From Thermoproteota archaeon (GTDB taxonomy: Archaea; Korarchaeota; Korarchaeia; Korarchaeales; Korarchaeaceae): a stretch of DNA of 64,000 nucleotides. Location: NCBI GenBank assembly GCA_027491785.1, contig JAOZGJ010000010.1, positions 1 to 64,000 on the forward strand, read 5' to 3'. The position numbers were made by a program, and so were the translations under genes. The notes under the pieces are model-generated. The model saw only the letters and a list, made by a program, of their open reading frames with translations, made no database searches and was not told the DNA's origin. Positions 1 to 64,000 of the stretch are shown here, piece by piece (positions within the stretch are counted from its first letter, which is position 1; every line of letters starts with the position of its first letter).

Positions 1-1081
1 TCTTAAGGGTATATTTCTCCAGCCTATCCTCCAATACTTCAACGCCTATTCCGGGCTTCTTTGGGGCTACCATGGTGCTCCTATTCGTGATAGACCAAGG
101 TGGCTCCACTATGTCCTCTCCATAGTAGCGATCGCTGGCGGATATATCGTTGGGGAACCTCACGTCGGGTAAGGTCGCTGCTGCAACTTGATGCCCCCTC
201 CCGATTCCAGTCTCGAGCAGACCACCTATCCAGACGGGCATTCCGACTGAATCACAGAAATCATGTATCTTCTTGGTATTGAGGAGCCCGCCTACCCTAG
301 CCGGCTTTATGTTTATTATGGAGCAGCTTCCCAATCTGTAAGCCCTATAGGCATCTTCAGGTTTCTTTATCGACTCATCTAGGCATATTGGAGTTCTTAT
401 CATACCAGCTAGGATCGAGTGATCCACGAGGTCATCGTGATCGAGGGGCTGCTCCAGCATGAGGAGGTCGAACTGATCCAGTTTCCTCAGGTAATGCCAA
501 TCGTTCAACCTATAGGCTGCATTTGCGTCCACTTGAAGCATTAGGTCTGGATGTTCTCTCCTAACGGCCTCGACCACATCCAAATCCCATCCAGGCTTTA
601 TTTTCAACTTTATCCTCTTGTATCCCTTCTCCAAGTATGAGTCAACGACTTTAAGCAGGTCTTCGATGGTGCGCTGTATTCCCACGCTTACACCGCTCTC
701 TATTTCCTCTTTCGTCCCCCCTAGGAGCCTCCATAAGGGCATACCATTCTTCTTAGCTTTTAAGTCCCATAAAGCCATCTCAACTCCTGCCTTAGCCATC
801 TGATGCCCTCTAACGAAATTTACTCTCTCGAGGAAATCTTCTGGTCCTTCTGAAGAGATAGCATGCTCAGCCAGGAACTCTCTTATGATGTAAAAAGATG
901 TCTCAGCAGTTTCATAGGAATAGATGGGCTTGTAATCAGCTGGTGCCTCACCCCAGCCTACGAATCCATCTTCCTCCACTCGAACGATAACCGCCCGTCT
1001 CCTCCTCGTCACTCCCGTGCTTATCTCGAATGGAGAGACTAGCTCCATCTCTATGAGGTAGAGGCTGAGCTTCCTAACCAC
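1..1081 (-). CDS. Enolase-superfamily enzyme, o-succinylbenzoate synthase / N-acylamino acid racemase-like; 3' end runs off the window
   Basis: Manual reverse translation from GTG at 1081 gives VVRKLSLYLIEMELVSPFEISTGVTRRRRAVIVRVEE...KIKPGWD...LQVDANAAY...CLDESIKKPED; the KxK, DxN and E/D ligand pattern of MenC/NAAAR is visible. Confidence 0.8.
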   Translation of the reverse strand, partial: MVRKLSLYLIEMELVSPFEISTGVTRRRRAVIVRVEEDGFVGWGEAPADYKPIYSYETAETSFYIIREFLAEHAISSEGPEDFLERVNFVRGHQMAKAGVEMALWDLKAKKNGMPLWRLLGGTKEEIESGVSVGIQRTIEDLLKVVDSYLEKGYKRIKLKIKPGWDLDVVEAVRREHPDLMLQVDANAAYRLNDWHYLRKLDQFDLLMLEQPLDHDDLVDHSILAGMIRTPICLDESIKKPEDAYRAYRLGSCSIINIKPARVGGLLNTKKIHDFCDSVGMPVWIGGLLETGIGRGHQVAAATLPDVRFPNDISASDRYYGEDIVEPPWSITNRSTMVAPKKPGIGVEVLEDRLEKYTLK

Positions 1082-2336
1082 CCCTTATCTCCTCCAGTAT
1101 CTCCTTAGCCCTTTCTATGTTGATCCTCCTCTCTCTTATCATCCTCTCGGTAACTTTATCTACCTCATCCGGCCTCGCTCCCGCAGCCAAGGCTATATTA
1201 CGGGCATGCAGTTTCATGTGACCTGCCTGAATTCCTTCGGTCGCTAGGGCCCTGAGGGCCGCGAAGTTTTGAGCAAGGCCGACAGATACTATCACCTTCG
1301 CTAGCTCGCTTGCTTTCTTAACTCCTAGGATCTTAAGGGCCAGCTTCGCTATTGGATGTACCCTCACAACACCTCCCACAGTGCCTATGGCTAGGGGAAG
1401 CTCCAGGCTGCCCCACAGGTCCCCGTTCTCATCAACCCAGTACTCAGATAGGGATGTGTAGCGACCGTTCCTAGCAGCATAGCTGTGGGCTCCTGCCTCC
1501 AAGGCCCTGGTATCCTGACCAGTAGCCCTCGCTACCGCTATTATCCCGTTCATTATGCCCTTGTTATGGGTGGCTGCTCTGTAGGGATCGTATTTAGCGA
1601 ACCTGTATGCCCACATAATCCCATCTACTACCTCCTCTCCTCCAATAGCCGATTTAGCGAACTTAGCCTTTGCTCTAGCCAATCTCTTGTCAGCCAGATT
1701 AGAGAGGATTCTCAGATATACCTTACCTCCTGTCAGTCTCTCAACGGTCGGAGCTAGGCCCTCAGCCATTGTGTTCACCGTATTTGCTCCCATGGCATCT
1801 AGGGTATCGACGTAGAGGTGGATCACCAGCATTGGACCTGCATCCGTCTCTATGGTCCTGACCTCCAGATCCCGGGCCCCTCCACCCAATTTTACCAGGA
1901 GATGATCCATCTCATTTGCCAGTTCGATCAATCTTTCCTTCTCAGCTAAAATAGTTCTCCTAGCTTCCTCTATATTCGGTACCTTGACCACCTGAATCTG
2001 GGATATCATTATGGACTCGGTTGCATCTGCTTGGAAGCCCCCAGATTCCCTGGCCATCTTAGCGGCATTGCTGGCAGCTGCAACAACACTGGGTTCCTCT
2101 ATGGCCATGGGAACTAGGTAGTCCTTTCCATTTATGAGGAAGTTAGTGGCTATACCTAGGGGCAGGGGCCACAGACCTACCACATTTTCTATCATGTGGT
2201 CCGCCACTTCGAGGGGAAGCTTGCCGTTCTTGAGGACTTCAGCCTCTTCCTCACTCAAACCAGCAAATTCCTTCACTATCCTTATCCTCTCATCTATCGA
2301 GAGCTTATAGAAACCGGGAATCCTAGAGCTGGGCAT
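1074..2336 (-). CDS. Hydroxymethylglutaryl-CoA reductase, class II (Pseudomonas mevalonii-like, degradative type)
   Basis: Motifs MIENVVG, EEPSVVAAAS, LGGGARDLEV, DAMGANTVNTMAE, RILSNLAD, DPYRAATHNKGIMNGI, AGAHSYAARNGRY, GTVGGVVRVHP, LATEGIQAGHMKLHARN. Confidence 0.93.
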   Translation of the reverse strand: MPSSRIPGFYKLSIDERIRIVKEFAGLSEEEAEVLKNGKLPLEVADHMIENVVGLWPLPLGIATNFLINGKDYLVPMAIEEPSVVAAASNAAKMARESGGFQADATESIMISQIQVVKVPNIEEARRTILAEKERLIELANEMDHLLVKLGGGARDLEVRTIETDAGPMLVIHLYVDTLDAMGANTVNTMAEGLAPTVERLTGGKVYLRILSNLADKRLARAKAKFAKSAIGGEEVVDGIMWAYRFAKYDPYRAATHNKGIMNGIIAVARATGQDTRALEAGAHSYAARNGRYTSLSEYWVDENGDLWGSLELPLAIGTVGGVVRVHPIAKLALKILGVKKASELAKVIVSVGLAQNFAALRALATEGIQAGHMKLHARNIALAAGARPDEVDKVTERMIRERRINIERAKEILEEIRGG

Positions 2337-2681
2337 CCGATCAGATCACCTTACCCTATATCTCCCCATATAATAAAATGGGTTACCCATTCCAATTTCC
2401 CAACAGAATCCGGTGATTCATTGCCTAGAGATATCGCCATGAATCTTTACAGTAGGTAGAGAAGGTTCTCATGAATTACCGTCGTGCTTCCTGAAGCAGG
2501 GTAACCTTATTATTAATCATGTTAAGTGGCTATCTAGCGCCAATGGTGTGCATGATGTTGAACGCTGCAGTGGAATACGTTAGGCAATTAAATAAGCTAG
2601 TCCAGTTCAGTCCGGCCTAATCTAGTCCAGTTAGGTAGCGTAATAAGGAATGAAAATAAGGAGAAGGATGAGGGGAAGCTA

Positions 2682-3506
2682 GTGGATTTCGCACTTCTCG
2701 CAGCAATGATGTCAGGCATCCTTTGGGGAACTGTTCCCGCCCTATATGCGGAAGCGAGCAGGCGTGGGGGTTCAGTAAGAGCTAACTTCTGGAAATCTTT
2801 AGGGGCCTTCATATTCCTCCTTCCTCTCAGCTACGTGACCGGCAACCTCATAATACCTCCTCTGATAGGCTTAGCTTACGTTGCCGCTAACATGGCCTTG
2901 GGAACTGGCATTGGAGATTACTCGTACCTAGTATCTATAGGGATAATAGGGCCGGGAAAGGCGGCATCGATAGGCTTCACATACATGGTTTGGACGGCCA
3001 TCCTATCGAATCTCCTGCTCGGTGAACCATTAACTCCCGGCATCATGTCAGGAGTTCTCCTAGCAGTTATTGGGATCTGGCTCCTCTCCTATGAGGGGGG
3101 CAGGTGGAACTTCAAGGGCGTTATGTGGAGCATCATAGCCTCCTTAGGTTGGACCCTCGGTCCAATTGCCGCGAAACTTGCCCTGAACTATGTGAGCGAG
3201 CTCACGATGACCCTTTGGAACGCCCTCCTCACGACGCTGCTCTATGGAATGCTTTCCTATCCTCATTACAGGGTGAGGGGATCGAGGAAGGCAGCTCTAG
3301 GGGGCATGCTTGGGATAGGCGTTGGGCTTCCCCTCTACTTCTACGCCCTAGGTGCGATCGGAGTGACCATGTCCACCCTCGCTACTGCTATAGGACCTCC
3401 TGTATCTCAGCTAGCTTCGTATCTCTCCGGTGAGAAGGTATCATGGAGGGATATAGTCGGTTCCCTGCTGGTCGTGCTAGGGATAGCTCTCTCCATCCTC
3501 AAGTGA
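2682..3506 (+). CDS. EamA/DMT-superfamily transporter, multi-TM
   Basis: About 10 hydrophobic segments; repeated EamA-like halves (GILWGTVPALYAEASRRGG...; ASLGWTLGPIAAKLAL...). Confidence 0.8.
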   Translation: MDFALLAAMMSGILWGTVPALYAEASRRGGSVRANFWKSLGAFIFLLPLSYVTGNLIIPPLIGLAYVAANMALGTGIGDYSYLVSIGIIGPGKAASIGFTYMVWTAILSNLLLGEPLTPGIMSGVLLAVIGIWLLSYEGGRWNFKGVMWSIIASLGWTLGPIAAKLALNYVSELTMTLWNALLTTLLYGMLSYPHYRVRGSRKAALGGMLGIGVGLPLYFYALGAIGVTMSTLATAIGPPVSQLASYLSGEKVSWRDIVGSLLVVLGIALSILK

Positions 3507-3591
3507 TTAGGATCGGACGGTGAGCGTTCAGTTAAGAGGTGAGGTAAGGGAAGGTAAAGATTAACAGGTATGAAGAGTTATCGGACACGGT

Positions 3592-4095
3592 ATGAGGATT
3601 AACTCCTACTTACTGTTTTACCTGAGCTTGGTAATCTTCCTAGCCCTCTTGGTGCTGGTATCCTCTAGGGTCACATCAGAGATCATGTATCCAGCTAACG
3701 TAACTAAGGAAGATGGTATAACCACGTTCAGGTACGGGGAGGGTGAGGTAATCAGGCTCCTACTTACCGAGGAGGAGGGATTTCACAGGTTGAGCCTTAT
3801 GGTTATCCCTAAAGGCGAGAGTTACGTAAATTCATTGGTTGTTAGGATGAGGGGAGCTAGCTGGATTGGCCTCCTCGCGATGCGCCCTTTAGATGCAAAG
3901 CTGCATGTGAACAGCACGGGAGGGTGGTACCTCCTCCGCTTGGATGATATCAAGGGTAAGGCAGGACCTTTCACAGCTGACTTCATGATTGAGGGATCTC
4001 AGGAGGTGGAGATAGAGGGTAATCTAACGGTAAGAGAAGGGAATACCATCAAGAGCCTCATATTCAGGAACGCCTTCGACTTGAGCAAGGGGTGA
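3592..4095 (+). CDS. Hypothetical membrane-anchored or secreted protein
   Basis: N-terminal hydrophobic segment (YLLFYLSLVIFLALLVLVSS) followed by a beta-rich ectodomain with NxT/NxS sites. Confidence 0.6.
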   Translation: MRINSYLLFYLSLVIFLALLVLVSSRVTSEIMYPANVTKEDGITTFRYGEGEVIRLLLTEEEGFHRLSLMVIPKGESYVNSLVVRMRGASWIGLLAMRPLDAKLHVNSTGGWYLLRLDDIKGKAGPFTADFMIEGSQEVEIEGNLTVREGNTIKSLIFRNAFDLSKG

Positions 4096-4366
4096 AAAGA
4101 GACAGACACGTTGAAAAGTACCAACCGACGTTATTAACTCTCATTCCCCATTCGTTTATTCGGTCTTAAGTAATCCTTACTAGGTACCAAGAAAACGGAG
4201 GAAGGGAGGAAGTAAGGGAAAGAAAACCCTGTTAACGCCTTACTATTATGTCGAGGCTATCGTGGAGATACTAAGTGAAATTTTTAAAGATCGTGCTTAA
4301 CAGATCTCCCGCTCAGTCCTAGCTTGGGATTCAAGGTATTGTTATAAGCCCATCTCAGAAGACCGC

Positions 4367-5392
4367 TTGGGAGGGAGGGTCTTGCTAATATTCATAAGGC
4401 AGGTCCTCAGGATAATTGGTAAGGTAAGGAAAGCGTTATCTGGAGCTGCTCTCGCACTGGTAAGCACGTTCACGCTTGGGGTCGTGGGATTCCACTACTT
4501 GGAGAGGCTCACATGGTTTGACTCGATATACTTCACATTCGTGACCATGGCGACGATAGGCTATGGGGACATAACTCCTCACACCTTCTGGGGCAAGGTC
4601 TTGGTGATGATAATATCCGTCCTCGGGATTTCGTCCTTCGCCGTGGTGGTGACCTCCCTCCTCCAGTCCTTGGTGACCGAGAAGCTGGAGGTGATGCTAG
4701 GTTTGGTGGCCTCGTACTTCACGGATCATGTGGTCGTCTGCGGATGGTGTGATGCATCTAAGGCCGCTATAGGGGAGCTTCTCGCCTCAACTAGGAAGAA
4801 TATCGTTCTGGTGGACGATAAACTGGATAAAAATCCGTTTGAGGATCCCAGAGTCCATTTCGTTAAGGGAGATTACAAGGATCCATCGGTCCTTAAGAAG
4901 GCAGGGGTTAAGAGGGCTACGGATGCAATAGTGACTACTGGCAGCGATTCGGATACAATACTGACGGTGCTCAGGATCAAGAGCTTGAAGAAGGACATAC
5001 ATATAGCTGCTGAGGCCATAAGTGGGAGCGTGAGAGATATACTCAAAGAGGCAGGGGCCGATCATGTGATAACAAGCTCCGAATTCGGTGGAAGGTTGCT
5101 CGCTGCCTCGGTTAGCCAGCCTGGAACCACGACGCTTTTCGACGATCTCACCTCGACTGGGGCAGGTAATGACGTCTATGAGATAAGGGCGCCGGAGGAG
5201 GTGATAGGCCTCAGCTTCAAGGAGATCTTGGTGAAGGTCAAGGAGGGATACAACATGATCGTAGTGGCTGTCAGAAGGGGGGACAGGGTGATCATAAATC
5301 CGGATCCTTCCTTAAGGGTGGAAAGTGGAGATCACCTGATAGTGATCTCGACCCCCGAGGACATTCGCAGAGCAAGATCCCTCCGCTCTTAA
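4367..5392 (+). CDS. Two-TM potassium channel with RCK (TrkA-N/TrkA-C) domains
   Basis: Selectivity filter TMATIGYGD; TrkA-N domain HVVVCGWCDASKAAIGEL...; C-terminal TrkA-C (EVIGLSFKEILVKVKEGYNMIVVAVRR). TTG start. Confidence 0.9.
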   Translation: MGGRVLLIFIRQVLRIIGKVRKALSGAALALVSTFTLGVVGFHYLERLTWFDSIYFTFVTMATIGYGDITPHTFWGKVLVMIISVLGISSFAVVVTSLLQSLVTEKLEVMLGLVASYFTDHVVVCGWCDASKAAIGELLASTRKNIVLVDDKLDKNPFEDPRVHFVKGDYKDPSVLKKAGVKRATDAIVTTGSDSDTILTVLRIKSLKKDIHIAAEAISGSVRDILKEAGADHVITSSEFGGRLLAASVSQPGTTTLFDDLTSTGAGNDVYEIRAPEEVIGLSFKEILVKVKEGYNMIVVAVRRGDRVIINPDPSLRVESGDHLIVISTPEDIRRARSLRS

Positions 5393-5511
5393 AACTTTTT
5401 GCAATACAAAGATTGCTACGGGAAGGATTCTTTTATCTTCCCCTCTCAAGATCATCTCGCCGATGAACCGGTCTAGTAAGGACCTCGCGCGCCATCAGGA
5501 CTGGATGAAGT

Positions 5512-5695
5512 AGGTCCCTTTAGAACCTGCCATCAGGAAGTATGTAGAAAGTGTTCGTGGAGGATGTCACCGGCATTAGCACCTTGGAAGGATGCTGCGA
5601 TGGGATAGACGTGATCTTCTCATCGATCGGTATCACAAGGCAGAGGGAGGGTTTCGCTTCATGTATTCGATTACCAGGGGAACTTACAACGCTGA
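5512..5695 (+). pseudogene. Remnant of an NmrA/SDR-type NAD(P)-binding oxidoreductase
   Basis: VFVEDVTGISTLEGCCDGIDVIFSSIGITRQREGF is typical of NmrA-like SDR proteins. Two in-frame stops lie upstream (RSL*NLPSGSM*KVFVED). A +1 frameshift continues the family motif as VFDYQGNLQR* (5663-5695). Confidence 0.65.
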
Positions 5696-5775
5696 TGATG
5701 GTACTGTCCCTCCTATCACCAGTAGTCCTTAATTTGGTTACGAAAGGTTATTATCCTCTCAGTCCATGACGATTT

Positions 5776-6648
5776 ATGCTTAAAGGCGTTGGAAAGGGAG
5801 TCAAGCTTCTTCCAGGTAGCCCCTCCACAATGTTCGTTCCATGGGAGGATGGCTTCTACGTAGTAGATCCTGGATCCTCAGAGGATCGCACAGAGGAGAT
5901 CCAAACCCAAGCTAAAGGGAAGATAAAAGGCGTCATGATTACCCATTTCCACTCAGATCATGTCCTTGCTGCTAGAGGTCTGAAGAGCGAGGAAGGTATC
6001 TACGCCCATATAGTGGAGGCCTGCGGCATCGAATCCGTGGGCCTGAGGAGAGCTGTAACTTTCGGTGGATATGCTCCAGAAGGGCTGATATATCACGTTA
6101 AGGGAGTCAGCGTCCAAGTGGATCATGTCTTCAGGTTACCCTTCAAGATAGGCCCCTTGGAGGCAGTACCGCTTCCCGGCCATACCTACGGGCAAGTCGG
6201 TTATGCTACGGAGAGCGGGATACTCTATGCAGCTGACTCGTTCTTCGGTGATAGGCTCCTCAAGAGCGCCATCATTCCTTACCATCAGGATTACAAAGCT
6301 GCCTTGGATACCCTGAGATGGTTAAGGGATCATGCCAGAGATTATCGCAAGTTAATCCCATCTCATGGTCCCGTAGTCGAGGGTAGGAGAGCAGAGGAAC
6401 TATTGGATCTCAACATAAAGGTCATGGAAGAACTTCCAGGTAAAGTAGTGGATTTCCTGTCCAGGAGACCTTCCACGGCAGAGGAGATCTCAGCTAGGAT
6501 CATCAAGGAAGGAGGAGGGAATGTTACAGTAAGCTCCATAATATTGGGAGCTGTTACAGTTAGATCACTACTCTCGAGGCTCTATGAGGATGGTAAAGCT
6601 ATAGCTGAGGCTGGGGATAGAGGTGTGCTGTGGAAGATGAATGAGTGA
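5776..6648 (+). CDS. MBL-fold metallo-hydrolase
   Basis: THFHSDHVLA (HxHxDH), LPGHTYGQVGY, AADSFFGD, PSHGP. Confidence 0.88.
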   Translation: MLKGVGKGVKLLPGSPSTMFVPWEDGFYVVDPGSSEDRTEEIQTQAKGKIKGVMITHFHSDHVLAARGLKSEEGIYAHIVEACGIESVGLRRAVTFGGYAPEGLIYHVKGVSVQVDHVFRLPFKIGPLEAVPLPGHTYGQVGYATESGILYAADSFFGDRLLKSAIIPYHQDYKAALDTLRWLRDHARDYRKLIPSHGPVVEGRRAEELLDLNIKVMEELPGKVVDFLSRRPSTAEEISARIIKEGGGNVTVSSIILGAVTVRSLLSRLYEDGKAIAEAGDRGVLWKMNE

Positions 6649-6712
6649 ATAAGCGAGTGAGTGGAGATCGAGTAAATTGGATGAATAGTCAATGAATTAG
6701 GGTATGAACAGG

Positions 6713-7714
6713 TTAGGACATGGCTAGATTGATTGCCTTAGCTATGGCATCGACAGGATCTCCCTTCTCCCTTAGGAACTTGTAAGCAAGTTCTCTGAGC
6801 GTTCCAGATTCTCTCTTTTTCGAGAGGGACATGAACTCCCTCACTAGGTCTGGAGCCTTAGGTTTCACAAGCAGCCCAACATCCATCAGCACTTTGGAGA
6901 CACATGGATCTTCCTTTGGAAAGAGGGATATTGAGGGGATTCCCAAGAGAGCTGCTTCCCTTGCCATAGTCCCTCCTCCGCTGATGACTCCAGCAGATGT
7001 GGACATAAGATCCAGTCCATCCACCACAGTCCTGACGATCTCTCCATCGGGGAGCCTTATCCCCCCTCCTCTGAGAAACCTCACTTCCCTCAGGCCAGTC
7101 TCCCTGAGGAGCCTAGAGATTAGGAGGTCAAAGGAGCCTGCCTCTTTGAGATAATGGGATCCAACTGGAGGAGGTCTAATCACGAGGTATTCTCTCTCCT
7201 CCAATCCTAATCTCCTGTACTCCTCTCTGGATGGATTCTCGAGGTAGTCTAGGACATGAGAGATCTCGAAGACCCCTGGGAACCTGACCACCGGGCCGTA
7301 AATGGGGCCAGAAAAGCATTCCGGAATTACAGCCACCTTGGACAAGGGGAAGGTGAGCTTGGTTATGATGTGAGGAGGGATATCGTTATCGTTCAACGCT
7401 ACGAAGGGGATCGAGAGGCCGAAGGCAACCCTGGCTTGGTCGGCTGATCCCTTTGATACAGCCACGTTTACATCATATCCATCGAGGAGATTTGCTAGTT
7501 CAATTACTCTATCTGCGAACGCCCTTAACTTATCGGCATCGTTGCTCCCCCACCTTCCTACGATGATTGGCTTAAATTCTGGCATGATCTTACTCATGAG
7601 CTCTATCAGAATGCCTTTTCTCCTGATGGTTATCAGGGCTTCTTGGGGATACTTGGTGAGGAATCTCTTCCAGAGCCTGACATGAGGCTCGTTCACTATA
7701 TCTATCCATATCAT
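6713..7714 (-). CDS. DUF354 family protein (glycosyltransferase-B-like)
   Basis: MIWIDIVNEPHVRLWKRF...; DGYDVNVAVSKGSADQARVAFGLSIPFVALNDND; GGGTMAREAALLGIPSISLFP. Confidence 0.8.
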   Translation of the reverse strand: MIWIDIVNEPHVRLWKRFLTKYPQEALITIRRKGILIELMSKIMPEFKPIIVGRWGSNDADKLRAFADRVIELANLLDGYDVNVAVSKGSADQARVAFGLSIPFVALNDNDIPPHIITKLTFPLSKVAVIPECFSGPIYGPVVRFPGVFEISHVLDYLENPSREEYRRLGLEEREYLVIRPPPVGSHYLKEAGSFDLLISRLLRETGLREVRFLRGGGIRLPDGEIVRTVVDGLDLMSTSAGVISGGGTMAREAALLGIPSISLFPKEDPCVSKVLMDVGLLVKPKAPDLVREFMSLSKKRESGTLRELAYKFLREKGDPVDAIAKAINLAMS

Positions 7715-7814
7715 GGGATCACCACGTCACATTACATCCGGGCATCTCTCATCTCACTTCCATTCGGACAGAAAAGATATGGGAAATTCTAAACGCTTTC
7801 TCATGGTTCTAATA

Positions 7815-10262
7815 CTACGGAGTTATTGCATACTCGACGAACAGCCTTACATTGATTCCCAGAGATTCTCTCAGGGTTTGTTCTGCTGCTCTCACAACAG
7901 CAGGTGTCATTATATGCCCTTCCCTCAACCGAGACTCGCTTATATAGATCTTAGCATGCAATATCCACTCAGCTCCCTCCGATGATAGGGATATGTTTAC
8001 GTCGCTCGGCAGTACTCCTGCATAAGACGATATCACCTCCTTGACCACCTTGACCACGTTGCTCGCGCTCAGTGTTTGCGATGCTCTCATGGACTCGAAC
8101 GCAGCAGCACTGTGTATCATGAGTGTCAGGAAGGTAAACAGGATGAAACCGAAGAGAACTATCTTCTTTCTCCTCTCCCACAGGTATTTGCTCGAGTAAA
8201 CGATCACTACACTCACCAGCAGGATCGTGTATGCTGCGCTCACGTGGGCGAACTTATTTATGCCGATGAGGTAACCGGAGACAAACCAGAGGAGTACCGT
8301 GTATACGGCCGTCCAGATCTTGTACTTGATCAATCCTGTCTTCCTAGCCCTCTCCCCCTCTATTATTATTAGCCAAAGCAGAATCAGGGATAGTACCGAA
8401 GCCGAGATAAATATGACATTAGATGTTAGAAAGCTGCTCAAGGGAACCATATCGAGCAGCAACATAGTGCCATATAGCAACAGGAAATGAGCCAGGGAAA
8501 ATGCCTCTGAGATGTCTGTTGATATGAAAACCCCTATTAACCAGCTGAAGATTATCGGGGAGAGGACGAAGGCCACCCTCCTGATTACCGTCTTCAAAGC
8601 CTCCTTGGTAGATTTCGCTCCTAAGAGACCTATCGATACCTTTATCCATACAGAGAGGAACCATATCGATGCGACCACGAAGGATCCAATGGCCCTGAGG
8701 ATCACCTCAGCTCCTGTCCTAGCTATCCTTTCAGAAACATCACTCAACGAGCCTCTGGACTCGCGGAAGACATCCTCCACCACGGGATATATGGCGTAGA
8801 GCTTGGCGGAAATGTAGCCTGCTGCTATCAATGCTATTATGTTGATCGTCACTAAGGTAGCTGATCCTAGGAAGAAAGATGGATTTAACATGGCCATGGA
8901 AACTCCTACAGCGGCAGCTGGTGGGACCAAGGCTATTGCTATTGCTGATCCAACTAATGCGGCTTCGGCCCTCTCGTACATCATGGCTACCGCTCCCGCA
9001 AAACCGGCAGCTATTGCTATCGCGAGATCCACTAGATTGGGGCTTCCCCTGGCAGCTAGTTCCTTAGTAACCTGTAGAGGTACATAAGAGCTCGCTATAG
9101 CTGCAGTAATCCAAGATAGAACCACTATTAGGGCTACTCCCTCCACACCAAGCTTCAAACCCGTATAGAATAGATCAAGGCCTGACTTGCTCTCCCTCTT
9201 AACATCTATGAGGGCCAGACCTACGGCCCCGGATACTATCGCTCCCATTAACGGGGAGAGGAGCATAGATCCTATTATAGCGTAAACGTTATTTGCCATG
9301 AGCCCTATGGCAGCTAGAGCGCTAGCTAGAGCAGTTAATATAACTGATTTAGGATCTGATATCTGCTTTACTTGATCATAGGCCCTTTCTAGAATTTTAA
9401 GAGCCCTTTGATTGGCTTGCTCAATGATCTCCGAGCTTTCCTCCATCTCTGAAACTAGGTAGTATGTGAGCGTTGTGTATCCTGTTGTGTAAAGGGGGAA
9501 GAGAGCTAATAGAATTATTATAGCCCATAAGGAGGCTGTAATTAGCCTATACCAGAATTCCAAACTGATGCCCGATGGCATCCTCAGGGAGGAATCCACA
9601 CTGCTTGAAACGGACCATACCATCAATTCTACATTCCATATCCTCTTTATTCTGTTGTCTAGGTAGTTCAAGGAATTCGTTATGATATCATAGAGCTGAG
9701 CTGCTCTCTTTGGATCCCTTCCCTCAACTACCAGCTTGACTAGATCTCCAAATTCTACAGATAGATTAGCCCTTAACTGGAGGAGGTCCTCCACCTCTGT
9801 ATCATTTAACTTGACCGTCCTAAGTTTATCAAGACTGTCGTCTATCTCAGCAAGTTTCAAAGCTATTGGGGTTATGTGTTTGAGAGAAGGAGTTACGAAG
9901 AGGGGAATCTCCTGTGACACATTTATCTCCTGGGCTTTCGGATTGAGGGTCACCACCAAGGAATACACTCCTGGCTTGTCTGGAGCAGCTACCTCGAAAT
10001 ACATCACTTCCGGCTCCTCTATAACGATGGATCTCTCCTCGTAGAAGATGGTCTCATTTCCTGATGTTATCGCCAGGTTCAATCTGGCATACGTCCCCGC
10101 TGGTAATCCTCCAATGCTGACCGTGATGTTCACCAAGCTGCTGGGATTTATCGGACCTGAAGGAACCTCCACTTTCAGCTGAGGATAGCCCTGTCCCCTC
10201 ACAGGCACTAGCGAGAGGGCCAGGGCTAGCAGCAGGATCAATATCATGCGGGAGGCAGCCAT
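7815..10262 (-). CDS. Membrane protein with secreted N-terminal domain and DUF389 core
   Basis: Signal peptide, then a CARDB-like ectodomain, then DUF389 hallmark ILTALASALAAIGLMANNVYAIIGSMLLSPLMGAIVSGAVGLAL and ALVGSAIAIALVPPAAAVG. Confidence 0.8.
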   Translation of the reverse strand: MAASRMILILLLALALSLVPVRGQGYPQLKVEVPSGPINPSSLVNITVSIGGLPAGTYARLNLAITSGNETIFYEERSIVIEEPEVMYFEVAAPDKPGVYSLVVTLNPKAQEINVSQEIPLFVTPSLKHITPIALKLAEIDDSLDKLRTVKLNDTEVEDLLQLRANLSVEFGDLVKLVVEGRDPKRAAQLYDIITNSLNYLDNRIKRIWNVELMVWSVSSSVDSSLRMPSGISLEFWYRLITASLWAIIILLALFPLYTTGYTTLTYYLVSEMEESSEIIEQANQRALKILERAYDQVKQISDPKSVILTALASALAAIGLMANNVYAIIGSMLLSPLMGAIVSGAVGLALIDVKRESKSGLDLFYTGLKLGVEGVALIVVLSWITAAIASSYVPLQVTKELAARGSPNLVDLAIAIAAGFAGAVAMMYERAEAALVGSAIAIALVPPAAAVGVSMAMLNPSFFLGSATLVTINIIALIAAGYISAKLYAIYPVVEDVFRESRGSLSDVSERIARTGAEVILRAIGSFVVASIWFLSVWIKVSIGLLGAKSTKEALKTVIRRVAFVLSPIIFSWLIGVFISTDISEAFSLAHFLLLYGTMLLLDMVPLSSFLTSNVIFISASVLSLILLWLIIIEGERARKTGLIKYKIWTAVYTVLLWFVSGYLIGINKFAHVSAAYTILLVSVVIVYSSKYLWERRKKIVLFGFILFTFLTLMIHSAAAFESMRASQTLSASNVVKVVKEVISSYAGVLPSDVNISLSSEGAEWILHAKIYISESRLREGHIMTPAVVRAAEQTLRESLGINVRLFVEYAITP

Positions 10263-10300
10263 TCCAGGTTCCTTCTATGGCCTTTAGAGTATAGGGAAAT

Positions 10301-11548
10301 TTAACACTTAGCTCGATCATCAGCTATCATTGGGACGGTAATGCTGGCCTCAGGCAGCACAGCTACTTTCCCATCCACTGCCCTCATGGCCTCCTCAATC
10401 GCTTCTTGGACATCTTTGAAGGCCTTAAAACCTATCTTGCTGAGGATCTCTGGTTCCAACTCCGTGACAGCAAAGACCTTGGCCTTTTGCAATAGTTCCA
10501 AAATCTTCGCTGATTTATGGTACCCCAGCTTATAGTTCTCATATACCTGCTTCCTGACTTCGTCAATGCTCTTCCCGGCCAAGAGATCGTAGAAATTCCT
10601 CGGTCCTATGCCATCCCAGCAGGGAGCTACGAGTATAACTATACCGCCATTATCGATCACGAGCTTAGCCGCCTCTAAGGCCTTATGAGCCTGGTAAAGG
10701 TCGATGCCCATCTCCCTTGGGGCAACGGCCACGACTATCTTGGCTTTCTTAGGCAATTTAACAGCATATCTCCCCTCCACCTCCCTCACCAAGGAGTTGA
10801 AGGACTGAAATATATCTCCCGCCCGGGCTGCCCACGCTCTTCCCTCGCCAGTTATGGCTACGTTAAGGGTGAATATGGACACCTTAGATGAGACCTTCCC
10901 TACTATTTCCTCCAGATCCTCATTGAGAGGGTTTCCCCTCAGCCTGCCTAGGGCAGCTTCAGGCATCAATGCCATTCTATGGTTTGCTTCGACGCATTCG
11001 TAGGCACAGAGCCCGGGAGCTATGCTCTTCCTCCCTCCAGTGTAACCAGCGAAGTAGTGAGGCTCCACCGAACCTAAGGTAACTATTAGATCATGCTCTA
11101 ATAGTGCCCTATTGAGGATAATGGGGGTCCCTCTAGCAGTTGAGCCTAGGCTGAAGAAATCGCCTTTCCTGCAATCGTGATGAGTGGTTGAGGATCTGAG
11201 TTCATCATAGTGATGGCCTAGTATGACCTCCCTATACTCCTCCTCAGTCGGCGGTCTATGGGTTCCAGTAGCAACAATCAACCTCACGTCACCCGAGATC
11301 CTGCTCAATATGTGATCCAGCATCTTAGGAGTTGGGGTGAGCCTAGAGGCATCATTCACGACTATAAGGGCGCTTTTAGGATCATAGCCCTCCAAGGCTT
11401 TACCCATTGGAGATCTAAGCGCTTCCTCTATGATGGAATCCTCATCGACTTGAGGGGGCGGCTCTATTCCATACACGCCCATGAGCCTCTCCTCAGGCAC
11501 CTCGAGCTCGATGGGTTTCCTCCCATAGAGGATCTCGATCAATGCCAT
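10301..11548 (-). CDS. larA-like: Nickel-pincer-dependent racemase (LarA/DUF2088 family)
   Basis: LIVATGTHRPPTEEE, EPHYFAGYTGGRKSIAPGL (His and NPN-binding Lys region), VEANHRM. Confidence 0.85.
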   Translation of the reverse strand: MALIEILYGRKPIELEVPEERLMGVYGIEPPPQVDEDSIIEEALRSPMGKALEGYDPKSALIVVNDASRLTPTPKMLDHILSRISGDVRLIVATGTHRPPTEEEYREVILGHHYDELRSSTTHHDCRKGDFFSLGSTARGTPIILNRALLEHDLIVTLGSVEPHYFAGYTGGRKSIAPGLCAYECVEANHRMALMPEAALGRLRGNPLNEDLEEIVGKVSSKVSIFTLNVAITGEGRAWAARAGDIFQSFNSLVREVEGRYAVKLPKKAKIVVAVAPREMGIDLYQAHKALEAAKLVIDNGGIVILVAPCWDGIGPRNFYDLLAGKSIDEVRKQVYENYKLGYHKSAKILELLQKAKVFAVTELEPEILSKIGFKAFKDVQEAIEEAMRAVDGKVAVLPEASITVPMIADDRAKC

Positions 11549-12744
11549 AGGATCATCCCTAGGACCAGAGATATTATCACCGCCATTATAGAGGTAGGCA
11601 CGATATACTTATAGACCTTGGAATACCTGCCCCCGTAATGCTCGAGGGTCAATATCAGGCAGAGGTGTACTGGAGAGAGCATGACCCCTATATAGCCACC
11701 TGTATATCCTACTAAGAGAGCTAGATCGTTTATTGCGTTTCCAGTGCCAAGTATATTCACGAGCAAGGGAAATGCCGTCCCGGCATAGACGAACTCCCCC
11801 GCTGTGGTTGCACCTATAACGAACGGGAGAGTGAAGACAACCGGCATTATCGGTATGCCATGGGAGGACATGAAGTGGAGCAGGGCATCAGCTGACCTGC
11901 TATCGAACACGTACTGCCTGTACATCATTACTGCTACTATTACTATCACTATCTTGGGGGAGAGGGCGAACTTTATACCATCTAAGAGCTGCTTCCTCGT
12001 CGGTCTTGCGTAGATGGCGGTAGCCACGGCAGTGGCTAACAGGGAGAACTCAACTGGCAGTTTAACGAGGAAGACCAGCAAGACAACTAGGAAGAAAGGC
12101 CATCCCGCAATGAGGAGTTTCCATCTACTTTCAGTAGATTCCCTGCATTCTATGGTCCTCTTCCTCAGGAGGGGATATGCTATGGTGAGGCCTGCTACTA
12201 TGGAACCGATTGCTGCGGGAAAAGTCGACTCTATAACCCTTACTATGGGTGTTTCCAGTATCACAGCAGTCAGGATGAGAGCTTGGAAGAGGGGCCAGAC
12301 CGGTACCCAAATGTGCCTGAACCAGTAGTTCAGGAAAGATGCGAAATCGCTATCAAGCCTTTGCCTCTCCAAGTAGTGTTCCTTCAGCATCATGGCAGAT
12401 ACTAGAGCCCCTCCAGGCATAGGTATGAGCCCTACCAAGGAGGGGACGAAGAGGGATGCGAAGTTGCAGCTTATACTAGCGAATAACTTGGTCATCTTAT
12501 CCAGGATTCCAGCTACTTTCATCATGTAGGAAAGGAATAAGGCTGAGAAGAATGCTATGAAGAGCTTCAAGGTGGAGTAAGTGAGTATCCCCTTGAAGGT
12601 CGATCCTATCATGCCCCAACCAAGGGTTAAAATTCCAAACGCTATAGTCGATACAGTGACAGCTATATGAACCTCCTGCTTCAAGATCAGCAGCCCTATG
12701 AGCAAGGCCACCGAGATGATGAAGCTCAGGACGGGATCTACCAT
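11539..12744 (-). CDS. DUF401 family membrane protein (putative ion/organic acid transporter)
   Basis: Polytopic; LVGLIPMPGGALVSAMMLKE, FLNYWFRHIWVPVWPLFQALIL; overlaps the start of the LarA-like gene by 10 nt. Confidence 0.75.
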   Translation of the reverse strand: MVDPVLSFIISVALLIGLLILKQEVHIAVTVSTIAFGILTLGWGMIGSTFKGILTYSTLKLFIAFFSALFLSYMMKVAGILDKMTKLFASISCNFASLFVPSLVGLIPMPGGALVSAMMLKEHYLERQRLDSDFASFLNYWFRHIWVPVWPLFQALILTAVILETPIVRVIESTFPAAIGSIVAGLTIAYPLLRKRTIECRESTESRWKLLIAGWPFFLVVLLVFLVKLPVEFSLLATAVATAIYARPTRKQLLDGIKFALSPKIVIVIVAVMMYRQYVFDSRSADALLHFMSSHGIPIMPVVFTLPFVIGATTAGEFVYAGTAFPLLVNILGTGNAINDLALLVGYTGGYIGVMLSPVHLCLILTLEHYGGRYSKVYKYIVPTSIMAVIISLVLGMILWH

Positions 12745-12955
12745 ATTTCAGCTCCCAAATTCTACTACCCTTTGCTTAAAATCATTAACAGGTTAACGAA
12801 GTCTGGGGGGAATCGATGAATGGACTCCAGCGAGCTGGGTGTGAGTCATTCCAGCTGAGGGAATTGCTAAGTCAAACCAAGCTAAGTAAGGTAAAGTAAG
12901 TTAAGTATTTCAAGTGAACGACCTAGTCTATTAAACAGCAAGAGCTGATCATGAA

Positions 12956-14440
12956 ATGGCTCCCAAGGAGTTCACGAGCGTGGTCAGGAGCAGCCTGTGG
13001 ATCTATCTCTCATCGCTCTCTAATAGCATATTCGGATTCCTGTTCTGGCTGATCATCTCAGTGATTTCAGGCCCTTCGGTGATAGGGTACGTTAGCGCGA
13101 CATCCAGCATGGCTCTACTGATAGCTTCCATCCTGAGCTTGGGGCTCCCTAGGGGTATGGTGAAATGGGTCGGTGAGTACTCCGATAAGAATCCGGAGAG
13201 AGCCAAGATTTACTTCTGGACATCTCTTTCATTTCTGTTTCTAATGTACTTATTACCCTCCTTAGCTATCCTCTACTTGGGACTTTCCGGCCATACATTC
13301 TTTAATTATGAGCCAACTAGCTTGATATTCGTCTCGATACTCCTTCTCATAAGTTTGTCGGGCATATTCGCATCGATGTTCGTCGCCTTGATGAGGACCT
13401 TCCCCTACTTCGTTGCCGTAGTGATCGGGAACCTTGCTAAGCTGTCCGTTGGAATATTTCTCCTCTTCCTAGGGCTAGGATGGGTGGGCGCCCTGATAGG
13501 CTATATGATGAGCGGCCTGATCATAGACCTGACAGGCTTGATCTATGCATTCACCAATCTGGGAACTCCCACCTTTAGAACGGATCACTTAAGGGACCTC
13601 ATAAGGGCGGGGGTCCCAGCATGGCTTCCTAATATGATCATGGTATTAGGACAGCAATTGGCCGTTGTTTTCGCTTTCAGCTACTTGGGAGCCTTCGACA
13701 CAGGCAAATTCTACATTGCCATGGCCGCATCAGGTTTCGTGGTTGGGATCGGGGCATCCATTCAGCAGATAATGCTACCCTACCTCAGCGGCCTTGAGGA
13801 CGGGAGGAAGAGGGCCGCATGGAGAGGCCTGAGGGTTGGGCTAGGGTTCACCCTCCCACTGGCAGTTTCCATAGCCTTATTCCCAGATTATCTGCTCGGG
13901 CTTCTTGGAAAGAGCTACAGCAGTGCTTGGCTAGAGCTTGAGCTGATATTAGCTGCGAATATACTGGTCCTCATCTCATCAGCTGTAACGAATCTCTGTT
14001 ACTCCAAGGACATGTTCAGGTACGTCCTGAATATAGGTTTGGCGATAAGCGTTCCAAGACTCATACTCTATTTTCTAGCTACACCTTTTCTTGGATCTAA
14101 AGGTATTGCCCTATCCTACCTGATAGGCGGCATCACTGGTCTCTACTATGCCTCGGTTGTCTCATCGAGGCTAAAGTTTCACCTCGACTGGGAAACCCTA
14201 CGCAGGGCCTTACTGGCCAGCTTAGTGGGGGTGGTCCCGGAACTACCCTTCAGACTGGTTAGTTGGCCTTGGATCTTGGGAGCAATGATAGGTGCATTAA
14301 TCAGCCTGTTAAGCCTGATGAAGATGAGAGTACTGGAAGAGGAGGACATTAGGGGGCTTGGAAGAGCTATCGTACCAAATAGATTCAAGCCCATGGCCTA
14401 CATCCTCACGAAACCTCTCCTAAACGCCGTTTACAGCTAG
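12956..14440 (+). CDS. Polysaccharide flippase (Wzx/MurJ-MATE superfamily)
   Basis: About 14 TM pattern; VVRSSLWIYLSSLSNSIFGFLFWLIISVISGPSVIGYVS... typical of the RfbX/Wzx N-terminus. Confidence 0.8.
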   Translation: MAPKEFTSVVRSSLWIYLSSLSNSIFGFLFWLIISVISGPSVIGYVSATSSMALLIASILSLGLPRGMVKWVGEYSDKNPERAKIYFWTSLSFLFLMYLLPSLAILYLGLSGHTFFNYEPTSLIFVSILLLISLSGIFASMFVALMRTFPYFVAVVIGNLAKLSVGIFLLFLGLGWVGALIGYMMSGLIIDLTGLIYAFTNLGTPTFRTDHLRDLIRAGVPAWLPNMIMVLGQQLAVVFAFSYLGAFDTGKFYIAMAASGFVVGIGASIQQIMLPYLSGLEDGRKRAAWRGLRVGLGFTLPLAVSIALFPDYLLGLLGKSYSSAWLELELILAANILVLISSAVTNLCYSKDMFRYVLNIGLAISVPRLILYFLATPFLGSKGIALSYLIGGITGLYYASVVSSRLKFHLDWETLRRALLASLVGVVPELPFRLVSWPWILGAMIGALISLLSLMKMRVLEEEDIRGLGRAIVPNRFKPMAYILTKPLLNAVYS

Positions 14441-14528
14441 CTATCTATAACATTTTATTTTCTAAACTCAGATAAAATATGTAGTATTTTTTAAATAAAT
14501 AGGCGAATTAAAAATTTTAAGAACAACG

Positions 14529-14557
14529 ATTAAATTCGAGGTCAATTCGAATTTAAT
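14529..14557. promoter_or_regulatory. Perfect 11-bp inverted repeat upstream of the 753-aa secreted protein gene
   Basis: ATTAAATTCGA-GGTCAAT-TCGAATTTAAT, 17 bp upstream of ATG 14575. Confidence 0.55.
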
Positions 14558-14574
14558 AGCTTAGGTGCTCATAT

Positions 14575-16836
14575 ATGAAAATGTTCCTCCGTATGCTCTC
14601 CCTCCTCCTCATAACCCTGAGCATCCTATCTACTGCCTCACCGGTAGAGGCGCAGCCCAAGCTCGGTAAGTCACCTCCCAAGCTTATAGTTAGGGTCTAC
14701 CTCACGTACCTCTGGATAAATAATAGGGCGGATGTGGATGCACTAGGCAGGGGAAATTCTGACCTGTGGCTCATCTCCATTATAAACGAGTACGGGCATG
14801 GTACGTCCCCTTTCATCATAGGCGAGAAGACGGTCGATGAGGACCTCTTGGATGTCAACGGGAACAATGTATATGATAAAGGAGATAATAGAATGAGGAT
14901 TTTGGAACTTGCAGGTCCCTTGGAATCAGATAAAGGACCAAAGAAGATAAGATACACGGATTTAGCGTATAACATCACTCAATGCGAACCCTTGAGGCCC
15001 TTCGACATCTACGTCCACTTGGTCGATAGCGATAATGGTAACAGCGATGAGTACAGGTTCGCCCTCAAGCTTCTAACCAAGCTCTTCAATGGGATATTCA
15101 AGACAGCAGGACCCTTCAGCAAACTAGTCACTGAGGCCATGAACGGTGTATTTTCCGTGTTTGGTAAGGGAGGCTATGATTCCGCTGGGGTGGGCTCCGT
15201 CAATTCATGGTATCCATCGAAGGCATATCCCGTACTAGCGGGCAACCCGAAGAAGGGGCAGATGTGGAATCTAGGAAAGCCCAAGGAATGGAAGAAGGGC
15301 GATATACCCCCTCCCAAAGAGACCTGGGTATCGGAGGAGGGAAAGATCGATATAAAGCTCAATGGAAAGCTATCAGCTATCGTCTGGTTCAGGATCTCCG
15401 TCTATAACACTGGCATAGCTTGTAAGAAGTCATACAGCCTGGTCCCAAGTGAAAAGGGTGAAGGAGCAGCTAGCATAAGAGAAGCTACAATAAAGGAATT
15501 ACCAAATGGTAAAATGGGGTTCCAAGTAAAGTTTCATGGTAACATAACGGGTAAGCCCCTCAATTTAAGCCTGAAAGCTTCTAATTCCAGATCCACTGGA
15601 GAGGCGTCGATCGCAGGAGATATGATCAAGAGATCTGAGGGTGATTCCATATGTATAGACGAGCATAACGATACTATATATGGCCTGATGAATCTCTCCG
15701 GCCTTGAAGGGTCCGTCAATGTCAGCATAACATCTTACAGCGGTAGCTTGCCTGTGAGCAAGATAGAGAACATTACTCTGTATGTTCACAAGCCTGAGCT
15801 CGCTATAGTGGCGAACGAAGTCGACTTAGATCCTCTAATGGACGAATTACCAGAAATAGAGGCGAAAGGCTTCCACTACTCGATCTATAAACCAGATGAA
15901 GTAGGCATCTTATCTGATGTGCCCGTGATCCTCATACTTGGTGGGCCGGATGCCTACAACGGGGTTGGCAGCTTGGTTAGATCCCTCCTACCTGAAGACA
16001 AGCAGCAGGAGATGAGAGGGGGATTTGCAAGCTACATCATCCCAAATGCCTTCAGCGGTGGAAAGGTAAATCAGAAGGTGATCCTAGTAGGTGGGAAGGA
16101 CAGGTATATGACGGCGGAGACTATGAGACGAATCATGCCATCAATTATCGAGGATCTCTCAGCGGTTGACAGAGAGCCTCCCTATTTGGTCGGGTGGAAC
16201 TTCTATGCCAGCTCCATGGCTCCAGAAATAGCTACAGGCACCCTTGAAGGTACCAATCTGACTCTCTACTGGAGCGAACCGTTATCTCAAATTTCCCTCG
16301 GTATATCAGCCAGATACGGGAACACATCAGTTCCCCTGCCTAGGGGCTCAGCCAACGTTAGTATCAGTGGTGCCGAGACTCGCATATATCTGGCTAAGGG
16401 ACTCCCAAAGGATCTAATCGTCAGTCTGGGTGGGATAAAGGATACTAGAGGAAACTCGCTGAAGAAGAACGTCACGCTCAGATTGAAGGTTGCTGTGGAG
16501 GAAGGCTATCCCTACTTGATGCTAAAGGTCGTAGGCAACGAGAGCGTCGGCAGGTCATTCACATATTACGTGCAGATAATGAATTTGGGAGACAGCCCTG
16601 GGGTAGTTAGGTATGGTGTAACCCAAGCTCCACCGCCCTTCATCGAAGTGAGGGTCCAGCCTGAGATGGTAATGATTCCACCTCAGCAGGCCAATGTGTT
16701 GAGCATAGTGGTTAATGTGGGAGAGGAAGCAGTACCGGGTACATATCCCTTCCAAGTGACCTTCTACATGGATTCCTATGGCGGCACTAGGGCTCACCCC
16801 CTCAACTTAACAGTTAGGGTCTGGACGGAGGGATGA
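14575..16836 (+). CDS. Large secreted surface protein with Ig-like/CARDB-type modules
   Basis: Signal peptide MKMFLRMLSLLLITLSILSTASPVEA; C-terminal beta domains with NxS/NxT sites; no transmembrane anchor recognised. Confidence 0.65.
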   Translation: MKMFLRMLSLLLITLSILSTASPVEAQPKLGKSPPKLIVRVYLTYLWINNRADVDALGRGNSDLWLISIINEYGHGTSPFIIGEKTVDEDLLDVNGNNVYDKGDNRMRILELAGPLESDKGPKKIRYTDLAYNITQCEPLRPFDIYVHLVDSDNGNSDEYRFALKLLTKLFNGIFKTAGPFSKLVTEAMNGVFSVFGKGGYDSAGVGSVNSWYPSKAYPVLAGNPKKGQMWNLGKPKEWKKGDIPPPKETWVSEEGKIDIKLNGKLSAIVWFRISVYNTGIACKKSYSLVPSEKGEGAASIREATIKELPNGKMGFQVKFHGNITGKPLNLSLKASNSRSTGEASIAGDMIKRSEGDSICIDEHNDTIYGLMNLSGLEGSVNVSITSYSGSLPVSKIENITLYVHKPELAIVANEVDLDPLMDELPEIEAKGFHYSIYKPDEVGILSDVPVILILGGPDAYNGVGSLVRSLLPEDKQQEMRGGFASYIIPNAFSGGKVNQKVILVGGKDRYMTAETMRRIMPSIIEDLSAVDREPPYLVGWNFYASSMAPEIATGTLEGTNLTLYWSEPLSQISLGISARYGNTSVPLPRGSANVSISGAETRIYLAKGLPKDLIVSLGGIKDTRGNSLKKNVTLRLKVAVEEGYPYLMLKVVGNESVGRSFTYYVQIMNLGDSPGVVRYGVTQAPPPFIEVRVQPEMVMIPPQQANVLSIVVNVGEEAVPGTYPFQVTFYMDSYGGTRAHPLNLTVRVWTEG

Positions 16837-16956
16837 TACTCTAAAATAGCCAATATATCCCTTCTTCCCTTTTCTTCACTTTCCTTCTCCTCCTCTACAC
16901 TTTCACAATTTAATCGATGAAAGTAATTACATTTATATCATAACGGAGTTATAAGG

Positions 16957-17523
16957 GTGGGTGTTATCTTGGTAAGGCCTATGACCTTGGATGCTCTCGC
17001 CTCTTCCTTCGGAGGGGAATCCATGGCCCATATGAGGTATACCCTGTTTGCCGACAAGGCGGATAGAGAAGGCTTCCCGAATGTAGCTAGGCTCTTTAAG
17101 GCCATAGCCTATGCTGAGAAGGTCCATGCTGGGAACCATTACAATGCGTTGTCCGAACTTAAAGGAGATCTCAAAGTCGTAGCTGGGGCTACATTCGGTC
17201 CTGGTAGTACTTCTAAGAACTTAGAACTCGCTATAATGGGAGAGGATTATGAAGTCAATGAGATGTACCCAGCCTATCTATCTCTGGCCGAGCTGCAGGG
17301 AGAGAAAAGAGCTGCAAATAGTTTTAAATGGGCGCTAGAAGCGGAGAAGATTCATGTCGAATTATATAGAAGGGCCAAAGATTACGTGGATCGGGGTGAA
17401 GATTTCCCCATAGAAGGGAAGGTATGGGTCTGCCCTGTTTGCGGTCACACCTATATAGGAACGGAACCTCCAGATAGATGCCCGGTCTGTGGTGCTCCCA
17501 AGGACAGATATGTCGGATTCTGA
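16957..17523 (+). CDS. Rubrerythrin
   Basis: Ferritin-like diiron domain (FGGESMAHMRYTLFADKA, EKVHAGNHY) plus C-terminal rubredoxin motif WVCPVCGHTYIG...CPVCGAPKDRY. The true start may be ATG 16981. Confidence 0.92.
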   Translation: MGVILVRPMTLDALASSFGGESMAHMRYTLFADKADREGFPNVARLFKAIAYAEKVHAGNHYNALSELKGDLKVVAGATFGPGSTSKNLELAIMGEDYEVNEMYPAYLSLAELQGEKRAANSFKWALEAEKIHVELYRRAKDYVDRGEDFPIEGKVWVCPVCGHTYIGTEPPDRCPVCGAPKDRYVGF

Positions 17524-17650
17524 CCCATTTACCACATTCTTCCCTCCATCTCCTCTTTTCCTTTCCTTTCCTTTCCTTGAGCATCCCATCGATGTGATCG
17601 AACATTTCATTTCAATCGGTTCCATTCAGTTCAATTTGCTCTACTCTATT

Positions 17651-18115
17651 CTACTCCATCAATGCCCTTATCTTCCCAGCTATCTTCCTCGAAGCTTCTT
17701 TGTAAGGTCTAGGATCTCCCTCCTCATCCCACTTGATTCCGGGGCATGAGAGAGATACCAGAATGAAATCCTCTCCGACGATGAAGGGATAGCGTCTGCA
17801 CGTGTCTGGCCTGATCTCGTATACGGAACACATGTTATCCTCAAGGAAAATGCATGATCCATCCTTCCTGAGCTTCATCTTGTAAGGAGCACCGGTCAGC
17901 TCAAATTCAATACTATCAGTGGACTCGTAGAAGTCCTCATATCCAGCGGACTTGAGCCTCTCAATATCCTCCTCATAGAGGGGGATAACCCTGTTTCGGC
18001 AGCAGTCCCCACATAAGGTGCAAGAGAACCCGGGCATCTTAGTTACCCTCACGTAATCAGATATCACCACCTCCCCTTTCCCTTCTCCTTCCCTCTCTCC
18101 TCCTTTTTCTACCAT
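17651..18115 (-). CDS. YkgJ-family Fe/Zn-cluster protein
   Basis: FSCTLCGDCCRNRVIPLYEEDIERL...CIFLEDNMCSVYEIRPDTCRRYPF. Confidence 0.85.
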   Translation of the reverse strand: MVEKGGEREGEGKGEVVISDYVRVTKMPGFSCTLCGDCCRNRVIPLYEEDIERLKSAGYEDFYESTDSIEFELTGAPYKMKLRKDGSCIFLEDNMCSVYEIRPDTCRRYPFIVGEDFILVSLSCPGIKWDEEGDPRPYKEASRKIAGKIRALME

Positions 18116-18154
18116 GGAGAATCAACCCGTATAAAGATCAACTAAATTTTTACA

Positions 18155-19120
18155 TTGGATGCGCGATCACTCAGTATGAGGATCGAGAAGAAAAAAGTAG
18201 CGGTTGGATCGAGACCCGATGGTTCCGAGATGTACCTTCCAGTGATCGAGATGCGTGGCGATAAGGGGCCAAGCGTATTCATCTCCATGACAGTTCACGG
18301 TAACGAGGTTACTGGCCATAAGTCCATCTGGTACCTCATGGATCACCTGGAAGGGATGGAACTGAGGGGATCCATAACTATAGCTTCCCTAGTGAATGCC
18401 GATGCCTTTAATTACACGGTGAGGGGTTTTCCCTATTCGACCCTGGATCTGAACAGGATGTTCCCTGGAGATTCAAAGGGATCCCTCCCAGATAGAATAG
18501 CAGCGAAGGTCTGGGATCTCGCTTCCAGGGCTGACTTCGTTTTGGATCTCCACACAGCTGGTCTATGCATACCTTTCGTCCTCATTCATCCCGCAGGTCC
18601 TCTAATAAGGGACTTCATCCATGAAGTAGCGCTATCAAGCGGTTTGACCTGCCTCTATAACTACGATCCCAGTCTATATTCTAGGATAGGGTTGAACAGA
18701 TCGCTGACAGGCGTTGCTGTGAGCAATAATGTGCCAGCTCTTACAGTGGAGCTTCCAGGCACGGTGGGCATCGATGAGCTCGGGGCTAGAGCTGGATTCA
18801 TCGCGATCAAGAACATCCTCCTGAAGCTGGACATGATCGATGGCGAGGAGGAAGAGATAGATTTCTTTCCGATCATTAAGGGAGAGAATATGAAGAGGAT
18901 GAGGGTCCTGAGCAGATCATCGGGCCTCTTAGACTACAGAGTATGCTTGGGGGAAGAGGTAGAGGAGGGCAGCGTTTTGGCGGTTATCAGGGACCCCTTC
19001 GGAAATGAAGTGGAAGAAGTGGTATCTCCCAAGAGGGGCTACGTCGTGCAGCTCAACGGCTTCTCCAGGGTCTTCACGGGAGGTAAGGTCGCAACCCTCG
19101 CCATTGAGATGGAATCATAG
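18155..19120 (+). CDS. Succinylglutamate desuccinylase/aspartoacylase (M14-like) family protein
   Basis: TVHGNEVTGHKS (Zn-binding HxxE), LDLNRMFPGD, DFVLDLHTA, TVELPG. Confidence 0.88.
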   Translation: MDARSLSMRIEKKKVAVGSRPDGSEMYLPVIEMRGDKGPSVFISMTVHGNEVTGHKSIWYLMDHLEGMELRGSITIASLVNADAFNYTVRGFPYSTLDLNRMFPGDSKGSLPDRIAAKVWDLASRADFVLDLHTAGLCIPFVLIHPAGPLIRDFIHEVALSSGLTCLYNYDPSLYSRIGLNRSLTGVAVSNNVPALTVELPGTVGIDELGARAGFIAIKNILLKLDMIDGEEEEIDFFPIIKGENMKRMRVLSRSSGLLDYRVCLGEEVEEGSVLAVIRDPFGNEVEEVVSPKRGYVVQLNGFSRVFTGGKVATLAIEMES

Positions 19121-19186
19121 CTGTGGAATAGGTGCGCATTACATCTCGAAGCATGGTTATTTTTCTCCCGTCTGGAGAAATTATGG

Positions 19187-21898
19187 ATGCGCAGGATCTG
19201 GCCACTAGTACTTCTCCTAGCTCTCTCAATGACCACAGCTATGGCTTTACCCTCAGCAAGCGAACTTGATACAAATACCAGTTTTTACAGAGGTAGAGGG
19301 CTCCTGAAAGATGGAGGAAATCTGCTCTTCTTCAGGCAGCCGATCTCTGGCGAGATAAGTGAGCTACTGACGGTGAAATCAGGGGGCAAGAACCTGGTTA
19401 TTGTGGTGGACTCCGGAGGGACAATCTACTACCTGGATTCCCTCAGGACCGTGAAGGTAGTGAACGCCTGCGCCGGCAGGATAGTCAAGGTGGCCCATGC
19501 ATCCACGAATAAGGGTGGTGTTCTGCTCGCTGTCTGTTGGAAACAGCAGGATCAGGTCATGTCCTCCGCCCTGATATTCGATAACGGAGGTGTGAGGTGG
19601 TTCGCCATAAAGAGGGTATCGAGGGCCAATCAGGAAGGGAGCGATGCTAAATTCACTTGGCTAGATTATAAATCTGATTTCCCAGAATCTGAAGAGCCTC
19701 CATCACCAATAGCTGCAGATTTTGACGGAGATGGTTACGACGAGATAGTATGGTACATGGATGGACACCTCCTGTATCTCGATAACCCCTTGGGCCAGCC
19801 GAATGAGACCATAGTTGATCGAACTCCGAGGGGCTTCGCTTATGGCGATGTGAACGGAGATGGTAGGAAGGAGCTGATAATGACGACCAGCACGGACATC
19901 CTTACTTGGAGGCCCGGAGGTGCGGTCCATACGTACTCGGCCTATGGCTGTAGCTCGAAGCCCCTACTCGCAGATTTCAATGGAGATGGAGTTAACGACG
20001 TCGCTTGCCTCAGTGGGAGCATGCTTATCGTAGTTAATGGAAATAAGCTCCTCATGAGGGCTAATGGAGTTGCTACCCTGCCTTCAGCCGGGGATCTGGA
20101 TGGAGACGGGAGGGCCGATCTGGTCTACATCAAGGAAGATGGCTCCTTGGTAGCTAGATCTCTGGAGAGAATCCTCTGGTCCGCTAAGGTGAATCACCCA
20201 TTTTACACACCAGCACTGGGAGATGTGGATGGAGATACACTGCCAGAGGTTGTGGTGACATCTGGCCGATACTTGCGCGTCTTCTCCTGGGAAGGGAAGG
20301 AGGAGTGGAAGGCTCATCTCAGGGACCCAACTGGATGGGTCTCGGGTGGGAAGATAGAACTTCAGACCTATGTGAGGTACGAGGGAACGACCTCTCCATT
20401 ATTGGTGGACTTCGACAACGACGGCCTCATCGAGGTTATGCTTGGGGTAGGTGCATATCTAGAGGCAGGTAGGGTTGCCCTCATAGATGAGGTGAGTAGC
20501 GGTGATAAGCCTCCTTCCATCGATATACTGAGCCCCGGCAACTACACAACCGTCGGGAGGAACTTCACCCTAAGCTTCAGGGTGAGCGACGACTCCACAC
20601 CGGTCATAGGTACTAGCGTATACAGGCTTGTGGGCGGCGATTGGATCAGGGAGTGGTCTGGGAACATAAGCTCAGGAGATATTACGAAGTTGAATATTCC
20701 ATCAGCTGATGAGATCAGGATAGAGGCCTCAGATGGCCTGAGGAAGTCATCGGTTATACTCAAACTCAGGGTTGATGTAAAGGCACCCCATATGGAGATA
20801 GAACCGAGGAACATGTCTAAAATAGGTCCCGGTGTCAACATAACCGTTAGAATAATTGCTCCGATAAACGAGTACGCTTTCCTGACTGTATATCATGGAA
20901 CAGGTTTGGGAGGGCAGTGGGTGAGGATACTGAATAGGAGGAGGGTTTGGAAGACATCGAAGGTGATCATAGATCCGACACCAATAGTTAAGATGGTAAG
21001 CGGATATCACTGCTTCAAGTTCGTTCTGGAGGATCCGAGGGGTAACAGGGAGGAGGTAATCATGAGATATAGGATAGGGAAGGGGAGTAACGAGGCCGTG
21101 GCCAGGCAGGGAGACATGCAGCTTAGCCTTCTCGTACCTCAGAAACCGGTCTCCAAGTCGGTTAACCTGAGCTGGATCCTCATAGGCGTTGAGAACGCTA
21201 CGCTCTACTACGGAAACGAAGCCAATTGGAATCTCCTGAGGGAGGTAAGTAAGAATGGATCCTTTATCTGGGATATCACAGCCCTGAACGATGGCATCTA
21301 CAAGCTCAAGCTTCAGTCAGGCAACCTGACCTCCTACTCCCAGATCCAAGTCGATAACACACCTCCTCGCATCAGCATAAGCGCAGATAAATCGGAGCTC
21401 GATGTCGGGGAGATAGCGACAGTTACTGTCCAGACAGATGCCATAAAGCTCTACTGGGACTTGAACGGGGATGGCACATTTGAGACACTAGGTCCCAAGG
21501 TAGCTAGGATAGAAGCGAGGGAACCTGGTGCCATGAAGATCAACGTTAAGGGAGTGGATGAGGCCAATAACAGCGCTGTGGCCAGTATAGTACTGAAGGT
21601 GAGGGAACCTAAGATCGAGTCCAAGGGAGCCAGCGAACAGGTGGGGGGGAATGTAACTGTGATGAGGAAGGAACAAGGCCTAATCGAAGAGCTTGAAAAC
21701 TTCGTTGGAGGCTTCCACCTAGGTTCATATGAGGCGGCAGCGCTCCTCCTAGCGATCTCATCTTTAGCTATAATTAAGATCTGGAAGGGTGTAAGGGAGA
21801 GTAAGGAGATAGAGAGAAGGAGAGAGGGGAGAGGAAGAAAAAGGAAGAAGAAAAGAAGAGGGGGGAAGGAGGTGGTGAACCCATGGAAATCTCTGTGA
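19187..21898 (+). CDS. Secreted/membrane-anchored FG-GAP (VCBS-like) repeat protein with basic C-terminal tail
   Basis: Signal peptide; repeated DxDxDG motifs (DFDGDGYDE, DVNGDGRKE, DFNGDGVND, DLDGDGRAD, DVDGDTLPE, DFDNDGLIE, DLNGDGTFE); C-terminal TM (YEAAALLLAISSLAIIKIW) then RRREGRGRKRKKKRRGGK. Confidence 0.8.
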   Translation: MRRIWPLVLLLALSMTTAMALPSASELDTNTSFYRGRGLLKDGGNLLFFRQPISGEISELLTVKSGGKNLVIVVDSGGTIYYLDSLRTVKVVNACAGRIVKVAHASTNKGGVLLAVCWKQQDQVMSSALIFDNGGVRWFAIKRVSRANQEGSDAKFTWLDYKSDFPESEEPPSPIAADFDGDGYDEIVWYMDGHLLYLDNPLGQPNETIVDRTPRGFAYGDVNGDGRKELIMTTSTDILTWRPGGAVHTYSAYGCSSKPLLADFNGDGVNDVACLSGSMLIVVNGNKLLMRANGVATLPSAGDLDGDGRADLVYIKEDGSLVARSLERILWSAKVNHPFYTPALGDVDGDTLPEVVVTSGRYLRVFSWEGKEEWKAHLRDPTGWVSGGKIELQTYVRYEGTTSPLLVDFDNDGLIEVMLGVGAYLEAGRVALIDEVSSGDKPPSIDILSPGNYTTVGRNFTLSFRVSDDSTPVIGTSVYRLVGGDWIREWSGNISSGDITKLNIPSADEIRIEASDGLRKSSVILKLRVDVKAPHMEIEPRNMSKIGPGVNITVRIIAPINEYAFLTVYHGTGLGGQWVRILNRRRVWKTSKVIIDPTPIVKMVSGYHCFKFVLEDPRGNREEVIMRYRIGKGSNEAVARQGDMQLSLLVPQKPVSKSVNLSWILIGVENATLYYGNEANWNLLREVSKNGSFIWDITALNDGIYKLKLQSGNLTSYSQIQVDNTPPRISISADKSELDVGEIATVTVQTDAIKLYWDLNGDGTFETLGPKVARIEAREPGAMKINVKGVDEANNSAVASIVLKVREPKIESKGASEQVGGNVTVMRKEQGLIEELENFVGGFHLGSYEAAALLLAISSLAIIKIWKGVRESKEIERRREGRGRKRKKKRRGGKEVVNPWKSL

Positions 21899-22545
21899 GG
21901 GATGAAGCTGCAGCTTTAGGCATATTCATCTCCTATTTAGAGGTGGAAGGGGTGAGCGTAGGTCCAACGAGAAACGGCTACATGAAGGATGCCGCTGAGG
22001 AGCTGAGATCGAAGTACACGTTGGAGAAGCTCAAGGAGGATCCCGTGGTAAGGGCATATAGGGAGTTCTATTGGAGGATAGGTATCGATCCGACGAAGGT
22101 CAGACCTAGTAGCGAGGCAATGGTCAGGAGGGTACTGAAAGGTGGGAGCTTCCCGAGAATAAACAACGTCGTTGATGCAGGGAACGTGGCAAGTGCCCTG
22201 ACCCTCATTTCAATAGGTCTCTATGATCTGGATAGAGTCAAGGGGAGTCTGGTCCTCCGACTCGCTAGATGCTGTGAGGTCTTCCACCCCATAGGGGGAG
22301 GTGAGGATCGTATGAGGGGTGGAGAGCCAGTTCTAGCTGATGAGGAGGATATCCTCTTTCTCTATCCTCACAGGGATTCTAGGAAAACTATGATAAGGAC
22401 AGAGACCAGGAGAGTGCTTATTCTGGGAGCCGGTGTCCCTGGAGTGGAGAGGCCTAGGGTGAGGAAAGCTGTGAACCTAGCGGCAGATCTTATAGTCAGG
22501 AACGCTGGCGGTCATAAGGTAGGAGAGATGAGATCAGCTCCCTAA
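21883..22545 (+). CDS. B3/B4 tRNA-binding domain protein (PheT editing-domain-like)
   Basis: VVRAYREFYWRIGIDPTKVRPSSEAMVRRVL and NNVVDAGNVASALTLISIGLYDLDRV are typical of B3/4 domain proteins. Confidence 0.8.
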   Translation: MEISVRDEAAALGIFISYLEVEGVSVGPTRNGYMKDAAEELRSKYTLEKLKEDPVVRAYREFYWRIGIDPTKVRPSSEAMVRRVLKGGSFPRINNVVDAGNVASALTLISIGLYDLDRVKGSLVLRLARCCEVFHPIGGGEDRMRGGEPVLADEEDILFLYPHRDSRKTMIRTETRRVLILGAGVPGVERPRVRKAVNLAADLIVRNAGGHKVGEMRSAP

Positions 22546-22807
22546 TAAGGGAGATAAGATCATTCCGTGTTATTCCAACGAGGTACGCTCCCTCCAGCCC
22601 TTCCCTCACCTTCACATCCACATCCTCCTCCCTCGCGCCAGTGAGGGATTCCTCCAACCTATCTATCGCGCTAGCAGGGATTACCATGAAATCTCCTGAT
22701 ATGACCACCTTATCTATCCTTCCATCTTCCCTTAAGGAGAGGCTCACCTGGAGGGTCTTACCGGCCTTGGATCTAACTACCTTGGATATCATCTCTTGAA
22801 ATTCCAC
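22496..22807 (-). CDS. Lipoate-protein ligase C-terminal subunit (LplB-like, bipartite ligase)
   Basis: KAGKTLQVSLSLREDGRIDKVVISGDFMVIP, downstream of the LplA-N gene and overlapping it. Confidence 0.75.
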   Translation of the reverse strand: MEFQEMISKVVRSKAGKTLQVSLSLREDGRIDKVVISGDFMVIPASAIDRLEESLTGAREEDVDVKVREGLEGAYLVGITRNDLISLIRELISSLLPYDRQRS

Positions 22808-23547
22808 CTCCTATCTCTATATTTCCTCTCCAGGTTCTCCAGCATCCTGAGTTCCCTCTCATCGAGCTCACCCTCCTCAAGTTCACCTAAGAAGCTGAAT
22901 CCCTCTATGACCGCTTCCCTAACCTCATGAAAGCTTAACTTCCTGCCCAGCTCCCTAGAGAGGGTAGTCACCCTAGCTAGAACGCTCTTTATTCCCTTAT
23001 CCTCCAGCTTCTGCTTGGGCGGCCTTATAAGCCGAGCCAATGTCTCCAGATCCGTATCATACATTAGGGTTCCATGCTGAAGCAGGAATTCTCCCTCCCT
23101 AGTTTGAGCGCTCCCTGATACCTTCCTACCGTTCACTACTATGTCGTTTATGGGAATGAACTCTGGATCGAGTCCTAACCTCCTTATAGCATTGATCAAC
23201 CCCCTACATATGATATTCATGCTCTCCTCAACGCTCTTAGAGAACAAATCCACGGGACCTGTCACGGAATAGGTAACTTCACCGAACTCATCGTGATAGA
23301 CAGCACCCCCTCCAGTTGGTCTCCTCACAAGATCAATCCCTCTCTTCTCTATTTCTTCCAGATCAACGGAGTTCTCTACGCTTTGAAAGTACCCTATCGT
23401 GACGGCGCTTGGCCTGAACCTGTAAACCCTGAGAGTCGGCCTCCCCGAGAGGAGAAGCGCCTCATCTAGGGCCATGTTAAAGGCAGCGTCCCCATCGACT
23501 AGGAGAAGCCTCCACCTCACTGCTTCCCACCCATCACCAAGTGCCAT
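22789..23547 (-). CDS. Lipoate-protein ligase A, catalytic domain
   Basis: WRLLLVDGDAAFNMALDEALL, RRPTGGGAVYHDEFGEVTYS, NDIVVNGRKVSGSAQTREGEFLLQHGTLMYD. Confidence 0.9.
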   Translation of the reverse strand: MALGDGWEAVRWRLLLVDGDAAFNMALDEALLLSGRPTLRVYRFRPSAVTIGYFQSVENSVDLEEIEKRGIDLVRRPTGGGAVYHDEFGEVTYSVTGPVDLFSKSVEESMNIICRGLINAIRRLGLDPEFIPINDIVVNGRKVSGSAQTREGEFLLQHGTLMYDTDLETLARLIRPPKQKLEDKGIKSVLARVTTLSRELGRKLSFHEVREAVIEGFSFLGELEEGELDERELRMLENLERKYRDRRWNFKR

Positions 23548-24257
23548 CCCAAGTACTTTAATCTCTTGAGCTCACCCTCGAGAAAATATTGGAAGAGCTC
23601 CCTCTGGCTCAATCCCTCGAGGGCCTTCACATCTCCCTCAGTTACCAATTCCTCGAATGTTGGAGATGATGCGAGGAGACCTAACATTAGAGTAAGCCCC
23701 TCATTAGGATCTAGGACGAACAACCTCCCCCAAGTCCTCCCCCATAGACCGGATATTCCTCCCTTCAGACCAGCTAGCTCTAACCAACGTTCTGTGATCA
23801 GGTAGCCCTCATCCGGGAATTCACCCATTCCAGGATAGAAAATCCCGGATTTGAGTACGTTCTCCGCCAGTATCAGGTAACCATCCTTTACCCTCTCCAA
23901 GGGGGTTATCGCCCCATCTTTATTCAAGAACTTCTTCAGGAGCCCATCTATCTTCCTAACAGACTCGTATTCGGGTGAGTTGTAGGAGGAGTAGGCATCG
24001 CTCAGCTTTGTAGCTGTGAGTAGGACTCTGCCTATGGAGATCAGCCTAGCGAGGCCTCCTCTCGTCGGGGCGAGCAAGGCGAGAATCGATCCCTGGGGAA
24101 CCTCGAAGACGCCAGCCCTCTTCAGTCTCCTATCGCTGGCAGTCAACTCGTCCTGCCTGAGACCCAGCAGCGTGATGGAGCTCAAAATCAATGGATCAAG
24201 TCTGGTGCTCCCGTTTTCCTCCAGAGTATCTGGAGGGAGAGAGCTTAAGATCACCAT
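23517..24257 (-). CDS. Hypothetical protein in a lipoate ligase operon
   Basis: ORF of 246 aa overlapping the start of lplA by 31 nt on the same strand; no recognised domain. Confidence 0.6.
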   Translation of the reverse strand: MVILSSLPPDTLEENGSTRLDPLILSSITLLGLRQDELTASDRRLKRAGVFEVPQGSILALLAPTRGGLARLISIGRVLLTATKLSDAYSSYNSPEYESVRKIDGLLKKFLNKDGAITPLERVKDGYLILAENVLKSGIFYPGMGEFPDEGYLITERWLELAGLKGGISGLWGRTWGRLFVLDPNEGLTLMLGLLASSPTFEELVTEGDVKALEGLSQRELFQYFLEGELKRLKYLGWHLVMGGKQ

Positions 24258-24397
24258 CAGCTTGTCCTGCGAGCTAATCTTACCACCTGATAGGTCGTCT
24301 CAGATTCAAATATACCCTTTACTACCCCCTCAGGTCGTCAGCTGAAATCCGGTTCACAAGAGTTATATGTCACTACCATTTATCTTACTTAGCTGAG

Positions 24398-24841
24398 GTG
24401 ATACCTTTGGCAGTTGCAGGAAAGGCGAGTGATAGGTTGAAGAGTCTCCTGAACGAAGCCATCGCGATGGAGATCCAAGTATCAATACAGTATATGTGGC
24501 AGCATGTCCAGACAACGGGACCGCTCCATCATCTGTTAGCGGATGATCTGAAGAAGATAGCTATAGAGGAGATGAAACATGCTGAGGAGATAGCGGAAAG
24601 GCTCTGGTACTTGGGAGGAACTCCTACAACAGCTCCGAAGCCTATATTTGTAGGCAAGGATCTGAAGGAGATGATGAAACAGGATGTGAATGATGAGGTC
24701 AAGACAATAGAGCTATACAAGGAGATAATAAAGGTAGCACAGGAGGAGAACGATGTCACTACCGCAAGGATTTTCAGGAAGATATTGGAGGATGAGGAGG
24801 AGCATCATGATTTCTTCACCACCGTGCTGGAGGGATTGTGA
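24398..24841 (+). CDS. Ferritin-like (bacterioferritin/DPS-like) protein
   Basis: LLNEAIAMEIQVSIQYMWQHV, EEMKHAEEIAERLWYLGG, ILEDEEEHHDFF diiron ligands. Confidence 0.88.
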   Translation: MIPLAVAGKASDRLKSLLNEAIAMEIQVSIQYMWQHVQTTGPLHHLLADDLKKIAIEEMKHAEEIAERLWYLGGTPTTAPKPIFVGKDLKEMMKQDVNDEVKTIELYKEIIKVAQEENDVTTARIFRKILEDEEEHHDFFTTVLEGL

Positions 24842-25242
24842 GAGGAGAGGAGGTGATTGATCCTATGGTTGAGAGGTTCGGAGATCTGATCCAGACTTCA
24901 GCCCACGAGGAGAAGTCTACGAGGGAGAAGCATACTCCCTTCATCCTAGCTCCCGACTCCGTGAAAGCTGAGGAGGAGTTTGAAGTAACAGTGATCGTGG
25001 GGAAGGAGGTACCCCATCCCAACACATGGGAGCACCACATAAAGTGGGTTCAGGTATTTGTTGAGGAGGAGGGAAGGGCCTATAACCCTATCCACGTCGC
25101 GACCTTTGACTTCGGCCCCACATACGGGGAACCTAAGGTCACGTTCAAGATGAAACTGAAGAAGAACTCCAAGCTCTGGGTCTTAAGCTACTGCAACCTT
25201 CATGGTCTCTGGGAAAACTTCAAGGAGATCAAAGTATCGTGA
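24838..25242 (+). CDS. Superoxide reductase (neelaredoxin/desulfoferrodoxin centre II)
   Basis: EKHTPFI, HPNTWEHHIKWV, YCNLHGLWE iron ligands; GTG start overlaps the ferritin-like stop by 4 nt. Confidence 0.9.
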   Translation: MRGEEVIDPMVERFGDLIQTSAHEEKSTREKHTPFILAPDSVKAEEEFEVTVIVGKEVPHPNTWEHHIKWVQVFVEEEGRAYNPIHVATFDFGPTYGEPKVTFKMKLKKNSKLWVLSYCNLHGLWENFKEIKVS

Positions 25243-25306
25243 GGAGGGGCGAGCCGTTTCAACATCTCCTTTTTTAAGTTTTATTTCATCTCATATTTGG
25301 GATATT

Positions 25307-25762
25307 ATGATAACTAAAAAGTTAGAAATTCGAATAGATGATAAGGACAGGGAGATCCTCAACTCTCTCGTAGAGAATGGAAGGATCTCCCTGAAAGAAC
25401 TTGGTAGTAAGCTTGGGATGAGCGATGTAGCCATAAGGAAAAGGGTGAAGAAGCTCGAAGATGCCGGGATAATAAAGGGATATACTATAAGGGTCGATCC
25501 GAGGGCCCTAGGCTACAGCGTGGTTTCCCTAACGGGAGTGGACGTTGAGCCGGGAGATCTAATTAGGGTGGCTAGAGAACTTACAAGCAAGAGCTATGTC
25601 AAATCATCGTGGATAACGGCAGGAGATCACTCGATAATGCTGGAGATATGGGCTAGAAACGAGGAGGAGATGGATTCCATAATAGGAGAGATATCTAAGA
25701 TGAAGGGAGTCACGAGGATATGCCCAGCTGTGGTGACCCAGAGGCTCAAGGCAAGATGCTGA
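25307..25762 (+). CDS. Lrp/AsnC family transcriptional regulator
   Basis: MITKKLEIRIDDKDREILNSLVENGRISLKELGSKLGMSDVAIRKRVKKLEDAGIIKGYTIRVDPRALGY. Start chosen at internal ATG 25307. Confidence 0.9.
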   Translation: MITKKLEIRIDDKDREILNSLVENGRISLKELGSKLGMSDVAIRKRVKKLEDAGIIKGYTIRVDPRALGYSVVSLTGVDVEPGDLIRVARELTSKSYVKSSWITAGDHSIMLEIWARNEEEMDSIIGEISKMKGVTRICPAVVTQRLKARC

Positions 25763-25765
25763 TAA

Positions 25766-26026
25766 TTAGAGGAGCCTTCCTCCCCTCTTGTGCGTGTACA
25801 GGACGACCACCGAGTGGGTCGTCTCTACACCCTCGACCTTCAGCAGCTTATCCTTGAGGAACTTCCTGAACTCGACCGTGTTCTCCGCCTCCACGACGGC
25901 AACTACATCGAACTCTCCAGTAACCTCGTATAGGTCTATCACCTCCGGATACTTCTTCAAGGACTCAGTCACCTTATCTAACATCTTACTAACCACTCTG
26001 ATGCTCACAATCACGAGAACGGTCAT
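25766..26026 (-). CDS. Stand-alone RAM (Lrp ligand-binding) domain protein
   Basis: VIVSIRVVSKMLDKVTESLKKYPEVIDLYEVTGEFDVVAVVEAENTVEFRKFLKDKLLKVEGVETTHSVVVL. Confidence 0.88.
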   Translation of the reverse strand: MTVLVIVSIRVVSKMLDKVTESLKKYPEVIDLYEVTGEFDVVAVVEAENTVEFRKFLKDKLLKVEGVETTHSVVVLYTHKRGGRLL

Positions 26027-26032
26027 CTTAGC

Positions 26033-27907
26033 TCACCTCACCCTCAGCATGACAAGCCTGCCCTTCAATCTATCGCTGAGTACCTTTGAGATCCCGGAGA
26101 CTTTACCTTTTAATCTTCCCCTCCAGAAAATCGCGACGAAATCGTAGGGCTCTGCCTCCTCAGCTAAGGCCTCCTCGCCTCCCCTAATGATAAAGGTTGT
26201 GACCTCATAGCCCTTCTTTCTCAGGATTGAAGCTACCTCTTCCAGATGAGACATGGACAGGAGTTCAAGCTCCCTAAACTCATGCATATCCCTCGCGGAG
26301 ATGAGATCAGCCAGGAAGAGGCGGTGCCTCCTATCGAAATAGCTCTGTAGCACATCAGCTGCCGTGCTAGTCGGGATCTCGTAGGGTATCAGGGCTAGGA
26401 CCTCCATCTTGTAAGCAGCAGGTCTCACATCCTCAGCGTACATCCTGCCTGTGATCGGTAAGCCGTTCGCCTTCCTGTACATGGAGTAAAGGATTAAACC
26501 GAAAACGAGCCACAGGGTGCCTAGGGCCCTGCCTATCGGATGAAACACCAACATGAGTGCGAGTATTAAGAGGGCAGCTGCCCCTCCTATGAAACCTGTC
26601 AGAGGTATGTTACCAATGCTAGGACTCTTCCAAGGCCTATAAGCCTCCCTATCTATTTTTCTTAGCTTAAATATCGCTAGATTTACGAATATATATGTTA
26701 TGAGCGCAGCAAATGTATAGAGATCTGCTACCTTCTCCAATCCACCCAAGAAAGCTAGGATCATGCCTATGGCTCCAAAGAACAGGATGGATCTTGTTGG
26801 AGTCCTGAACTTGCTGTGAATCTGATTGAACCACCGTGGCATCTGATCATACTTCGCCATGGAGAATACTATCCTAGAGACGCCTATCACCCCTGTATTT
26901 GCGGAGGCCAGATTAACCGTGAACCCGGTAAATGCTACTAGGTAGGACAGGGGAACACCAATGTAAGCTATCTTCCTGGCCATAATCACTAGGGGACTCT
27001 CTATATTTCCTGCAAGTTCCTGCCAACTCATCATCCCCATGCTGAGGACGGAGAGCCCTATCGCAAATATGAGGACCATGAGTACTGAGAGCTTGGCAGC
27101 TAAAGGAATCCATTTATAGGGCTTCTTCGTCTCCTCCGCAGCTTGGGCTATCGATGCTATCCCAACATAGGAGCTCATCGCCAGAGTAACTCCATATATG
27201 AAGTTCTGCGTTCTTAGGTCCATGAATGGAATATAGGAGACATCTAAGACCTTAGGAGATCCTATCTCAGCGATTTGCTTGAGGAACATGGGAAGGGAGA
27301 AATTGAAGGCAAAACCTAGAATGAGAATAGCCATCTGGACGGCCAAGCTGGGGAAGACCATCATAACGTTGAGGGTCGATGACTCCTTGACGCCTAGGAC
27401 ATTTATCGCTATAAGAAAGGAAATTATGGCAAGAGTCAGTATAACCAGATTTCCAAGACGAAAGGGCCCAACTTGAGATGATTTTCCCATCTCCGGTATG
27501 AAGAAACTGAGATATCCCGCTGAGGCCATGGCGAACAGCGTTATATCTACAGTATAGGAGAGCAGCATCATCCACCCAGCGATGAAGCCTGCTAAATCGT
27601 TGAATGCCTTCATAGAGTATATCTGAACCCCTCCAGCATATGGGTAGGTGGAAGCCAGCTCGGCGTAGCTCAGACCTGTAGCTACGTAGAGTATTGCAGC
27701 TAGGGAGAAAGCTAAGGGCGACCCCCCTGCTGAATAGAGAGCCACGAGGCCGAGGGCGACGTATATATCAGCTCCGACATCAGCGTATCCCATAGAAAAG
27801 GAGCCAAACAGCCCTATATCCCTCTTTAGGGATACCCTCTCCTCCACCCTCTCCCTCCTCAACCCCCACCCGTCCCCCATCCTCATCCTTTCGGGGACCC
27901 CTGACAT
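26033..27907 (-). CDS. APC-family amino acid permease with C-terminal cytosolic extension
   Basis: FSMGYADVGADIYVALGLVALYSAGGSPLAF, YAELASTYPYAGGVQIY; about 12 TM; C-terminal ~130 aa soluble domain. Confidence 0.85.
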   Translation of the reverse strand: MSGVPERMRMGDGWGLRRERVEERVSLKRDIGLFGSFSMGYADVGADIYVALGLVALYSAGGSPLAFSLAAILYVATGLSYAELASTYPYAGGVQIYSMKAFNDLAGFIAGWMMLLSYTVDITLFAMASAGYLSFFIPEMGKSSQVGPFRLGNLVILTLAIISFLIAINVLGVKESSTLNVMMVFPSLAVQMAILILGFAFNFSLPMFLKQIAEIGSPKVLDVSYIPFMDLRTQNFIYGVTLAMSSYVGIASIAQAAEETKKPYKWIPLAAKLSVLMVLIFAIGLSVLSMGMMSWQELAGNIESPLVIMARKIAYIGVPLSYLVAFTGFTVNLASANTGVIGVSRIVFSMAKYDQMPRWFNQIHSKFRTPTRSILFFGAIGMILAFLGGLEKVADLYTFAALITYIFVNLAIFKLRKIDREAYRPWKSPSIGNIPLTGFIGGAAALLILALMLVFHPIGRALGTLWLVFGLILYSMYRKANGLPITGRMYAEDVRPAAYKMEVLALIPYEIPTSTAADVLQSYFDRRHRLFLADLISARDMHEFRELELLSMSHLEEVASILRKKGYEVTTFIIRGGEEALAEEAEPYDFVAIFWRGRLKGKVSGISKVLSDRLKGRLVMLRVR

Positions 27908-27951
27908 CTCTTATTAATAAGCATATATGCTCGCTGAACAGATCTAATTCC

Positions 27952-29112
27952 TCATACCTTTATCCATCTCCTCGCGAGAAATTCGGCTAAGAAAGGGGCT
28001 CCAAAAGCTGTTATCAGAGAATAAAGTATAAGGGAAGAGTAGAGGGCATCTCCTATGGTACCTAGCAATAGACCGGTCTCAGCTGCAGCTATCACCAAGC
28101 TGAGTTTCGCCCACATCATGGTACCCATTAGAACGGATCTCTTCAAACCGATGATCCCTCTGGCTGATGCGGCGACCCCCAGCACCTTGCCTAAGAAGCT
28201 CAGGATTATGAGACCCGGAAGTAAGAGTACGTTCACTTTGAGGACCGCACTCACGATATCTACCTTAACTCCCGTAAGGAGGAAGAAAGCAGGGAGAAAG
28301 AGGGCATATCCAAAGGATGCGAGGTTCTTCAGGAGATGTTCCCTTAGAGAAGTTAGTTCGGATACTATCACCCCAGCGAAGAAGGCGCCTATAACTCCAT
28401 GAACTCCGGAAACCTCGGCCATGGCTGCGAAGATTATCATGAGGACCATGCTCAGCCTTGTAGAGAAGTGGTATCCGCTTTCCAGAGATTGAACCGCTTC
28501 TCCCTGCTTAGAATACTCTTTTATGAGCTTATAGGAGGGATACATAATCAGGAAGAGGAGGATGAGGATAAGGCCACTCCCTATAGATATGCGCGATCCC
28601 TCAACGAAAAAGGCAAGTAGAAACATGCTCATCATGTCAGATACAGCAGTTGCTCCGAGCAGTAGGTCAGAAAATTTGATCTCAGTACTTTTATCGTCGA
28701 ATAAGTCCTTCATCTCTAGGATCGTTGGGAGCACTATACCGACGGATGTGGTCGATGAGACCACCCCTATAAGCCATGGATCGATGCCTATAGCAACTCC
28801 TAGGGAGTATCCCAGAATAAAAGGCAGCAAGGTAGCAGCTGTTCCAACGATGAGAGCTGAGAGGAAATGCTCCTTGAGAAATTCTAGCTCGACTTCTAAG
28901 CCGGCTAGGAAGAGGAGGTATATTAATCCGAAATCGAAGAGGAAGGAGAACCAAGGAAGCTCGGGATGTATCAAGTCCAAGAATGATTGGCCCATAGTTA
29001 TGCCTAGGAGGATCTCCACGACGACGCAAGGGATCCTCATCTTCTTCGCTATGATGGGACTTATCAGGGCTAGAGATCCGAGGATCGCCAGCTCGATTAT
29101 CTGGTTCACCAA
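27952..29112 (-). CDS. CPA2-family cation/H+ antiporter
   Basis: PCVVVEILLGITMGQSFLD, LFLAGLEVELEFLK, VSSTTSVGIVLPTILE, GVHGVIGAFFAGVIVSE. Confidence 0.88.
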   Translation of the reverse strand: MVNQIIELAILGSLALISPIIAKKMRIPCVVVEILLGITMGQSFLDLIHPELPWFSFLFDFGLIYLLFLAGLEVELEFLKEHFLSALIVGTAATLLPFILGYSLGVAIGIDPWLIGVVSSTTSVGIVLPTILEMKDLFDDKSTEIKFSDLLLGATAVSDMMSMFLLAFFVEGSRISIGSGLILILLFLIMYPSYKLIKEYSKQGEAVQSLESGYHFSTRLSMVLMIIFAAMAEVSGVHGVIGAFFAGVIVSELTSLREHLLKNLASFGYALFLPAFFLLTGVKVDIVSAVLKVNVLLLPGLIILSFLGKVLGVAASARGIIGLKRSVLMGTMMWAKLSLVIAAAETGLLLGTIGDALYSSLILYSLITAFGAPFLAEFLARRWIKV

Positions 29113-29140
29113 ATGCTACCCTACCTGCCCTCCTAGCTGA

Positions 29141-29989
29141 TTAGCTCTTCACTGGAACCTCTATCATGCTATTCAGCGATTCCAAATCGATGAGATCGCT
29201 AAGGTTCACGCCGGAAGCGGTGAAATGCGCTTCAACTATCTGGGCCACATTCCTCCCCTTGGGGGTGAGTTCGTAGATCACGCCCCTCCTGCTGTTGGGA
29301 TCCCTCTCCTTAGTTACGAGCCCGTCCTTCATGAGGTACTTCTTCAAATAGTAATCCAAGCTCACTAATTTGGACCTCTCATCACCTCTCCTCTTTATCT
29401 TGCTCTTCATCTTAATGCACCTGACTATGGCTTGAGGACTGGCTCTCTCACCGGCTTCCTCGAGCTTCCTAACTACGTAAAGTATGGCCAAGGAGATATC
29501 GTTCAGTTTCCAGGTTGGGTAGGATATGAGTTCCCTATAGCCGGATTCAACCAGTTCAATGGCCCTAGCATCCAAGTACAGCGCTAAATGGAACAGGGGT
29601 ATTGCGAGAAATCCGTTGCATATAATGAGTCCATTTAACCCGTTCTTTTTCAATTTAGCCAGCTCAGATAACTCGCGTATCAGGTTTATCTGGCTCATAG
29701 TGCTTAACTTAACTTCAGTCACCATATCCGAAGTTACTATCGAGAGCTTCTTCCTGAAGGCCTTGAATCCCCTATCTTCCAGCCCATCGTCCACAAACAC
29801 GGCGGCTCTAATCCTCCCTATATCGGAGGAAATCAGGTTATCTAGGAGGGAGAAGTCCGTGGAGGTAGGAGCAACCAAGAAGTAATCGGAATCGCTTAGA
29901 TCTATTACCTTCTCTCTCTTCTGGAAGAGAAGCTTCTCTATAGCCCCTAACTGAGACCTCCCGCCCTTCCTCCCTCCTTCGGCAAGCAT
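29141..29989 (-). CDS. Putative CARF-like + winged-helix transcriptional regulator (Csa3-like architecture)
   Basis: N-terminal Rossmann-like segments (YFLVAPTSTDFSLLDNL, RAAVFVDDGLEDRGFKAFRKKL, GLIICNGFLAIPLFHLALYLDARAIELVESGYRELISYP) in the order seen in Csa3-type CARF domains; C-terminal wHTH (LDYYLKKYLMKDGLVTKERDPNSRRGVIYELTPKGR). Confidence 0.5.
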   Translation of the reverse strand: MLAEGGRKGGRSQLGAIEKLLFQKREKVIDLSDSDYFLVAPTSTDFSLLDNLISSDIGRIRAAVFVDDGLEDRGFKAFRKKLSIVTSDMVTEVKLSTMSQINLIRELSELAKLKKNGLNGLIICNGFLAIPLFHLALYLDARAIELVESGYRELISYPTWKLNDISLAILYVVRKLEEAGERASPQAIVRCIKMKSKIKRRGDERSKLVSLDYYLKKYLMKDGLVTKERDPNSRRGVIYELTPKGRNVAQIVEAHFTASGVNLSDLIDLESLNSMIEVPVKS

Positions 29990-30001
29990 TAATCAAAATA
30001 T

Positions 30002-30038
30002 ATTTTGCTAATTTATAATTCTTTTGATTTAGCAAAAT
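30002..30038. promoter_or_regulatory. Perfect 10-bp inverted repeat (ATTTTGCTAA-N17-TTAGCAAAAT), candidate operator
   Basis: Read directly; 13 bp upstream of the wHTH gene start. A second palindrome TTTTGA-AA-TCAAAA lies at 30079-30092 in the same divergent intergenic region. Confidence 0.5.
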
Positions 30039-30176
30039 AGCTTTGAAAATCTCCATTATTTTTTATTCACTATAATCCTTTTGAAATCAAAATAAAATCT
30101 TTTTCGACCTGACATCAATGCTTATACTAACCAATAACGTTTAATTTAGAAAAACTATAAAAGTAACTGATTAGTC

Positions 30177-31244
30177 ATGAAAAAGAGTACTGCGAGAAGA
30201 TACAGTATCGCTGGAGAAAGCCTTAAACCAGTAATAGCACCCTATAAAAGCTATCATGAATTCCTAAGGGACATAGCTTCCGATTTAGCTGATAATATAG
30301 CTGAAATGATCAAGAGGGCTGAAGGTATATCTCCTAAGCTGAAGAGAGTCCTCCCCATAACATCCCTCAGGAGCGGAACTGTGGAGAACGCTAGGATCAC
30401 CGCAGTCGACGCTGGTTCCAATGGAAAGGACCTGTTCCTCGGCTTTCAGCCCATAAGTCTAGCCGTAGGAGCCACATTCGTAGGAGCTAAGAAGGTGGGA
30501 AGCCCAATAGTGGCAGCTTTGAAGCCCCCCAAGTCTTACTTCGATGATGAGGAGGGCTCCAAGTTCTCCTCCCTCCTAGGTTACTACCTCATGTATCACG
30601 TGGCTTTTACCCTGCTGGATGAGGCGGATATAGTATTGCTGGATGGCCCGCTCTACCTTCCTAGGAACTATTACGGCCCCGGAGGGAGGGCTCACTCTCA
30701 AGCGTACTTTGAGGTGTACGATGCGGCCCTGAGATCTCTGGGAGAGCTCTTGGTCTCAGCCCGTTCATCGGGCAAGGTAGTTTTGGGCATAGTTAAGAGA
30801 ATAAGGAGCGCCTACATATCCTCTTGGCTAGGCCTAAGTGGAATACCCGACCCCCTCCTTGCATCTAACATTCTTGGGGAGGGAGAAGCTCTGGGCCCGA
30901 TACCAATATCCTCGAGGTGGGAGGACATCCTCCCCTGGGTAAGAGATGCGAGGGCATACAGGCCGTGGTCCATGTTCATCAGGAGGGGTTCGAAGCCCTT
31001 CAGAATGGACTTACCTGAGTACGCACTGGATGATTCTGAGAGAGTAGCTAGAATCCTCTATAAGATATCAGAGCCATCATCAGGACTTCCCATCCCATTA
31101 ATAGCTGTTGACAGGTTATCTAAGCTCACAGATAAGCAGGCCACACTTGTTTACAGGCTCATGATCTCTGAGGTATCCTCTAGGTTCGGTGGCTCTCCTG
31201 ATAGGATGGTCATGTTCTCCTTGCAGAGGGGTGAGACTGATTGA
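30177..31244 (+). CDS. nurA: NurA-family 5'-3' nuclease
   Basis: ITAVDAGSNGKDLFLGFQPISLAVGATFVGAK (NurA acidic motif), DIVLLDGPLYLPR, LGIVKRI; translationally coupled to HerA. Confidence 0.85.
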   Translation: MKKSTARRYSIAGESLKPVIAPYKSYHEFLRDIASDLADNIAEMIKRAEGISPKLKRVLPITSLRSGTVENARITAVDAGSNGKDLFLGFQPISLAVGATFVGAKKVGSPIVAALKPPKSYFDDEEGSKFSSLLGYYLMYHVAFTLLDEADIVLLDGPLYLPRNYYGPGGRAHSQAYFEVYDAALRSLGELLVSARSSGKVVLGIVKRIRSAYISSWLGLSGIPDPLLASNILGEGEALGPIPISSRWEDILPWVRDARAYRPWSMFIRRGSKPFRMDLPEYALDDSERVARILYKISEPSSGLPIPLIAVDRLSKLTDKQATLVYRLMISEVSSRFGGSPDRMVMFSLQRGETD

Positions 31245-33805
31245 GGGAAGTGGTCGGCCATGTTATCTCCCATTCAACCCCGAGAAGAGTGCTTTTCGTT
31301 GCACTTAAGGGGGCTAGAGTATCTCTGGGAGATTTCTACCTGGTCGGCCACCCTTGGAAAAATGTTCCCGTCTTTCTGAGGGCTAAGGATATACAGACCA
31401 TAAATGAGGAGGTTGATCTAGGGAGGACGGGCCTCATAGCAAGTAGTTCAGGTCTCATATCGGATTACAGTAGTGAGTTAGAGTACATAATAGTCGAATG
31501 TGAGGTTTTGGGGTATAAGGATCCCGAATCTGGCAGGATAAGGGGATTGGAAGCTCCTCCGCCCACTTTAAGCCCCGTTACTAGGCCAGCCAAGCCCGAT
31601 ATAGCATCTTTCTTGGGGATGAGGATAGGTAGTGGGCTTCCCGTCAGGATAGGTAGGATTAAGGGAACAGATGTTCCCTTCTACTTAGACCTATCTTCCG
31701 TAGCTAGGGGGCACATGTTCGTCACAGGCATGACCAGAAGCGGGAAGAGCGTTACTGGCGATACAATCATCGTGCTATGGAATAAGGAGAAGAGGAGGTA
31801 CTACATAGGGCCCATAAAGAACTTCATAGATCCCCTCCTTCCAAGACAGGCCAAGAGAGGTGTAATAGATCTGAAGGGATGGGAGTATTACACGCCGACC
31901 CTGAGCCTGAGGCCTGGGATGTCACCAAGCTGGGGTAGGGTTACGGGAGCTCTGAGGCATGTCAACGATAGGGACATATATGAGATAGAGACCGTTACTG
32001 GAAGGAAGATAAGAGTGACGGAGGATCATAGCCTTCTAGTTACCCCTGATGGGTTTCACGTCATTCCTGTTACTCCTAAGACTTTAATGGCGATGAAAAG
32101 CAGGTACTTAATCTCGCCCCGAGGCATAGATCTGCCGGAGCCTAGGTCAGATTACCTCTACATGGATAGGCTGATAGGGATAGCTCTGGCATCGGGCATA
32201 CCTGATTATGAGGGAAAGGGAGTCATAATAATGGACAGCAGCCCAGCGGATGTCAGGGTGGCCTGCCTAGAGGCAGGGGTTGACTGCAGCTTTTACGGGT
32301 ATAAGGCAGCCATCGTGAGATCGGAACTGCTCCTCGATGCCATAGCTGATGGCCTCGTTTCCATAATGAACCTCCCCTCCTATCATAAGCACTTCACTGG
32401 AGTGGATATGTTCCCCCGTTTCAGGGCCCTCAGGGAGTACCTAAACCGCAAGCAGCTTCCTATCATGACCAAAGGGGATCCCTTCTTCTTCGTCATGGAG
32501 AGCGAGAAGCGATTGAGGGAACTCTCGATTCTGATGTCCCTCTTGGGGGTCACAGTACTCAGGCATTGCAGCAGGGGGATAGGGCTGGAGCCCTTCACAG
32601 CTTCAGAGCTCAAGAGCAGGCTTGAAGTTCCTGAATATTACACCAAGGCCAGTGATGGACCTCAGGTAGCGGTAGGCATTCCTAGGAGAAGGGCACCGAT
32701 GGGAGGTTTGATACAGAGGGGGAGGGTTGATCTGGAGGAGATAGTGAGCATAAGGAAGGTTTATACCACGGAGGAATTCGTGTACGACTTGGAGGTATCT
32801 GGAACCCAGAACTTCCTTGCAAATGGCATCTTCGTCCACAACAGCAGCTTCGTCTCGAGCCTCATAGCTAAATCATCATCCCACGAACCTAGACCGAGGT
32901 TCCTGGTGCTTGACAGGAGGGGGGAGTATTCGGGACTCGCCAGAAGAGGAGGCGTCATCTACGACTATTCCGCATTCCTTCCAAAGCATGGTCTACTTAG
33001 GCCAAGAGACATAGCTAGAAAGCTTGGATACAGGCAGGGAACTGTGTCCCACAGGCTTATACTAGAGGCAGCCAAGGAATCAATGGCTGAGGGGGAGGAA
33101 CCGGATCTAACCGGCCTGATAACAAGTTTAAGGCGGGTAGCTAGGGAGATGAGGGTAAGGAGTTCCCTGATTGCCGAAATAGAGGCCAGGCTTAGGAGGG
33201 AATTTAAGGGGATCACAGCCAGGGGGGAGGGCCTCGACATAGTGAGTGAGGTTAAGAGGAACCCCCTCGTCATCGTGGATTTCTCAACTGATACGAGGTA
33301 CGACGATCAGTTTTACGCCGTGAGGGAGATGGTAAGGAGGCTGACCAGCTACGCGGTATCAAGGAAACAGCAGGGAGACTTCGCCCTCATAATCGTCGTG
33401 GAGGAGGCCCAGTATCTGGTACCTGAGAGGGGATATACCATAGTTGGCGATCCTTACGAGGCTGGGGCTGCTCAGGCCATAATAGAGGCCATAAGTCAGG
33501 CAGGAGGCTACAACCTCGGATTCATAATAGTGACCCAGAGACCCGCTTACGTCAGTAAGAGCGTGATAAGTCAGGCTAACACGGTAGCCGCTTTCAGGTT
33601 GAGGAACGGCAATGATCAAGATGCGATACTCAGGTATACTGAAGTAGAGGATCTCTCAAACTACTTAGCCATGCTGTCTAACCACGAGGCGCTTGTATGG
33701 GGGATGGCAAGCCCCATACCTTTTCCCGTCCAGGTCGAGATGGAGGTAGTCAGCTTGCCCATGAAGGCATCCAGCAGGCCGGAGGACGCTTGGGCTAAAA
33801 TGTAA
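31241..33805 (+). CDS. herA: HerA DNA helicase/translocase (FtsK-HerA superfamily) interrupted by an intein
   Basis: Walker A (TGMTRSGK|SS) split by an intein; downstream LVLDRRGEYSGLARRGG, ALIIVVEEAQYLVPERG (Walker B), FIIVTQRPAYVSKSVISQANTVAAFRL. TTG start overlaps the nurA stop. Confidence 0.9.
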   Translation: MREVVGHVISHSTPRRVLFVALKGARVSLGDFYLVGHPWKNVPVFLRAKDIQTINEEVDLGRTGLIASSSGLISDYSSELEYIIVECEVLGYKDPESGRIRGLEAPPPTLSPVTRPAKPDIASFLGMRIGSGLPVRIGRIKGTDVPFYLDLSSVARGHMFVTGMTRSGKSVTGDTIIVLWNKEKRRYYIGPIKNFIDPLLPRQAKRGVIDLKGWEYYTPTLSLRPGMSPSWGRVTGALRHVNDRDIYEIETVTGRKIRVTEDHSLLVTPDGFHVIPVTPKTLMAMKSRYLISPRGIDLPEPRSDYLYMDRLIGIALASGIPDYEGKGVIIMDSSPADVRVACLEAGVDCSFYGYKAAIVRSELLLDAIADGLVSIMNLPSYHKHFTGVDMFPRFRALREYLNRKQLPIMTKGDPFFFVMESEKRLRELSILMSLLGVTVLRHCSRGIGLEPFTASELKSRLEVPEYYTKASDGPQVAVGIPRRRAPMGGLIQRGRVDLEEIVSIRKVYTTEEFVYDLEVSGTQNFLANGIFVHNSSFVSSLIAKSSSHEPRPRFLVLDRRGEYSGLARRGGVIYDYSAFLPKHGLLRPRDIARKLGYRQGTVSHRLILEAAKESMAEGEEPDLTGLITSLRRVAREMRVRSSLIAEIEARLRREFKGITARGEGLDIVSEVKRNPLVIVDFSTDTRYDDQFYAVREMVRRLTSYAVSRKQQGDFALIIVVEEAQYLVPERGYTIVGDPYEAGAAQAIIEAISQAGGYNLGFIIVTQRPAYVSKSVISQANTVAAFRLRNGNDQDAILRYTEVEDLSNYLAMLSNHEALVWGMASPIPFPVQVEMEVVSLPMKASSRPEDAWAKM
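31748..32842 (+). mobile_element. Intein (365 aa) inserted in the HerA Walker A motif, probably with a degenerate LAGLIDADG homing-endonuclease domain
   Basis: Block A SVTGDTIIVLW; block B GRKIRVTEDHSLLV; block F EFVYDLEVSGTQNFLANG; block G IFVHN|S. Removing it restores GMTRSGKSSFVSSLIA. Confidence 0.93.
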
Positions 33806-33850
33806 AAAATTTTTAGAGATCTTTTTATAGAAATTGCTAGTCATAGCCTT

Positions 33851-35368
33851 ATGAGTTCATTCAATCCCCTTCCAGAAGCCCCCCGAAGGGTGAGGATATT
33901 CGATTCCACCCTCAGCCAGGGGGAGCTTGTTCCAGGTATTTCATTCTCTACAGAGGCAAAGGTAGAGATAGCTACGAATCTAGATGCGTTAGGTGTGGAC
34001 GTAATAGAAGCAGGGTTTCCTGCAGCTTCTGAGGGAGAAAGAAAAGCTGTCTCCGAGGTCGTGAGGGCTGTAAAGAGGATCTCAAGGGCGGGCTTCTCTG
34101 CAGAGATATGCGCCCTTGCCAGGGCCAAGAAGATAGATATAGAACTTGCCTTGGAGGGAGAAGTGGATTGCGTCCACGTATTCATGCCGGCAAGCAAGCT
34201 CCACTTGGAGAAGAGGCTTCATCTATCCGAGGAGGAAGCTATGAATCAGTTGGTTGATTCAATATCACTCGCTAAATCAAATGGAGCAACTGTTGAGTTC
34301 ACAGCTGAGGATGCAAGTAGATCCGATCCTGAATTCCTCTGGAAGATCTGCAGAAAAGCGGAAGAGGCTGGAGCAGACAGGATAAATCTCACCGATACCG
34401 TCGGAATACTAACACCAGAGGGCGCTGCGAGGATGGTAAAGGAGGTCAAGCCCCATATCACCAAGCCCCTGAGCGTCACATTCTATAACGACTTGGGAAT
34501 GGCCACGGCAAATTCCATATCAGCTGTGATGGCCGGGGCAGATCAGGTCCATGTCTCAGTTAATGGCTTGGGCCCGAAGGCCGGTATGGCCCCTCTGGAG
34601 CAGGTTGCAGTCGCATTGAAGGAAATTCATATGGAATCTAACATACAGCTGAATCTGTTACCGGAGGTGAGCGAGTTAGTTGAGAGGCACAGCGGCTTGC
34701 CTATGTACGAGATAGCCCCCATAGTAGGTCCCCTAACCTATACGTATGAGGCTGGGGTGCATGTGCATGCCCTCTCTATAGATCCAGCCACCTACGAGCT
34801 CGTGCCCCCCGAGAAAGTCGGTCGAAAGAGACGCTTCTTGGTAGGAAAGCTCTCAGGAAGGACTGCCGTCGTAGAAGCCCTGAGAAGTATGGGCTATCCC
34901 GTTGAGGAGGGCAAGGTCGAGGAAATACTAGCTAGAGTGAAGAACCTGGCAGATAAAGGAGTCAGGATAACAGATGGAGTCTTCAGATCCATAGTCGAGG
35001 AGGTCCTCGGGATGAGCAAGCGCAAGTGGTTCGAGGTCGAGGAATGGATGGTTGTTACGGGATCTGGAATAACACCCACAGCCCAAGTTAAAGCAAAGAT
35101 AGGTGATAAGGAGATAAGGGCTGCATCTTTTGGAGTGGGTCCTGTAGATGCCCTTGCTAACACGATAAGATCTCTAGAAGGAGTACCTGACTTCAAGTTA
35201 AGGAAATTCAGACTTAGAGCCATTTCTTCAGGCACCAGTGCGATAGGAGAAGTCCTTATAAGGGTTCTTGGCCCTAAGGGAGAGATGGAAGCAAGTGGAA
35301 CAAGCCCAGACATACTGGAAGCATCATTAAAGGCCTTAGAGGACTCGATTAACAGGATAAAATCGTAA
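33851..35368 (+). CDS. LeuA-like (isopropylmalate/citramalate/homocitrate synthase family, DRE-TIM) protein with non-canonical active site
   Basis: TIM barrel (VDVIEAGFPAASEGERKAV, INLTDTVGILTPEGAARMV) and LeuA-type C-terminal domain (SSGTSAIGEVLIRVLGPKGEMEASGTSPDILEASLKAL); FDSTLSQGEL replaces DTTLRDGEQ. Confidence 0.88.
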   Translation: MSSFNPLPEAPRRVRIFDSTLSQGELVPGISFSTEAKVEIATNLDALGVDVIEAGFPAASEGERKAVSEVVRAVKRISRAGFSAEICALARAKKIDIELALEGEVDCVHVFMPASKLHLEKRLHLSEEEAMNQLVDSISLAKSNGATVEFTAEDASRSDPEFLWKICRKAEEAGADRINLTDTVGILTPEGAARMVKEVKPHITKPLSVTFYNDLGMATANSISAVMAGADQVHVSVNGLGPKAGMAPLEQVAVALKEIHMESNIQLNLLPEVSELVERHSGLPMYEIAPIVGPLTYTYEAGVHVHALSIDPATYELVPPEKVGRKRRFLVGKLSGRTAVVEALRSMGYPVEEGKVEEILARVKNLADKGVRITDGVFRSIVEEVLGMSKRKWFEVEEWMVVTGSGITPTAQVKAKIGDKEIRAASFGVGPVDALANTIRSLEGVPDFKLRKFRLRAISSGTSAIGEVLIRVLGPKGEMEASGTSPDILEASLKALEDSINRIKS

Positions 35369-35584
35369 CCCAATCTATCTTTCCTTTCCTCTCCTCCCCT
35401 AATTATCTATTTTAGATCTGAACCTCAAATCCTAAACGACGGATCCGCCAACCATCACTAGATCTAATAGACTCTCATGCAGGGCATTTCGCTCAGAAGC
35501 ATATGGTCTCAGGGCTTATCCGATCCCTACTTACCTGCGCTCAGTTCTCCATTCATCTCCTCTTCCTTCCGTTCTCCCTAGCGC

Positions 35585-36862
35585 CTATATGTTGCATCTT
35601 GCGATGTCCACACTGTACAGGCATTCCGCACAGTTGGGTTCGTTTCCATAGCAATCCATGTCATTACTCTTCGTATAGAAGCAATCTAAGGCTGAGTAGG
35701 GACAGTCACCACACCAAGGTATGTTAACAGGCATATTCTCCCTGATTTTCCTGAAATTCATATATTTATCGCTGTTCCATATGTCCAGTAAGCTTTCCCT
35801 ATTCAAATCTCCCATTATCACCTCTCTTATCATCTTGAGGTGCATATTAACGTACATGGGATGAGAATATGCGAAATCCATACAGGGAGCTACCTTACCA
35901 TCAGATCTTATGAATAGAGCCTTCTTATCCACGTAAGGGCAATGCCTCTTCTTAGCGTCTGGGAAGAGGGGAGGCAGGCTTATATCAAGATCGTATTCAT
36001 ACGCTACCTTCTCTGCTTCCGTGAAATACTTCTCGACCTCCTTTACCAACATCAGTTTATCCTTACTTTCAAAGAACATTGGAAGGTTAATCCAGTATCC
36101 CTTACTCATCGCCTCCTCCCAGAGCTTCCTGTGGATAGTAGAGGCAGACATCTCTAGGCTTCTCCCGGTGTAAGCCTGGGCCAGTATCGCGTAGTTCGCT
36201 TCCCTTATGAGGTCCCATCCGTAATCTAATGCTTCCCTCATAACTTCGAGTGATTCCTTGGAGAATGGGACGTATACAGAACTATTGAACATTGCCTTCG
36301 TATAGGGAACAACGTGGGATACAAGTATAAAGTCTCCTCCTTCTTCTCCCACCTTTCTGACCAGCTCAGGTAGATCCATGTAGTTCTCCTTAGTTATCAC
36401 TGCCTCGATTCCAAGCTTTACCTCTCCCCTATTCTTGGCAACATACTTGAAGTTATCATATATCCTCTTGGGTAGGGCCCCCTGCCTCATACGCTCCAGC
36501 TTCCTAGCATCCGATGTATCAACGGAGAAAGTCAGGATTGCCTTTCCTATCGTCTTAATAAGCTTATCAGCTATATTTGGGGTCAGTAGGGAGCCATTTG
36601 TATTCATGAGGATCTCTCCTCCCCTAGGGAGGTATTCTCTGGCTATTTTGATTATTTTTAGGATATCTGGGTGCATGAAGGGCTCTCCCTCACCGTAGAG
36701 GTCAAGCCTTCTTATGTGAGGTAATGCCTCCTTCCCCAACTTGGAGAAGAGAGCCAGATCTATGTCTACTTGGTCTGCCTGCCAGACGTGCCTTACGCAC
36801 ATCATGCAGTTGAAGTTGCACCTGTTAGTGACCTCTACTTGAAGTATCTCAGGATATTCCAA
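35585..36862 (-). CDS. Radical SAM/SPASM-like protein, probable tungsten-oxidoreductase maturase
   Basis: TNRCNFNCMMC (CxxxCxxC) and Cys-rich C-terminus (CGDCPYSALDCF...CYGNEPNCAECLYSVDIARC); adjacent to an AOR gene. Confidence 0.85.
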   Translation of the reverse strand: MEYPEILQVEVTNRCNFNCMMCVRHVWQADQVDIDLALFSKLGKEALPHIRRLDLYGEGEPFMHPDILKIIKIAREYLPRGGEILMNTNGSLLTPNIADKLIKTIGKAILTFSVDTSDARKLERMRQGALPKRIYDNFKYVAKNRGEVKLGIEAVITKENYMDLPELVRKVGEEGGDFILVSHVVPYTKAMFNSSVYVPFSKESLEVMREALDYGWDLIREANYAILAQAYTGRSLEMSASTIHRKLWEEAMSKGYWINLPMFFESKDKLMLVKEVEKYFTEAEKVAYEYDLDISLPPLFPDAKKRHCPYVDKKALFIRSDGKVAPCMDFAYSHPMYVNMHLKMIREVIMGDLNRESLLDIWNSDKYMNFRKIRENMPVNIPWCGDCPYSALDCFYTKSNDMDCYGNEPNCAECLYSVDIARCNI

Positions 36863-36960
36863 ATAAAACCCCTATAGCCCCGCCGGAAATGTCAATATAA
36901 TTCTTTCTGAGAAGGGAAAAAGTGTGAAATGAAATTGAAATAAATGAGTGAAACGAATAT

Positions 36961-38811
36961 TTAGAGGGTGATATCCAGCTCCCTGAGCTTCTCCGGGGTG
37001 GGGGCGCCATCTACCCATCCGCGCAGCTCGTAGTATTCATTCTTCATCTCATCGAGCTCCACCACCTGACCCTTAGCGGGTCCCTCCGGCATGGGCTCCT
37101 CCAGCAGGCGCTTCGGCAGCGTATCGTCCTTTCCAGTGAACCCGTATCTGTTCAGTATTACCCTCTCCAGATTATATATGCGCTCTCCTATCTTCAATAG
37201 CTCATCCTCCGTTAAATTCCACCCGGTGACTGAGGACAGTAGCTCCGAGAACTCAGGAAGTCCTATCGCGAAGGTCACGAAGAGACAGTTGACCGTCGAG
37301 TTGACCACGTCCGTGAAGTCTTGGAAGAGCTTGACCCACTTAGCCTTGCCTTTCGGTGTTAGCGGATCTATCTTCTCAGGTATGCCTAGGATCTCAGGAG
37401 ATATCGTGTAGCCCGTTACATGGCATCCTCCCCTGTTAGCTGTGGCGTACTCAAGCCCTATACCCTTGGCACCCCTCGGATCATAAGCAGGCATTTCAAG
37501 GCCCTTAACGCTCATCGAAAGCTCAGGATGGCCATATATCTCAGCTAATCTCTTTGATCCAAGTGCTAGGTACCTCCCGAAGCCGGATTTATGAGCAGTA
37601 CGCCATACTGCCTCTACTAGAGCTGCGGCATTACCGAACCTGAGGTCTAGCCCCTCTAGGTCCTCCTTAGGTATGTATCCCCTCTCATTCAGCTCCATGG
37701 CTGCTGCTATGGTTGATCCCATTGATATGGTATCAAGGCCGAACTCATCGCAGTAATGATTTGCCTTTATTATCGCTTCCAGATTATCCACGCCTGTTGA
37801 GCTTCCTAAAGCCCATACCGATTCATATTCAGGACCCTCGCTATATAGGATCTGATAAGGCCCTGACTCTACCTTCGTGACCCTCCCGCAAGCGGATGTG
37901 CATCCCCAACATGCCCTATTCCTTATCAGGTAGTTGGCCTCTATGGCCTCTCCACTTATCTTGTCAGCATTGGGATTCACACCAGTCTGCCAGTTCTTAT
38001 ATGGAAACATACCAGCTTGGTTTATTATGTTCACCAAAATGGCGGTTCCATACTTCGGTAATCCCTCTCCAGTTACTGAGTTCTTCTTCATCATATCTAA
38101 CGCCTTCTTGGATGCCTCCTTGTACTTCTCCCTGTTAGCTATCGGGACCCTCTCGGTTCCCGATACCACAATTGCCTTCAGCTTCTTAGATCCCATGACA
38201 GCTCCAAGTCCACCTCTTCCAGCTGATCTGTGCTCATCGTTCATCAGACTAGCGAAGTAAACTAGGTTCTCACCAGCAGGCCCTACACAGAGGACGCTAG
38301 CATTCCTCCTCCCTATCCTCCTTTTCAGTACCTTATCTGTGATGAACGTGTTCTTACCCCAGAGGTCCTTGGCTCCCTTCAACTCCGCCTCTCCATCAAT
38401 TATGGAGAGGTAAACGGGCTCGTCAGATGCTCCTTCCAGTATTACTGCATCATAACCTGCCATCTTCAGGTATGTCCCCCACTCCCCTCCGGAATTTCCG
38501 CTTCCTATGGATCCGGTTAGCGGGGCCCTCAAGGCCATCGCGTGATACCTACCGGGAGAGGGAAAACCAGGGATTCCCGTACCAGGGCCTGTGGCCAATA
38601 TCAGGACGTTCTCAGGACCAAGGGGATCTATATCCCTAGGGGCGATCCCCTTAGACATGTATTCCTTTAGGTATTGATAGAGAAGATATACGGCATATCC
38701 CTTCCCTCCTAGGTATTTCCTGGCAATTTCCTCGGATGTGGGTTCCACTTTGATGGATCCAGTGGAGAGGTCCACTCTTAAAATCTTACCCATATATCCC
38801 CCAGCATTCAT
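36961..38811 (-). CDS. Aldehyde ferredoxin oxidoreductase family (tungsten enzyme)
   Basis: GGYMGKILRVDLSTGSIKVEPTSEEIARKYLGGKGYAVYLL, ACWGCTSACGR, AGRGGLGAVMGSKKLKAIVV. Confidence 0.93.
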   Translation of the reverse strand: MNAGGYMGKILRVDLSTGSIKVEPTSEEIARKYLGGKGYAVYLLYQYLKEYMSKGIAPRDIDPLGPENVLILATGPGTGIPGFPSPGRYHAMALRAPLTGSIGSGNSGGEWGTYLKMAGYDAVILEGASDEPVYLSIIDGEAELKGAKDLWGKNTFITDKVLKRRIGRRNASVLCVGPAGENLVYFASLMNDEHRSAGRGGLGAVMGSKKLKAIVVSGTERVPIANREKYKEASKKALDMMKKNSVTGEGLPKYGTAILVNIINQAGMFPYKNWQTGVNPNADKISGEAIEANYLIRNRACWGCTSACGRVTKVESGPYQILYSEGPEYESVWALGSSTGVDNLEAIIKANHYCDEFGLDTISMGSTIAAAMELNERGYIPKEDLEGLDLRFGNAAALVEAVWRTAHKSGFGRYLALGSKRLAEIYGHPELSMSVKGLEMPAYDPRGAKGIGLEYATANRGGCHVTGYTISPEILGIPEKIDPLTPKGKAKWVKLFQDFTDVVNSTVNCLFVTFAIGLPEFSELLSSVTGWNLTEDELLKIGERIYNLERVILNRYGFTGKDDTLPKRLLEEPMPEGPAKGQVVELDEMKNEYYELRGWVDGAPTPEKLRELDITL

Positions 38812-38995
38812 AACAAATCATCCTACGACTTGAACTAACCCGATAACTTAAAAGTATTATTGGGATCGCCTGTGAGTTATTTTCCCTGTATCACGAGTTT
38901 ATTAGTTGAATCCGGTTTGATTCTGAAGTATTTAGTTTTATTACGAGTGTAATTGAATTATATTAACCTAACTAGGGTAAATCAGTTAACAGCAT

Positions 38996-40036
38996 CTACC
39001 TGATGTATCCCCTCCTCACGGCCTCAGCTAACAGAGGGTCCTCTATGCAATAGAGCCCGTCCTTCTTATCGATAAATCCATATTCCAAAAGCTCGTTTAG
39101 GTAATTAGATACCTGTTTATCACTTATATTCAAGCCCAGATAAACTCTCAGTCCTGTCTTAACCTCAGACCACCTAGAAGGCCTAACTAGGATTTTGAGG
39201 ACCTCCACATACCTTTTCCTAGCTGATTGCCTAGTAGCCAAGAAATAGTTCATTTCATTAGCTGCGAGCCTCGATCCCTCCTCAAGGGTCCTCTCGATGG
39301 ATCTCCTTTGATCCATTCTTATCCTATAAAACCCATAGTAGGATAGCCATCCTATTATCCCATCGAGCTTGTCTACAGCTTCTTCAATGTCTCCTTCCCT
39401 TATCCGGACCTTTGCCTGTCTAAATCCCTTCTTCAGGAAATCTTTGGCCTTGTTTTCGCTTAGCTTGCCTATCTCTATCTCGGCAAACGCCCTGCCAAAT
39501 AGGGGAGCATCGGGGTCCTTCCTTCCCAGCAACCTGTCCAAGAGTCCCACTTCAGAGCCGGCTAGCAATATCTTAATACCCTCCTGATAGTCGTACATGT
39601 GGGCGAGGAGTCTATCGAATCCCCTTATCATCCTGAGATCCTGGGCTTCATCGAAGGCCAGGACTACCTGCCTCCCCTCGGATGACGCCCAAGCACCAAG
39701 CTCATTCAAGAGCTTTCCTATCACAGATAATCTCCTTTCAGTTAAACTTAGCTTAATTCCAGCTATCTCTACCCCTCTAACTTTAGATAGTATCCTAGAT
39801 ATTGCTTTATGCTTAGCCATCAGCCTGCTCAACTCCTCCGCTAAATATGGGTAGATGTCATCTGGATAGAAGGGTCCACCAGCCCTGAGATCTATGAGCA
39901 AGTAGGGGAGATCCAGTTCCGAGAGGGCGACCCTCATCAGAGAAGATTTACCAACCCTCCTTATCCCCTTTATCACGATCATCCTGGTTAAAGGATCCCT
40001 GAGCTCTTTGATCAACCTGTTAAGAGGTTCTTCCAT
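38996..40036 (-). CDS. Archaeal AAA+ ATPase (Arch_ATPase family)
   Basis: IKGIRRVGKSSLMRVAL (Walker A), VVLAFDEAQDLRM (Walker B), LLAGSEVGLLDRLLGRKDPDAPLFGRAFAEIEIGKLS. Confidence 0.88.
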   Translation of the reverse strand: MEEPLNRLIKELRDPLTRMIVIKGIRRVGKSSLMRVALSELDLPYLLIDLRAGGPFYPDDIYPYLAEELSRLMAKHKAISRILSKVRGVEIAGIKLSLTERRLSVIGKLLNELGAWASSEGRQVVLAFDEAQDLRMIRGFDRLLAHMYDYQEGIKILLAGSEVGLLDRLLGRKDPDAPLFGRAFAEIEIGKLSENKAKDFLKKGFRQAKVRIREGDIEEAVDKLDGIIGWLSYYGFYRIRMDQRRSIERTLEEGSRLAANEMNYFLATRQSARKRYVEVLKILVRPSRWSEVKTGLRVYLGLNISDKQVSNYLNELLEYGFIDKKDGLYCIEDPLLAEAVRRGYIR

Positions 40037-40085
40037 GTCGTAGAAGTCCTCTTTCCTGCTCTTTACCTCGAGCGAGAAGAGAATT

Positions 40086-40125
40086 ACTTACACCCCCTAC
40101 TATTAACTTACACCCCCTACTATTA
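40086..40125. repeat. Perfect 20-bp tandem duplication (ACTTACACCCCCTACTATTA x2) upstream of the AAA+ ATPase gene
   Basis: Read directly at 40086-40105 and 40106-40125, followed by a partial third copy ACTT. Confidence 0.95.
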
Positions 40126-40146
40126 ACTTTGGCTATCACCTATAAT

Positions 40147-41061
40147 TCAGGTAACACCAACCTCCGTCATGACCTCCTCCACTAGATCACTTCTAACCAT
40201 TCCCGCCTTAGGAAGTCTTCTAAGGATCTCTATCCATCTACTTTCCGATCTGAACACCCTCTTGAGTATGTTTATAGCTTCCTCCATCCTATTGGAGTTC
40301 AATAAAGCAATTGCTTGCCAAAATGAGAGCTCTAATACTTCAGGAGCTAACTTCGATGCAATTTCATATTCCTTTAATGCCTCCTCGACTTTCCCGGATG
40401 CCATATACTCATCTCCCCTATTTGAGTGACTATAGGCATCGTGAAGCCTGAGCAACCTCCTCATCTCCTCGAGAGGATGTGGGCTATCCTCTACCCTCAG
40501 ATCCACTATGACCTCGGCCCATGGTCTGCTGCTCAGCTTCCTGGATACGACTAGGATGGCAGCTGATTGCATTCCCCTTATATCACCTCCAGCCGCTTCA
40601 CCCGCTTCCAGTGCGGCTAGGAGTCTGTAAGCTAGATCTCCCTCCGATGATTCGAAGGCATCGGCCATGGCTGGCCATACATCTGCGGAAGACATCAAGT
40701 TCGCTTGAACGCTGTATCCGTCTCCGATTATGTGACCAGCTTCAGGGATGCATAGTCTCCCTGTATGAGCTGCAACCCTACCTTTAGAATCCAAGATAGC
40801 TACCTGCCTGTGAGCTGACTTGGGATCTTCCTTTATCAGGGCTTCCAAGGCTTCTTCAGCTGTCTTACCCACTTTCAGCAGGTTCAGACCTAGCGGTCCA
40901 TAGGATTGCTCCACGAAGCATTGAGTTGCGACGACTCCTACCCCTGCTTCAGCCCAGGGAACCAAGCTACCCACTGAAAACCAATGAGATTGAACAGCAA
41001 CGCCCATATAACCAGTATCCGGATCCCTCGCAACGATGGAATATGTGGATGCGAGTGGCAT
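40147..41061 (-). CDS. DUF1028 family (Ntn-hydrolase-like) protein with C-terminal TPR-like segment
   Basis: STYSIVARDPDTGYMGVAVQSHWFSVGSLVPWAEAGVGVVATQ, GRLCIPEAGHIIGDGYSVQANLM. Confidence 0.88.
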   Translation of the reverse strand: MPLASTYSIVARDPDTGYMGVAVQSHWFSVGSLVPWAEAGVGVVATQCFVEQSYGPLGLNLLKVGKTAEEALEALIKEDPKSAHRQVAILDSKGRVAAHTGRLCIPEAGHIIGDGYSVQANLMSSADVWPAMADAFESSEGDLAYRLLAALEAGEAAGGDIRGMQSAAILVVSRKLSSRPWAEVIVDLRVEDSPHPLEEMRRLLRLHDAYSHSNRGDEYMASGKVEEALKEYEIASKLAPEVLELSFWQAIALLNSNRMEEAINILKRVFRSESRWIEILRRLPKAGMVRSDLVEEVMTEVGVT

Positions 41062-41140
41062 ACCTAATCTGGAGTGGGGAAACTTATAGTGTTATGTTGC
41101 GTTACCCTTATCAACAAGGTCCTATCCTACTAGCGATTGA

Positions 41141-41905
41141 TCAGTTAGTGCTATGATCAGCCATGAATTCCTCTAGGGCTTTGGATATGCTTCCCTTTCT
41201 AAAGAACATCTTCACATTCCTCAACCTGAGTCTCTCGGTACCCCTCTTCCCCACAAATGCCGATATAATTACTGGGCAATCCCTGAGAACGTCGTAAACA
41301 TCTAGGGTTTTCCTCCTCTGCAGAGTGTCCTTATAGGGGTTGGCCCTAACCTCAACGAGTTCGAGCTCGTCATCCTTCATCTCATATATGAGATACTTCG
41401 CAGCCCTACCCAACATTTTCATCGGTATATTCTCGCCATCATCCGTGGCAACTGCTATTCTCTCACGAGTAGGGACTAAGACAATGCAGTAGCCTCTATT
41501 CTCCTGGATCCTATACCTATCTTCTACCAATCGATCTAAGAATCCCCTAAATTCACTCGTTCCTGTCCCCTGAATTACGATAATCCTTCCTCTAAACGCT
41601 AGGGTATAGTACAGGGTCCAGAGGAGTTTATCGGCATCCAAGCTCTCCGAGTACTCCACTACTACGAGCTTATACCTCATGCCGAGGGGATAAATCTCCT
41701 CTCTCTGTAGGGCTAAGAAAGGCTCCACATTCCCTGGATCAGGTATTTCATGATAGGGAACTGTAACTACTTCGATTTTGCTTTCTAAGGCTCTCAGTAC
41801 AGGAGAGTTTGGATCCCCAATAAATAGGACCTTCCCCGGACCCAAGTCAGCGATATACCTGAGCAGGCACCGTTGAAGATCAGCCTCGTACTCCATTTTC
41901 ACCAA
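41141..41905 (-). CDS. Rossmann-like domain fused to NifX/NifB-type (FeMo-cofactor accessory, PF02579-like) domain
   Basis: C-terminal RIAVATDDGENIPMKMLGRAAKYLIYEMKDDELELVEVRANPY...DVLRDCPVIISAFVGKRGTERL...GSISKALEEF; N-terminal GPGKVLFIGDPNSPVLRALE. Confidence 0.6.
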   Translation of the reverse strand: MVKMEYEADLQRCLLRYIADLGPGKVLFIGDPNSPVLRALESKIEVVTVPYHEIPDPGNVEPFLALQREEIYPLGMRYKLVVVEYSESLDADKLLWTLYYTLAFRGRIIVIQGTGTSEFRGFLDRLVEDRYRIQENRGYCIVLVPTRERIAVATDDGENIPMKMLGRAAKYLIYEMKDDELELVEVRANPYKDTLQRRKTLDVYDVLRDCPVIISAFVGKRGTERLRLRNVKMFFRKGSISKALEEFMADHSTN

Positions 41906-42117
41906 TGATAGATCAGTACTGGTAAATTAAAATAAGAAAAATAATGTTATTGATTTCGTTCGCTAAATTATGGTAGTTCGAAGAGGCTTTGCTTGATAAT
42001 GCTGTGCCTTCGCTTCGAGGAGATTAGCTAAACCACATCTCATAAGAGGAGATAGAGGGAAGGAGAGGGAAGGGAAAATATAAGCGGAGACTAACCTGCC
42101 TAATACTACCCTAACGA

Positions 42118-43692
42118 TTAGTAGCCCAAATCTCTGAAGAGTTCCGAATCCTGAACGTAACTCTTCCTGAGCTTGAGAGCCAATTCGGCTTTACCTAGCT
42201 CTCTCCCAAGATAGGCGGCATGGGAGTAGCCAGATACTAGCCCGAGATGGAATATCTCAAGGTAAATGTCCGAGGCTTTCTCACCGCATATGGTAACATC
42301 AGGTCTCCTCGGATCATCCCACTTGAAATGCATGGCACAGATCTCGCCTCGATCCCTGTCTACCCATATCCTGAAGAAACCAGTCCTATCGTACTGTACC
42401 TTCCTCCCCCTAGCCTTCACGACCTTACCCATAGCATCATATCTGAAGTCTTTCCTCCTCTTCTCCTTCAGGACTAGGAGGTCTATACCGAGATCCTTAG
42501 GGAATACTCCCCTCTCCTTTGAGAGGTACATCATCTTGACAGCTTGGGCCACTTCCCAGACGGATCCGTAGGTTTTATCGCTTGCCTCCGTAGTTAGGAC
42601 AATACTCGCTTCAAGCTCAGAGGCGAGAGCCACCAATTGGGCATTTACTCCATGACTATCGGCATCGATGAGTTCGCTGACATTACCTATCCCCATGAAA
42701 AGCTGGACATCTGGATTTCTCCTAGAGAACTCGTAGAAGGAGATGAGGGACTTGATGAAGCTGGGAGCGTGTATCGGATGAACTATCAGGTCAGCCAAGA
42801 CGTTATTTATGCCATACTTCCTAGCCATTCTGAGATTCTCCTCCATGGCCCTAACCCTTTCCTCCGGTTCACTTGGAAAGTAGCCAGAGGCATAATCATA
42901 TGGTATTATCACGCAGACCTTATCCTTCACGATGTCATGAAGCACTTCCATGTTAGATCTCTCGAGGCTCACTATCATATCAACGCCCGCCTCGATAGCA
43001 GCTTCTATCTCCTTAGGAGAAATTGAATCTATACTTATAGGAGCGTTAGTCACCTCTCTAACTGCTCTAACTATATCTCCTATCTTGGAGGAGTCATCTT
43101 GACCAGCAACTACTCCTATATCTATTATATCAGCTCCAGATTCTATATAGTGGGCGGTAATCCTCTTTATCTCATTTTTAGTGAGCTTCGGAGCATCCAC
43201 TATCTCCGCCATGATCCTAATCGGCAGCTCCCTCGCAATGCAGAGCCCCCTAAGATCTATGCACCTCTCCCTGTCAACCATAGCCCTCGCTCTGTTCACG
43301 GCCTCCCTAAACTCCCTATCGGCATCTCTCCTAATCTCTTCTTCGAGAAGCTCGCATGCAGGTATGTCATGCGATAACTTAAGCCCTTTCCTCACTTGTT
43401 CCATTATGATTGGTAGATCAGCTGCATCCTTGGGGCCCTTAAACGCTGGAATACCCAAGGAATCCTCTATGTACTTGGAGCTGCCCCTTAACAGCCCTGG
43501 GACTATGATGGCATCGTAGCCAGATAGATCTAGGGTTTTAATATGCTCCACAATGAACTTAGGTGTTAGTAGTGCGGCCACTGGAAAGGGAACAGCCACG
43601 AGATCGTACTCAATACCCGATCTATCCGCATAGGCTCTGACGTAATCCTTGGCCAGCTCTCCCGTTATCAACAGGTACTTCAATATCCTCAC
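42118..43692 (-). CDS. Dihydropteroate synthase-related protein (archaeal DHPS-like)
   Basis: YIESGADIIDIGVVAGQDDSSKIGDIVRAVREVTNAPISIDSISPKEIEAAIEAGVDMIVSLE. Confidence 0.85.
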   Translation of the reverse strand: MRILKYLLITGELAKDYVRAYADRSGIEYDLVAVPFPVAALLTPKFIVEHIKTLDLSGYDAIIVPGLLRGSSKYIEDSLGIPAFKGPKDAADLPIIMEQVRKGLKLSHDIPACELLEEEIRRDADREFREAVNRARAMVDRERCIDLRGLCIARELPIRIMAEIVDAPKLTKNEIKRITAHYIESGADIIDIGVVAGQDDSSKIGDIVRAVREVTNAPISIDSISPKEIEAAIEAGVDMIVSLERSNMEVLHDIVKDKVCVIIPYDYASGYFPSEPEERVRAMEENLRMARKYGINNVLADLIVHPIHAPSFIKSLISFYEFSRRNPDVQLFMGIGNVSELIDADSHGVNAQLVALASELEASIVLTTEASDKTYGSVWEVAQAVKMMYLSKERGVFPKDLGIDLLVLKEKRRKDFRYDAMGKVVKARGRKVQYDRTGFFRIWVDRDRGEICAMHFKWDDPRRPDVTICGEKASDIYLEIFHLGLVSGYSHAAYLGRELGKAELALKLRKSYVQDSELFRDLGY

Positions 43693-43712
43693 CTAATTAA
43701 TTAGCTAGCTAA

Positions 43713-44477
43713 TTAGATAGGTAGAGATAGGATGTGAACTATGGTATCCTCTAACTGATCCGGATCGTCCACGACTGTAACACCCTCGACCCTTCTCAAG
43801 GCTTCTATGTTCCTCCTATCAAGCTCCCTTATCTTTATCCTAGCTTTCTGAAAACAGTGTATGGCATTCTCTGGGCATGTGAGTTCACATACCCTGCACC
43901 CATGGCACCTCGTCAGATCTAAGACGGGTACCCCATCAAGCTCTCTAATGGCCCCGTAGGGACACCTATTCAGGCACTCCATGCAATTCGTGCATACCTC
44001 TCGATCTATGTAGCAGGGGACCTCGGTCTCCTCCGTCACATCGGATGGGAGGACTACTACAGGAACGCCTCCCTTTAGGGCCTGAGATGTGATCGTCGTC
44101 ACTATGCTGTCAGAAATGCCGTAAACGATCTTAGCTACTGTATTAGATGTAGCTGGTGCTATCACGAGCAATCCGTACCTGCCAAGCATGAACCTACCTG
44201 AGTAAGTGCAGCTGGCGCCGGCAACTTCCTCTGTGATTACCTCCTCATAATGGTTTCCAGGCGATATATCTCCTATTCTATCAAGGATGCCGTACATTCT
44301 GGCCACTTCCTCACCGGCCTTGCTCATATAAGTGGTTATCTTAACTCCATGTTTCTCCTTGATCCTCTTTAGAACACCAAAACTCTCCCTCATGAAGCTT
44401 CCTGATCCAGTTATTCCCCATGCGATGAAATGTAGACCTCCTTCTCCTCTTAGCAATCCCAAGTTTGCATCAACCAT
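43713..44477 (-). CDS. Archaeal flavoprotein with two [4Fe-4S] motifs, dihydromethanopterin reductase (DmrX)-like
   Basis: HFIAWGITGSGSFMRE, LVIAPATSNTVAKIVYGISDSI, CTNCMECLNRCPYGAI, CHGCRVCELTCPENAI. Confidence 0.82.
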   Translation of the reverse strand: MVDANLGLLRGEGGLHFIAWGITGSGSFMRESFGVLKRIKEKHGVKITTYMSKAGEEVARMYGILDRIGDISPGNHYEEVITEEVAGASCTYSGRFMLGRYGLLVIAPATSNTVAKIVYGISDSIVTTITSQALKGGVPVVVLPSDVTEETEVPCYIDREVCTNCMECLNRCPYGAIRELDGVPVLDLTRCHGCRVCELTCPENAIHCFQKARIKIRELDRRNIEALRRVEGVTVVDDPDQLEDTIVHILSLPI

Positions 44478-44560
44478 CCTTCATTTCTCCCTTTCTTCTA
44501 TTTTCCCTTTCTCCATCTTTCCCTTTCCCTTCCTTCCTTTTCTCTGCCTCATTTACAGAT

Positions 44561-45520
44561 TCAAATGGTGAGCAATTGAGCACCCGCATTGTTAGCCCTC
44601 GACACGATGACCTTACCCCCTCCATGTTCCCTCAGGAAGCCCTTCAATTTATCAGCTAGCTTCTGATAACTATCCTCATCAGCCAAGCCATAGAACGATG
44701 GGCCCCAGGAGCTTTGTCCAGCTCCATAAGCTCCATTCTCCAGCAGGAACTCCACTCCCTTCTCTATTAGAGGAGACCTGAAGATGCCTCCCTGGACATG
44801 GGAGAACATCCTACCTACCTCCCTCTCGAACTTTGTGATCGCATCGCCGAAGCCCTGAATGTCCCTCTTCATCAGCGAGGGGATTATTTCAAGGATGAGT
44901 ATCCTGAAGGTCTCGCAGGTGCATTGATCGATCTCCCTCAACTTCCTCGTCAAATCCTCAAGAGAAAGCTCCTCCTTCTCTCCGGATATACCTTCCTCCA
45001 TTCTAGGCATACCGATTACGAAGATCCAATCCTTGGGAAACTCGTATCTGGATATGAGGATAGGTATCTCTCCCTTCTCAACTCCTCCGTCGACGATCAG
45101 ACCACCATACTTGAAGGAATAGATCCCAACGCCCGATCTCTTTCCCCTCCCAAGGATCTTGGCCAGCTCTTCCACAGAGACATCCATTCCTGAGTGCTTC
45201 AACATAGCATAACCTATCCCCAGTGAGAGTTGCGTTCCAGAGCCCAAGCCCACATGCGGGGGTATGTCCTCGATGATCCTTATGCTCATTCCATCCTCGA
45301 TCTTGAAATGTTCCTTCACCTTCTTGGCATAGAGTAGGGCCCTCTCCCCACCGCCCATGACTTGGAATCGATCGGCATCGGACACCTCTAAGATAACGCG
45401 AGGATTGTTAAGAGCGACACCCACGCTTCCATAGGACCTCCTAAGATCGCCCTTCATGTCTAAGATCCCGAAATGTATCCTAGAAGGTGTTTTCAAGATG
45501 GTTTTCATTACATCGCCCAA
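44561..45520 (-). CDS. Beta-ribofuranosylaminobenzene 5'-phosphate synthase (GHMP-like), methanopterin biosynthesis
   Basis: TPSRIHFGILDMKGDLRRSYGSVGVALNNP, IPPHVGLGSGTQLSLGIGYAM, GRGKRSGVGIYSFKYGGLIVDGG. Confidence 0.9.
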   Translation of the reverse strand: MGDVMKTILKTPSRIHFGILDMKGDLRRSYGSVGVALNNPRVILEVSDADRFQVMGGGERALLYAKKVKEHFKIEDGMSIRIIEDIPPHVGLGSGTQLSLGIGYAMLKHSGMDVSVEELAKILGRGKRSGVGIYSFKYGGLIVDGGVEKGEIPILISRYEFPKDWIFVIGMPRMEEGISGEKEELSLEDLTRKLREIDQCTCETFRILILEIIPSLMKRDIQGFGDAITKFEREVGRMFSHVQGGIFRSPLIEKGVEFLLENGAYGAGQSSWGPSFYGLADEDSYQKLADKLKGFLREHGGGKVIVSRANNAGAQLLTI

Positions 45521-45702
45521 CCTAATGAGTTAGAGGTATCTAATATATAAGCTATCAAAATCAAATAACAACGAAAATGATGCGGTTTCGATCCCAAGGT
45601 TGTGAGAGCATTAAAGGCCTCAAAGACTTCAACTGAATGTCTCATCATATAACTGTACTTAACTCAGATTAAGTTAGTTAAAAATAATTTATGTTTACCC
45701 AT

Positions 45703-46377
45703 TTATTTATTTAACTTAATATTGAGTCTATTAACGATATCTCTCATTATCCTGTTATAGGGTTCCTCGGGACATATTCTAGAGACGAGCTCGCTGTAAT
45801 GGAGAACCAATTTAGTCAGCTTTTCCGCATCCTTGGGCCTTATCTTCCTGAATACAGGGATTCTCGTTGCATGGATAAGGGATTCCAAAACTGCGTGTCT
45901 GCACCTAGTAAAGAAGCAGGGCTTTACTTTCCTCAGCAAGATCCCATCTATTCTTAGCTTAACAGATAAGAAATCTCCTTTATCCTTGAAGTTTAGAAGA
46001 GAAACTTCCATAGAAGCGTTCGAGCCTTTAAGGGGGGGTAGCCTCATGCCATAGGACATGTCATAACCTTCCTCAGGTATTTCGTTGAAGGTAGCTAGGT
46101 AAAAGATTTCCACGTCATCAAGCAGGTTAATCAGGGCAGAGCTCTCCCTCATCAGGTTTTCAAGCGTAGTAGTACCCTTAAATAGTTTCTCAATGATGAC
46201 TGCACTTCCAGCCCTTCTCACACCTATTGGCGCCGAATGAAGGGAACCATCTCCATTCTTGGTCGTGCATATGGACTCCACTAGCAGGCCATCACTGAGA
46301 CCGATATTATCCAATAAATCCGGCACATCAAAGCTGGTATAATTGCCTGGAGGTGGGATTTTTCCCATCGCACCCAA
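45703..46377 (-). CDS. DUF447 family protein (methanopterin-associated)
   Basis: GLLVESICTTKNGDGSLHSAPIGVRRAGSAVIIEKLFKGTTTLENLM; located among methanopterin genes. Confidence 0.8.
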   Translation of the reverse strand: MGAMGKIPPPGNYTSFDVPDLLDNIGLSDGLLVESICTTKNGDGSLHSAPIGVRRAGSAVIIEKLFKGTTTLENLMRESSALINLLDDVEIFYLATFNEIPEEGYDMSYGMRLPPLKGSNASMEVSLLNFKDKGDFLSVKLRIDGILLRKVKPCFFTRCRHAVLESLIHATRIPVFRKIRPKDAEKLTKLVLHYSELVSRICPEEPYNRIMRDIVNRLNIKLNK

Positions 46378-46528
46378 TCCCCCCTATAGGCTAAAAGGCT
46401 ATATCCATGCAGTCCTCTCAACATGTTAGCTGGTATACCTGAGGAAGAGTTAGTTAATGACGACTTATCATTAATTTATTTTAGTTGCTTATCAGCAAAA
46501 TTAATAACTTCTCATTTCACAAAGATAT

Positions 46529-47017
46529 ATGCTACTTGTAGGGGAAGCTCTGGTTGGTGAGGGCAACGAGGTCGCCCATATCGATTTAATCATCGGAGAT
46601 AAGGATGGACCCGTAGGTAACGCCTTCAGTGTATCCCTGTCCAGCCCAAGGCAGGGACACACCCCCTTACTAGCTGTACTGGAGCCAAATCTTCAGCCCA
46701 AGCCGTCGACATTGATAGTGAACAAGGTAACGATAAAGAACGCCTTCCAGGCGGAATTGATGTTCGGTCCAGCCCAAGCGGCGGTCGCCAAAGCCGTTGC
46801 CGATTCTGTGGCTGAGGGGATAATACCAAAGAACTTGGTGGAGGATATAGTAATAGTGGTCTCCGTATTCATTCACTGGGAGGCTAAGGATAAGGAGAAG
46901 ATCTACAAATATAACTATGAAGCCACGAAGCTGGCGATAAAGAGGGCCTTCTCAGGAGAGCCTTCAATAGATGAGGTCCTAGAGAAGAAAGATAAAGCAA
47001 AACATCCCTTTGCATGA
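46529..47017 (+). CDS. fae: Formaldehyde-activating enzyme
   Basis: [80 protein letters not shown]. Confidence 0.95.
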
Positions 47018-47066
47018 ATTAATCTCTTCTCTTATCCCCTCAATTTTTCTTTTTATCTCGATCCAA

Positions 47067-47092
47067 TTTTCATGGGGGCTTTTTCATGAAAA
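47067..47092. promoter_or_regulatory. 8-bp inverted repeat TTTTCATG-N10-CATGAAAA between fae and the 610-aa gene
   Basis: Read directly; could be a fae 3' hairpin or an upstream regulatory site for the next gene. Confidence 0.4.
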
Positions 47093-47223
47093 ATTTTGAT
47101 ATCAATTAAGTAACACGAAAATTATAGGGAGTGCTACTTATCGAAGAATTTTAGATTCATCTAGAATGATTCAGCAAACCGGAATATTTAAATGATATAG
47201 GGGATATATTCCCTAGACCCATT

Positions 47224-49056
47224 ATGACAGATATAGAGAGAGAACGTGTTATTCTTGCGGCCAGTATGGCCGCTACCTTTAGGCCTGACTTAATGACTAA
47301 TGATAAGGTTGAGGCAGCTACCAAGGGACATGGCGTCCTTACGATACCTGTTCTTGTTGCAGCAAATTCCATAGCGGATGATCTCCTCAAAGGCTTTGAT
47401 ATATCCTTGGTGGATGCTGCTGCCCCTGACTTGCCTCTGGATATCATCATAGAGAGAGCCGTTAACGCAGCTAAGAGCGCTGGAGCTGCACCTGAGAATG
47501 CTGCTCTAATTGCCGCAGCCCTCGCGTATTTCTCTGGAGCTGCAGCTAGGGCAGGCGTTCCAATGGCAAACAGAAAGCTTGGTGCAATAGCTAGGATTCA
47601 TGCTGGAGCAACGAGGACTAGCGCTATAGCACTCACAACCAACAAGTTCACCCATAGGATAACCGCATTCCCTGCCTACAAAGCCATATATGAGAAGCTC
47701 ATGGATAAGAAGCTGATAAAACTTGATGGGGCTGTGCTGCCACCCTTCGTGGCTGGAGGTGCGATATATGGGCATAGCAGGCTGGGAGAAGATATAGTAG
47801 TTCCTGAGCTAGCTAAGGAGGCAGCTAAGGTTGGGGCCTTAGCCATGAAGAACGCCATGGAAGGAGCTGGTATGACCGCCTATCCACTATGGCCCGCACT
47901 GATAGCCGCCGCAGTTACGATGGAGATAGTGCATCCGGACTCTTTCCTCGGTGAGGAGTACGGTCCCTTCGGTACCAAGTTCTCATGCTATGCTGCCGGC
48001 CAGGGAGCCGTTGAAGCCATGGGATTACCAGCCAAGATTCACATAAGGGGAACAGGAGAGGAGTATGATACGGCCCAAGTCATCGGAGACTTCGGGCTAA
48101 TACTGAAGGACATAGGCGCACCTACGGTCATTGGGATGATGGCTCTCAATGAGATATTTGCCGGTTTCCAGGAATCGGCCATAATAGGAGCGGGATTCTC
48201 AGGAGGACCCGTAAATCCACCTTTAGGGCACTTAAATGGAGATGCTGTACCTGCCATCAAGCTATTGCTGAAGTACAAGGGAGATGTCTACGCAGTAGCT
48301 GATGAGATAAAGAAGTACAAGATGGAGAGCTTCTTCGATCCTGAGATGGCCCTCACAGCGCTCAACACGATATCTAGGGTAGCTGAGTGGGTGAAGAGAG
48401 GCCCCGTGACGAAGGCCCTGATGATAGCTGGAGAAGAGGTGAGGGATAGAGCCGTATACAGGAGAGCAGCCAAGGCGTATGAGATGCTCAAGGCAGGAAA
48501 GAGCGTTGAAGAGGTAGCTAGAGCCCTTGATGAGGAAAGGCTCCATTACGTTGAGAAGAGATCCTCTGAGATGCTTAGCGCTTTCTTAGGCAAGAAGATA
48601 GAGCTCAAGTTCACTGAACTGAGACCTCAGGCTAGGAGACACGATGGATTCACCGCCAAATACTGGGGATTCGACTCCTACATCTCATACGACATCACCA
48701 TAGATGGCAAGAAGTATCATATAGAGGACCTCTCAGCTAAAGCAGTTCCCGAGTATGCGATAGAGGGCAAGGGCAGAGATGATCCCAACATGGGTACAGC
48801 AATATTCGTTGGTTCTGTTGTTGCTCAGGAGCTTCAATACATAGGTCACACCATAATAAACGTGACAGTGCCAGCCGCTGTCGCAGCGATACTGGGAATG
48901 GATCCAAAGGAGGCCGGAAAGAAGGCCGAAGAGGGAGCTTACCTGACGAGAGCCATACCAGGAGCCAAATACACTGCTAGGGAAGTAGCCGCCATGGCTA
49001 AGAGAATCTACGAGATGATGTCTCAAGAGAAGCACGATATACTCCCGCCTCAGTGA
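47224..49056 (+). CDS. Uncharacterised 610-aa soluble protein between Fae and MtdB, putative C1-linked function
   Basis: Long continuous ORF with TATA-like TTTAAA about 30 nt upstream; same-strand context fae-[this]-mtdB; no family recognised. Confidence 0.85.
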   Translation: MTDIERERVILAASMAATFRPDLMTNDKVEAATKGHGVLTIPVLVAANSIADDLLKGFDISLVDAAAPDLPLDIIIERAVNAAKSAGAAPENAALIAAALAYFSGAAARAGVPMANRKLGAIARIHAGATRTSAIALTTNKFTHRITAFPAYKAIYEKLMDKKLIKLDGAVLPPFVAGGAIYGHSRLGEDIVVPELAKEAAKVGALAMKNAMEGAGMTAYPLWPALIAAAVTMEIVHPDSFLGEEYGPFGTKFSCYAAGQGAVEAMGLPAKIHIRGTGEEYDTAQVIGDFGLILKDIGAPTVIGMMALNEIFAGFQESAIIGAGFSGGPVNPPLGHLNGDAVPAIKLLLKYKGDVYAVADEIKKYKMESFFDPEMALTALNTISRVAEWVKRGPVTKALMIAGEEVRDRAVYRRAAKAYEMLKAGKSVEEVARALDEERLHYVEKRSSEMLSAFLGKKIELKFTELRPQARRHDGFTAKYWGFDSYISYDITIDGKKYHIEDLSAKAVPEYAIEGKGRDDPNMGTAIFVGSVVAQELQYIGHTIINVTVPAAVAAILGMDPKEAGKKAEEGAYLTRAIPGAKYTAREVAAMAKRIYEMMSQEKHDILPPQ

Positions 49057-49106
49057 ATCCCTTACTTTCTCCTTTTTTCTTATTTCAGCTTATATCTCGA
49101 GGGTAG

Positions 49107-50015
49107 GTGTTAAGTTTGGAGTTTAAGAAGATAATGATCTTTTTGAGTACCGATGAGTACCCGAGCCCCTTCGACATACAGATGATGTACGATTCGGGGG
49201 CAGATCACGTGATCTATTACGGTAATGTAGATTCAAAGAAGGCTAAGCAGCTTATTATGGATTCCATGTTCCCGAGGGGACCTGAGGGGGTCGTTTACAC
49301 TGGTATGTTCATAGGGGGAACTAACGTAGAAGAGTGCTTAGCTATAGCAGATGTAGCTAAGAAGACGATGTTCCCTCCATTCCAGATAGCTACGATAATA
49401 GATCCCCAGGGCGGCTATACCACTGCTGCAGCCTTAGTTGCTAAGGTAGAGAGATGCCTGAAGGACAAGTTCAACTTGGACATATCCGAGGCTACCGTAG
49501 CTGTTGTTGGAGGAGCTGGCAAGGTGGGAGGTAATGCGGTCCTACTGCTTGCTAAAGATGGAGCTAAAGTGAGGATAGTGGATATCCTTCTTGATTTAGC
49601 TAAGAAGAGGAAAGAAGAGGTAAACAAAGTGGTAGGAGAGGAGAGAGTTGAGGTCTTTGAGGAGGAACCTAGAAGCCCGGACGTAATGGAAAGGGCATTG
49701 AAAGGCGCTGATGTCATCATAACAGCGGGTCCACCTGGGCTCCAGCTAGTGCCCAAATCCGTATTGGAGAAGATAACTGAATGTAAGGTGGCAGCCGATG
49801 TTAATGCCGTTCCCCCGTTGGGAATAGAGGGGCTGAAGAGTTCTAAGGATTGCAAGGCCTTCTTGGGAAACATTCACGGCATTGGAGCTCTTGCAATAGG
49901 ACCTTTAAAGAATCAGGTCGAAATGGAACTCATAAAGAGGGCACTTAACGAACCTTCTGGCTTCTTTGAGCTAGATGAAATGCATAAAGTGGCCAAGAGC
50001 CTGCTAGGCCTTTGA
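49107..50015 (+). CDS. mtdB-like: Methylene-tetrahydromethanopterin dehydrogenase (NAD(P)-dependent, MtdB-like)
   Basis: SPFDIQMMYDSGADHVIYYGNVD, IDPQGGYTTAAALVAKVE, VAVVGGAGKVGGNAVLLLAKDGAKVRIVD (dinucleotide binding), DVNAVPPLGIEGL. Confidence 0.9.
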   Translation: MLSLEFKKIMIFLSTDEYPSPFDIQMMYDSGADHVIYYGNVDSKKAKQLIMDSMFPRGPEGVVYTGMFIGGTNVEECLAIADVAKKTMFPPFQIATIIDPQGGYTTAAALVAKVERCLKDKFNLDISEATVAVVGGAGKVGGNAVLLLAKDGAKVRIVDILLDLAKKRKEEVNKVVGEERVEVFEEEPRSPDVMERALKGADVIITAGPPGLQLVPKSVLEKITECKVAADVNAVPPLGIEGLKSSKDCKAFLGNIHGIGALAIGPLKNQVEMELIKRALNEPSGFFELDEMHKVAKSLLGL

Positions 50016-50071
50016 TTTTTTGACTCTCCTCAACTCAACTTTTTATCTATCTCTTAGGGGGAGGTTCATCA

Positions 50072-50311
50072 GTGGTTTATATGATTAAAGTGAGATGTCC
50101 AGTCTGTGGAAAGGAGTTTGAAGTAGAGAAAGGACCCATCGTTACATGCCCGGACTGCAAGGCCCCTCTCAGGATCACGGTCCTCGAAGGTGGAGCTACA
50201 CTAGCTGAAGTTGCTGTGGAGGAGGAATTAGGAGAGTGGAAAGAGAAAGATCTCATCGAATTTGAGGAAGAGGAATTAGAAGAGCTTTGGGGTGATATAG
50301 AGGAGTCCTAG
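50072..50311 (+). CDS. LysW-like small zinc-ribbon protein with acidic C-terminus
   Basis: CPVCGKEFEVEKGPIVTCPDCKAPLRI... acidic tail EFEEEELEELWGDIEES. Confidence 0.75.
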   Translation: MVYMIKVRCPVCGKEFEVEKGPIVTCPDCKAPLRITVLEGGATLAEVAVEEELGEWKEKDLIEFEEEELEELWGDIEES

Positions 50312-50766
50312 CCTATGGGGCTTACGACGGTCCTTACCTGTTTTACTCCTTTTTTGGATGATACCCTATCAAGCAATTCCTTTACCCTCTTAGCACTCCC
50401 TTTCACTATTATTATCAATATGCAGTGCTCCTTATCCAAGTGGATATGGGTGTTGGATAAAACGATATCGAGGTACTCGTGCTGTATCTCGGTCAGGTAC
50501 TCATCTATTCCCCTCGTCTCATGATTGTATATTATATTGATCGTGCCGACCACGTTTCCCTCCTTACACTGCCAGTTCCTGTCAGCTAGGAAGTTCCTCA
50601 TGGCCAGCCTTATAGCCTTGGATCTCTTCATTCCAATTTGAGAGATTGTTTCATCAAATTCCCTGAGTAAATCAGCTGGTACAGATACGCCAAACCTGAC
50701 TACCCTACCATCTCCCAAATTTTCTTCTACTTTGTTCTTTCTCTGAGACATCTCTATTATCTCCAC
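50308..50766 (-). CDS. nikR: Nickel-responsive regulator NikR (RHH + ACT)
   Basis: RHH RFGVSVPADLLREFDETISQIGMKRSKAIRLAMRNFL; metal ligands QHEYLD / THIH / EHC. Confidence 0.92.
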   Translation of the reverse strand: MEIIEMSQRKNKVEENLGDGRVVRFGVSVPADLLREFDETISQIGMKRSKAIRLAMRNFLADRNWQCKEGNVVGTINIIYNHETRGIDEYLTEIQHEYLDIVLSNTHIHLDKEHCILIIIVKGSAKRVKELLDRVSSKKGVKQVRTVVSPIG

Positions 50767-50787
50767 AGCTAAGCTTTATTTGTTATT

Positions 50788-51792
50788 CTAATAAGCATTA
50801 TCAGAAGAATTTCTAATATCATCATATAACCAACATTTCACCTCATTTTCACCAACTGGGATCATGGGAGGTTCATCTAAGCATTTCTCCTGAGAATGGG
50901 AATAGGGACACCTAGGATGAAATCTGCAGCCAATGGGAGGGTCAGTTATATTGGGATGCCTGCCAGGTATGGGAATGAGACCCCTGCTTGGTAGTGCATC
51001 TAGGAGGAGCTTGGAATATGGATGCAAAGGGGATCTGAAGAAATATTCAGCTTTAGTAATTTCAACTATTTGTCCACAATACATGACGGCTATTACATCA
51101 GCTAATTTTTCTGCAAACTCTAGATCATGCGTTATAAGAAGAATAGCCGGGCTATCCCTCATATTCTTGATTTCTCTCAAAGCCTTTAGTGCTTTTTCCT
51201 TCATGATGGAATCTAGGCCCTTCGTAGGCTCATCAACTAGAAGTACTTTCGGTTTTCCAGCGATTCCTATTGCTAGGAGGGCTCTCTGCTTCATACCTCC
51301 GCTAAGCTGATGTGGGTAGCTTCTAGCTATCCTCTCAGGGGGATTAAGGCCGAGTTTCCTCAAAATTTCAACGGAAGTTTTCCATGCCTCTTTTCTTTTA
51401 TACCCATAACGTTCGATGAGTATCTCCCCTATCTGATCTCCTATCTTAAGCGTTGGATTCAGCATGGTATCTGGATTTTGAGGGATCCACGCTATTTCCT
51501 TCCCTCTAATTTCTCTCATAGATCTTTCATTAAGATCCAAGAGGTTCTTCCCTCCATACAAGATCTCTCCTGAGGATGAGGCATTACTTGGAAGAAGTCT
51601 CATGATGGAAATTCCAAGGACGCTCTTTCCGCTACCACTTTCACCTACTAGGGAAAGTACTCTGCCTTTCCTTAGGTTTAGGCTTATGTCATCTAATACA
51701 TCGATCCTCCCTCTTTCCGTTTGGAAAGAAACTTTCAGTCCCCTAATTCTCAAAATAACTTCTGTATCTGTGACAGGCAACGTAATGCCCAC
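50788..51792 (-). CDS. ABC transporter ATP-binding protein (Opp/Dpp/Nik type)
   Basis: VGESGSGKSVLGISIMRLL, LSGGMKQRALLAIGIAGKPKVLLVDEPTKGLD, C-terminal GCRFHPRCPYS. Confidence 0.93.
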   Translation of the reverse strand: MGITLPVTDTEVILRIRGLKVSFQTERGRIDVLDDISLNLRKGRVLSLVGESGSGKSVLGISIMRLLPSNASSSGEILYGGKNLLDLNERSMREIRGKEIAWIPQNPDTMLNPTLKIGDQIGEILIERYGYKRKEAWKTSVEILRKLGLNPPERIARSYPHQLSGGMKQRALLAIGIAGKPKVLLVDEPTKGLDSIMKEKALKALREIKNMRDSPAILLITHDLEFAEKLADVIAVMYCGQIVEITKAEYFFRSPLHPYSKLLLDALPSRGLIPIPGRHPNITDPPIGCRFHPRCPYSHSQEKCLDEPPMIPVGENEVKCWLYDDIRNSSDNAY

Positions 51793-52645
51793 CCTCCACC
51801 TTCCTCAATCTAGGTACCTCTTCTTTGCATGTAGGCATCCTATAAGGACATCTACCGTAGAAGGGACATCCTCTCGATTCTACGCTTGTTTCTATCCTAT
51901 CTTCCCTTTTACCAACGAGAACTTCCGTATAAGGGTGTAATGGATTCTTGATAAGCTCTCTCGCTGGAGCTAGCTCTACTATACTCCCAGATAGCATTAC
52001 AGCTATCTTTTCTCCCATAAAAGAGGCTACTCTCACATCATGTGATATGAATAAATAGGAGAGATTTCCCTTCAACGACTTTATGAGTCTCAGGATATCT
52101 GCTTGCGTACTTACATCTAACATTGAAGTAGGTTCATCGCAGATGAGGAGAATGGGATTAGTTATCAGGGAGCTTGCTATAACTGCCCTCTGGAGCTCCC
52201 CTCCACTTACCTCATGAGGTCTCCTCTGAAGGATATCATAGTCTAAAGAAACCATTTCCAAGAGCTTTTCTATCTGATCCTCTCTTTCCCTCTTATCAAT
52301 ACCATGTATCTTCAAAGGCTCTACTATGCTATCATAAAGCCTCCATCTTGGATCTAATGCGCTCTCGGGATGTTGCGGAATATAGCCCATTAACCTCCTA
52401 AGTTCCCTTGGAATCCTCCCAGTTACATCCTTTCCGTTGAATACCACCTTTCCCTCTGTAGGTGCAGTAATTCCAAGGAGCACTTTAGCCAAGGTCGTCT
52501 TACCTGCACCCGATTCCCCGATAATGGAGAGGGATTCTCCCTCCCCTAGGGAAATCGTTACATTATTGAGGGCAATTACCCTCCTCCCACCTATCCATCC
52601 GCTCTTATAGATCTTAGTTAGGTTGATTCCCTCCAGAATCTTCAA
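51743..52645 (-). CDS. ABC transporter ATP-binding protein (Opp/Dpp/Nik type)
   Basis: GESGAGKTTLAKVLLGI, VSGGELQRAVIASSLITNPILLICDEPTSMLD, GCPFYGRCPYR. Confidence 0.93.
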   Translation of the reverse strand: MKILEGINLTKIYKSGWIGGRRVIALNNVTISLGEGESLSIIGESGAGKTTLAKVLLGITAPTEGKVVFNGKDVTGRIPRELRRLMGYIPQHPESALDPRWRLYDSIVEPLKIHGIDKREREDQIEKLLEMVSLDYDILQRRPHEVSGGELQRAVIASSLITNPILLICDEPTSMLDVSTQADILRLIKSLKGNLSYLFISHDVRVASFMGEKIAVMLSGSIVELAPARELIKNPLHPYTEVLVGKREDRIETSVESRGCPFYGRCPYRMPTCKEEVPRLRKVEGGHYVACHRYRSYFEN

Positions 52646-52667
52646 GAAGGGTCACCTTTTTGGATTT

Positions 52668-53465
52668 TCAGTCCAATTTAATGGTATAAGGTTGAACATA
52701 TTCCCCAAAGAAAGCATCTCGCCAGGCTGTTAGCTTAATGGCCTTCCTCACCTTATCTACATCTATAACTTTAACACTGGCGACGTGAGTGAGCCCTATG
52801 CCTCTAAGGATGTTAGGATGGGCCTGAGCTGTGGAACCAACCAGCGCGCGTATCTTTGCATTTTTAGAGTACTTTATTATGCTATCCAAAGTATCGTTAA
52901 GTATAGCTGCCCCAGTTATTATTACAGCATCTGCCTGCGGAAGCAATCTAGGCTCTAGACAGTCAGAGAAAGCATTTCTACGTGCAGATTTATCCCTCTC
53001 GAAGACGATGACATCATATCCTAATGACTTCAATTTATCTACTAGAGGGGTCATAAAGCCCACAACTGCTATCTTACCCTCAGGAATTTCCTTCCTAACG
53101 AGGCTCACGACATCCTCTACTAGATTTGAATTCCACCTCTCTAGATCTAAGAGGTATTGGGAGACTGCATTGATGGTAGCAATGCCTAAAACTCGTTCAA
53201 TCATATGCACGCTATCAGCCATTCTCAATGCCTCTGCAGCTGGGCCCTTCTCTGAGAATCTTGGTGGTTCCCATACTTCTCGGTTAGACATTTCCAGTAA
53301 AGGTGTCAGGCACGCACCTAAAGCCCTTCTCCCTTCAGGATCCCTCACTACCACGTAGGTGTAGGGATGACATACAGCAGCGTCTTCTATAATAAGATCC
53401 GGGCCCTCCTTGATCATCTCCTCGCATCTGCTCTTCAGGATATCTAAAATCATTTTAATCACCAC
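52668..53465 (-). CDS. DUF364/DUF4213 putative heavy-metal chelation protein
   Basis: KIAVVGFMTPLVDKLKSLGYDVIVFERDK, ADAVIITGAAILNDTLDSIIKYSKNAKIRALVGSTAQAHPNILRGIGLTHVASVKVIDVDKV. Confidence 0.8.
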   Translation of the reverse strand: MVIKMILDILKSRCEEMIKEGPDLIIEDAAVCHPYTYVVVRDPEGRRALGACLTPLLEMSNREVWEPPRFSEKGPAAEALRMADSVHMIERVLGIATINAVSQYLLDLERWNSNLVEDVVSLVRKEIPEGKIAVVGFMTPLVDKLKSLGYDVIVFERDKSARRNAFSDCLEPRLLPQADAVIITGAAILNDTLDSIIKYSKNAKIRALVGSTAQAHPNILRGIGLTHVASVKVIDVDKVRKAIKLTAWRDAFFGEYVQPYTIKLD

Positions 53466-54286
53466 AACCTTACTCTAAGCCTTGGATTAAGGCTTCCCTC
53501 GAGATCTATTGCTACGAGGGTCATTCCTAATATGAGGAGAGTTAGAGCAGCTGTCGGGGGGCCTATCGTCCATATCCATTCATCGGTCAGAAATATGATG
53601 CTTCTCTGGAGGGCATGCTGGATCTCCATGCCCCAGCTCAGAGTAGTTGGATCTTCTAGACCGAAGAAACCTACGCTAGCCTCAGCTAGCACAGCGTGCC
53701 CAGCTTCCAAGACGAACTGAGCTGCAACCAATGGGAAAGTTGCAGGCAACAGGTGCTTTACCATGATATATGAGTCTCGAGCTCCAATGCATCTTAGCCT
53801 CTCTATATAACTCTTGCTGCTCTCCTGCCTGATGAAGGGTTTTATCACCCTCGCTGTTATTGCCCATCCAAAGAAGGAAAGCACGAGTATTATCAGCCAC
53901 ACGTTCGGCCTGAGAAAAGTGGCTAAGATAACAATGAGGGGTAAACGTGGAACAGTAAGGAAGAAATCGAGAACCCTTGATATTAGGGGATCCCATTTGG
54001 GGTAATATCCGGATACCAGGGCGACGATGGTACCTATCAGCGTAGAGATGGCAGCTGTTAAGGTCCCTACAATGACGGAAGTTCTGGCTCCATAGATCAG
54101 GTGAGTCAGCACATCATGCCCCACGTCATCTGTCCCAAGCAGGTGATGGGTCGTCGGTGGGCTCAACGGTGTGAATAGATCCTCTGGTTGATAAGGGGAG
54201 ATGAGCGGAGCTAGAGTTCCTATAATAGCTACAATCATGATTATAGCAAGTCCTATATACCCTCCCATCCCCAATAGCAGTTTCAA
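53459..54286 (-). CDS. ABC transporter permease (DppC/NikC type)
   Basis: HLLGTDDVGHDVLTHLIYGARTSVIVG...; BPD motif. Confidence 0.92.
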   Translation of the reverse strand: MKLLLGMGGYIGLAIIMIVAIIGTLAPLISPYQPEDLFTPLSPPTTHHLLGTDDVGHDVLTHLIYGARTSVIVGTLTAAISTLIGTIVALVSGYYPKWDPLISRVLDFFLTVPRLPLIVILATFLRPNVWLIILVLSFFGWAITARVIKPFIRQESSKSYIERLRCIGARDSYIMVKHLLPATFPLVAAQFVLEAGHAVLAEASVGFFGLEDPTTLSWGMEIQHALQRSIIFLTDEWIWTIGPPTAALTLLILGMTLVAIDLEGSLNPRLRVRLW

Positions 54287-55257
54287 AGGAAACCCTCCCT
54301 CATCCTTGGATCTATGATCAGCGATAGGATATCTGCCAGGACATTCATGAGAACTAAAGAAGCCATTACAATGAGAAAAACCGCCTGCAGCAATGGAAAA
54401 TCATAGTAATCGTAGGCTGTCAACATGAGCCATGTGATCCCCGGGTAATTGAAGACATCTTCAACGAACATGCATGAAAGGATAGAGTATCCAAGGAGAA
54501 GGCCTGTTTTGGAGAATATGGGAGGGAGCGCATTTCTCATCACATGCCTTAGGAAGATGGTCCTCTCCTTTAACCCCTTTGATCTCGCGAAGAGGACGTA
54601 ATCCTCATCAAGGACGTTGATGATAGAATTCCTAAAGAAATAATACATTTGCCCGAATTCAGCCAGAGAGAATACGATTGCCGGAGCTATAGCATGCCAC
54701 AAGATATCCCTAATTCCCTCCTCGGTAGAAAAGCCTAGTGAAGGAAATATCCTGAGTTTTAAAGAGAAAAATATCAGGAATAGCATAGCTAGGGCGAAAG
54801 GTGGTACTGAATAGAGCGTCAAAGATATCGAGGTTAATGAGATATCCGTGAACCTCCCCCTCCTCTTGGCTGCTAGGGCGCTAAGGGGCAAGGCCAAAGA
54901 TATGGAGATAAGAAACCCCAGTAGTATTAAGATAATAGTCCTGAGCAGTGGGGGCAAGAGAACTTCCCTCACAGGCTCTGAAAAGTATGTAGAATATCCA
55001 AAATTTAGAAGCGCTATGTTCCTCATGTAAGTGAGATACTGATCGATGAGGGGCTTATTAAGTCCGTAATACTCTATTAGCTTATCCCTCGCCTCTTTCG
55101 TAAGGATTAAGGGAATATCAGCTGCTTCTCCACCTAGGTAATCTAAGGGACTTCCAGGCATGAACCTAACGAGCAGAAAGGAGACAGAAGCGATTAACAT
55201 GAGTAAGATCGCATATTGAATGACCTTAAAAAGTAAGGGCAGGAGGAGACGGCGCAA
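54283..55257 (-). CDS. ABC transporter permease (DppB/NikB type)
   Basis: SFLLVRFMPGSPLDYLGG, YGLNKPLIDQYLTYMRNIALLNFGYS, LFARSKGLKERTIFLRHVMRNALPP. Confidence 0.92.
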   Translation of the reverse strand: MRRLLLPLLFKVIQYAILLMLIASVSFLLVRFMPGSPLDYLGGEAADIPLILTKEARDKLIEYYGLNKPLIDQYLTYMRNIALLNFGYSTYFSEPVREVLLPPLLRTIILILLGFLISISLALPLSALAAKRRGRFTDISLTSISLTLYSVPPFALAMLFLIFFSLKLRIFPSLGFSTEEGIRDILWHAIAPAIVFSLAEFGQMYYFFRNSIINVLDEDYVLFARSKGLKERTIFLRHVMRNALPPIFSKTGLLLGYSILSCMFVEDVFNYPGITWLMLTAYDYYDFPLLQAVFLIVMASLVLMNVLADILSLIIDPRMREGFL

Positions 55258-55261
55258 CTAT

Positions 55262-56968
55262 CTACCCTCTCCTCACCTTTCTCATCAAATATACTAAGAT
55301 TAGGATCACGATTACCAGTAGGACTAGCGATATAAGGAGTTCATTCTGTCCTAACGTAGTTTTCACTGCACTCCCAGAGGGAGTATATTCGGCTCTCTTC
55401 AGTAGAGCAATTTTGTTCCACCATATAGGTATCCCATGGGCTATTCCCCGCTTTGTCCAGAACCAGTTAATTGGTTTAGATGTCGTATAGACGCAATCAG
55501 TCTTAGGATGATAGAGGGCAATCAGTGGAAGATCCTGCGCTATGATAAGCTGTAGCTTATCAGCTAATACCTTCTTCTTCTCTTTGTCTGTTGTTATATA
55601 GAATTCTTTATAGAGCTTTTGGAATGTTGTGTTGGAATATGTATGAGCTGGCCAATCAACTGTCGATTTTATTCCGGGCCAGAGATCAATAATCCCTCCA
55701 TGGCCCGTTATCGCCATGTAGAAATCTCCTTTGTCCAGTAAATTATCCATCGGCTTGGTATCCATTACCTTAATCACTATATCTATGCCCACTTCCTTCA
55801 ACTGCTGCCTTATTAATTCGGCTTCGCGTGAATACCTTTTCACTGAAAGCATTATAAAGGAGAGCTTCGTTCCATTAGGTGTCTCCCTTATACCATCGCC
55901 GTCCCTATCTTTAAATCCCATGCTATCCATCATTAGCTCGGCTTTGCTTCTATTGTAGTTATATCTAGGAAGATCAGGGTTGTACCACGGAGAGTCCGGA
56001 TGGGTTATGCCTAAACTTGCAACAACCCCTCCTCCATGGAGGACCTTCTCCACAATCTCAGACCTATTTATAGCATAGGCGATGGACTCCCTAAACCTCT
56101 TTAAAGTGAATGGATACCTTTTACAGTTGAATATGAGCTCTAGCACCCAGTAACTGGGTCCCTCCAAGATCCTATAAGATCTATCTCCCCTAAACGTTGA
56201 TACTACTTCAACTTCAGATCCGTAGAATGAGGCAGCATCCACCTCTCCACTCTTTAAGGCTACGGAGGCATCTCCGCCCATTGGTCCCCCTATGGCCTTT
56301 AAATAGAGCCTCTTTACAATAGGCGTACCCATAAAATAACCTTCATTTGCCTCTAATAAGTAATACTCACCTTTCTTATATTCTACTAATTTGTAAGGGC
56401 CAGATCCTATGAAAGCTTTTTTATCTACATATTTAAGCGGGTTAGTTACATTACTCCATACATGCTTCGGGATTATCTGCACCTCCCCCATGAACTCATC
56501 CAAGAAGCTGGAATAAGGTTCCTTAAGAGCTATCTCCACCGTAAGATTATCCAAAGCCCTCGCACTCTTCAAATATGTAGCTACCGCAGAAGCCCCAAAG
56601 GGGAAAGGATATTTCTTCAGGTAATTAAACGTGAATGCAACATCCTCTGCCGTTAAAGGTAGGCCATCATGCCAGTGGATCCCTCTTCTCAGGTGGATAA
56701 TCCACAGTAGTCCGTTGCTCTTTGAGGTCCAGTTACTGGCGAGCCAGGGTATGAACCCCTTATCATCCTTCCATATCAGGGTATCCCATATAAAGGAGGT
56801 TAGGACATAGGAAGGTCCTCTTCTGTGATGAAATGGTGTAGGAATACCCCAATCGCCAAAAGCTATGCTGTAGGTATTTATCTGATTTTCATTCTGACCG
56901 GATATCGACGATGCGGTTATCAGAAGAGAGAATAAGAGAATGAAGGGCAGTACCCTAATTATAGTCAT
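55262..56968 (-). CDS. ABC transporter substrate-binding protein (SBP family 5)
   Basis: Signal peptide; RRGIHWHDGLPLTAEDVAFTFNYLKK; RESIAYAINRSEIVEKVLHGGG; C-terminal TM anchor. Confidence 0.92.
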   Translation of the reverse strand: MTIIRVLPFILLFSLLITASSISGQNENQINTYSIAFGDWGIPTPFHHRRGPSYVLTSFIWDTLIWKDDKGFIPWLASNWTSKSNGLLWIIHLRRGIHWHDGLPLTAEDVAFTFNYLKKYPFPFGASAVATYLKSARALDNLTVEIALKEPYSSFLDEFMGEVQIIPKHVWSNVTNPLKYVDKKAFIGSGPYKLVEYKKGEYYLLEANEGYFMGTPIVKRLYLKAIGGPMGGDASVALKSGEVDAASFYGSEVEVVSTFRGDRSYRILEGPSYWVLELIFNCKRYPFTLKRFRESIAYAINRSEIVEKVLHGGGVVASLGITHPDSPWYNPDLPRYNYNRSKAELMMDSMGFKDRDGDGIRETPNGTKLSFIMLSVKRYSREAELIRQQLKEVGIDIVIKVMDTKPMDNLLDKGDFYMAITGHGGIIDLWPGIKSTVDWPAHTYSNTTFQKLYKEFYITTDKEKKKVLADKLQLIIAQDLPLIALYHPKTDCVYTTSKPINWFWTKRGIAHGIPIWWNKIALLKRAEYTPSGSAVKTTLGQNELLISLVLLVIVILILVYLMRKVRRG

Positions 56969-57208
56969 AGATGATCCAGCTATAGTAGCACCATTTTAAT
57001 AATAAGTATTACTCAATGTCCCTAATATGGTTCAGGACCATGTAGTAAAATAAGTAACTTAAAAAGTCAAAAAAGATAGAAAACACTACTTTTAGTAATT
57101 TAAATTCAGTTTTCTCATAATACCAGCCATATGTGAAAATATATTTCCCCTGATCTGCAGTAGAAGTAGAGTATATATCAAAGGATACCCTAACATGCCA
57201 TCCAGAGT

Positions 57209-58021
57209 ATGAGAGAGAAATCCTTAGGTAAGATATATCTAACGTTAGCTGCCTCCCTTTGGGGAACATTAGGCCTAGCTGCCAGTCTTGCAATGTGGGA
57301 AGGTATGACACCTGAATCTGTAGCTTTTTTCAGAGCTTTAATAGGCTTTATGGTGGGTTTTCCCCTAGTTAGATTAAGTTTCTTGGATTCAAGGATGGCT
57401 AAACTTGGCTTATTCTTAGCTGGACCTCTTTATCTCAGTTACATCTATAGCATCAAATATTCAGGTATAGGAATAGCTGCTGCTCTACTCTACCTAGCTC
57501 CGACCATAGTAACCTTGTTCTCCTCGCCCCTGCTGAAGGAAAATGTTACAACTAAGAAGTTGGTATCTGCGATCTTGGCAACCTTTGGAGCCATACTAAC
57601 TCAATTCAAGGGAGGAATTTTCGAACCTAACCTGATAGGTATATCATTGGGCCTCATGTCAGCTTTCTTCTACGCAAGTATGATAATATATGTGAGGAAG
57701 TTGATGCTATGCGGTTATAGTCCCATAGAAGTGGGAATTTCTCCTCTCATATGGGCATCTCTGGAGCTATCACCCTTCCTCTCCCTGAGATTGACTCCTC
57801 TTTCTTTAGCTTCTATACTATATCTAGGTATTTTCACAGCAGCGATAGCTTACATCTTACAGGCTAAAGGTCTTAAGATCATAGAAGCTAGTACGGCGGG
57901 AGTTATATCTACCATAGAGCCTTTCGTGGCCCTGTTGATAGGCCTCCTTATGGGAGAGCCCTTGGGTCTGACAGGAACCCTAGGATCCCTGATGATAATC
58001 TCCGCAGCCATCATAGTATAG
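57209..58021 (+). CDS. EamA/DMT transporter
   Basis: LTLAASLWGTLGLAASLAMWEGMTPESVAFFRALIGF; two EamA halves. The annotated start may be upstream of the true start. Confidence 0.85.
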   Translation: MREKSLGKIYLTLAASLWGTLGLAASLAMWEGMTPESVAFFRALIGFMVGFPLVRLSFLDSRMAKLGLFLAGPLYLSYIYSIKYSGIGIAAALLYLAPTIVTLFSSPLLKENVTTKKLVSAILATFGAILTQFKGGIFEPNLIGISLGLMSAFFYASMIIYVRKLMLCGYSPIEVGISPLIWASLELSPFLSLRLTPLSLASILYLGIFTAAIAYILQAKGLKIIEASTAGVISTIEPFVALLIGLLMGEPLGLTGTLGSLMIISAAIIV

Positions 58022-58113
58022 TATAACCGCATATTAATCTAAATAGTATGCATCTTAATCGAATTTTCCTCCACAGTAAAAAGAAGAAGTGAGAAGAGAG
58101 ATGGAAGGGGTCT

Positions 58114-59370
58114 CTACTGCCCTAGGACTACCTTCTCGATCTCATCCCTCCTCTCGATTATGTCTCTCTTAGCTAGTTCCATTACCTCCCTAAGTGATAT
58201 GCCTAGCTGATCAGCTGCTGACCTTAGATCATCGTATTCAGGCTTCATATTTATTATGCTTCCATCGGGCGCCTTTGACACCTTTACCCTTACACGGAAT
58301 TCCTTTCCACCTATTCTCAGGGGGACAGGTTTCTTTATCCTCTTTGCTACTATTCTCGGGGTCTCTATGATCCTAACCCCCAGCGTACCTGCTTCCCTCA
58401 TCAGGACATTGACTAGGTGCTGGTAGTTATCTAATTCTGCTAAAACCTTTATCAAATGCCCGGGTCTATTCTTCTTCGTCACCATTGGGATTATCGCTGT
58501 ATCAATGGCTCCCTCCTCCATTAGCTTACCGACTAGATGGCCAAGAACCTCGCCGCTCACGTCGTCCACATGGGTCTCGAGGGTCACTATCTTATCCATG
58601 ATGAGCTCTCCTCTACTTCCCTCTATCAACCGGAGGACGTTAGGTACATTCTCAAACTCGCCAGTCGCTGCCCCATAGCCGACTCCCTCTATGGTCATTG
58701 GAGGAATGAAGCTCGTCACGCGGTGGGCTAGATTCACTAGGAGAGCGGCTCCCGTTGGAGTCGTAAGTTCAGCTTCTACGGGGGTATGTGATACTGGAAA
58801 CTTATGACGCTTCAGTATTTCTAGGACTGCCGGAGCGGGTACTGGAAGTCTGCCATGGGATATCTCCAGATAACCTCCTCCTAAGGCTGGAGGCATCGCA
58901 TAGATCTCGCTGTCTAGAAGGCCAGCCTCCTCCATCAGGGCGTAAGTCCCAACTATATCTAGGAGGGTATCTGCAGATGCAAGTTCGTGGAAGTGGGCTT
59001 TAGATGGTTCGAAACCATGAACAGCGACTTCAGAGGCGACTAGCTCATCTAGGGTTTTTCTCACGAGATCGGTCGCTTTTTCCGAGAGTTCCACCTTGCT
59101 GCACAGCTTATCAGCATTTTCCTTTATATCAGAAGCCATCACATGATGGAAGTGCTCATCTATCTCCATGAAGACCTGCTTAGCCCTTATCCCCCTCTTC
59201 CTCACATCCTTGATCTCCAACTTTATATCGTTAACGTAGTCTAGGAGATCCTTTACGGCATCGGCTATCCTATATAGGGGATCCTGAACTCCAGTCAGGT
59301 CCACTATAGCACCTAAAAACATATCTCCCGAAATACCAGCTATCCTAGGATCGATAACTAGAATCTTCAA
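58114..59370 (-). CDS. larC: Nickel-pincer cofactor biosynthesis protein LarC
   Basis: DPRIAGISGDMFLGAIVDL, VAVHGFEPSKAHFHELASADTLLDIVGTYAL, ETHVDDVSGEVLGHLVGKLMEEGAIDTAIIPMVTKKNRPGHLIKVL. Confidence 0.92.
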   Translation of the reverse strand: MKILVIDPRIAGISGDMFLGAIVDLTGVQDPLYRIADAVKDLLDYVNDIKLEIKDVRKRGIRAKQVFMEIDEHFHHVMASDIKENADKLCSKVELSEKATDLVRKTLDELVASEVAVHGFEPSKAHFHELASADTLLDIVGTYALMEEAGLLDSEIYAMPPALGGGYLEISHGRLPVPAPAVLEILKRHKFPVSHTPVEAELTTPTGAALLVNLAHRVTSFIPPMTIEGVGYGAATGEFENVPNVLRLIEGSRGELIMDKIVTLETHVDDVSGEVLGHLVGKLMEEGAIDTAIIPMVTKKNRPGHLIKVLAELDNYQHLVNVLMREAGTLGVRIIETPRIVAKRIKKPVPLRIGGKEFRVRVKVSKAPDGSIINMKPEYDDLRSAADQLGISLREVMELAKRDIIERRDEIEKVVLGQ

Positions 59371-60149
59371 CTTTCCTTCCTCCCGATGGCGGCCCTATTG
59401 GCCACCGCTATGGCAGCGTAAGCTGCCCCAACACTATTATTCACATTGACCACGACAATCCCCGGAGAGCAGGACTGAAGCATTGAGTACAGGGCAGATA
59501 TGCCCTCTCCTCCCAAACCATAGCCAACTGAGGTGGGAAGCCCGATGACCAGCACGTCCACGAGGGATGCCACTATGGAGGGAAGCATGCCCTCCATGCC
59601 CGCTGCTACTACTATCACATCGACATCTTCGGATAGGACTTTCCTGACGGCATCTATGGATCTCTTGAGGCTGGCTATGCCCGCATCGTACACGCTTATC
59701 GCCTTACATCCAGCTTCCTCCACTATCAACCTGACCTCCTCGGCTACAGGGACGTCGGAGGTGCCTGCAGTTATTATCCCTACCCTCCCTCCCGTTGAGG
59801 GGGGTTTGTAACCCCTCTCCCTGATAACGAAGACCCTAGAGTGGGGCGCGCTTATCACATCGTACTCATCCTTGAGCTCGTTAATGACATCCATCTGATC
59901 GTCCCTGACCCTAGAGACGATCACCCTCCTACTTCTCCCGATTGTCCTCTTAATGACGCTTCTCAGGGTTTCCTTATCTTTCTTCTCAGCGAAGACTACC
60001 TCTGGTAATCCCTTCCTCATTTCCCTGCCGAAATCAAGCTTAACAGTGTCTCCTATTTCTTCTATTCCCCATAACCTTATCTCCCTTTCAGCAGTCTCTA
60101 TGTCTATCTCTCCGCTCATCAGCTTCATGAGGATCGATCTGAGGTTCAT
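59367..60149 (-). CDS. larB: Nickel-pincer cofactor biosynthesis protein LarB (PurE-like)
   Basis: LDFGREMRKGLPEVVFAEKK, GIITAGTSDVPVAEEVRLIVEEAGCKAISVYDAGIASLKR, VVVAAGMEGMLPSIVASLVDVLVIGLPTSVGYG. Confidence 0.92.
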   Translation of the reverse strand: MNLRSILMKLMSGEIDIETAEREIRLWGIEEIGDTVKLDFGREMRKGLPEVVFAEKKDKETLRSVIKRTIGRSRRVIVSRVRDDQMDVINELKDEYDVISAPHSRVFVIRERGYKPPSTGGRVGIITAGTSDVPVAEEVRLIVEEAGCKAISVYDAGIASLKRSIDAVRKVLSEDVDVIVVAAGMEGMLPSIVASLVDVLVIGLPTSVGYGLGGEGISALYSMLQSCSPGIVVVNVNNSVGAAYAAIAVANRAAIGRKES

Positions 60150-60338
60150 AATATCTAACTATCTTCGATTTATTTTAAATTTCCCCTGAACTCTCATCGT
60201 CATGTTCATCTTATTATGATGAGCCCGGAGATACACTAATAATTAGTCTACTTAAGGGTCCTACTCACTTTAGATAAAATAAAGTAAGGGATGCTGGATA
60301 AAATTATATAACAAACATACATGCAATAGGCTGAGAAG

Positions 60339-61637
60339 GTGACGTCCCAATTGAAGGAAGCTGGCTATAAATTCGATGCTATAGTGATAGGAGCTGGGCC
60401 TGCTGGGTCATCAGCCGCTTATACACTAGCTAAGAAGGGATTTAAGGTACTGGTCGTTGAGAGAGGCAGAGCACCTGGCTCCAAGAACATGTTCGGAGGA
60501 AGGGTCTACGCGGATCCCATAAGGGAGGTATTCCCCGATCTCGATAAATCCGCTCCCATACACAGATGGGTCACTAAGGAGAGGATCTCCCTCGTAAGTG
60601 GAGGCAAGATGACATCAATAGAGTTCGAGGGAGGTGAGAGGGTAAGCTTCACAACGTACCTGACAGAGCTCAGCAGCTGGATGGCTAAGAAGGTGGAGGA
60701 GGCTGGAGGTATAGTCCTCACAGAGATAACCGTGGATAATCTGGTAATGGAGAACGGAAGGGTGAGGGGCATCAAGGTGGGCAATGAGGAGGTACTTGCC
60801 GACGTGGTGATAGATGCTGAGGGGATCAACAGGCTCCTACTGGAGAGGGCAGGCCTGGTTCCCAAGCTATCTCCAAGTTATACTGGCTTGGGAGTGAAGG
60901 AGGTGATAAAGCTCTCGAAAGAGGATGTAGAGAGGAACTTCGGCCTCGGAGATGGTGAGGGAATGGCATGGCTCTTCATGGGGGATGTGACTGGAGGGCT
61001 ACCTGGAGGCGCTTTCCTCTACACGAACAAGGATTCGATAAGCTTGGGAATGGTCGTCATGCTGAGTAGCGCCGTGGAGAGGGTGAAGGAGCACATATCT
61101 CGATATGTGGAGAGACTCAGGCTCCACCCCCTGCTGGAGAAATACTTCAGGAATGGCAGGATAATGGAGTACTCGGCCCATCTCGTGCCGGAATATGTCT
61201 GGCCTACGATTCCACACAGGCTCTATGGGGATGGCTTCTTGGTGGTCGGGGACGCCGCCGGCCTGCTCCTCAATCTAGGCTACAACTTTAGAGGGGTTGA
61301 CTTTGCATCCTACTCCGGCTACCTGGCAGCTCAGGCCGTCGAGAAGGCCCATTCCATGGGAGATATGTCTGCCAAGAACTTGTCCATATATCAGGAGCTG
61401 TTGGAGAGGAGCTTCATCCTGAAGCAGCTCAGGAGTTTCAAAGATGCCCCTAAGATGAGGGAAAATGAGAGGCTTTACGGTCTCTATCCCTACCTAGTAA
61501 ATGAGGTGGCGGATAAACTGTTTCATGCGAGGTATGAGACTCCCAAGCTAATGGATGCGTTTAAAGATGCGAAGAAAGGTAAGATCGGATGGTTTACCCT
61601 TATTAAAGATCTTTACGAGGTGAGTAGGAGTATATGA
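60339..61637 (+). CDS. fixC: FixC, electron-transfer flavoprotein:quinone oxidoreductase-like
   Basis: FDAIVIGAGPAGSSAAYTLAKKGFKVLVVERGRAPGSKNMFGGRVY; VVGDAAGLLLNLGYNFRGVDFASYSG. Confidence 0.93.
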   Translation: MTSQLKEAGYKFDAIVIGAGPAGSSAAYTLAKKGFKVLVVERGRAPGSKNMFGGRVYADPIREVFPDLDKSAPIHRWVTKERISLVSGGKMTSIEFEGGERVSFTTYLTELSSWMAKKVEEAGGIVLTEITVDNLVMENGRVRGIKVGNEEVLADVVIDAEGINRLLLERAGLVPKLSPSYTGLGVKEVIKLSKEDVERNFGLGDGEGMAWLFMGDVTGGLPGGAFLYTNKDSISLGMVVMLSSAVERVKEHISRYVERLRLHPLLEKYFRNGRIMEYSAHLVPEYVWPTIPHRLYGDGFLVVGDAAGLLLNLGYNFRGVDFASYSGYLAAQAVEKAHSMGDMSAKNLSIYQELLERSFILKQLRSFKDAPKMRENERLYGLYPYLVNEVADKLFHARYETPKLMDAFKDAKKGKIGWFTLIKDLYEVSRSI

Positions 61638-61951
61638 GTGTGGTAGAAGAGGAAGAAAGGAGGAAGGAAGTTAGGAAACCTATGAAGGTTGATGACATAC
61701 TGAATAACGATATCTGGGATGTGGATTACGAGCCCCACATAAAACTGGATAGCGAGAAGTGCAGGGGGTGCGAGAGCAAGCCTTGCCTCTATCTATGTCC
61801 CGCTCAATGTTACACGCTCGTCGGTGATAGGGTCCTATTCAGCTACGAGGGATGCCTTGAATGCGGGACGTGCAGGGTGATATGCCCGAAAAACGCCATC
61901 ACATGGGACTATCCAGTAAGCGGGAGGGGGATCCACTACAGATTCAGCTGA
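61634..61951 (+). CDS. fixX: FixX ferredoxin-like protein
   Basis: KCRGCESKPCLYLCPAQCYTL...CLECGTCRVICPKNAITWDYPVSGRGIHYRF. Confidence 0.93.
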   Translation: MSVVEEEERRKEVRKPMKVDDILNNDIWDVDYEPHIKLDSEKCRGCESKPCLYLCPAQCYTLVGDRVLFSYEGCLECGTCRVICPKNAITWDYPVSGRGIHYRFS

Positions 61952-61961
61952 TGATTCGAGG

Positions 61962-62774
61962 GTGATGATGATGCTCAACATAGTTGTTGGTATAAAGTGG
62001 GTTCCGAACACTACGTCGGTGAATATAGATCCGAGGACGGGAACCCTCATAAGGGAGGGAATACCGAGCGTCGTGAATCCTCACGACTTAGCTGCTGTTG
62101 AAATGGCTCTCAGGCTGAAGGACGAGTATGGAGGAACTGTTACCGTGATAACCATGTCCCCACCATCGGCTATAGCTGGCCTAGAGCACGTCATAGGGAT
62201 GGGTGCAGATAGGGGAATACTCGTCTCAGATAGGGCCTTCGCTGGTGCTGATACCTTAGCTACCTCTTATGTCCTGGCCAAGACCATAGAGAGGCTGGAT
62301 TACAACCTCATAGTATTCGGTCAGGAGACTATAGATTCATCGACGGCTCACATAGGGGCCCAAGTTGCCTCTTGGCTCGGAGTACCATACATCTACTACG
62401 TCACTGAGGCGAAATACTTGGAGGATAGGAACGTTATCAGGGTCAAGAGAGTGCTGGAGAACGCTTACGAGACATATGAACTTGAGCTTCCAGCCCTAAT
62501 ATCTGTGGCCATGCACTCCCTGAACCCCAGGAGGGTGAGCATATACAATAAACTGAGGGTGAAGCTCGAGAGTCCGATAGATACCTGGAGCAATAACGTC
62601 CTAGGGTTGGAGAGGGACTGCATAGGTCTTCCTGGATCTCCAACAGCTCTAGCTAAGATAGAGATGGTTCCTAAGGTTCCTAGGAAGAACGAGGTGTTCA
62701 AGGGGAAGGACGTCAAGGAGGCTGCCAGATGGCTCGTGAAGAAGCTGCTGGATGAAGGCCTAATAGAGATCTGA
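61962..62774 (+). CDS. fixA: FixA, electron transfer flavoprotein beta subunit
   Basis: NIVVGIKWVPNTTSVNIDPRTGTLIREGIPSVVNPHDLAAVEMALRLKD; FGQETIDSSTAHIGAQVASWLG. Confidence 0.93.
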   Translation: MMMMLNIVVGIKWVPNTTSVNIDPRTGTLIREGIPSVVNPHDLAAVEMALRLKDEYGGTVTVITMSPPSAIAGLEHVIGMGADRGILVSDRAFAGADTLATSYVLAKTIERLDYNLIVFGQETIDSSTAHIGAQVASWLGVPYIYYVTEAKYLEDRNVIRVKRVLENAYETYELELPALISVAMHSLNPRRVSIYNKLRVKLESPIDTWSNNVLGLERDCIGLPGSPTALAKIEMVPKVPRKNEVFKGKDVKEAARWLVKKLLDEGLIEI

Positions 62775-62775
62775 T

Positions 62776-63837
62776 TTGGTGGTGATGATCATGGTATGCA
62801 GTGAATGGCCCGAGATAAAACTGGATGAGTATAAGGGGGTATGGGTCGGTGCCCTCGTGGAGGAGGGAGAGATAAACGAAGCCACCCTGCAGCTGATTGG
62901 AGCGGCAAGGGAGCTTGCTGATAAGCTGGAAACTTACGTTGGTGTGGCCTTAGTCGGATATAAGGTAAGGGATCTCGCGAAGGAACCCATCTACTACGGA
63001 GCTGATAAGGTCTTCGTCGTGGATGATGAGAGGCTGGCCACCTACTATCCCCCGACCTATGGGACGGTCATCCACAGGCTAGCGGAGAAGTACAAGCCTG
63101 AGGTCTTGCTGATACCTGCGACCCTCAAGGGAAGGGAAATGGCTCCCTACATAGCAAACACATTTAGAACCGGTATAACTGCCGATCTGACCTCCATGGA
63201 CGTCGATCCAAAGACTAAGGAGGTGATCCTCATAAGGCCACCGTTCGGCGGCTATATGCTGGCTCATATAGTCACCAGAACTAGGAGACCCGTGATGGGA
63301 TCCGTTAGACCCAACATATTCTCGACCCCACAGAGGGACGAGACTAGGCAGGGGGAGATAATAGAGGAGAGGGTGGAGGTTCCAGAGCCTAGGGGAATAA
63401 GGCTCATTGAGCGCGTACCTATAGAAAAGAAGGAAGAAATTCCGATAGAGAAGGCAGAAATAATAGTCTCTGGAGGGAAGGGACTTGGCTCCAAGGACGG
63501 ATTCAAGCTGCTCAAGGAATTGGCTGATCTCTTAGGAGGGGTAATAGCTGGTTCGAGGAAGGCCGTCGATGCTGGATGGATAGATCACGACCATCAGGTG
63601 GGACAGACGGGTAAGGCCGTCAAGCCGAACGTGTACTTCGCCGTTGCGATAAGCGGGGCTGCCCAGCACGTGTTCGGCATAAGAGAGGCCAAGAGGGTAG
63701 TGGCCATAAACATAGATCCAGATGCCCCCATATTCGAGAGTGCTGATTACGGAATAGTTGGCGATTATAAGGAGGTAATTCCGGCGATAATAGAGGCAAT
63801 AAAGGAGATGAAACAGCAGGGGAAGGCGGGGAGTTGA
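62776..63837 (+). CDS. fixB: FixB, electron transfer flavoprotein alpha subunit
   Basis: GLGSKDGFKLLKELADLLGGVIAGSRKAVDAGWIDHDHQVGQTGKAVKPNVYFAVAISGAAQHVFGI. Confidence 0.94.
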   Translation: MVVMIMVCSEWPEIKLDEYKGVWVGALVEEGEINEATLQLIGAARELADKLETYVGVALVGYKVRDLAKEPIYYGADKVFVVDDERLATYYPPTYGTVIHRLAEKYKPEVLLIPATLKGREMAPYIANTFRTGITADLTSMDVDPKTKEVILIRPPFGGYMLAHIVTRTRRPVMGSVRPNIFSTPQRDETRQGEIIEERVEVPEPRGIRLIERVPIEKKEEIPIEKAEIIVSGGKGLGSKDGFKLLKELADLLGGVIAGSRKAVDAGWIDHDHQVGQTGKAVKPNVYFAVAISGAAQHVFGIREAKRVVAINIDPDAPIFESADYGIVGDYKEVIPAIIEAIKEMKQQGKAGS

Positions 63838-64000
63838 ACTCCCTCCTGTCATCGTTTCTTAAAGGTCATATCTCCCCCATGTTTTTATTTTCTATATCAT
63901 ATACATAAACCAAATAAATCAGATCAGTTCAGTTAGATCATAACATTCCCACTAAGTTGGATCATAGTCCCGCCTTTTTAAGCAAGGATCTGGCATTTAT

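Follow-up and report, generated by a model that had tools for sequence, protein, structure and literature searches.

The gene studied here, which we call X, lies within an archaeal window (the whole stretch of DNA that was analysed, 64,000 nucleotides) and is an open reading frame of 610 codons on the forward strand, exactly as the preliminary description had it. Domain matches confirmed that X is flanked by genes for Fae and for an MtdB-like dehydrogenase, and the gene content of 42118-46377 confirmed the H4MPT island that had been proposed around it. The features of the window are:

10301-11548, - strand: ordinary LarA homologue (Lar_N plus LarA_C; PF09861, E 7.4e-46), 36 kb from X
42118-46377, - strand: H4MPT biosynthesis genes, encoding a DHPS-like protein (TIGR00284), a DmrB-like flavoprotein (dihydromethanopterin-reductase type, TIGR02700), beta-RFAP synthase and a DUF447 protein
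46529-47017, + strand: fae, formaldehyde-activating enzyme (PF08714, E 1.9e-76; TIGR03126)
47224-49056, + strand: X, ATG start, 610 aa; its family has no known relatives; proposed to be an enzyme that depends on the nickel-pincer-nucleotide (NPN) cofactor
49107-50015, + strand: mtdB-like methylene-H4MPT dehydrogenase gene (PF09176, N-terminal domain, E 7.9e-25)
50308-50766, - strand: NikR, nickel-responsive regulator (PF08753, NF002169)
50788-56968, - strand: nickel/peptide-type ABC transporter, judged from the sequences (two ATPases, two permeases, binding protein)
52668-53465: DUF364/DUF4213 "putative heavy-metal chelation" gene inside the ABC transporter block
58114-59370, - strand: larC, full-length, whose product inserts nickel during NPN synthesis (PF01969, E 8.5e-110)
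59367-60149, - strand: larB, pyridinium carboxylase of NPN synthesis (PF00731, E 1.2e-15)
60339-63837, + strand: genes for a FixC-type flavoprotein, a FixX-like ferredoxin (61682-61951), EtfB and EtfA

X ends 50 nt before mtdB, and the two genes are thus probably co-transcribed. NikR, the ABC transporter, larC and larB all follow within about 11 kb past X. Because NikR adjoins the transporter, its substrate is presumably nickel, and the homologues of the window larB include annotated Rhizobium LarB. Judged from sequence, the genome of the window has predicted LarA-type NPN enzymes besides X, a second LarA copy being encoded on contig C40. In both places the larA homologue is preceded by a DUF401-like permease gene (window 10301-12744 on contig C88; L029:239-2715 on C40). 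Elsewhere in the window, a HerA-like ATPase gene (31241-33805, + strand) carries an intein-like insertion of about 365 aa (31748-32842, boundaries set by eye) inside its P-loop (GMTRSGK/SSF). By eye we also recognised an aldehyde:ferredoxin oxidoreductase-like gene (36961-38811), followed by a radical-SAM/SPASM-like gene (35585-36862), about 8 kb from fae.

X is a conserved gene and not a chance reading frame, with full-length homologues at 43-93% identity in archaea and bacteria. We found 19 of these, making 20 loci with the window; identities were 61-93% and 43-47% among archaea, and 43-44% for the Rhizobium/Ciceribacter plasmids. A pattern scan recovered five archaeal loci (61-93%). Whole-genome searches added G359 (Thermoproteota-type), G817 (methanogen-like), and seven full-length genes and one remnant from two genera of a single family, comprising G984 and its relatives (43-47%); the label "methanogen" for G817, G984 and relatives is our reading of gene content. 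Finally, tblastn against plasmids found X on five Rhizobium/Ciceribacter records, and the viral contigs searched contained no relatives. X is rare and its distribution patchy: a full-length gene was present in about 15 of some 1,480 genomes searched (a count in which redundancy is retained), and the searched members of the window's genus yielded just two carriers, the window genome included. In G1171 (L069:9571-10288), a remnant of 58 aa is all that is left of X beside an intact mini-LarC gene (see below), which suggests recent loss.

The preliminary description could place X in no known family, and this was borne out by every search performed. X alone and as alignments gave nothing credible against Pfam, NCBIfam and PDB sequences; X and 11 homologues did not match Lar_N (PF09861) or LarA_C (PF21113); and family searches revealed no homology to Fae, MtdB, Mch or Fmd. 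Profile comparisons rejected LarA (hhalign probability 0.6%), LarC and mini-LarC, and DUF2193 (PF09959; hhalign probability 0.2%) as homologues. That X might be a methyl-coenzyme-M-reductase-like (F430) nickel enzyme was also considered, given the nickel link; the PDB searches with X gave no sequence or fold match. A first AF2 model, built with seven close homologues, was discarded (pLDDT 58). The model retained (pLDDT 76.9, pTM 0.81, moderate confidence) was built from an alignment of 14 homologues, with the Rhizobium sequences left out, and consists largely of helices, plus a small beta region. The preliminary description had suggested a Foldseek search; run with this model against the PDB, it gave no hit at E <= 0.001, all rows listed being unrelated with TM <= 0.20, which further supports the absence of a known family. 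Neither a LarA-like motif nor a LarA-like fold match was found for X, and the LarA fold was absent from the model in the same Foldseek search, at the model's moderate confidence. Membership of X in the LarA superfamily is therefore excluded by domain, profile and fold tests. Our literature search found no paper naming the X family or describing NPN in formaldehyde metabolism. Support for placing the family in the class of NPN users comes from gene context only.

The preliminary description had taken X for a C1 enzyme or carrier of a new kind, with H4MPT-bound carbon as a possible target, as the position between fae and mtdB would suggest. A survey of the homologues showed that most are not linked to these genes, an outcome that the preliminary description had itself named as refuting its proposal: taken strictly, fae/mtdB adjoin X in 2 of 20 loci, those of the window and of its sister genome G007. 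In G007, moreover, fae is spread over several reading frames (L022:120-550; a pseudogene or an assembly error) directly upstream of an intact X. No match to fae, mtdB or mch was found near X in the stretches read from Rhizobium plasmids, Thorarchaeota, G063 and methanogens. A C1 link is nevertheless present in three archaeal lineages: window/G007, G065 and G062. In G065, X lies beside H4MPT biosynthesis genes at the point where its contig stops, mini-LarC is a neighbour of mtdB, and a separate contig holds fae-larC-larE as a cluster, the larC contig also carrying fmd and mch; in G062, mch and fmd genes lie about 4-10 kb from X. As a general claim the proposed C1 function is therefore not supported, because the fae/mtdB link is missing at most X loci; a C1 role is at best a lineage-specific use, plausible in these three lineages. 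It could still be argued that X is an H4MPT-dependent enzyme or carrier and that the NPN genes lie nearby only through shared nickel regulation of the islands, as the fae-X-mtdB order and the C1 genes around X in G065 and G062 might suggest. We regard this as distinctly unlikely, since the Rhizobium plasmids, Thorarchaeota, G063 and the methanogens read have lar genes next to X where no fae, mtdB or mch match occurs, and since X has stayed intact beside the broken fae of G007.

As a rule, X is linked to the genes of NPN synthesis; loci in which it adjoins fae/mtdB are exceptional. The gene next to X is larC or mini-LarC in 16 of the 20 full-length loci (window counted), to which the window and G065 add lar genes within the X cluster. 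Mini-LarC is a stand-alone LarC C-terminal domain of about 165 aa that consistently adjoins X and matches the C-terminal part of PF01969 (E 3e-14 to 2e-18 in L002, L004, L052 and L053); as far as we found, its function has not been described. Its genes include:

L052:10592-11092: mini-LarC
L053:10554-11051: mini-LarC
L004:11881-12372: mini-LarC
L002:11831-12322: mini-LarC
L024:13767-14297: mini-LarC

All five Rhizobium/Ciceribacter plasmids share the order X - mini-LarC - larC - larE - larB, followed in four by a gene for a HoxN/NixA-type nickel permease (Ciceribacter gave a short, weak match only). Among archaea, the arrangements are larB - larC - X with a convergent mini-LarC (G062), larC - X (G063), X - mini-LarC - larB (G064) and X - mini-LarC in all eight methanogen-type genomes, one of them with a frameshifted mini-LarC. 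G007 matches the window both in its blocks (NikR, ABC transporter, larC, larB) and in their order, with the blocks divided among contigs. The only locus with no lar link is that of G359, where X lies at a contig end and the incomplete assembly gave no LarC match.

Two further observations were made at these loci. In two of the plasmid operons, those of Rhizobium tropici CIAT 899 and sp. CCGE531, larE is broken into two open reading frames (L025:15613-16419 and L026:11544-12350); CCGE532, CB3090 and Ciceribacter have the gene intact. Two unrelated archaea have a DUF2193 gene in the neighbourhood of X. In L052 (6362-7879) it is the second gene upstream of X, with a MIP channel gene between them; in L016 (11594-13150) its distance from X is about 11 kb.

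The plasmids also allowed related operons to be compared. None of the five X-bearing plasmids contained a match to larA (the search covered the plasmid sequences; the chromosomes may carry one). The control was a R. leguminosarum plasmid, on which larA occurs together with larC - larE - larB and both X and mini-LarC are lacking; among plasmids, mini-LarC was confined to the five X records. In the plasmids compared, X and mini-LarC thus replace larA in otherwise equivalent Rhizobium operons, and since the operons carry either one or the other, the slot of the cofactor user appears to be filled by LarA or by X. Similarly, G984, a 99% complete genome, has X and mini-LarC, and LarA was not found in it. 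LarA is also present in the X genomes G000, G007, G062, G064 and G817, and the lar genes of these genomes therefore need no X as a user. Separately, on Sulfitobacter-type plasmids (L077, L078), FadR/GntR regulators and sugar-acid genes accompany larE-larB in a stretch with no annotated larA or X, and these plasmids are possible sources of further NPN users.

Alternatively, X could act with mini-LarC as a maturation or tailoring factor in the service of another enzyme, modifying, storing or delivering NPN or providing nickel. Indeed, at loci that can be read on both sides, X almost always has larC or mini-LarC close by; X has no known catalytic domain; and the LarA found in some X genomes would be a possible client. 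We consider this role rather unlikely: the plasmid operon already encodes the three steps of NPN synthesis and mini-LarC, with a nickel permease in four cases, and offers no other candidate user; the larA-larCEB operon of R. leguminosarum exists without X; and G984 carries X at 99% completeness without LarA.

The conserved residues of X were compared with what an NPN enzyme requires. LarA needs a lysine tether, a histidine nickel ligand and two catalytic histidines (PMC11796402, PMC12611868). Across 12 archaeal and bacterial homologues of X, 108 of the 610 positions were invariant, including H184, H237, H273 and H336 together with K118, K141 and K271, as positions in the sequence. X would therefore hold the residues that an NPN site needs, although conserved His and Lys residues are frequent in enzymes of every kind and not specific to such a site. 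Several strongly conserved loops (169-190, 240-251 and 324-335) were modelled with low confidence, which, in a model of moderate overall quality, may reflect a site ordered by an absent cofactor, as is commonly seen. The same alignment bears on the suggestion that X is related to neither NPN nor C1 metabolism, being perhaps a structural or substrate-binding protein that travels with mobile metal/C1 islands. Its patchy distribution does suggest horizontal transfer; however, so many invariant positions across archaea and bacteria, among them charged residues and histidines of the kind that active sites usually contain, and the repeated independent pairing of X with lar genes make this explanation very improbable.

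All together, X is probably a second kind of NPN enzyme, unrelated to LarA, as its genome context indicates. LarB, LarE and LarC make NPN, and in LarA this cofactor takes up a hydride and gives it back (PMC7583248, PMC11770544, PMC12611868). By analogy, the three proteins would supply NPN for X, and mini-LarC, as a small dedicated partner encoded beside X, may help to deliver or load it. X would bind the cofactor through its invariant His and Lys residues and use it as hydride acceptor and donor, the substrate being a small hydroxylated compound. In the three archaeal lineages whose X and lar genes lie among those for Fae, MtdB, Mch, Fmd or H4MPT biosynthesis, the likeliest task of X would be to make or handle a formaldehyde-level compound that is taken up by Fae. 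If the reaction were a net oxidation, the FixC/FixX-like proteins and EtfAB could accept the electrons, as their position beside larB suggests. The reading as a whole, with X as the apo-enzyme of a second NPN class unrelated in sequence to LarA, mini-LarC as a loading partner and a C1 role in some lineages, seems to us likely. Its narrower form is doubtful, and we put it forward tentatively: that this independent nickel-pincer class with its mini-LarC loader oxidises or interconverts, in anaerobic thermophilic archaea, a C1 compound (methanol or a hydroxymethyl compound) and so feeds Fae, which would bring nickel-pincer chemistry into formaldehyde/H4MPT metabolism.

To our knowledge, LarA is the only protein superfamily known to use NPN. 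Nevertheless, an earlier study found larB/E/C without larA in about 15% of the genomes that it analysed, and non-LarA NPN-binding proteins were predicted on this ground (PMC11796402). X is a candidate for these proteins, and a concrete, testable one. The cassette (X, mini-LarC, LarC, LarE, LarB and nickel permease) is self-contained on plasmids of culturable rhizobia. If the proposal is true, NPN chemistry is not confined to the LarA fold, and some archaea have given it a place in C1 metabolism.

Among known systems, DUF2193 (PF09959), a methanogen protein of undescribed function, shares with X only the neighbourhood in L052 and L016 and is not its homologue. The C1 enzymes of the Fae/MtdB/H4MPT type are neighbours of X in the window and in two other archaeal lineages; they lack similarity to X and are absent from most of its loci. 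Mini-LarC is homologous to the C-terminal domain of LarC (PF01969, profile positions about 246-368 of 375); unlike LarC, it has no N-terminal domain and pairs with X, and wherever this was checked a full-length LarC is encoded as well. LarA-superfamily proteins (lactate racemase and other NPN-dependent 2-hydroxyacid racemases and epimerases; PF09861 plus PF21113) differ from X in sequence, to which they show no similarity, and in length (about 420 aa against 610 aa for X); moreover, the model of X is mostly helical with no PDB match, and the mini-LarC that accompanies X is absent from the larA operon examined. Yet, like X, they sit with larB, larC, larE and nickel transport genes, and both have conserved His and Lys residues, as a Lys-tethered, His-ligated NPN would need. 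In its proposed working principle, X comes closest to the LarA-type NPN enzymes.
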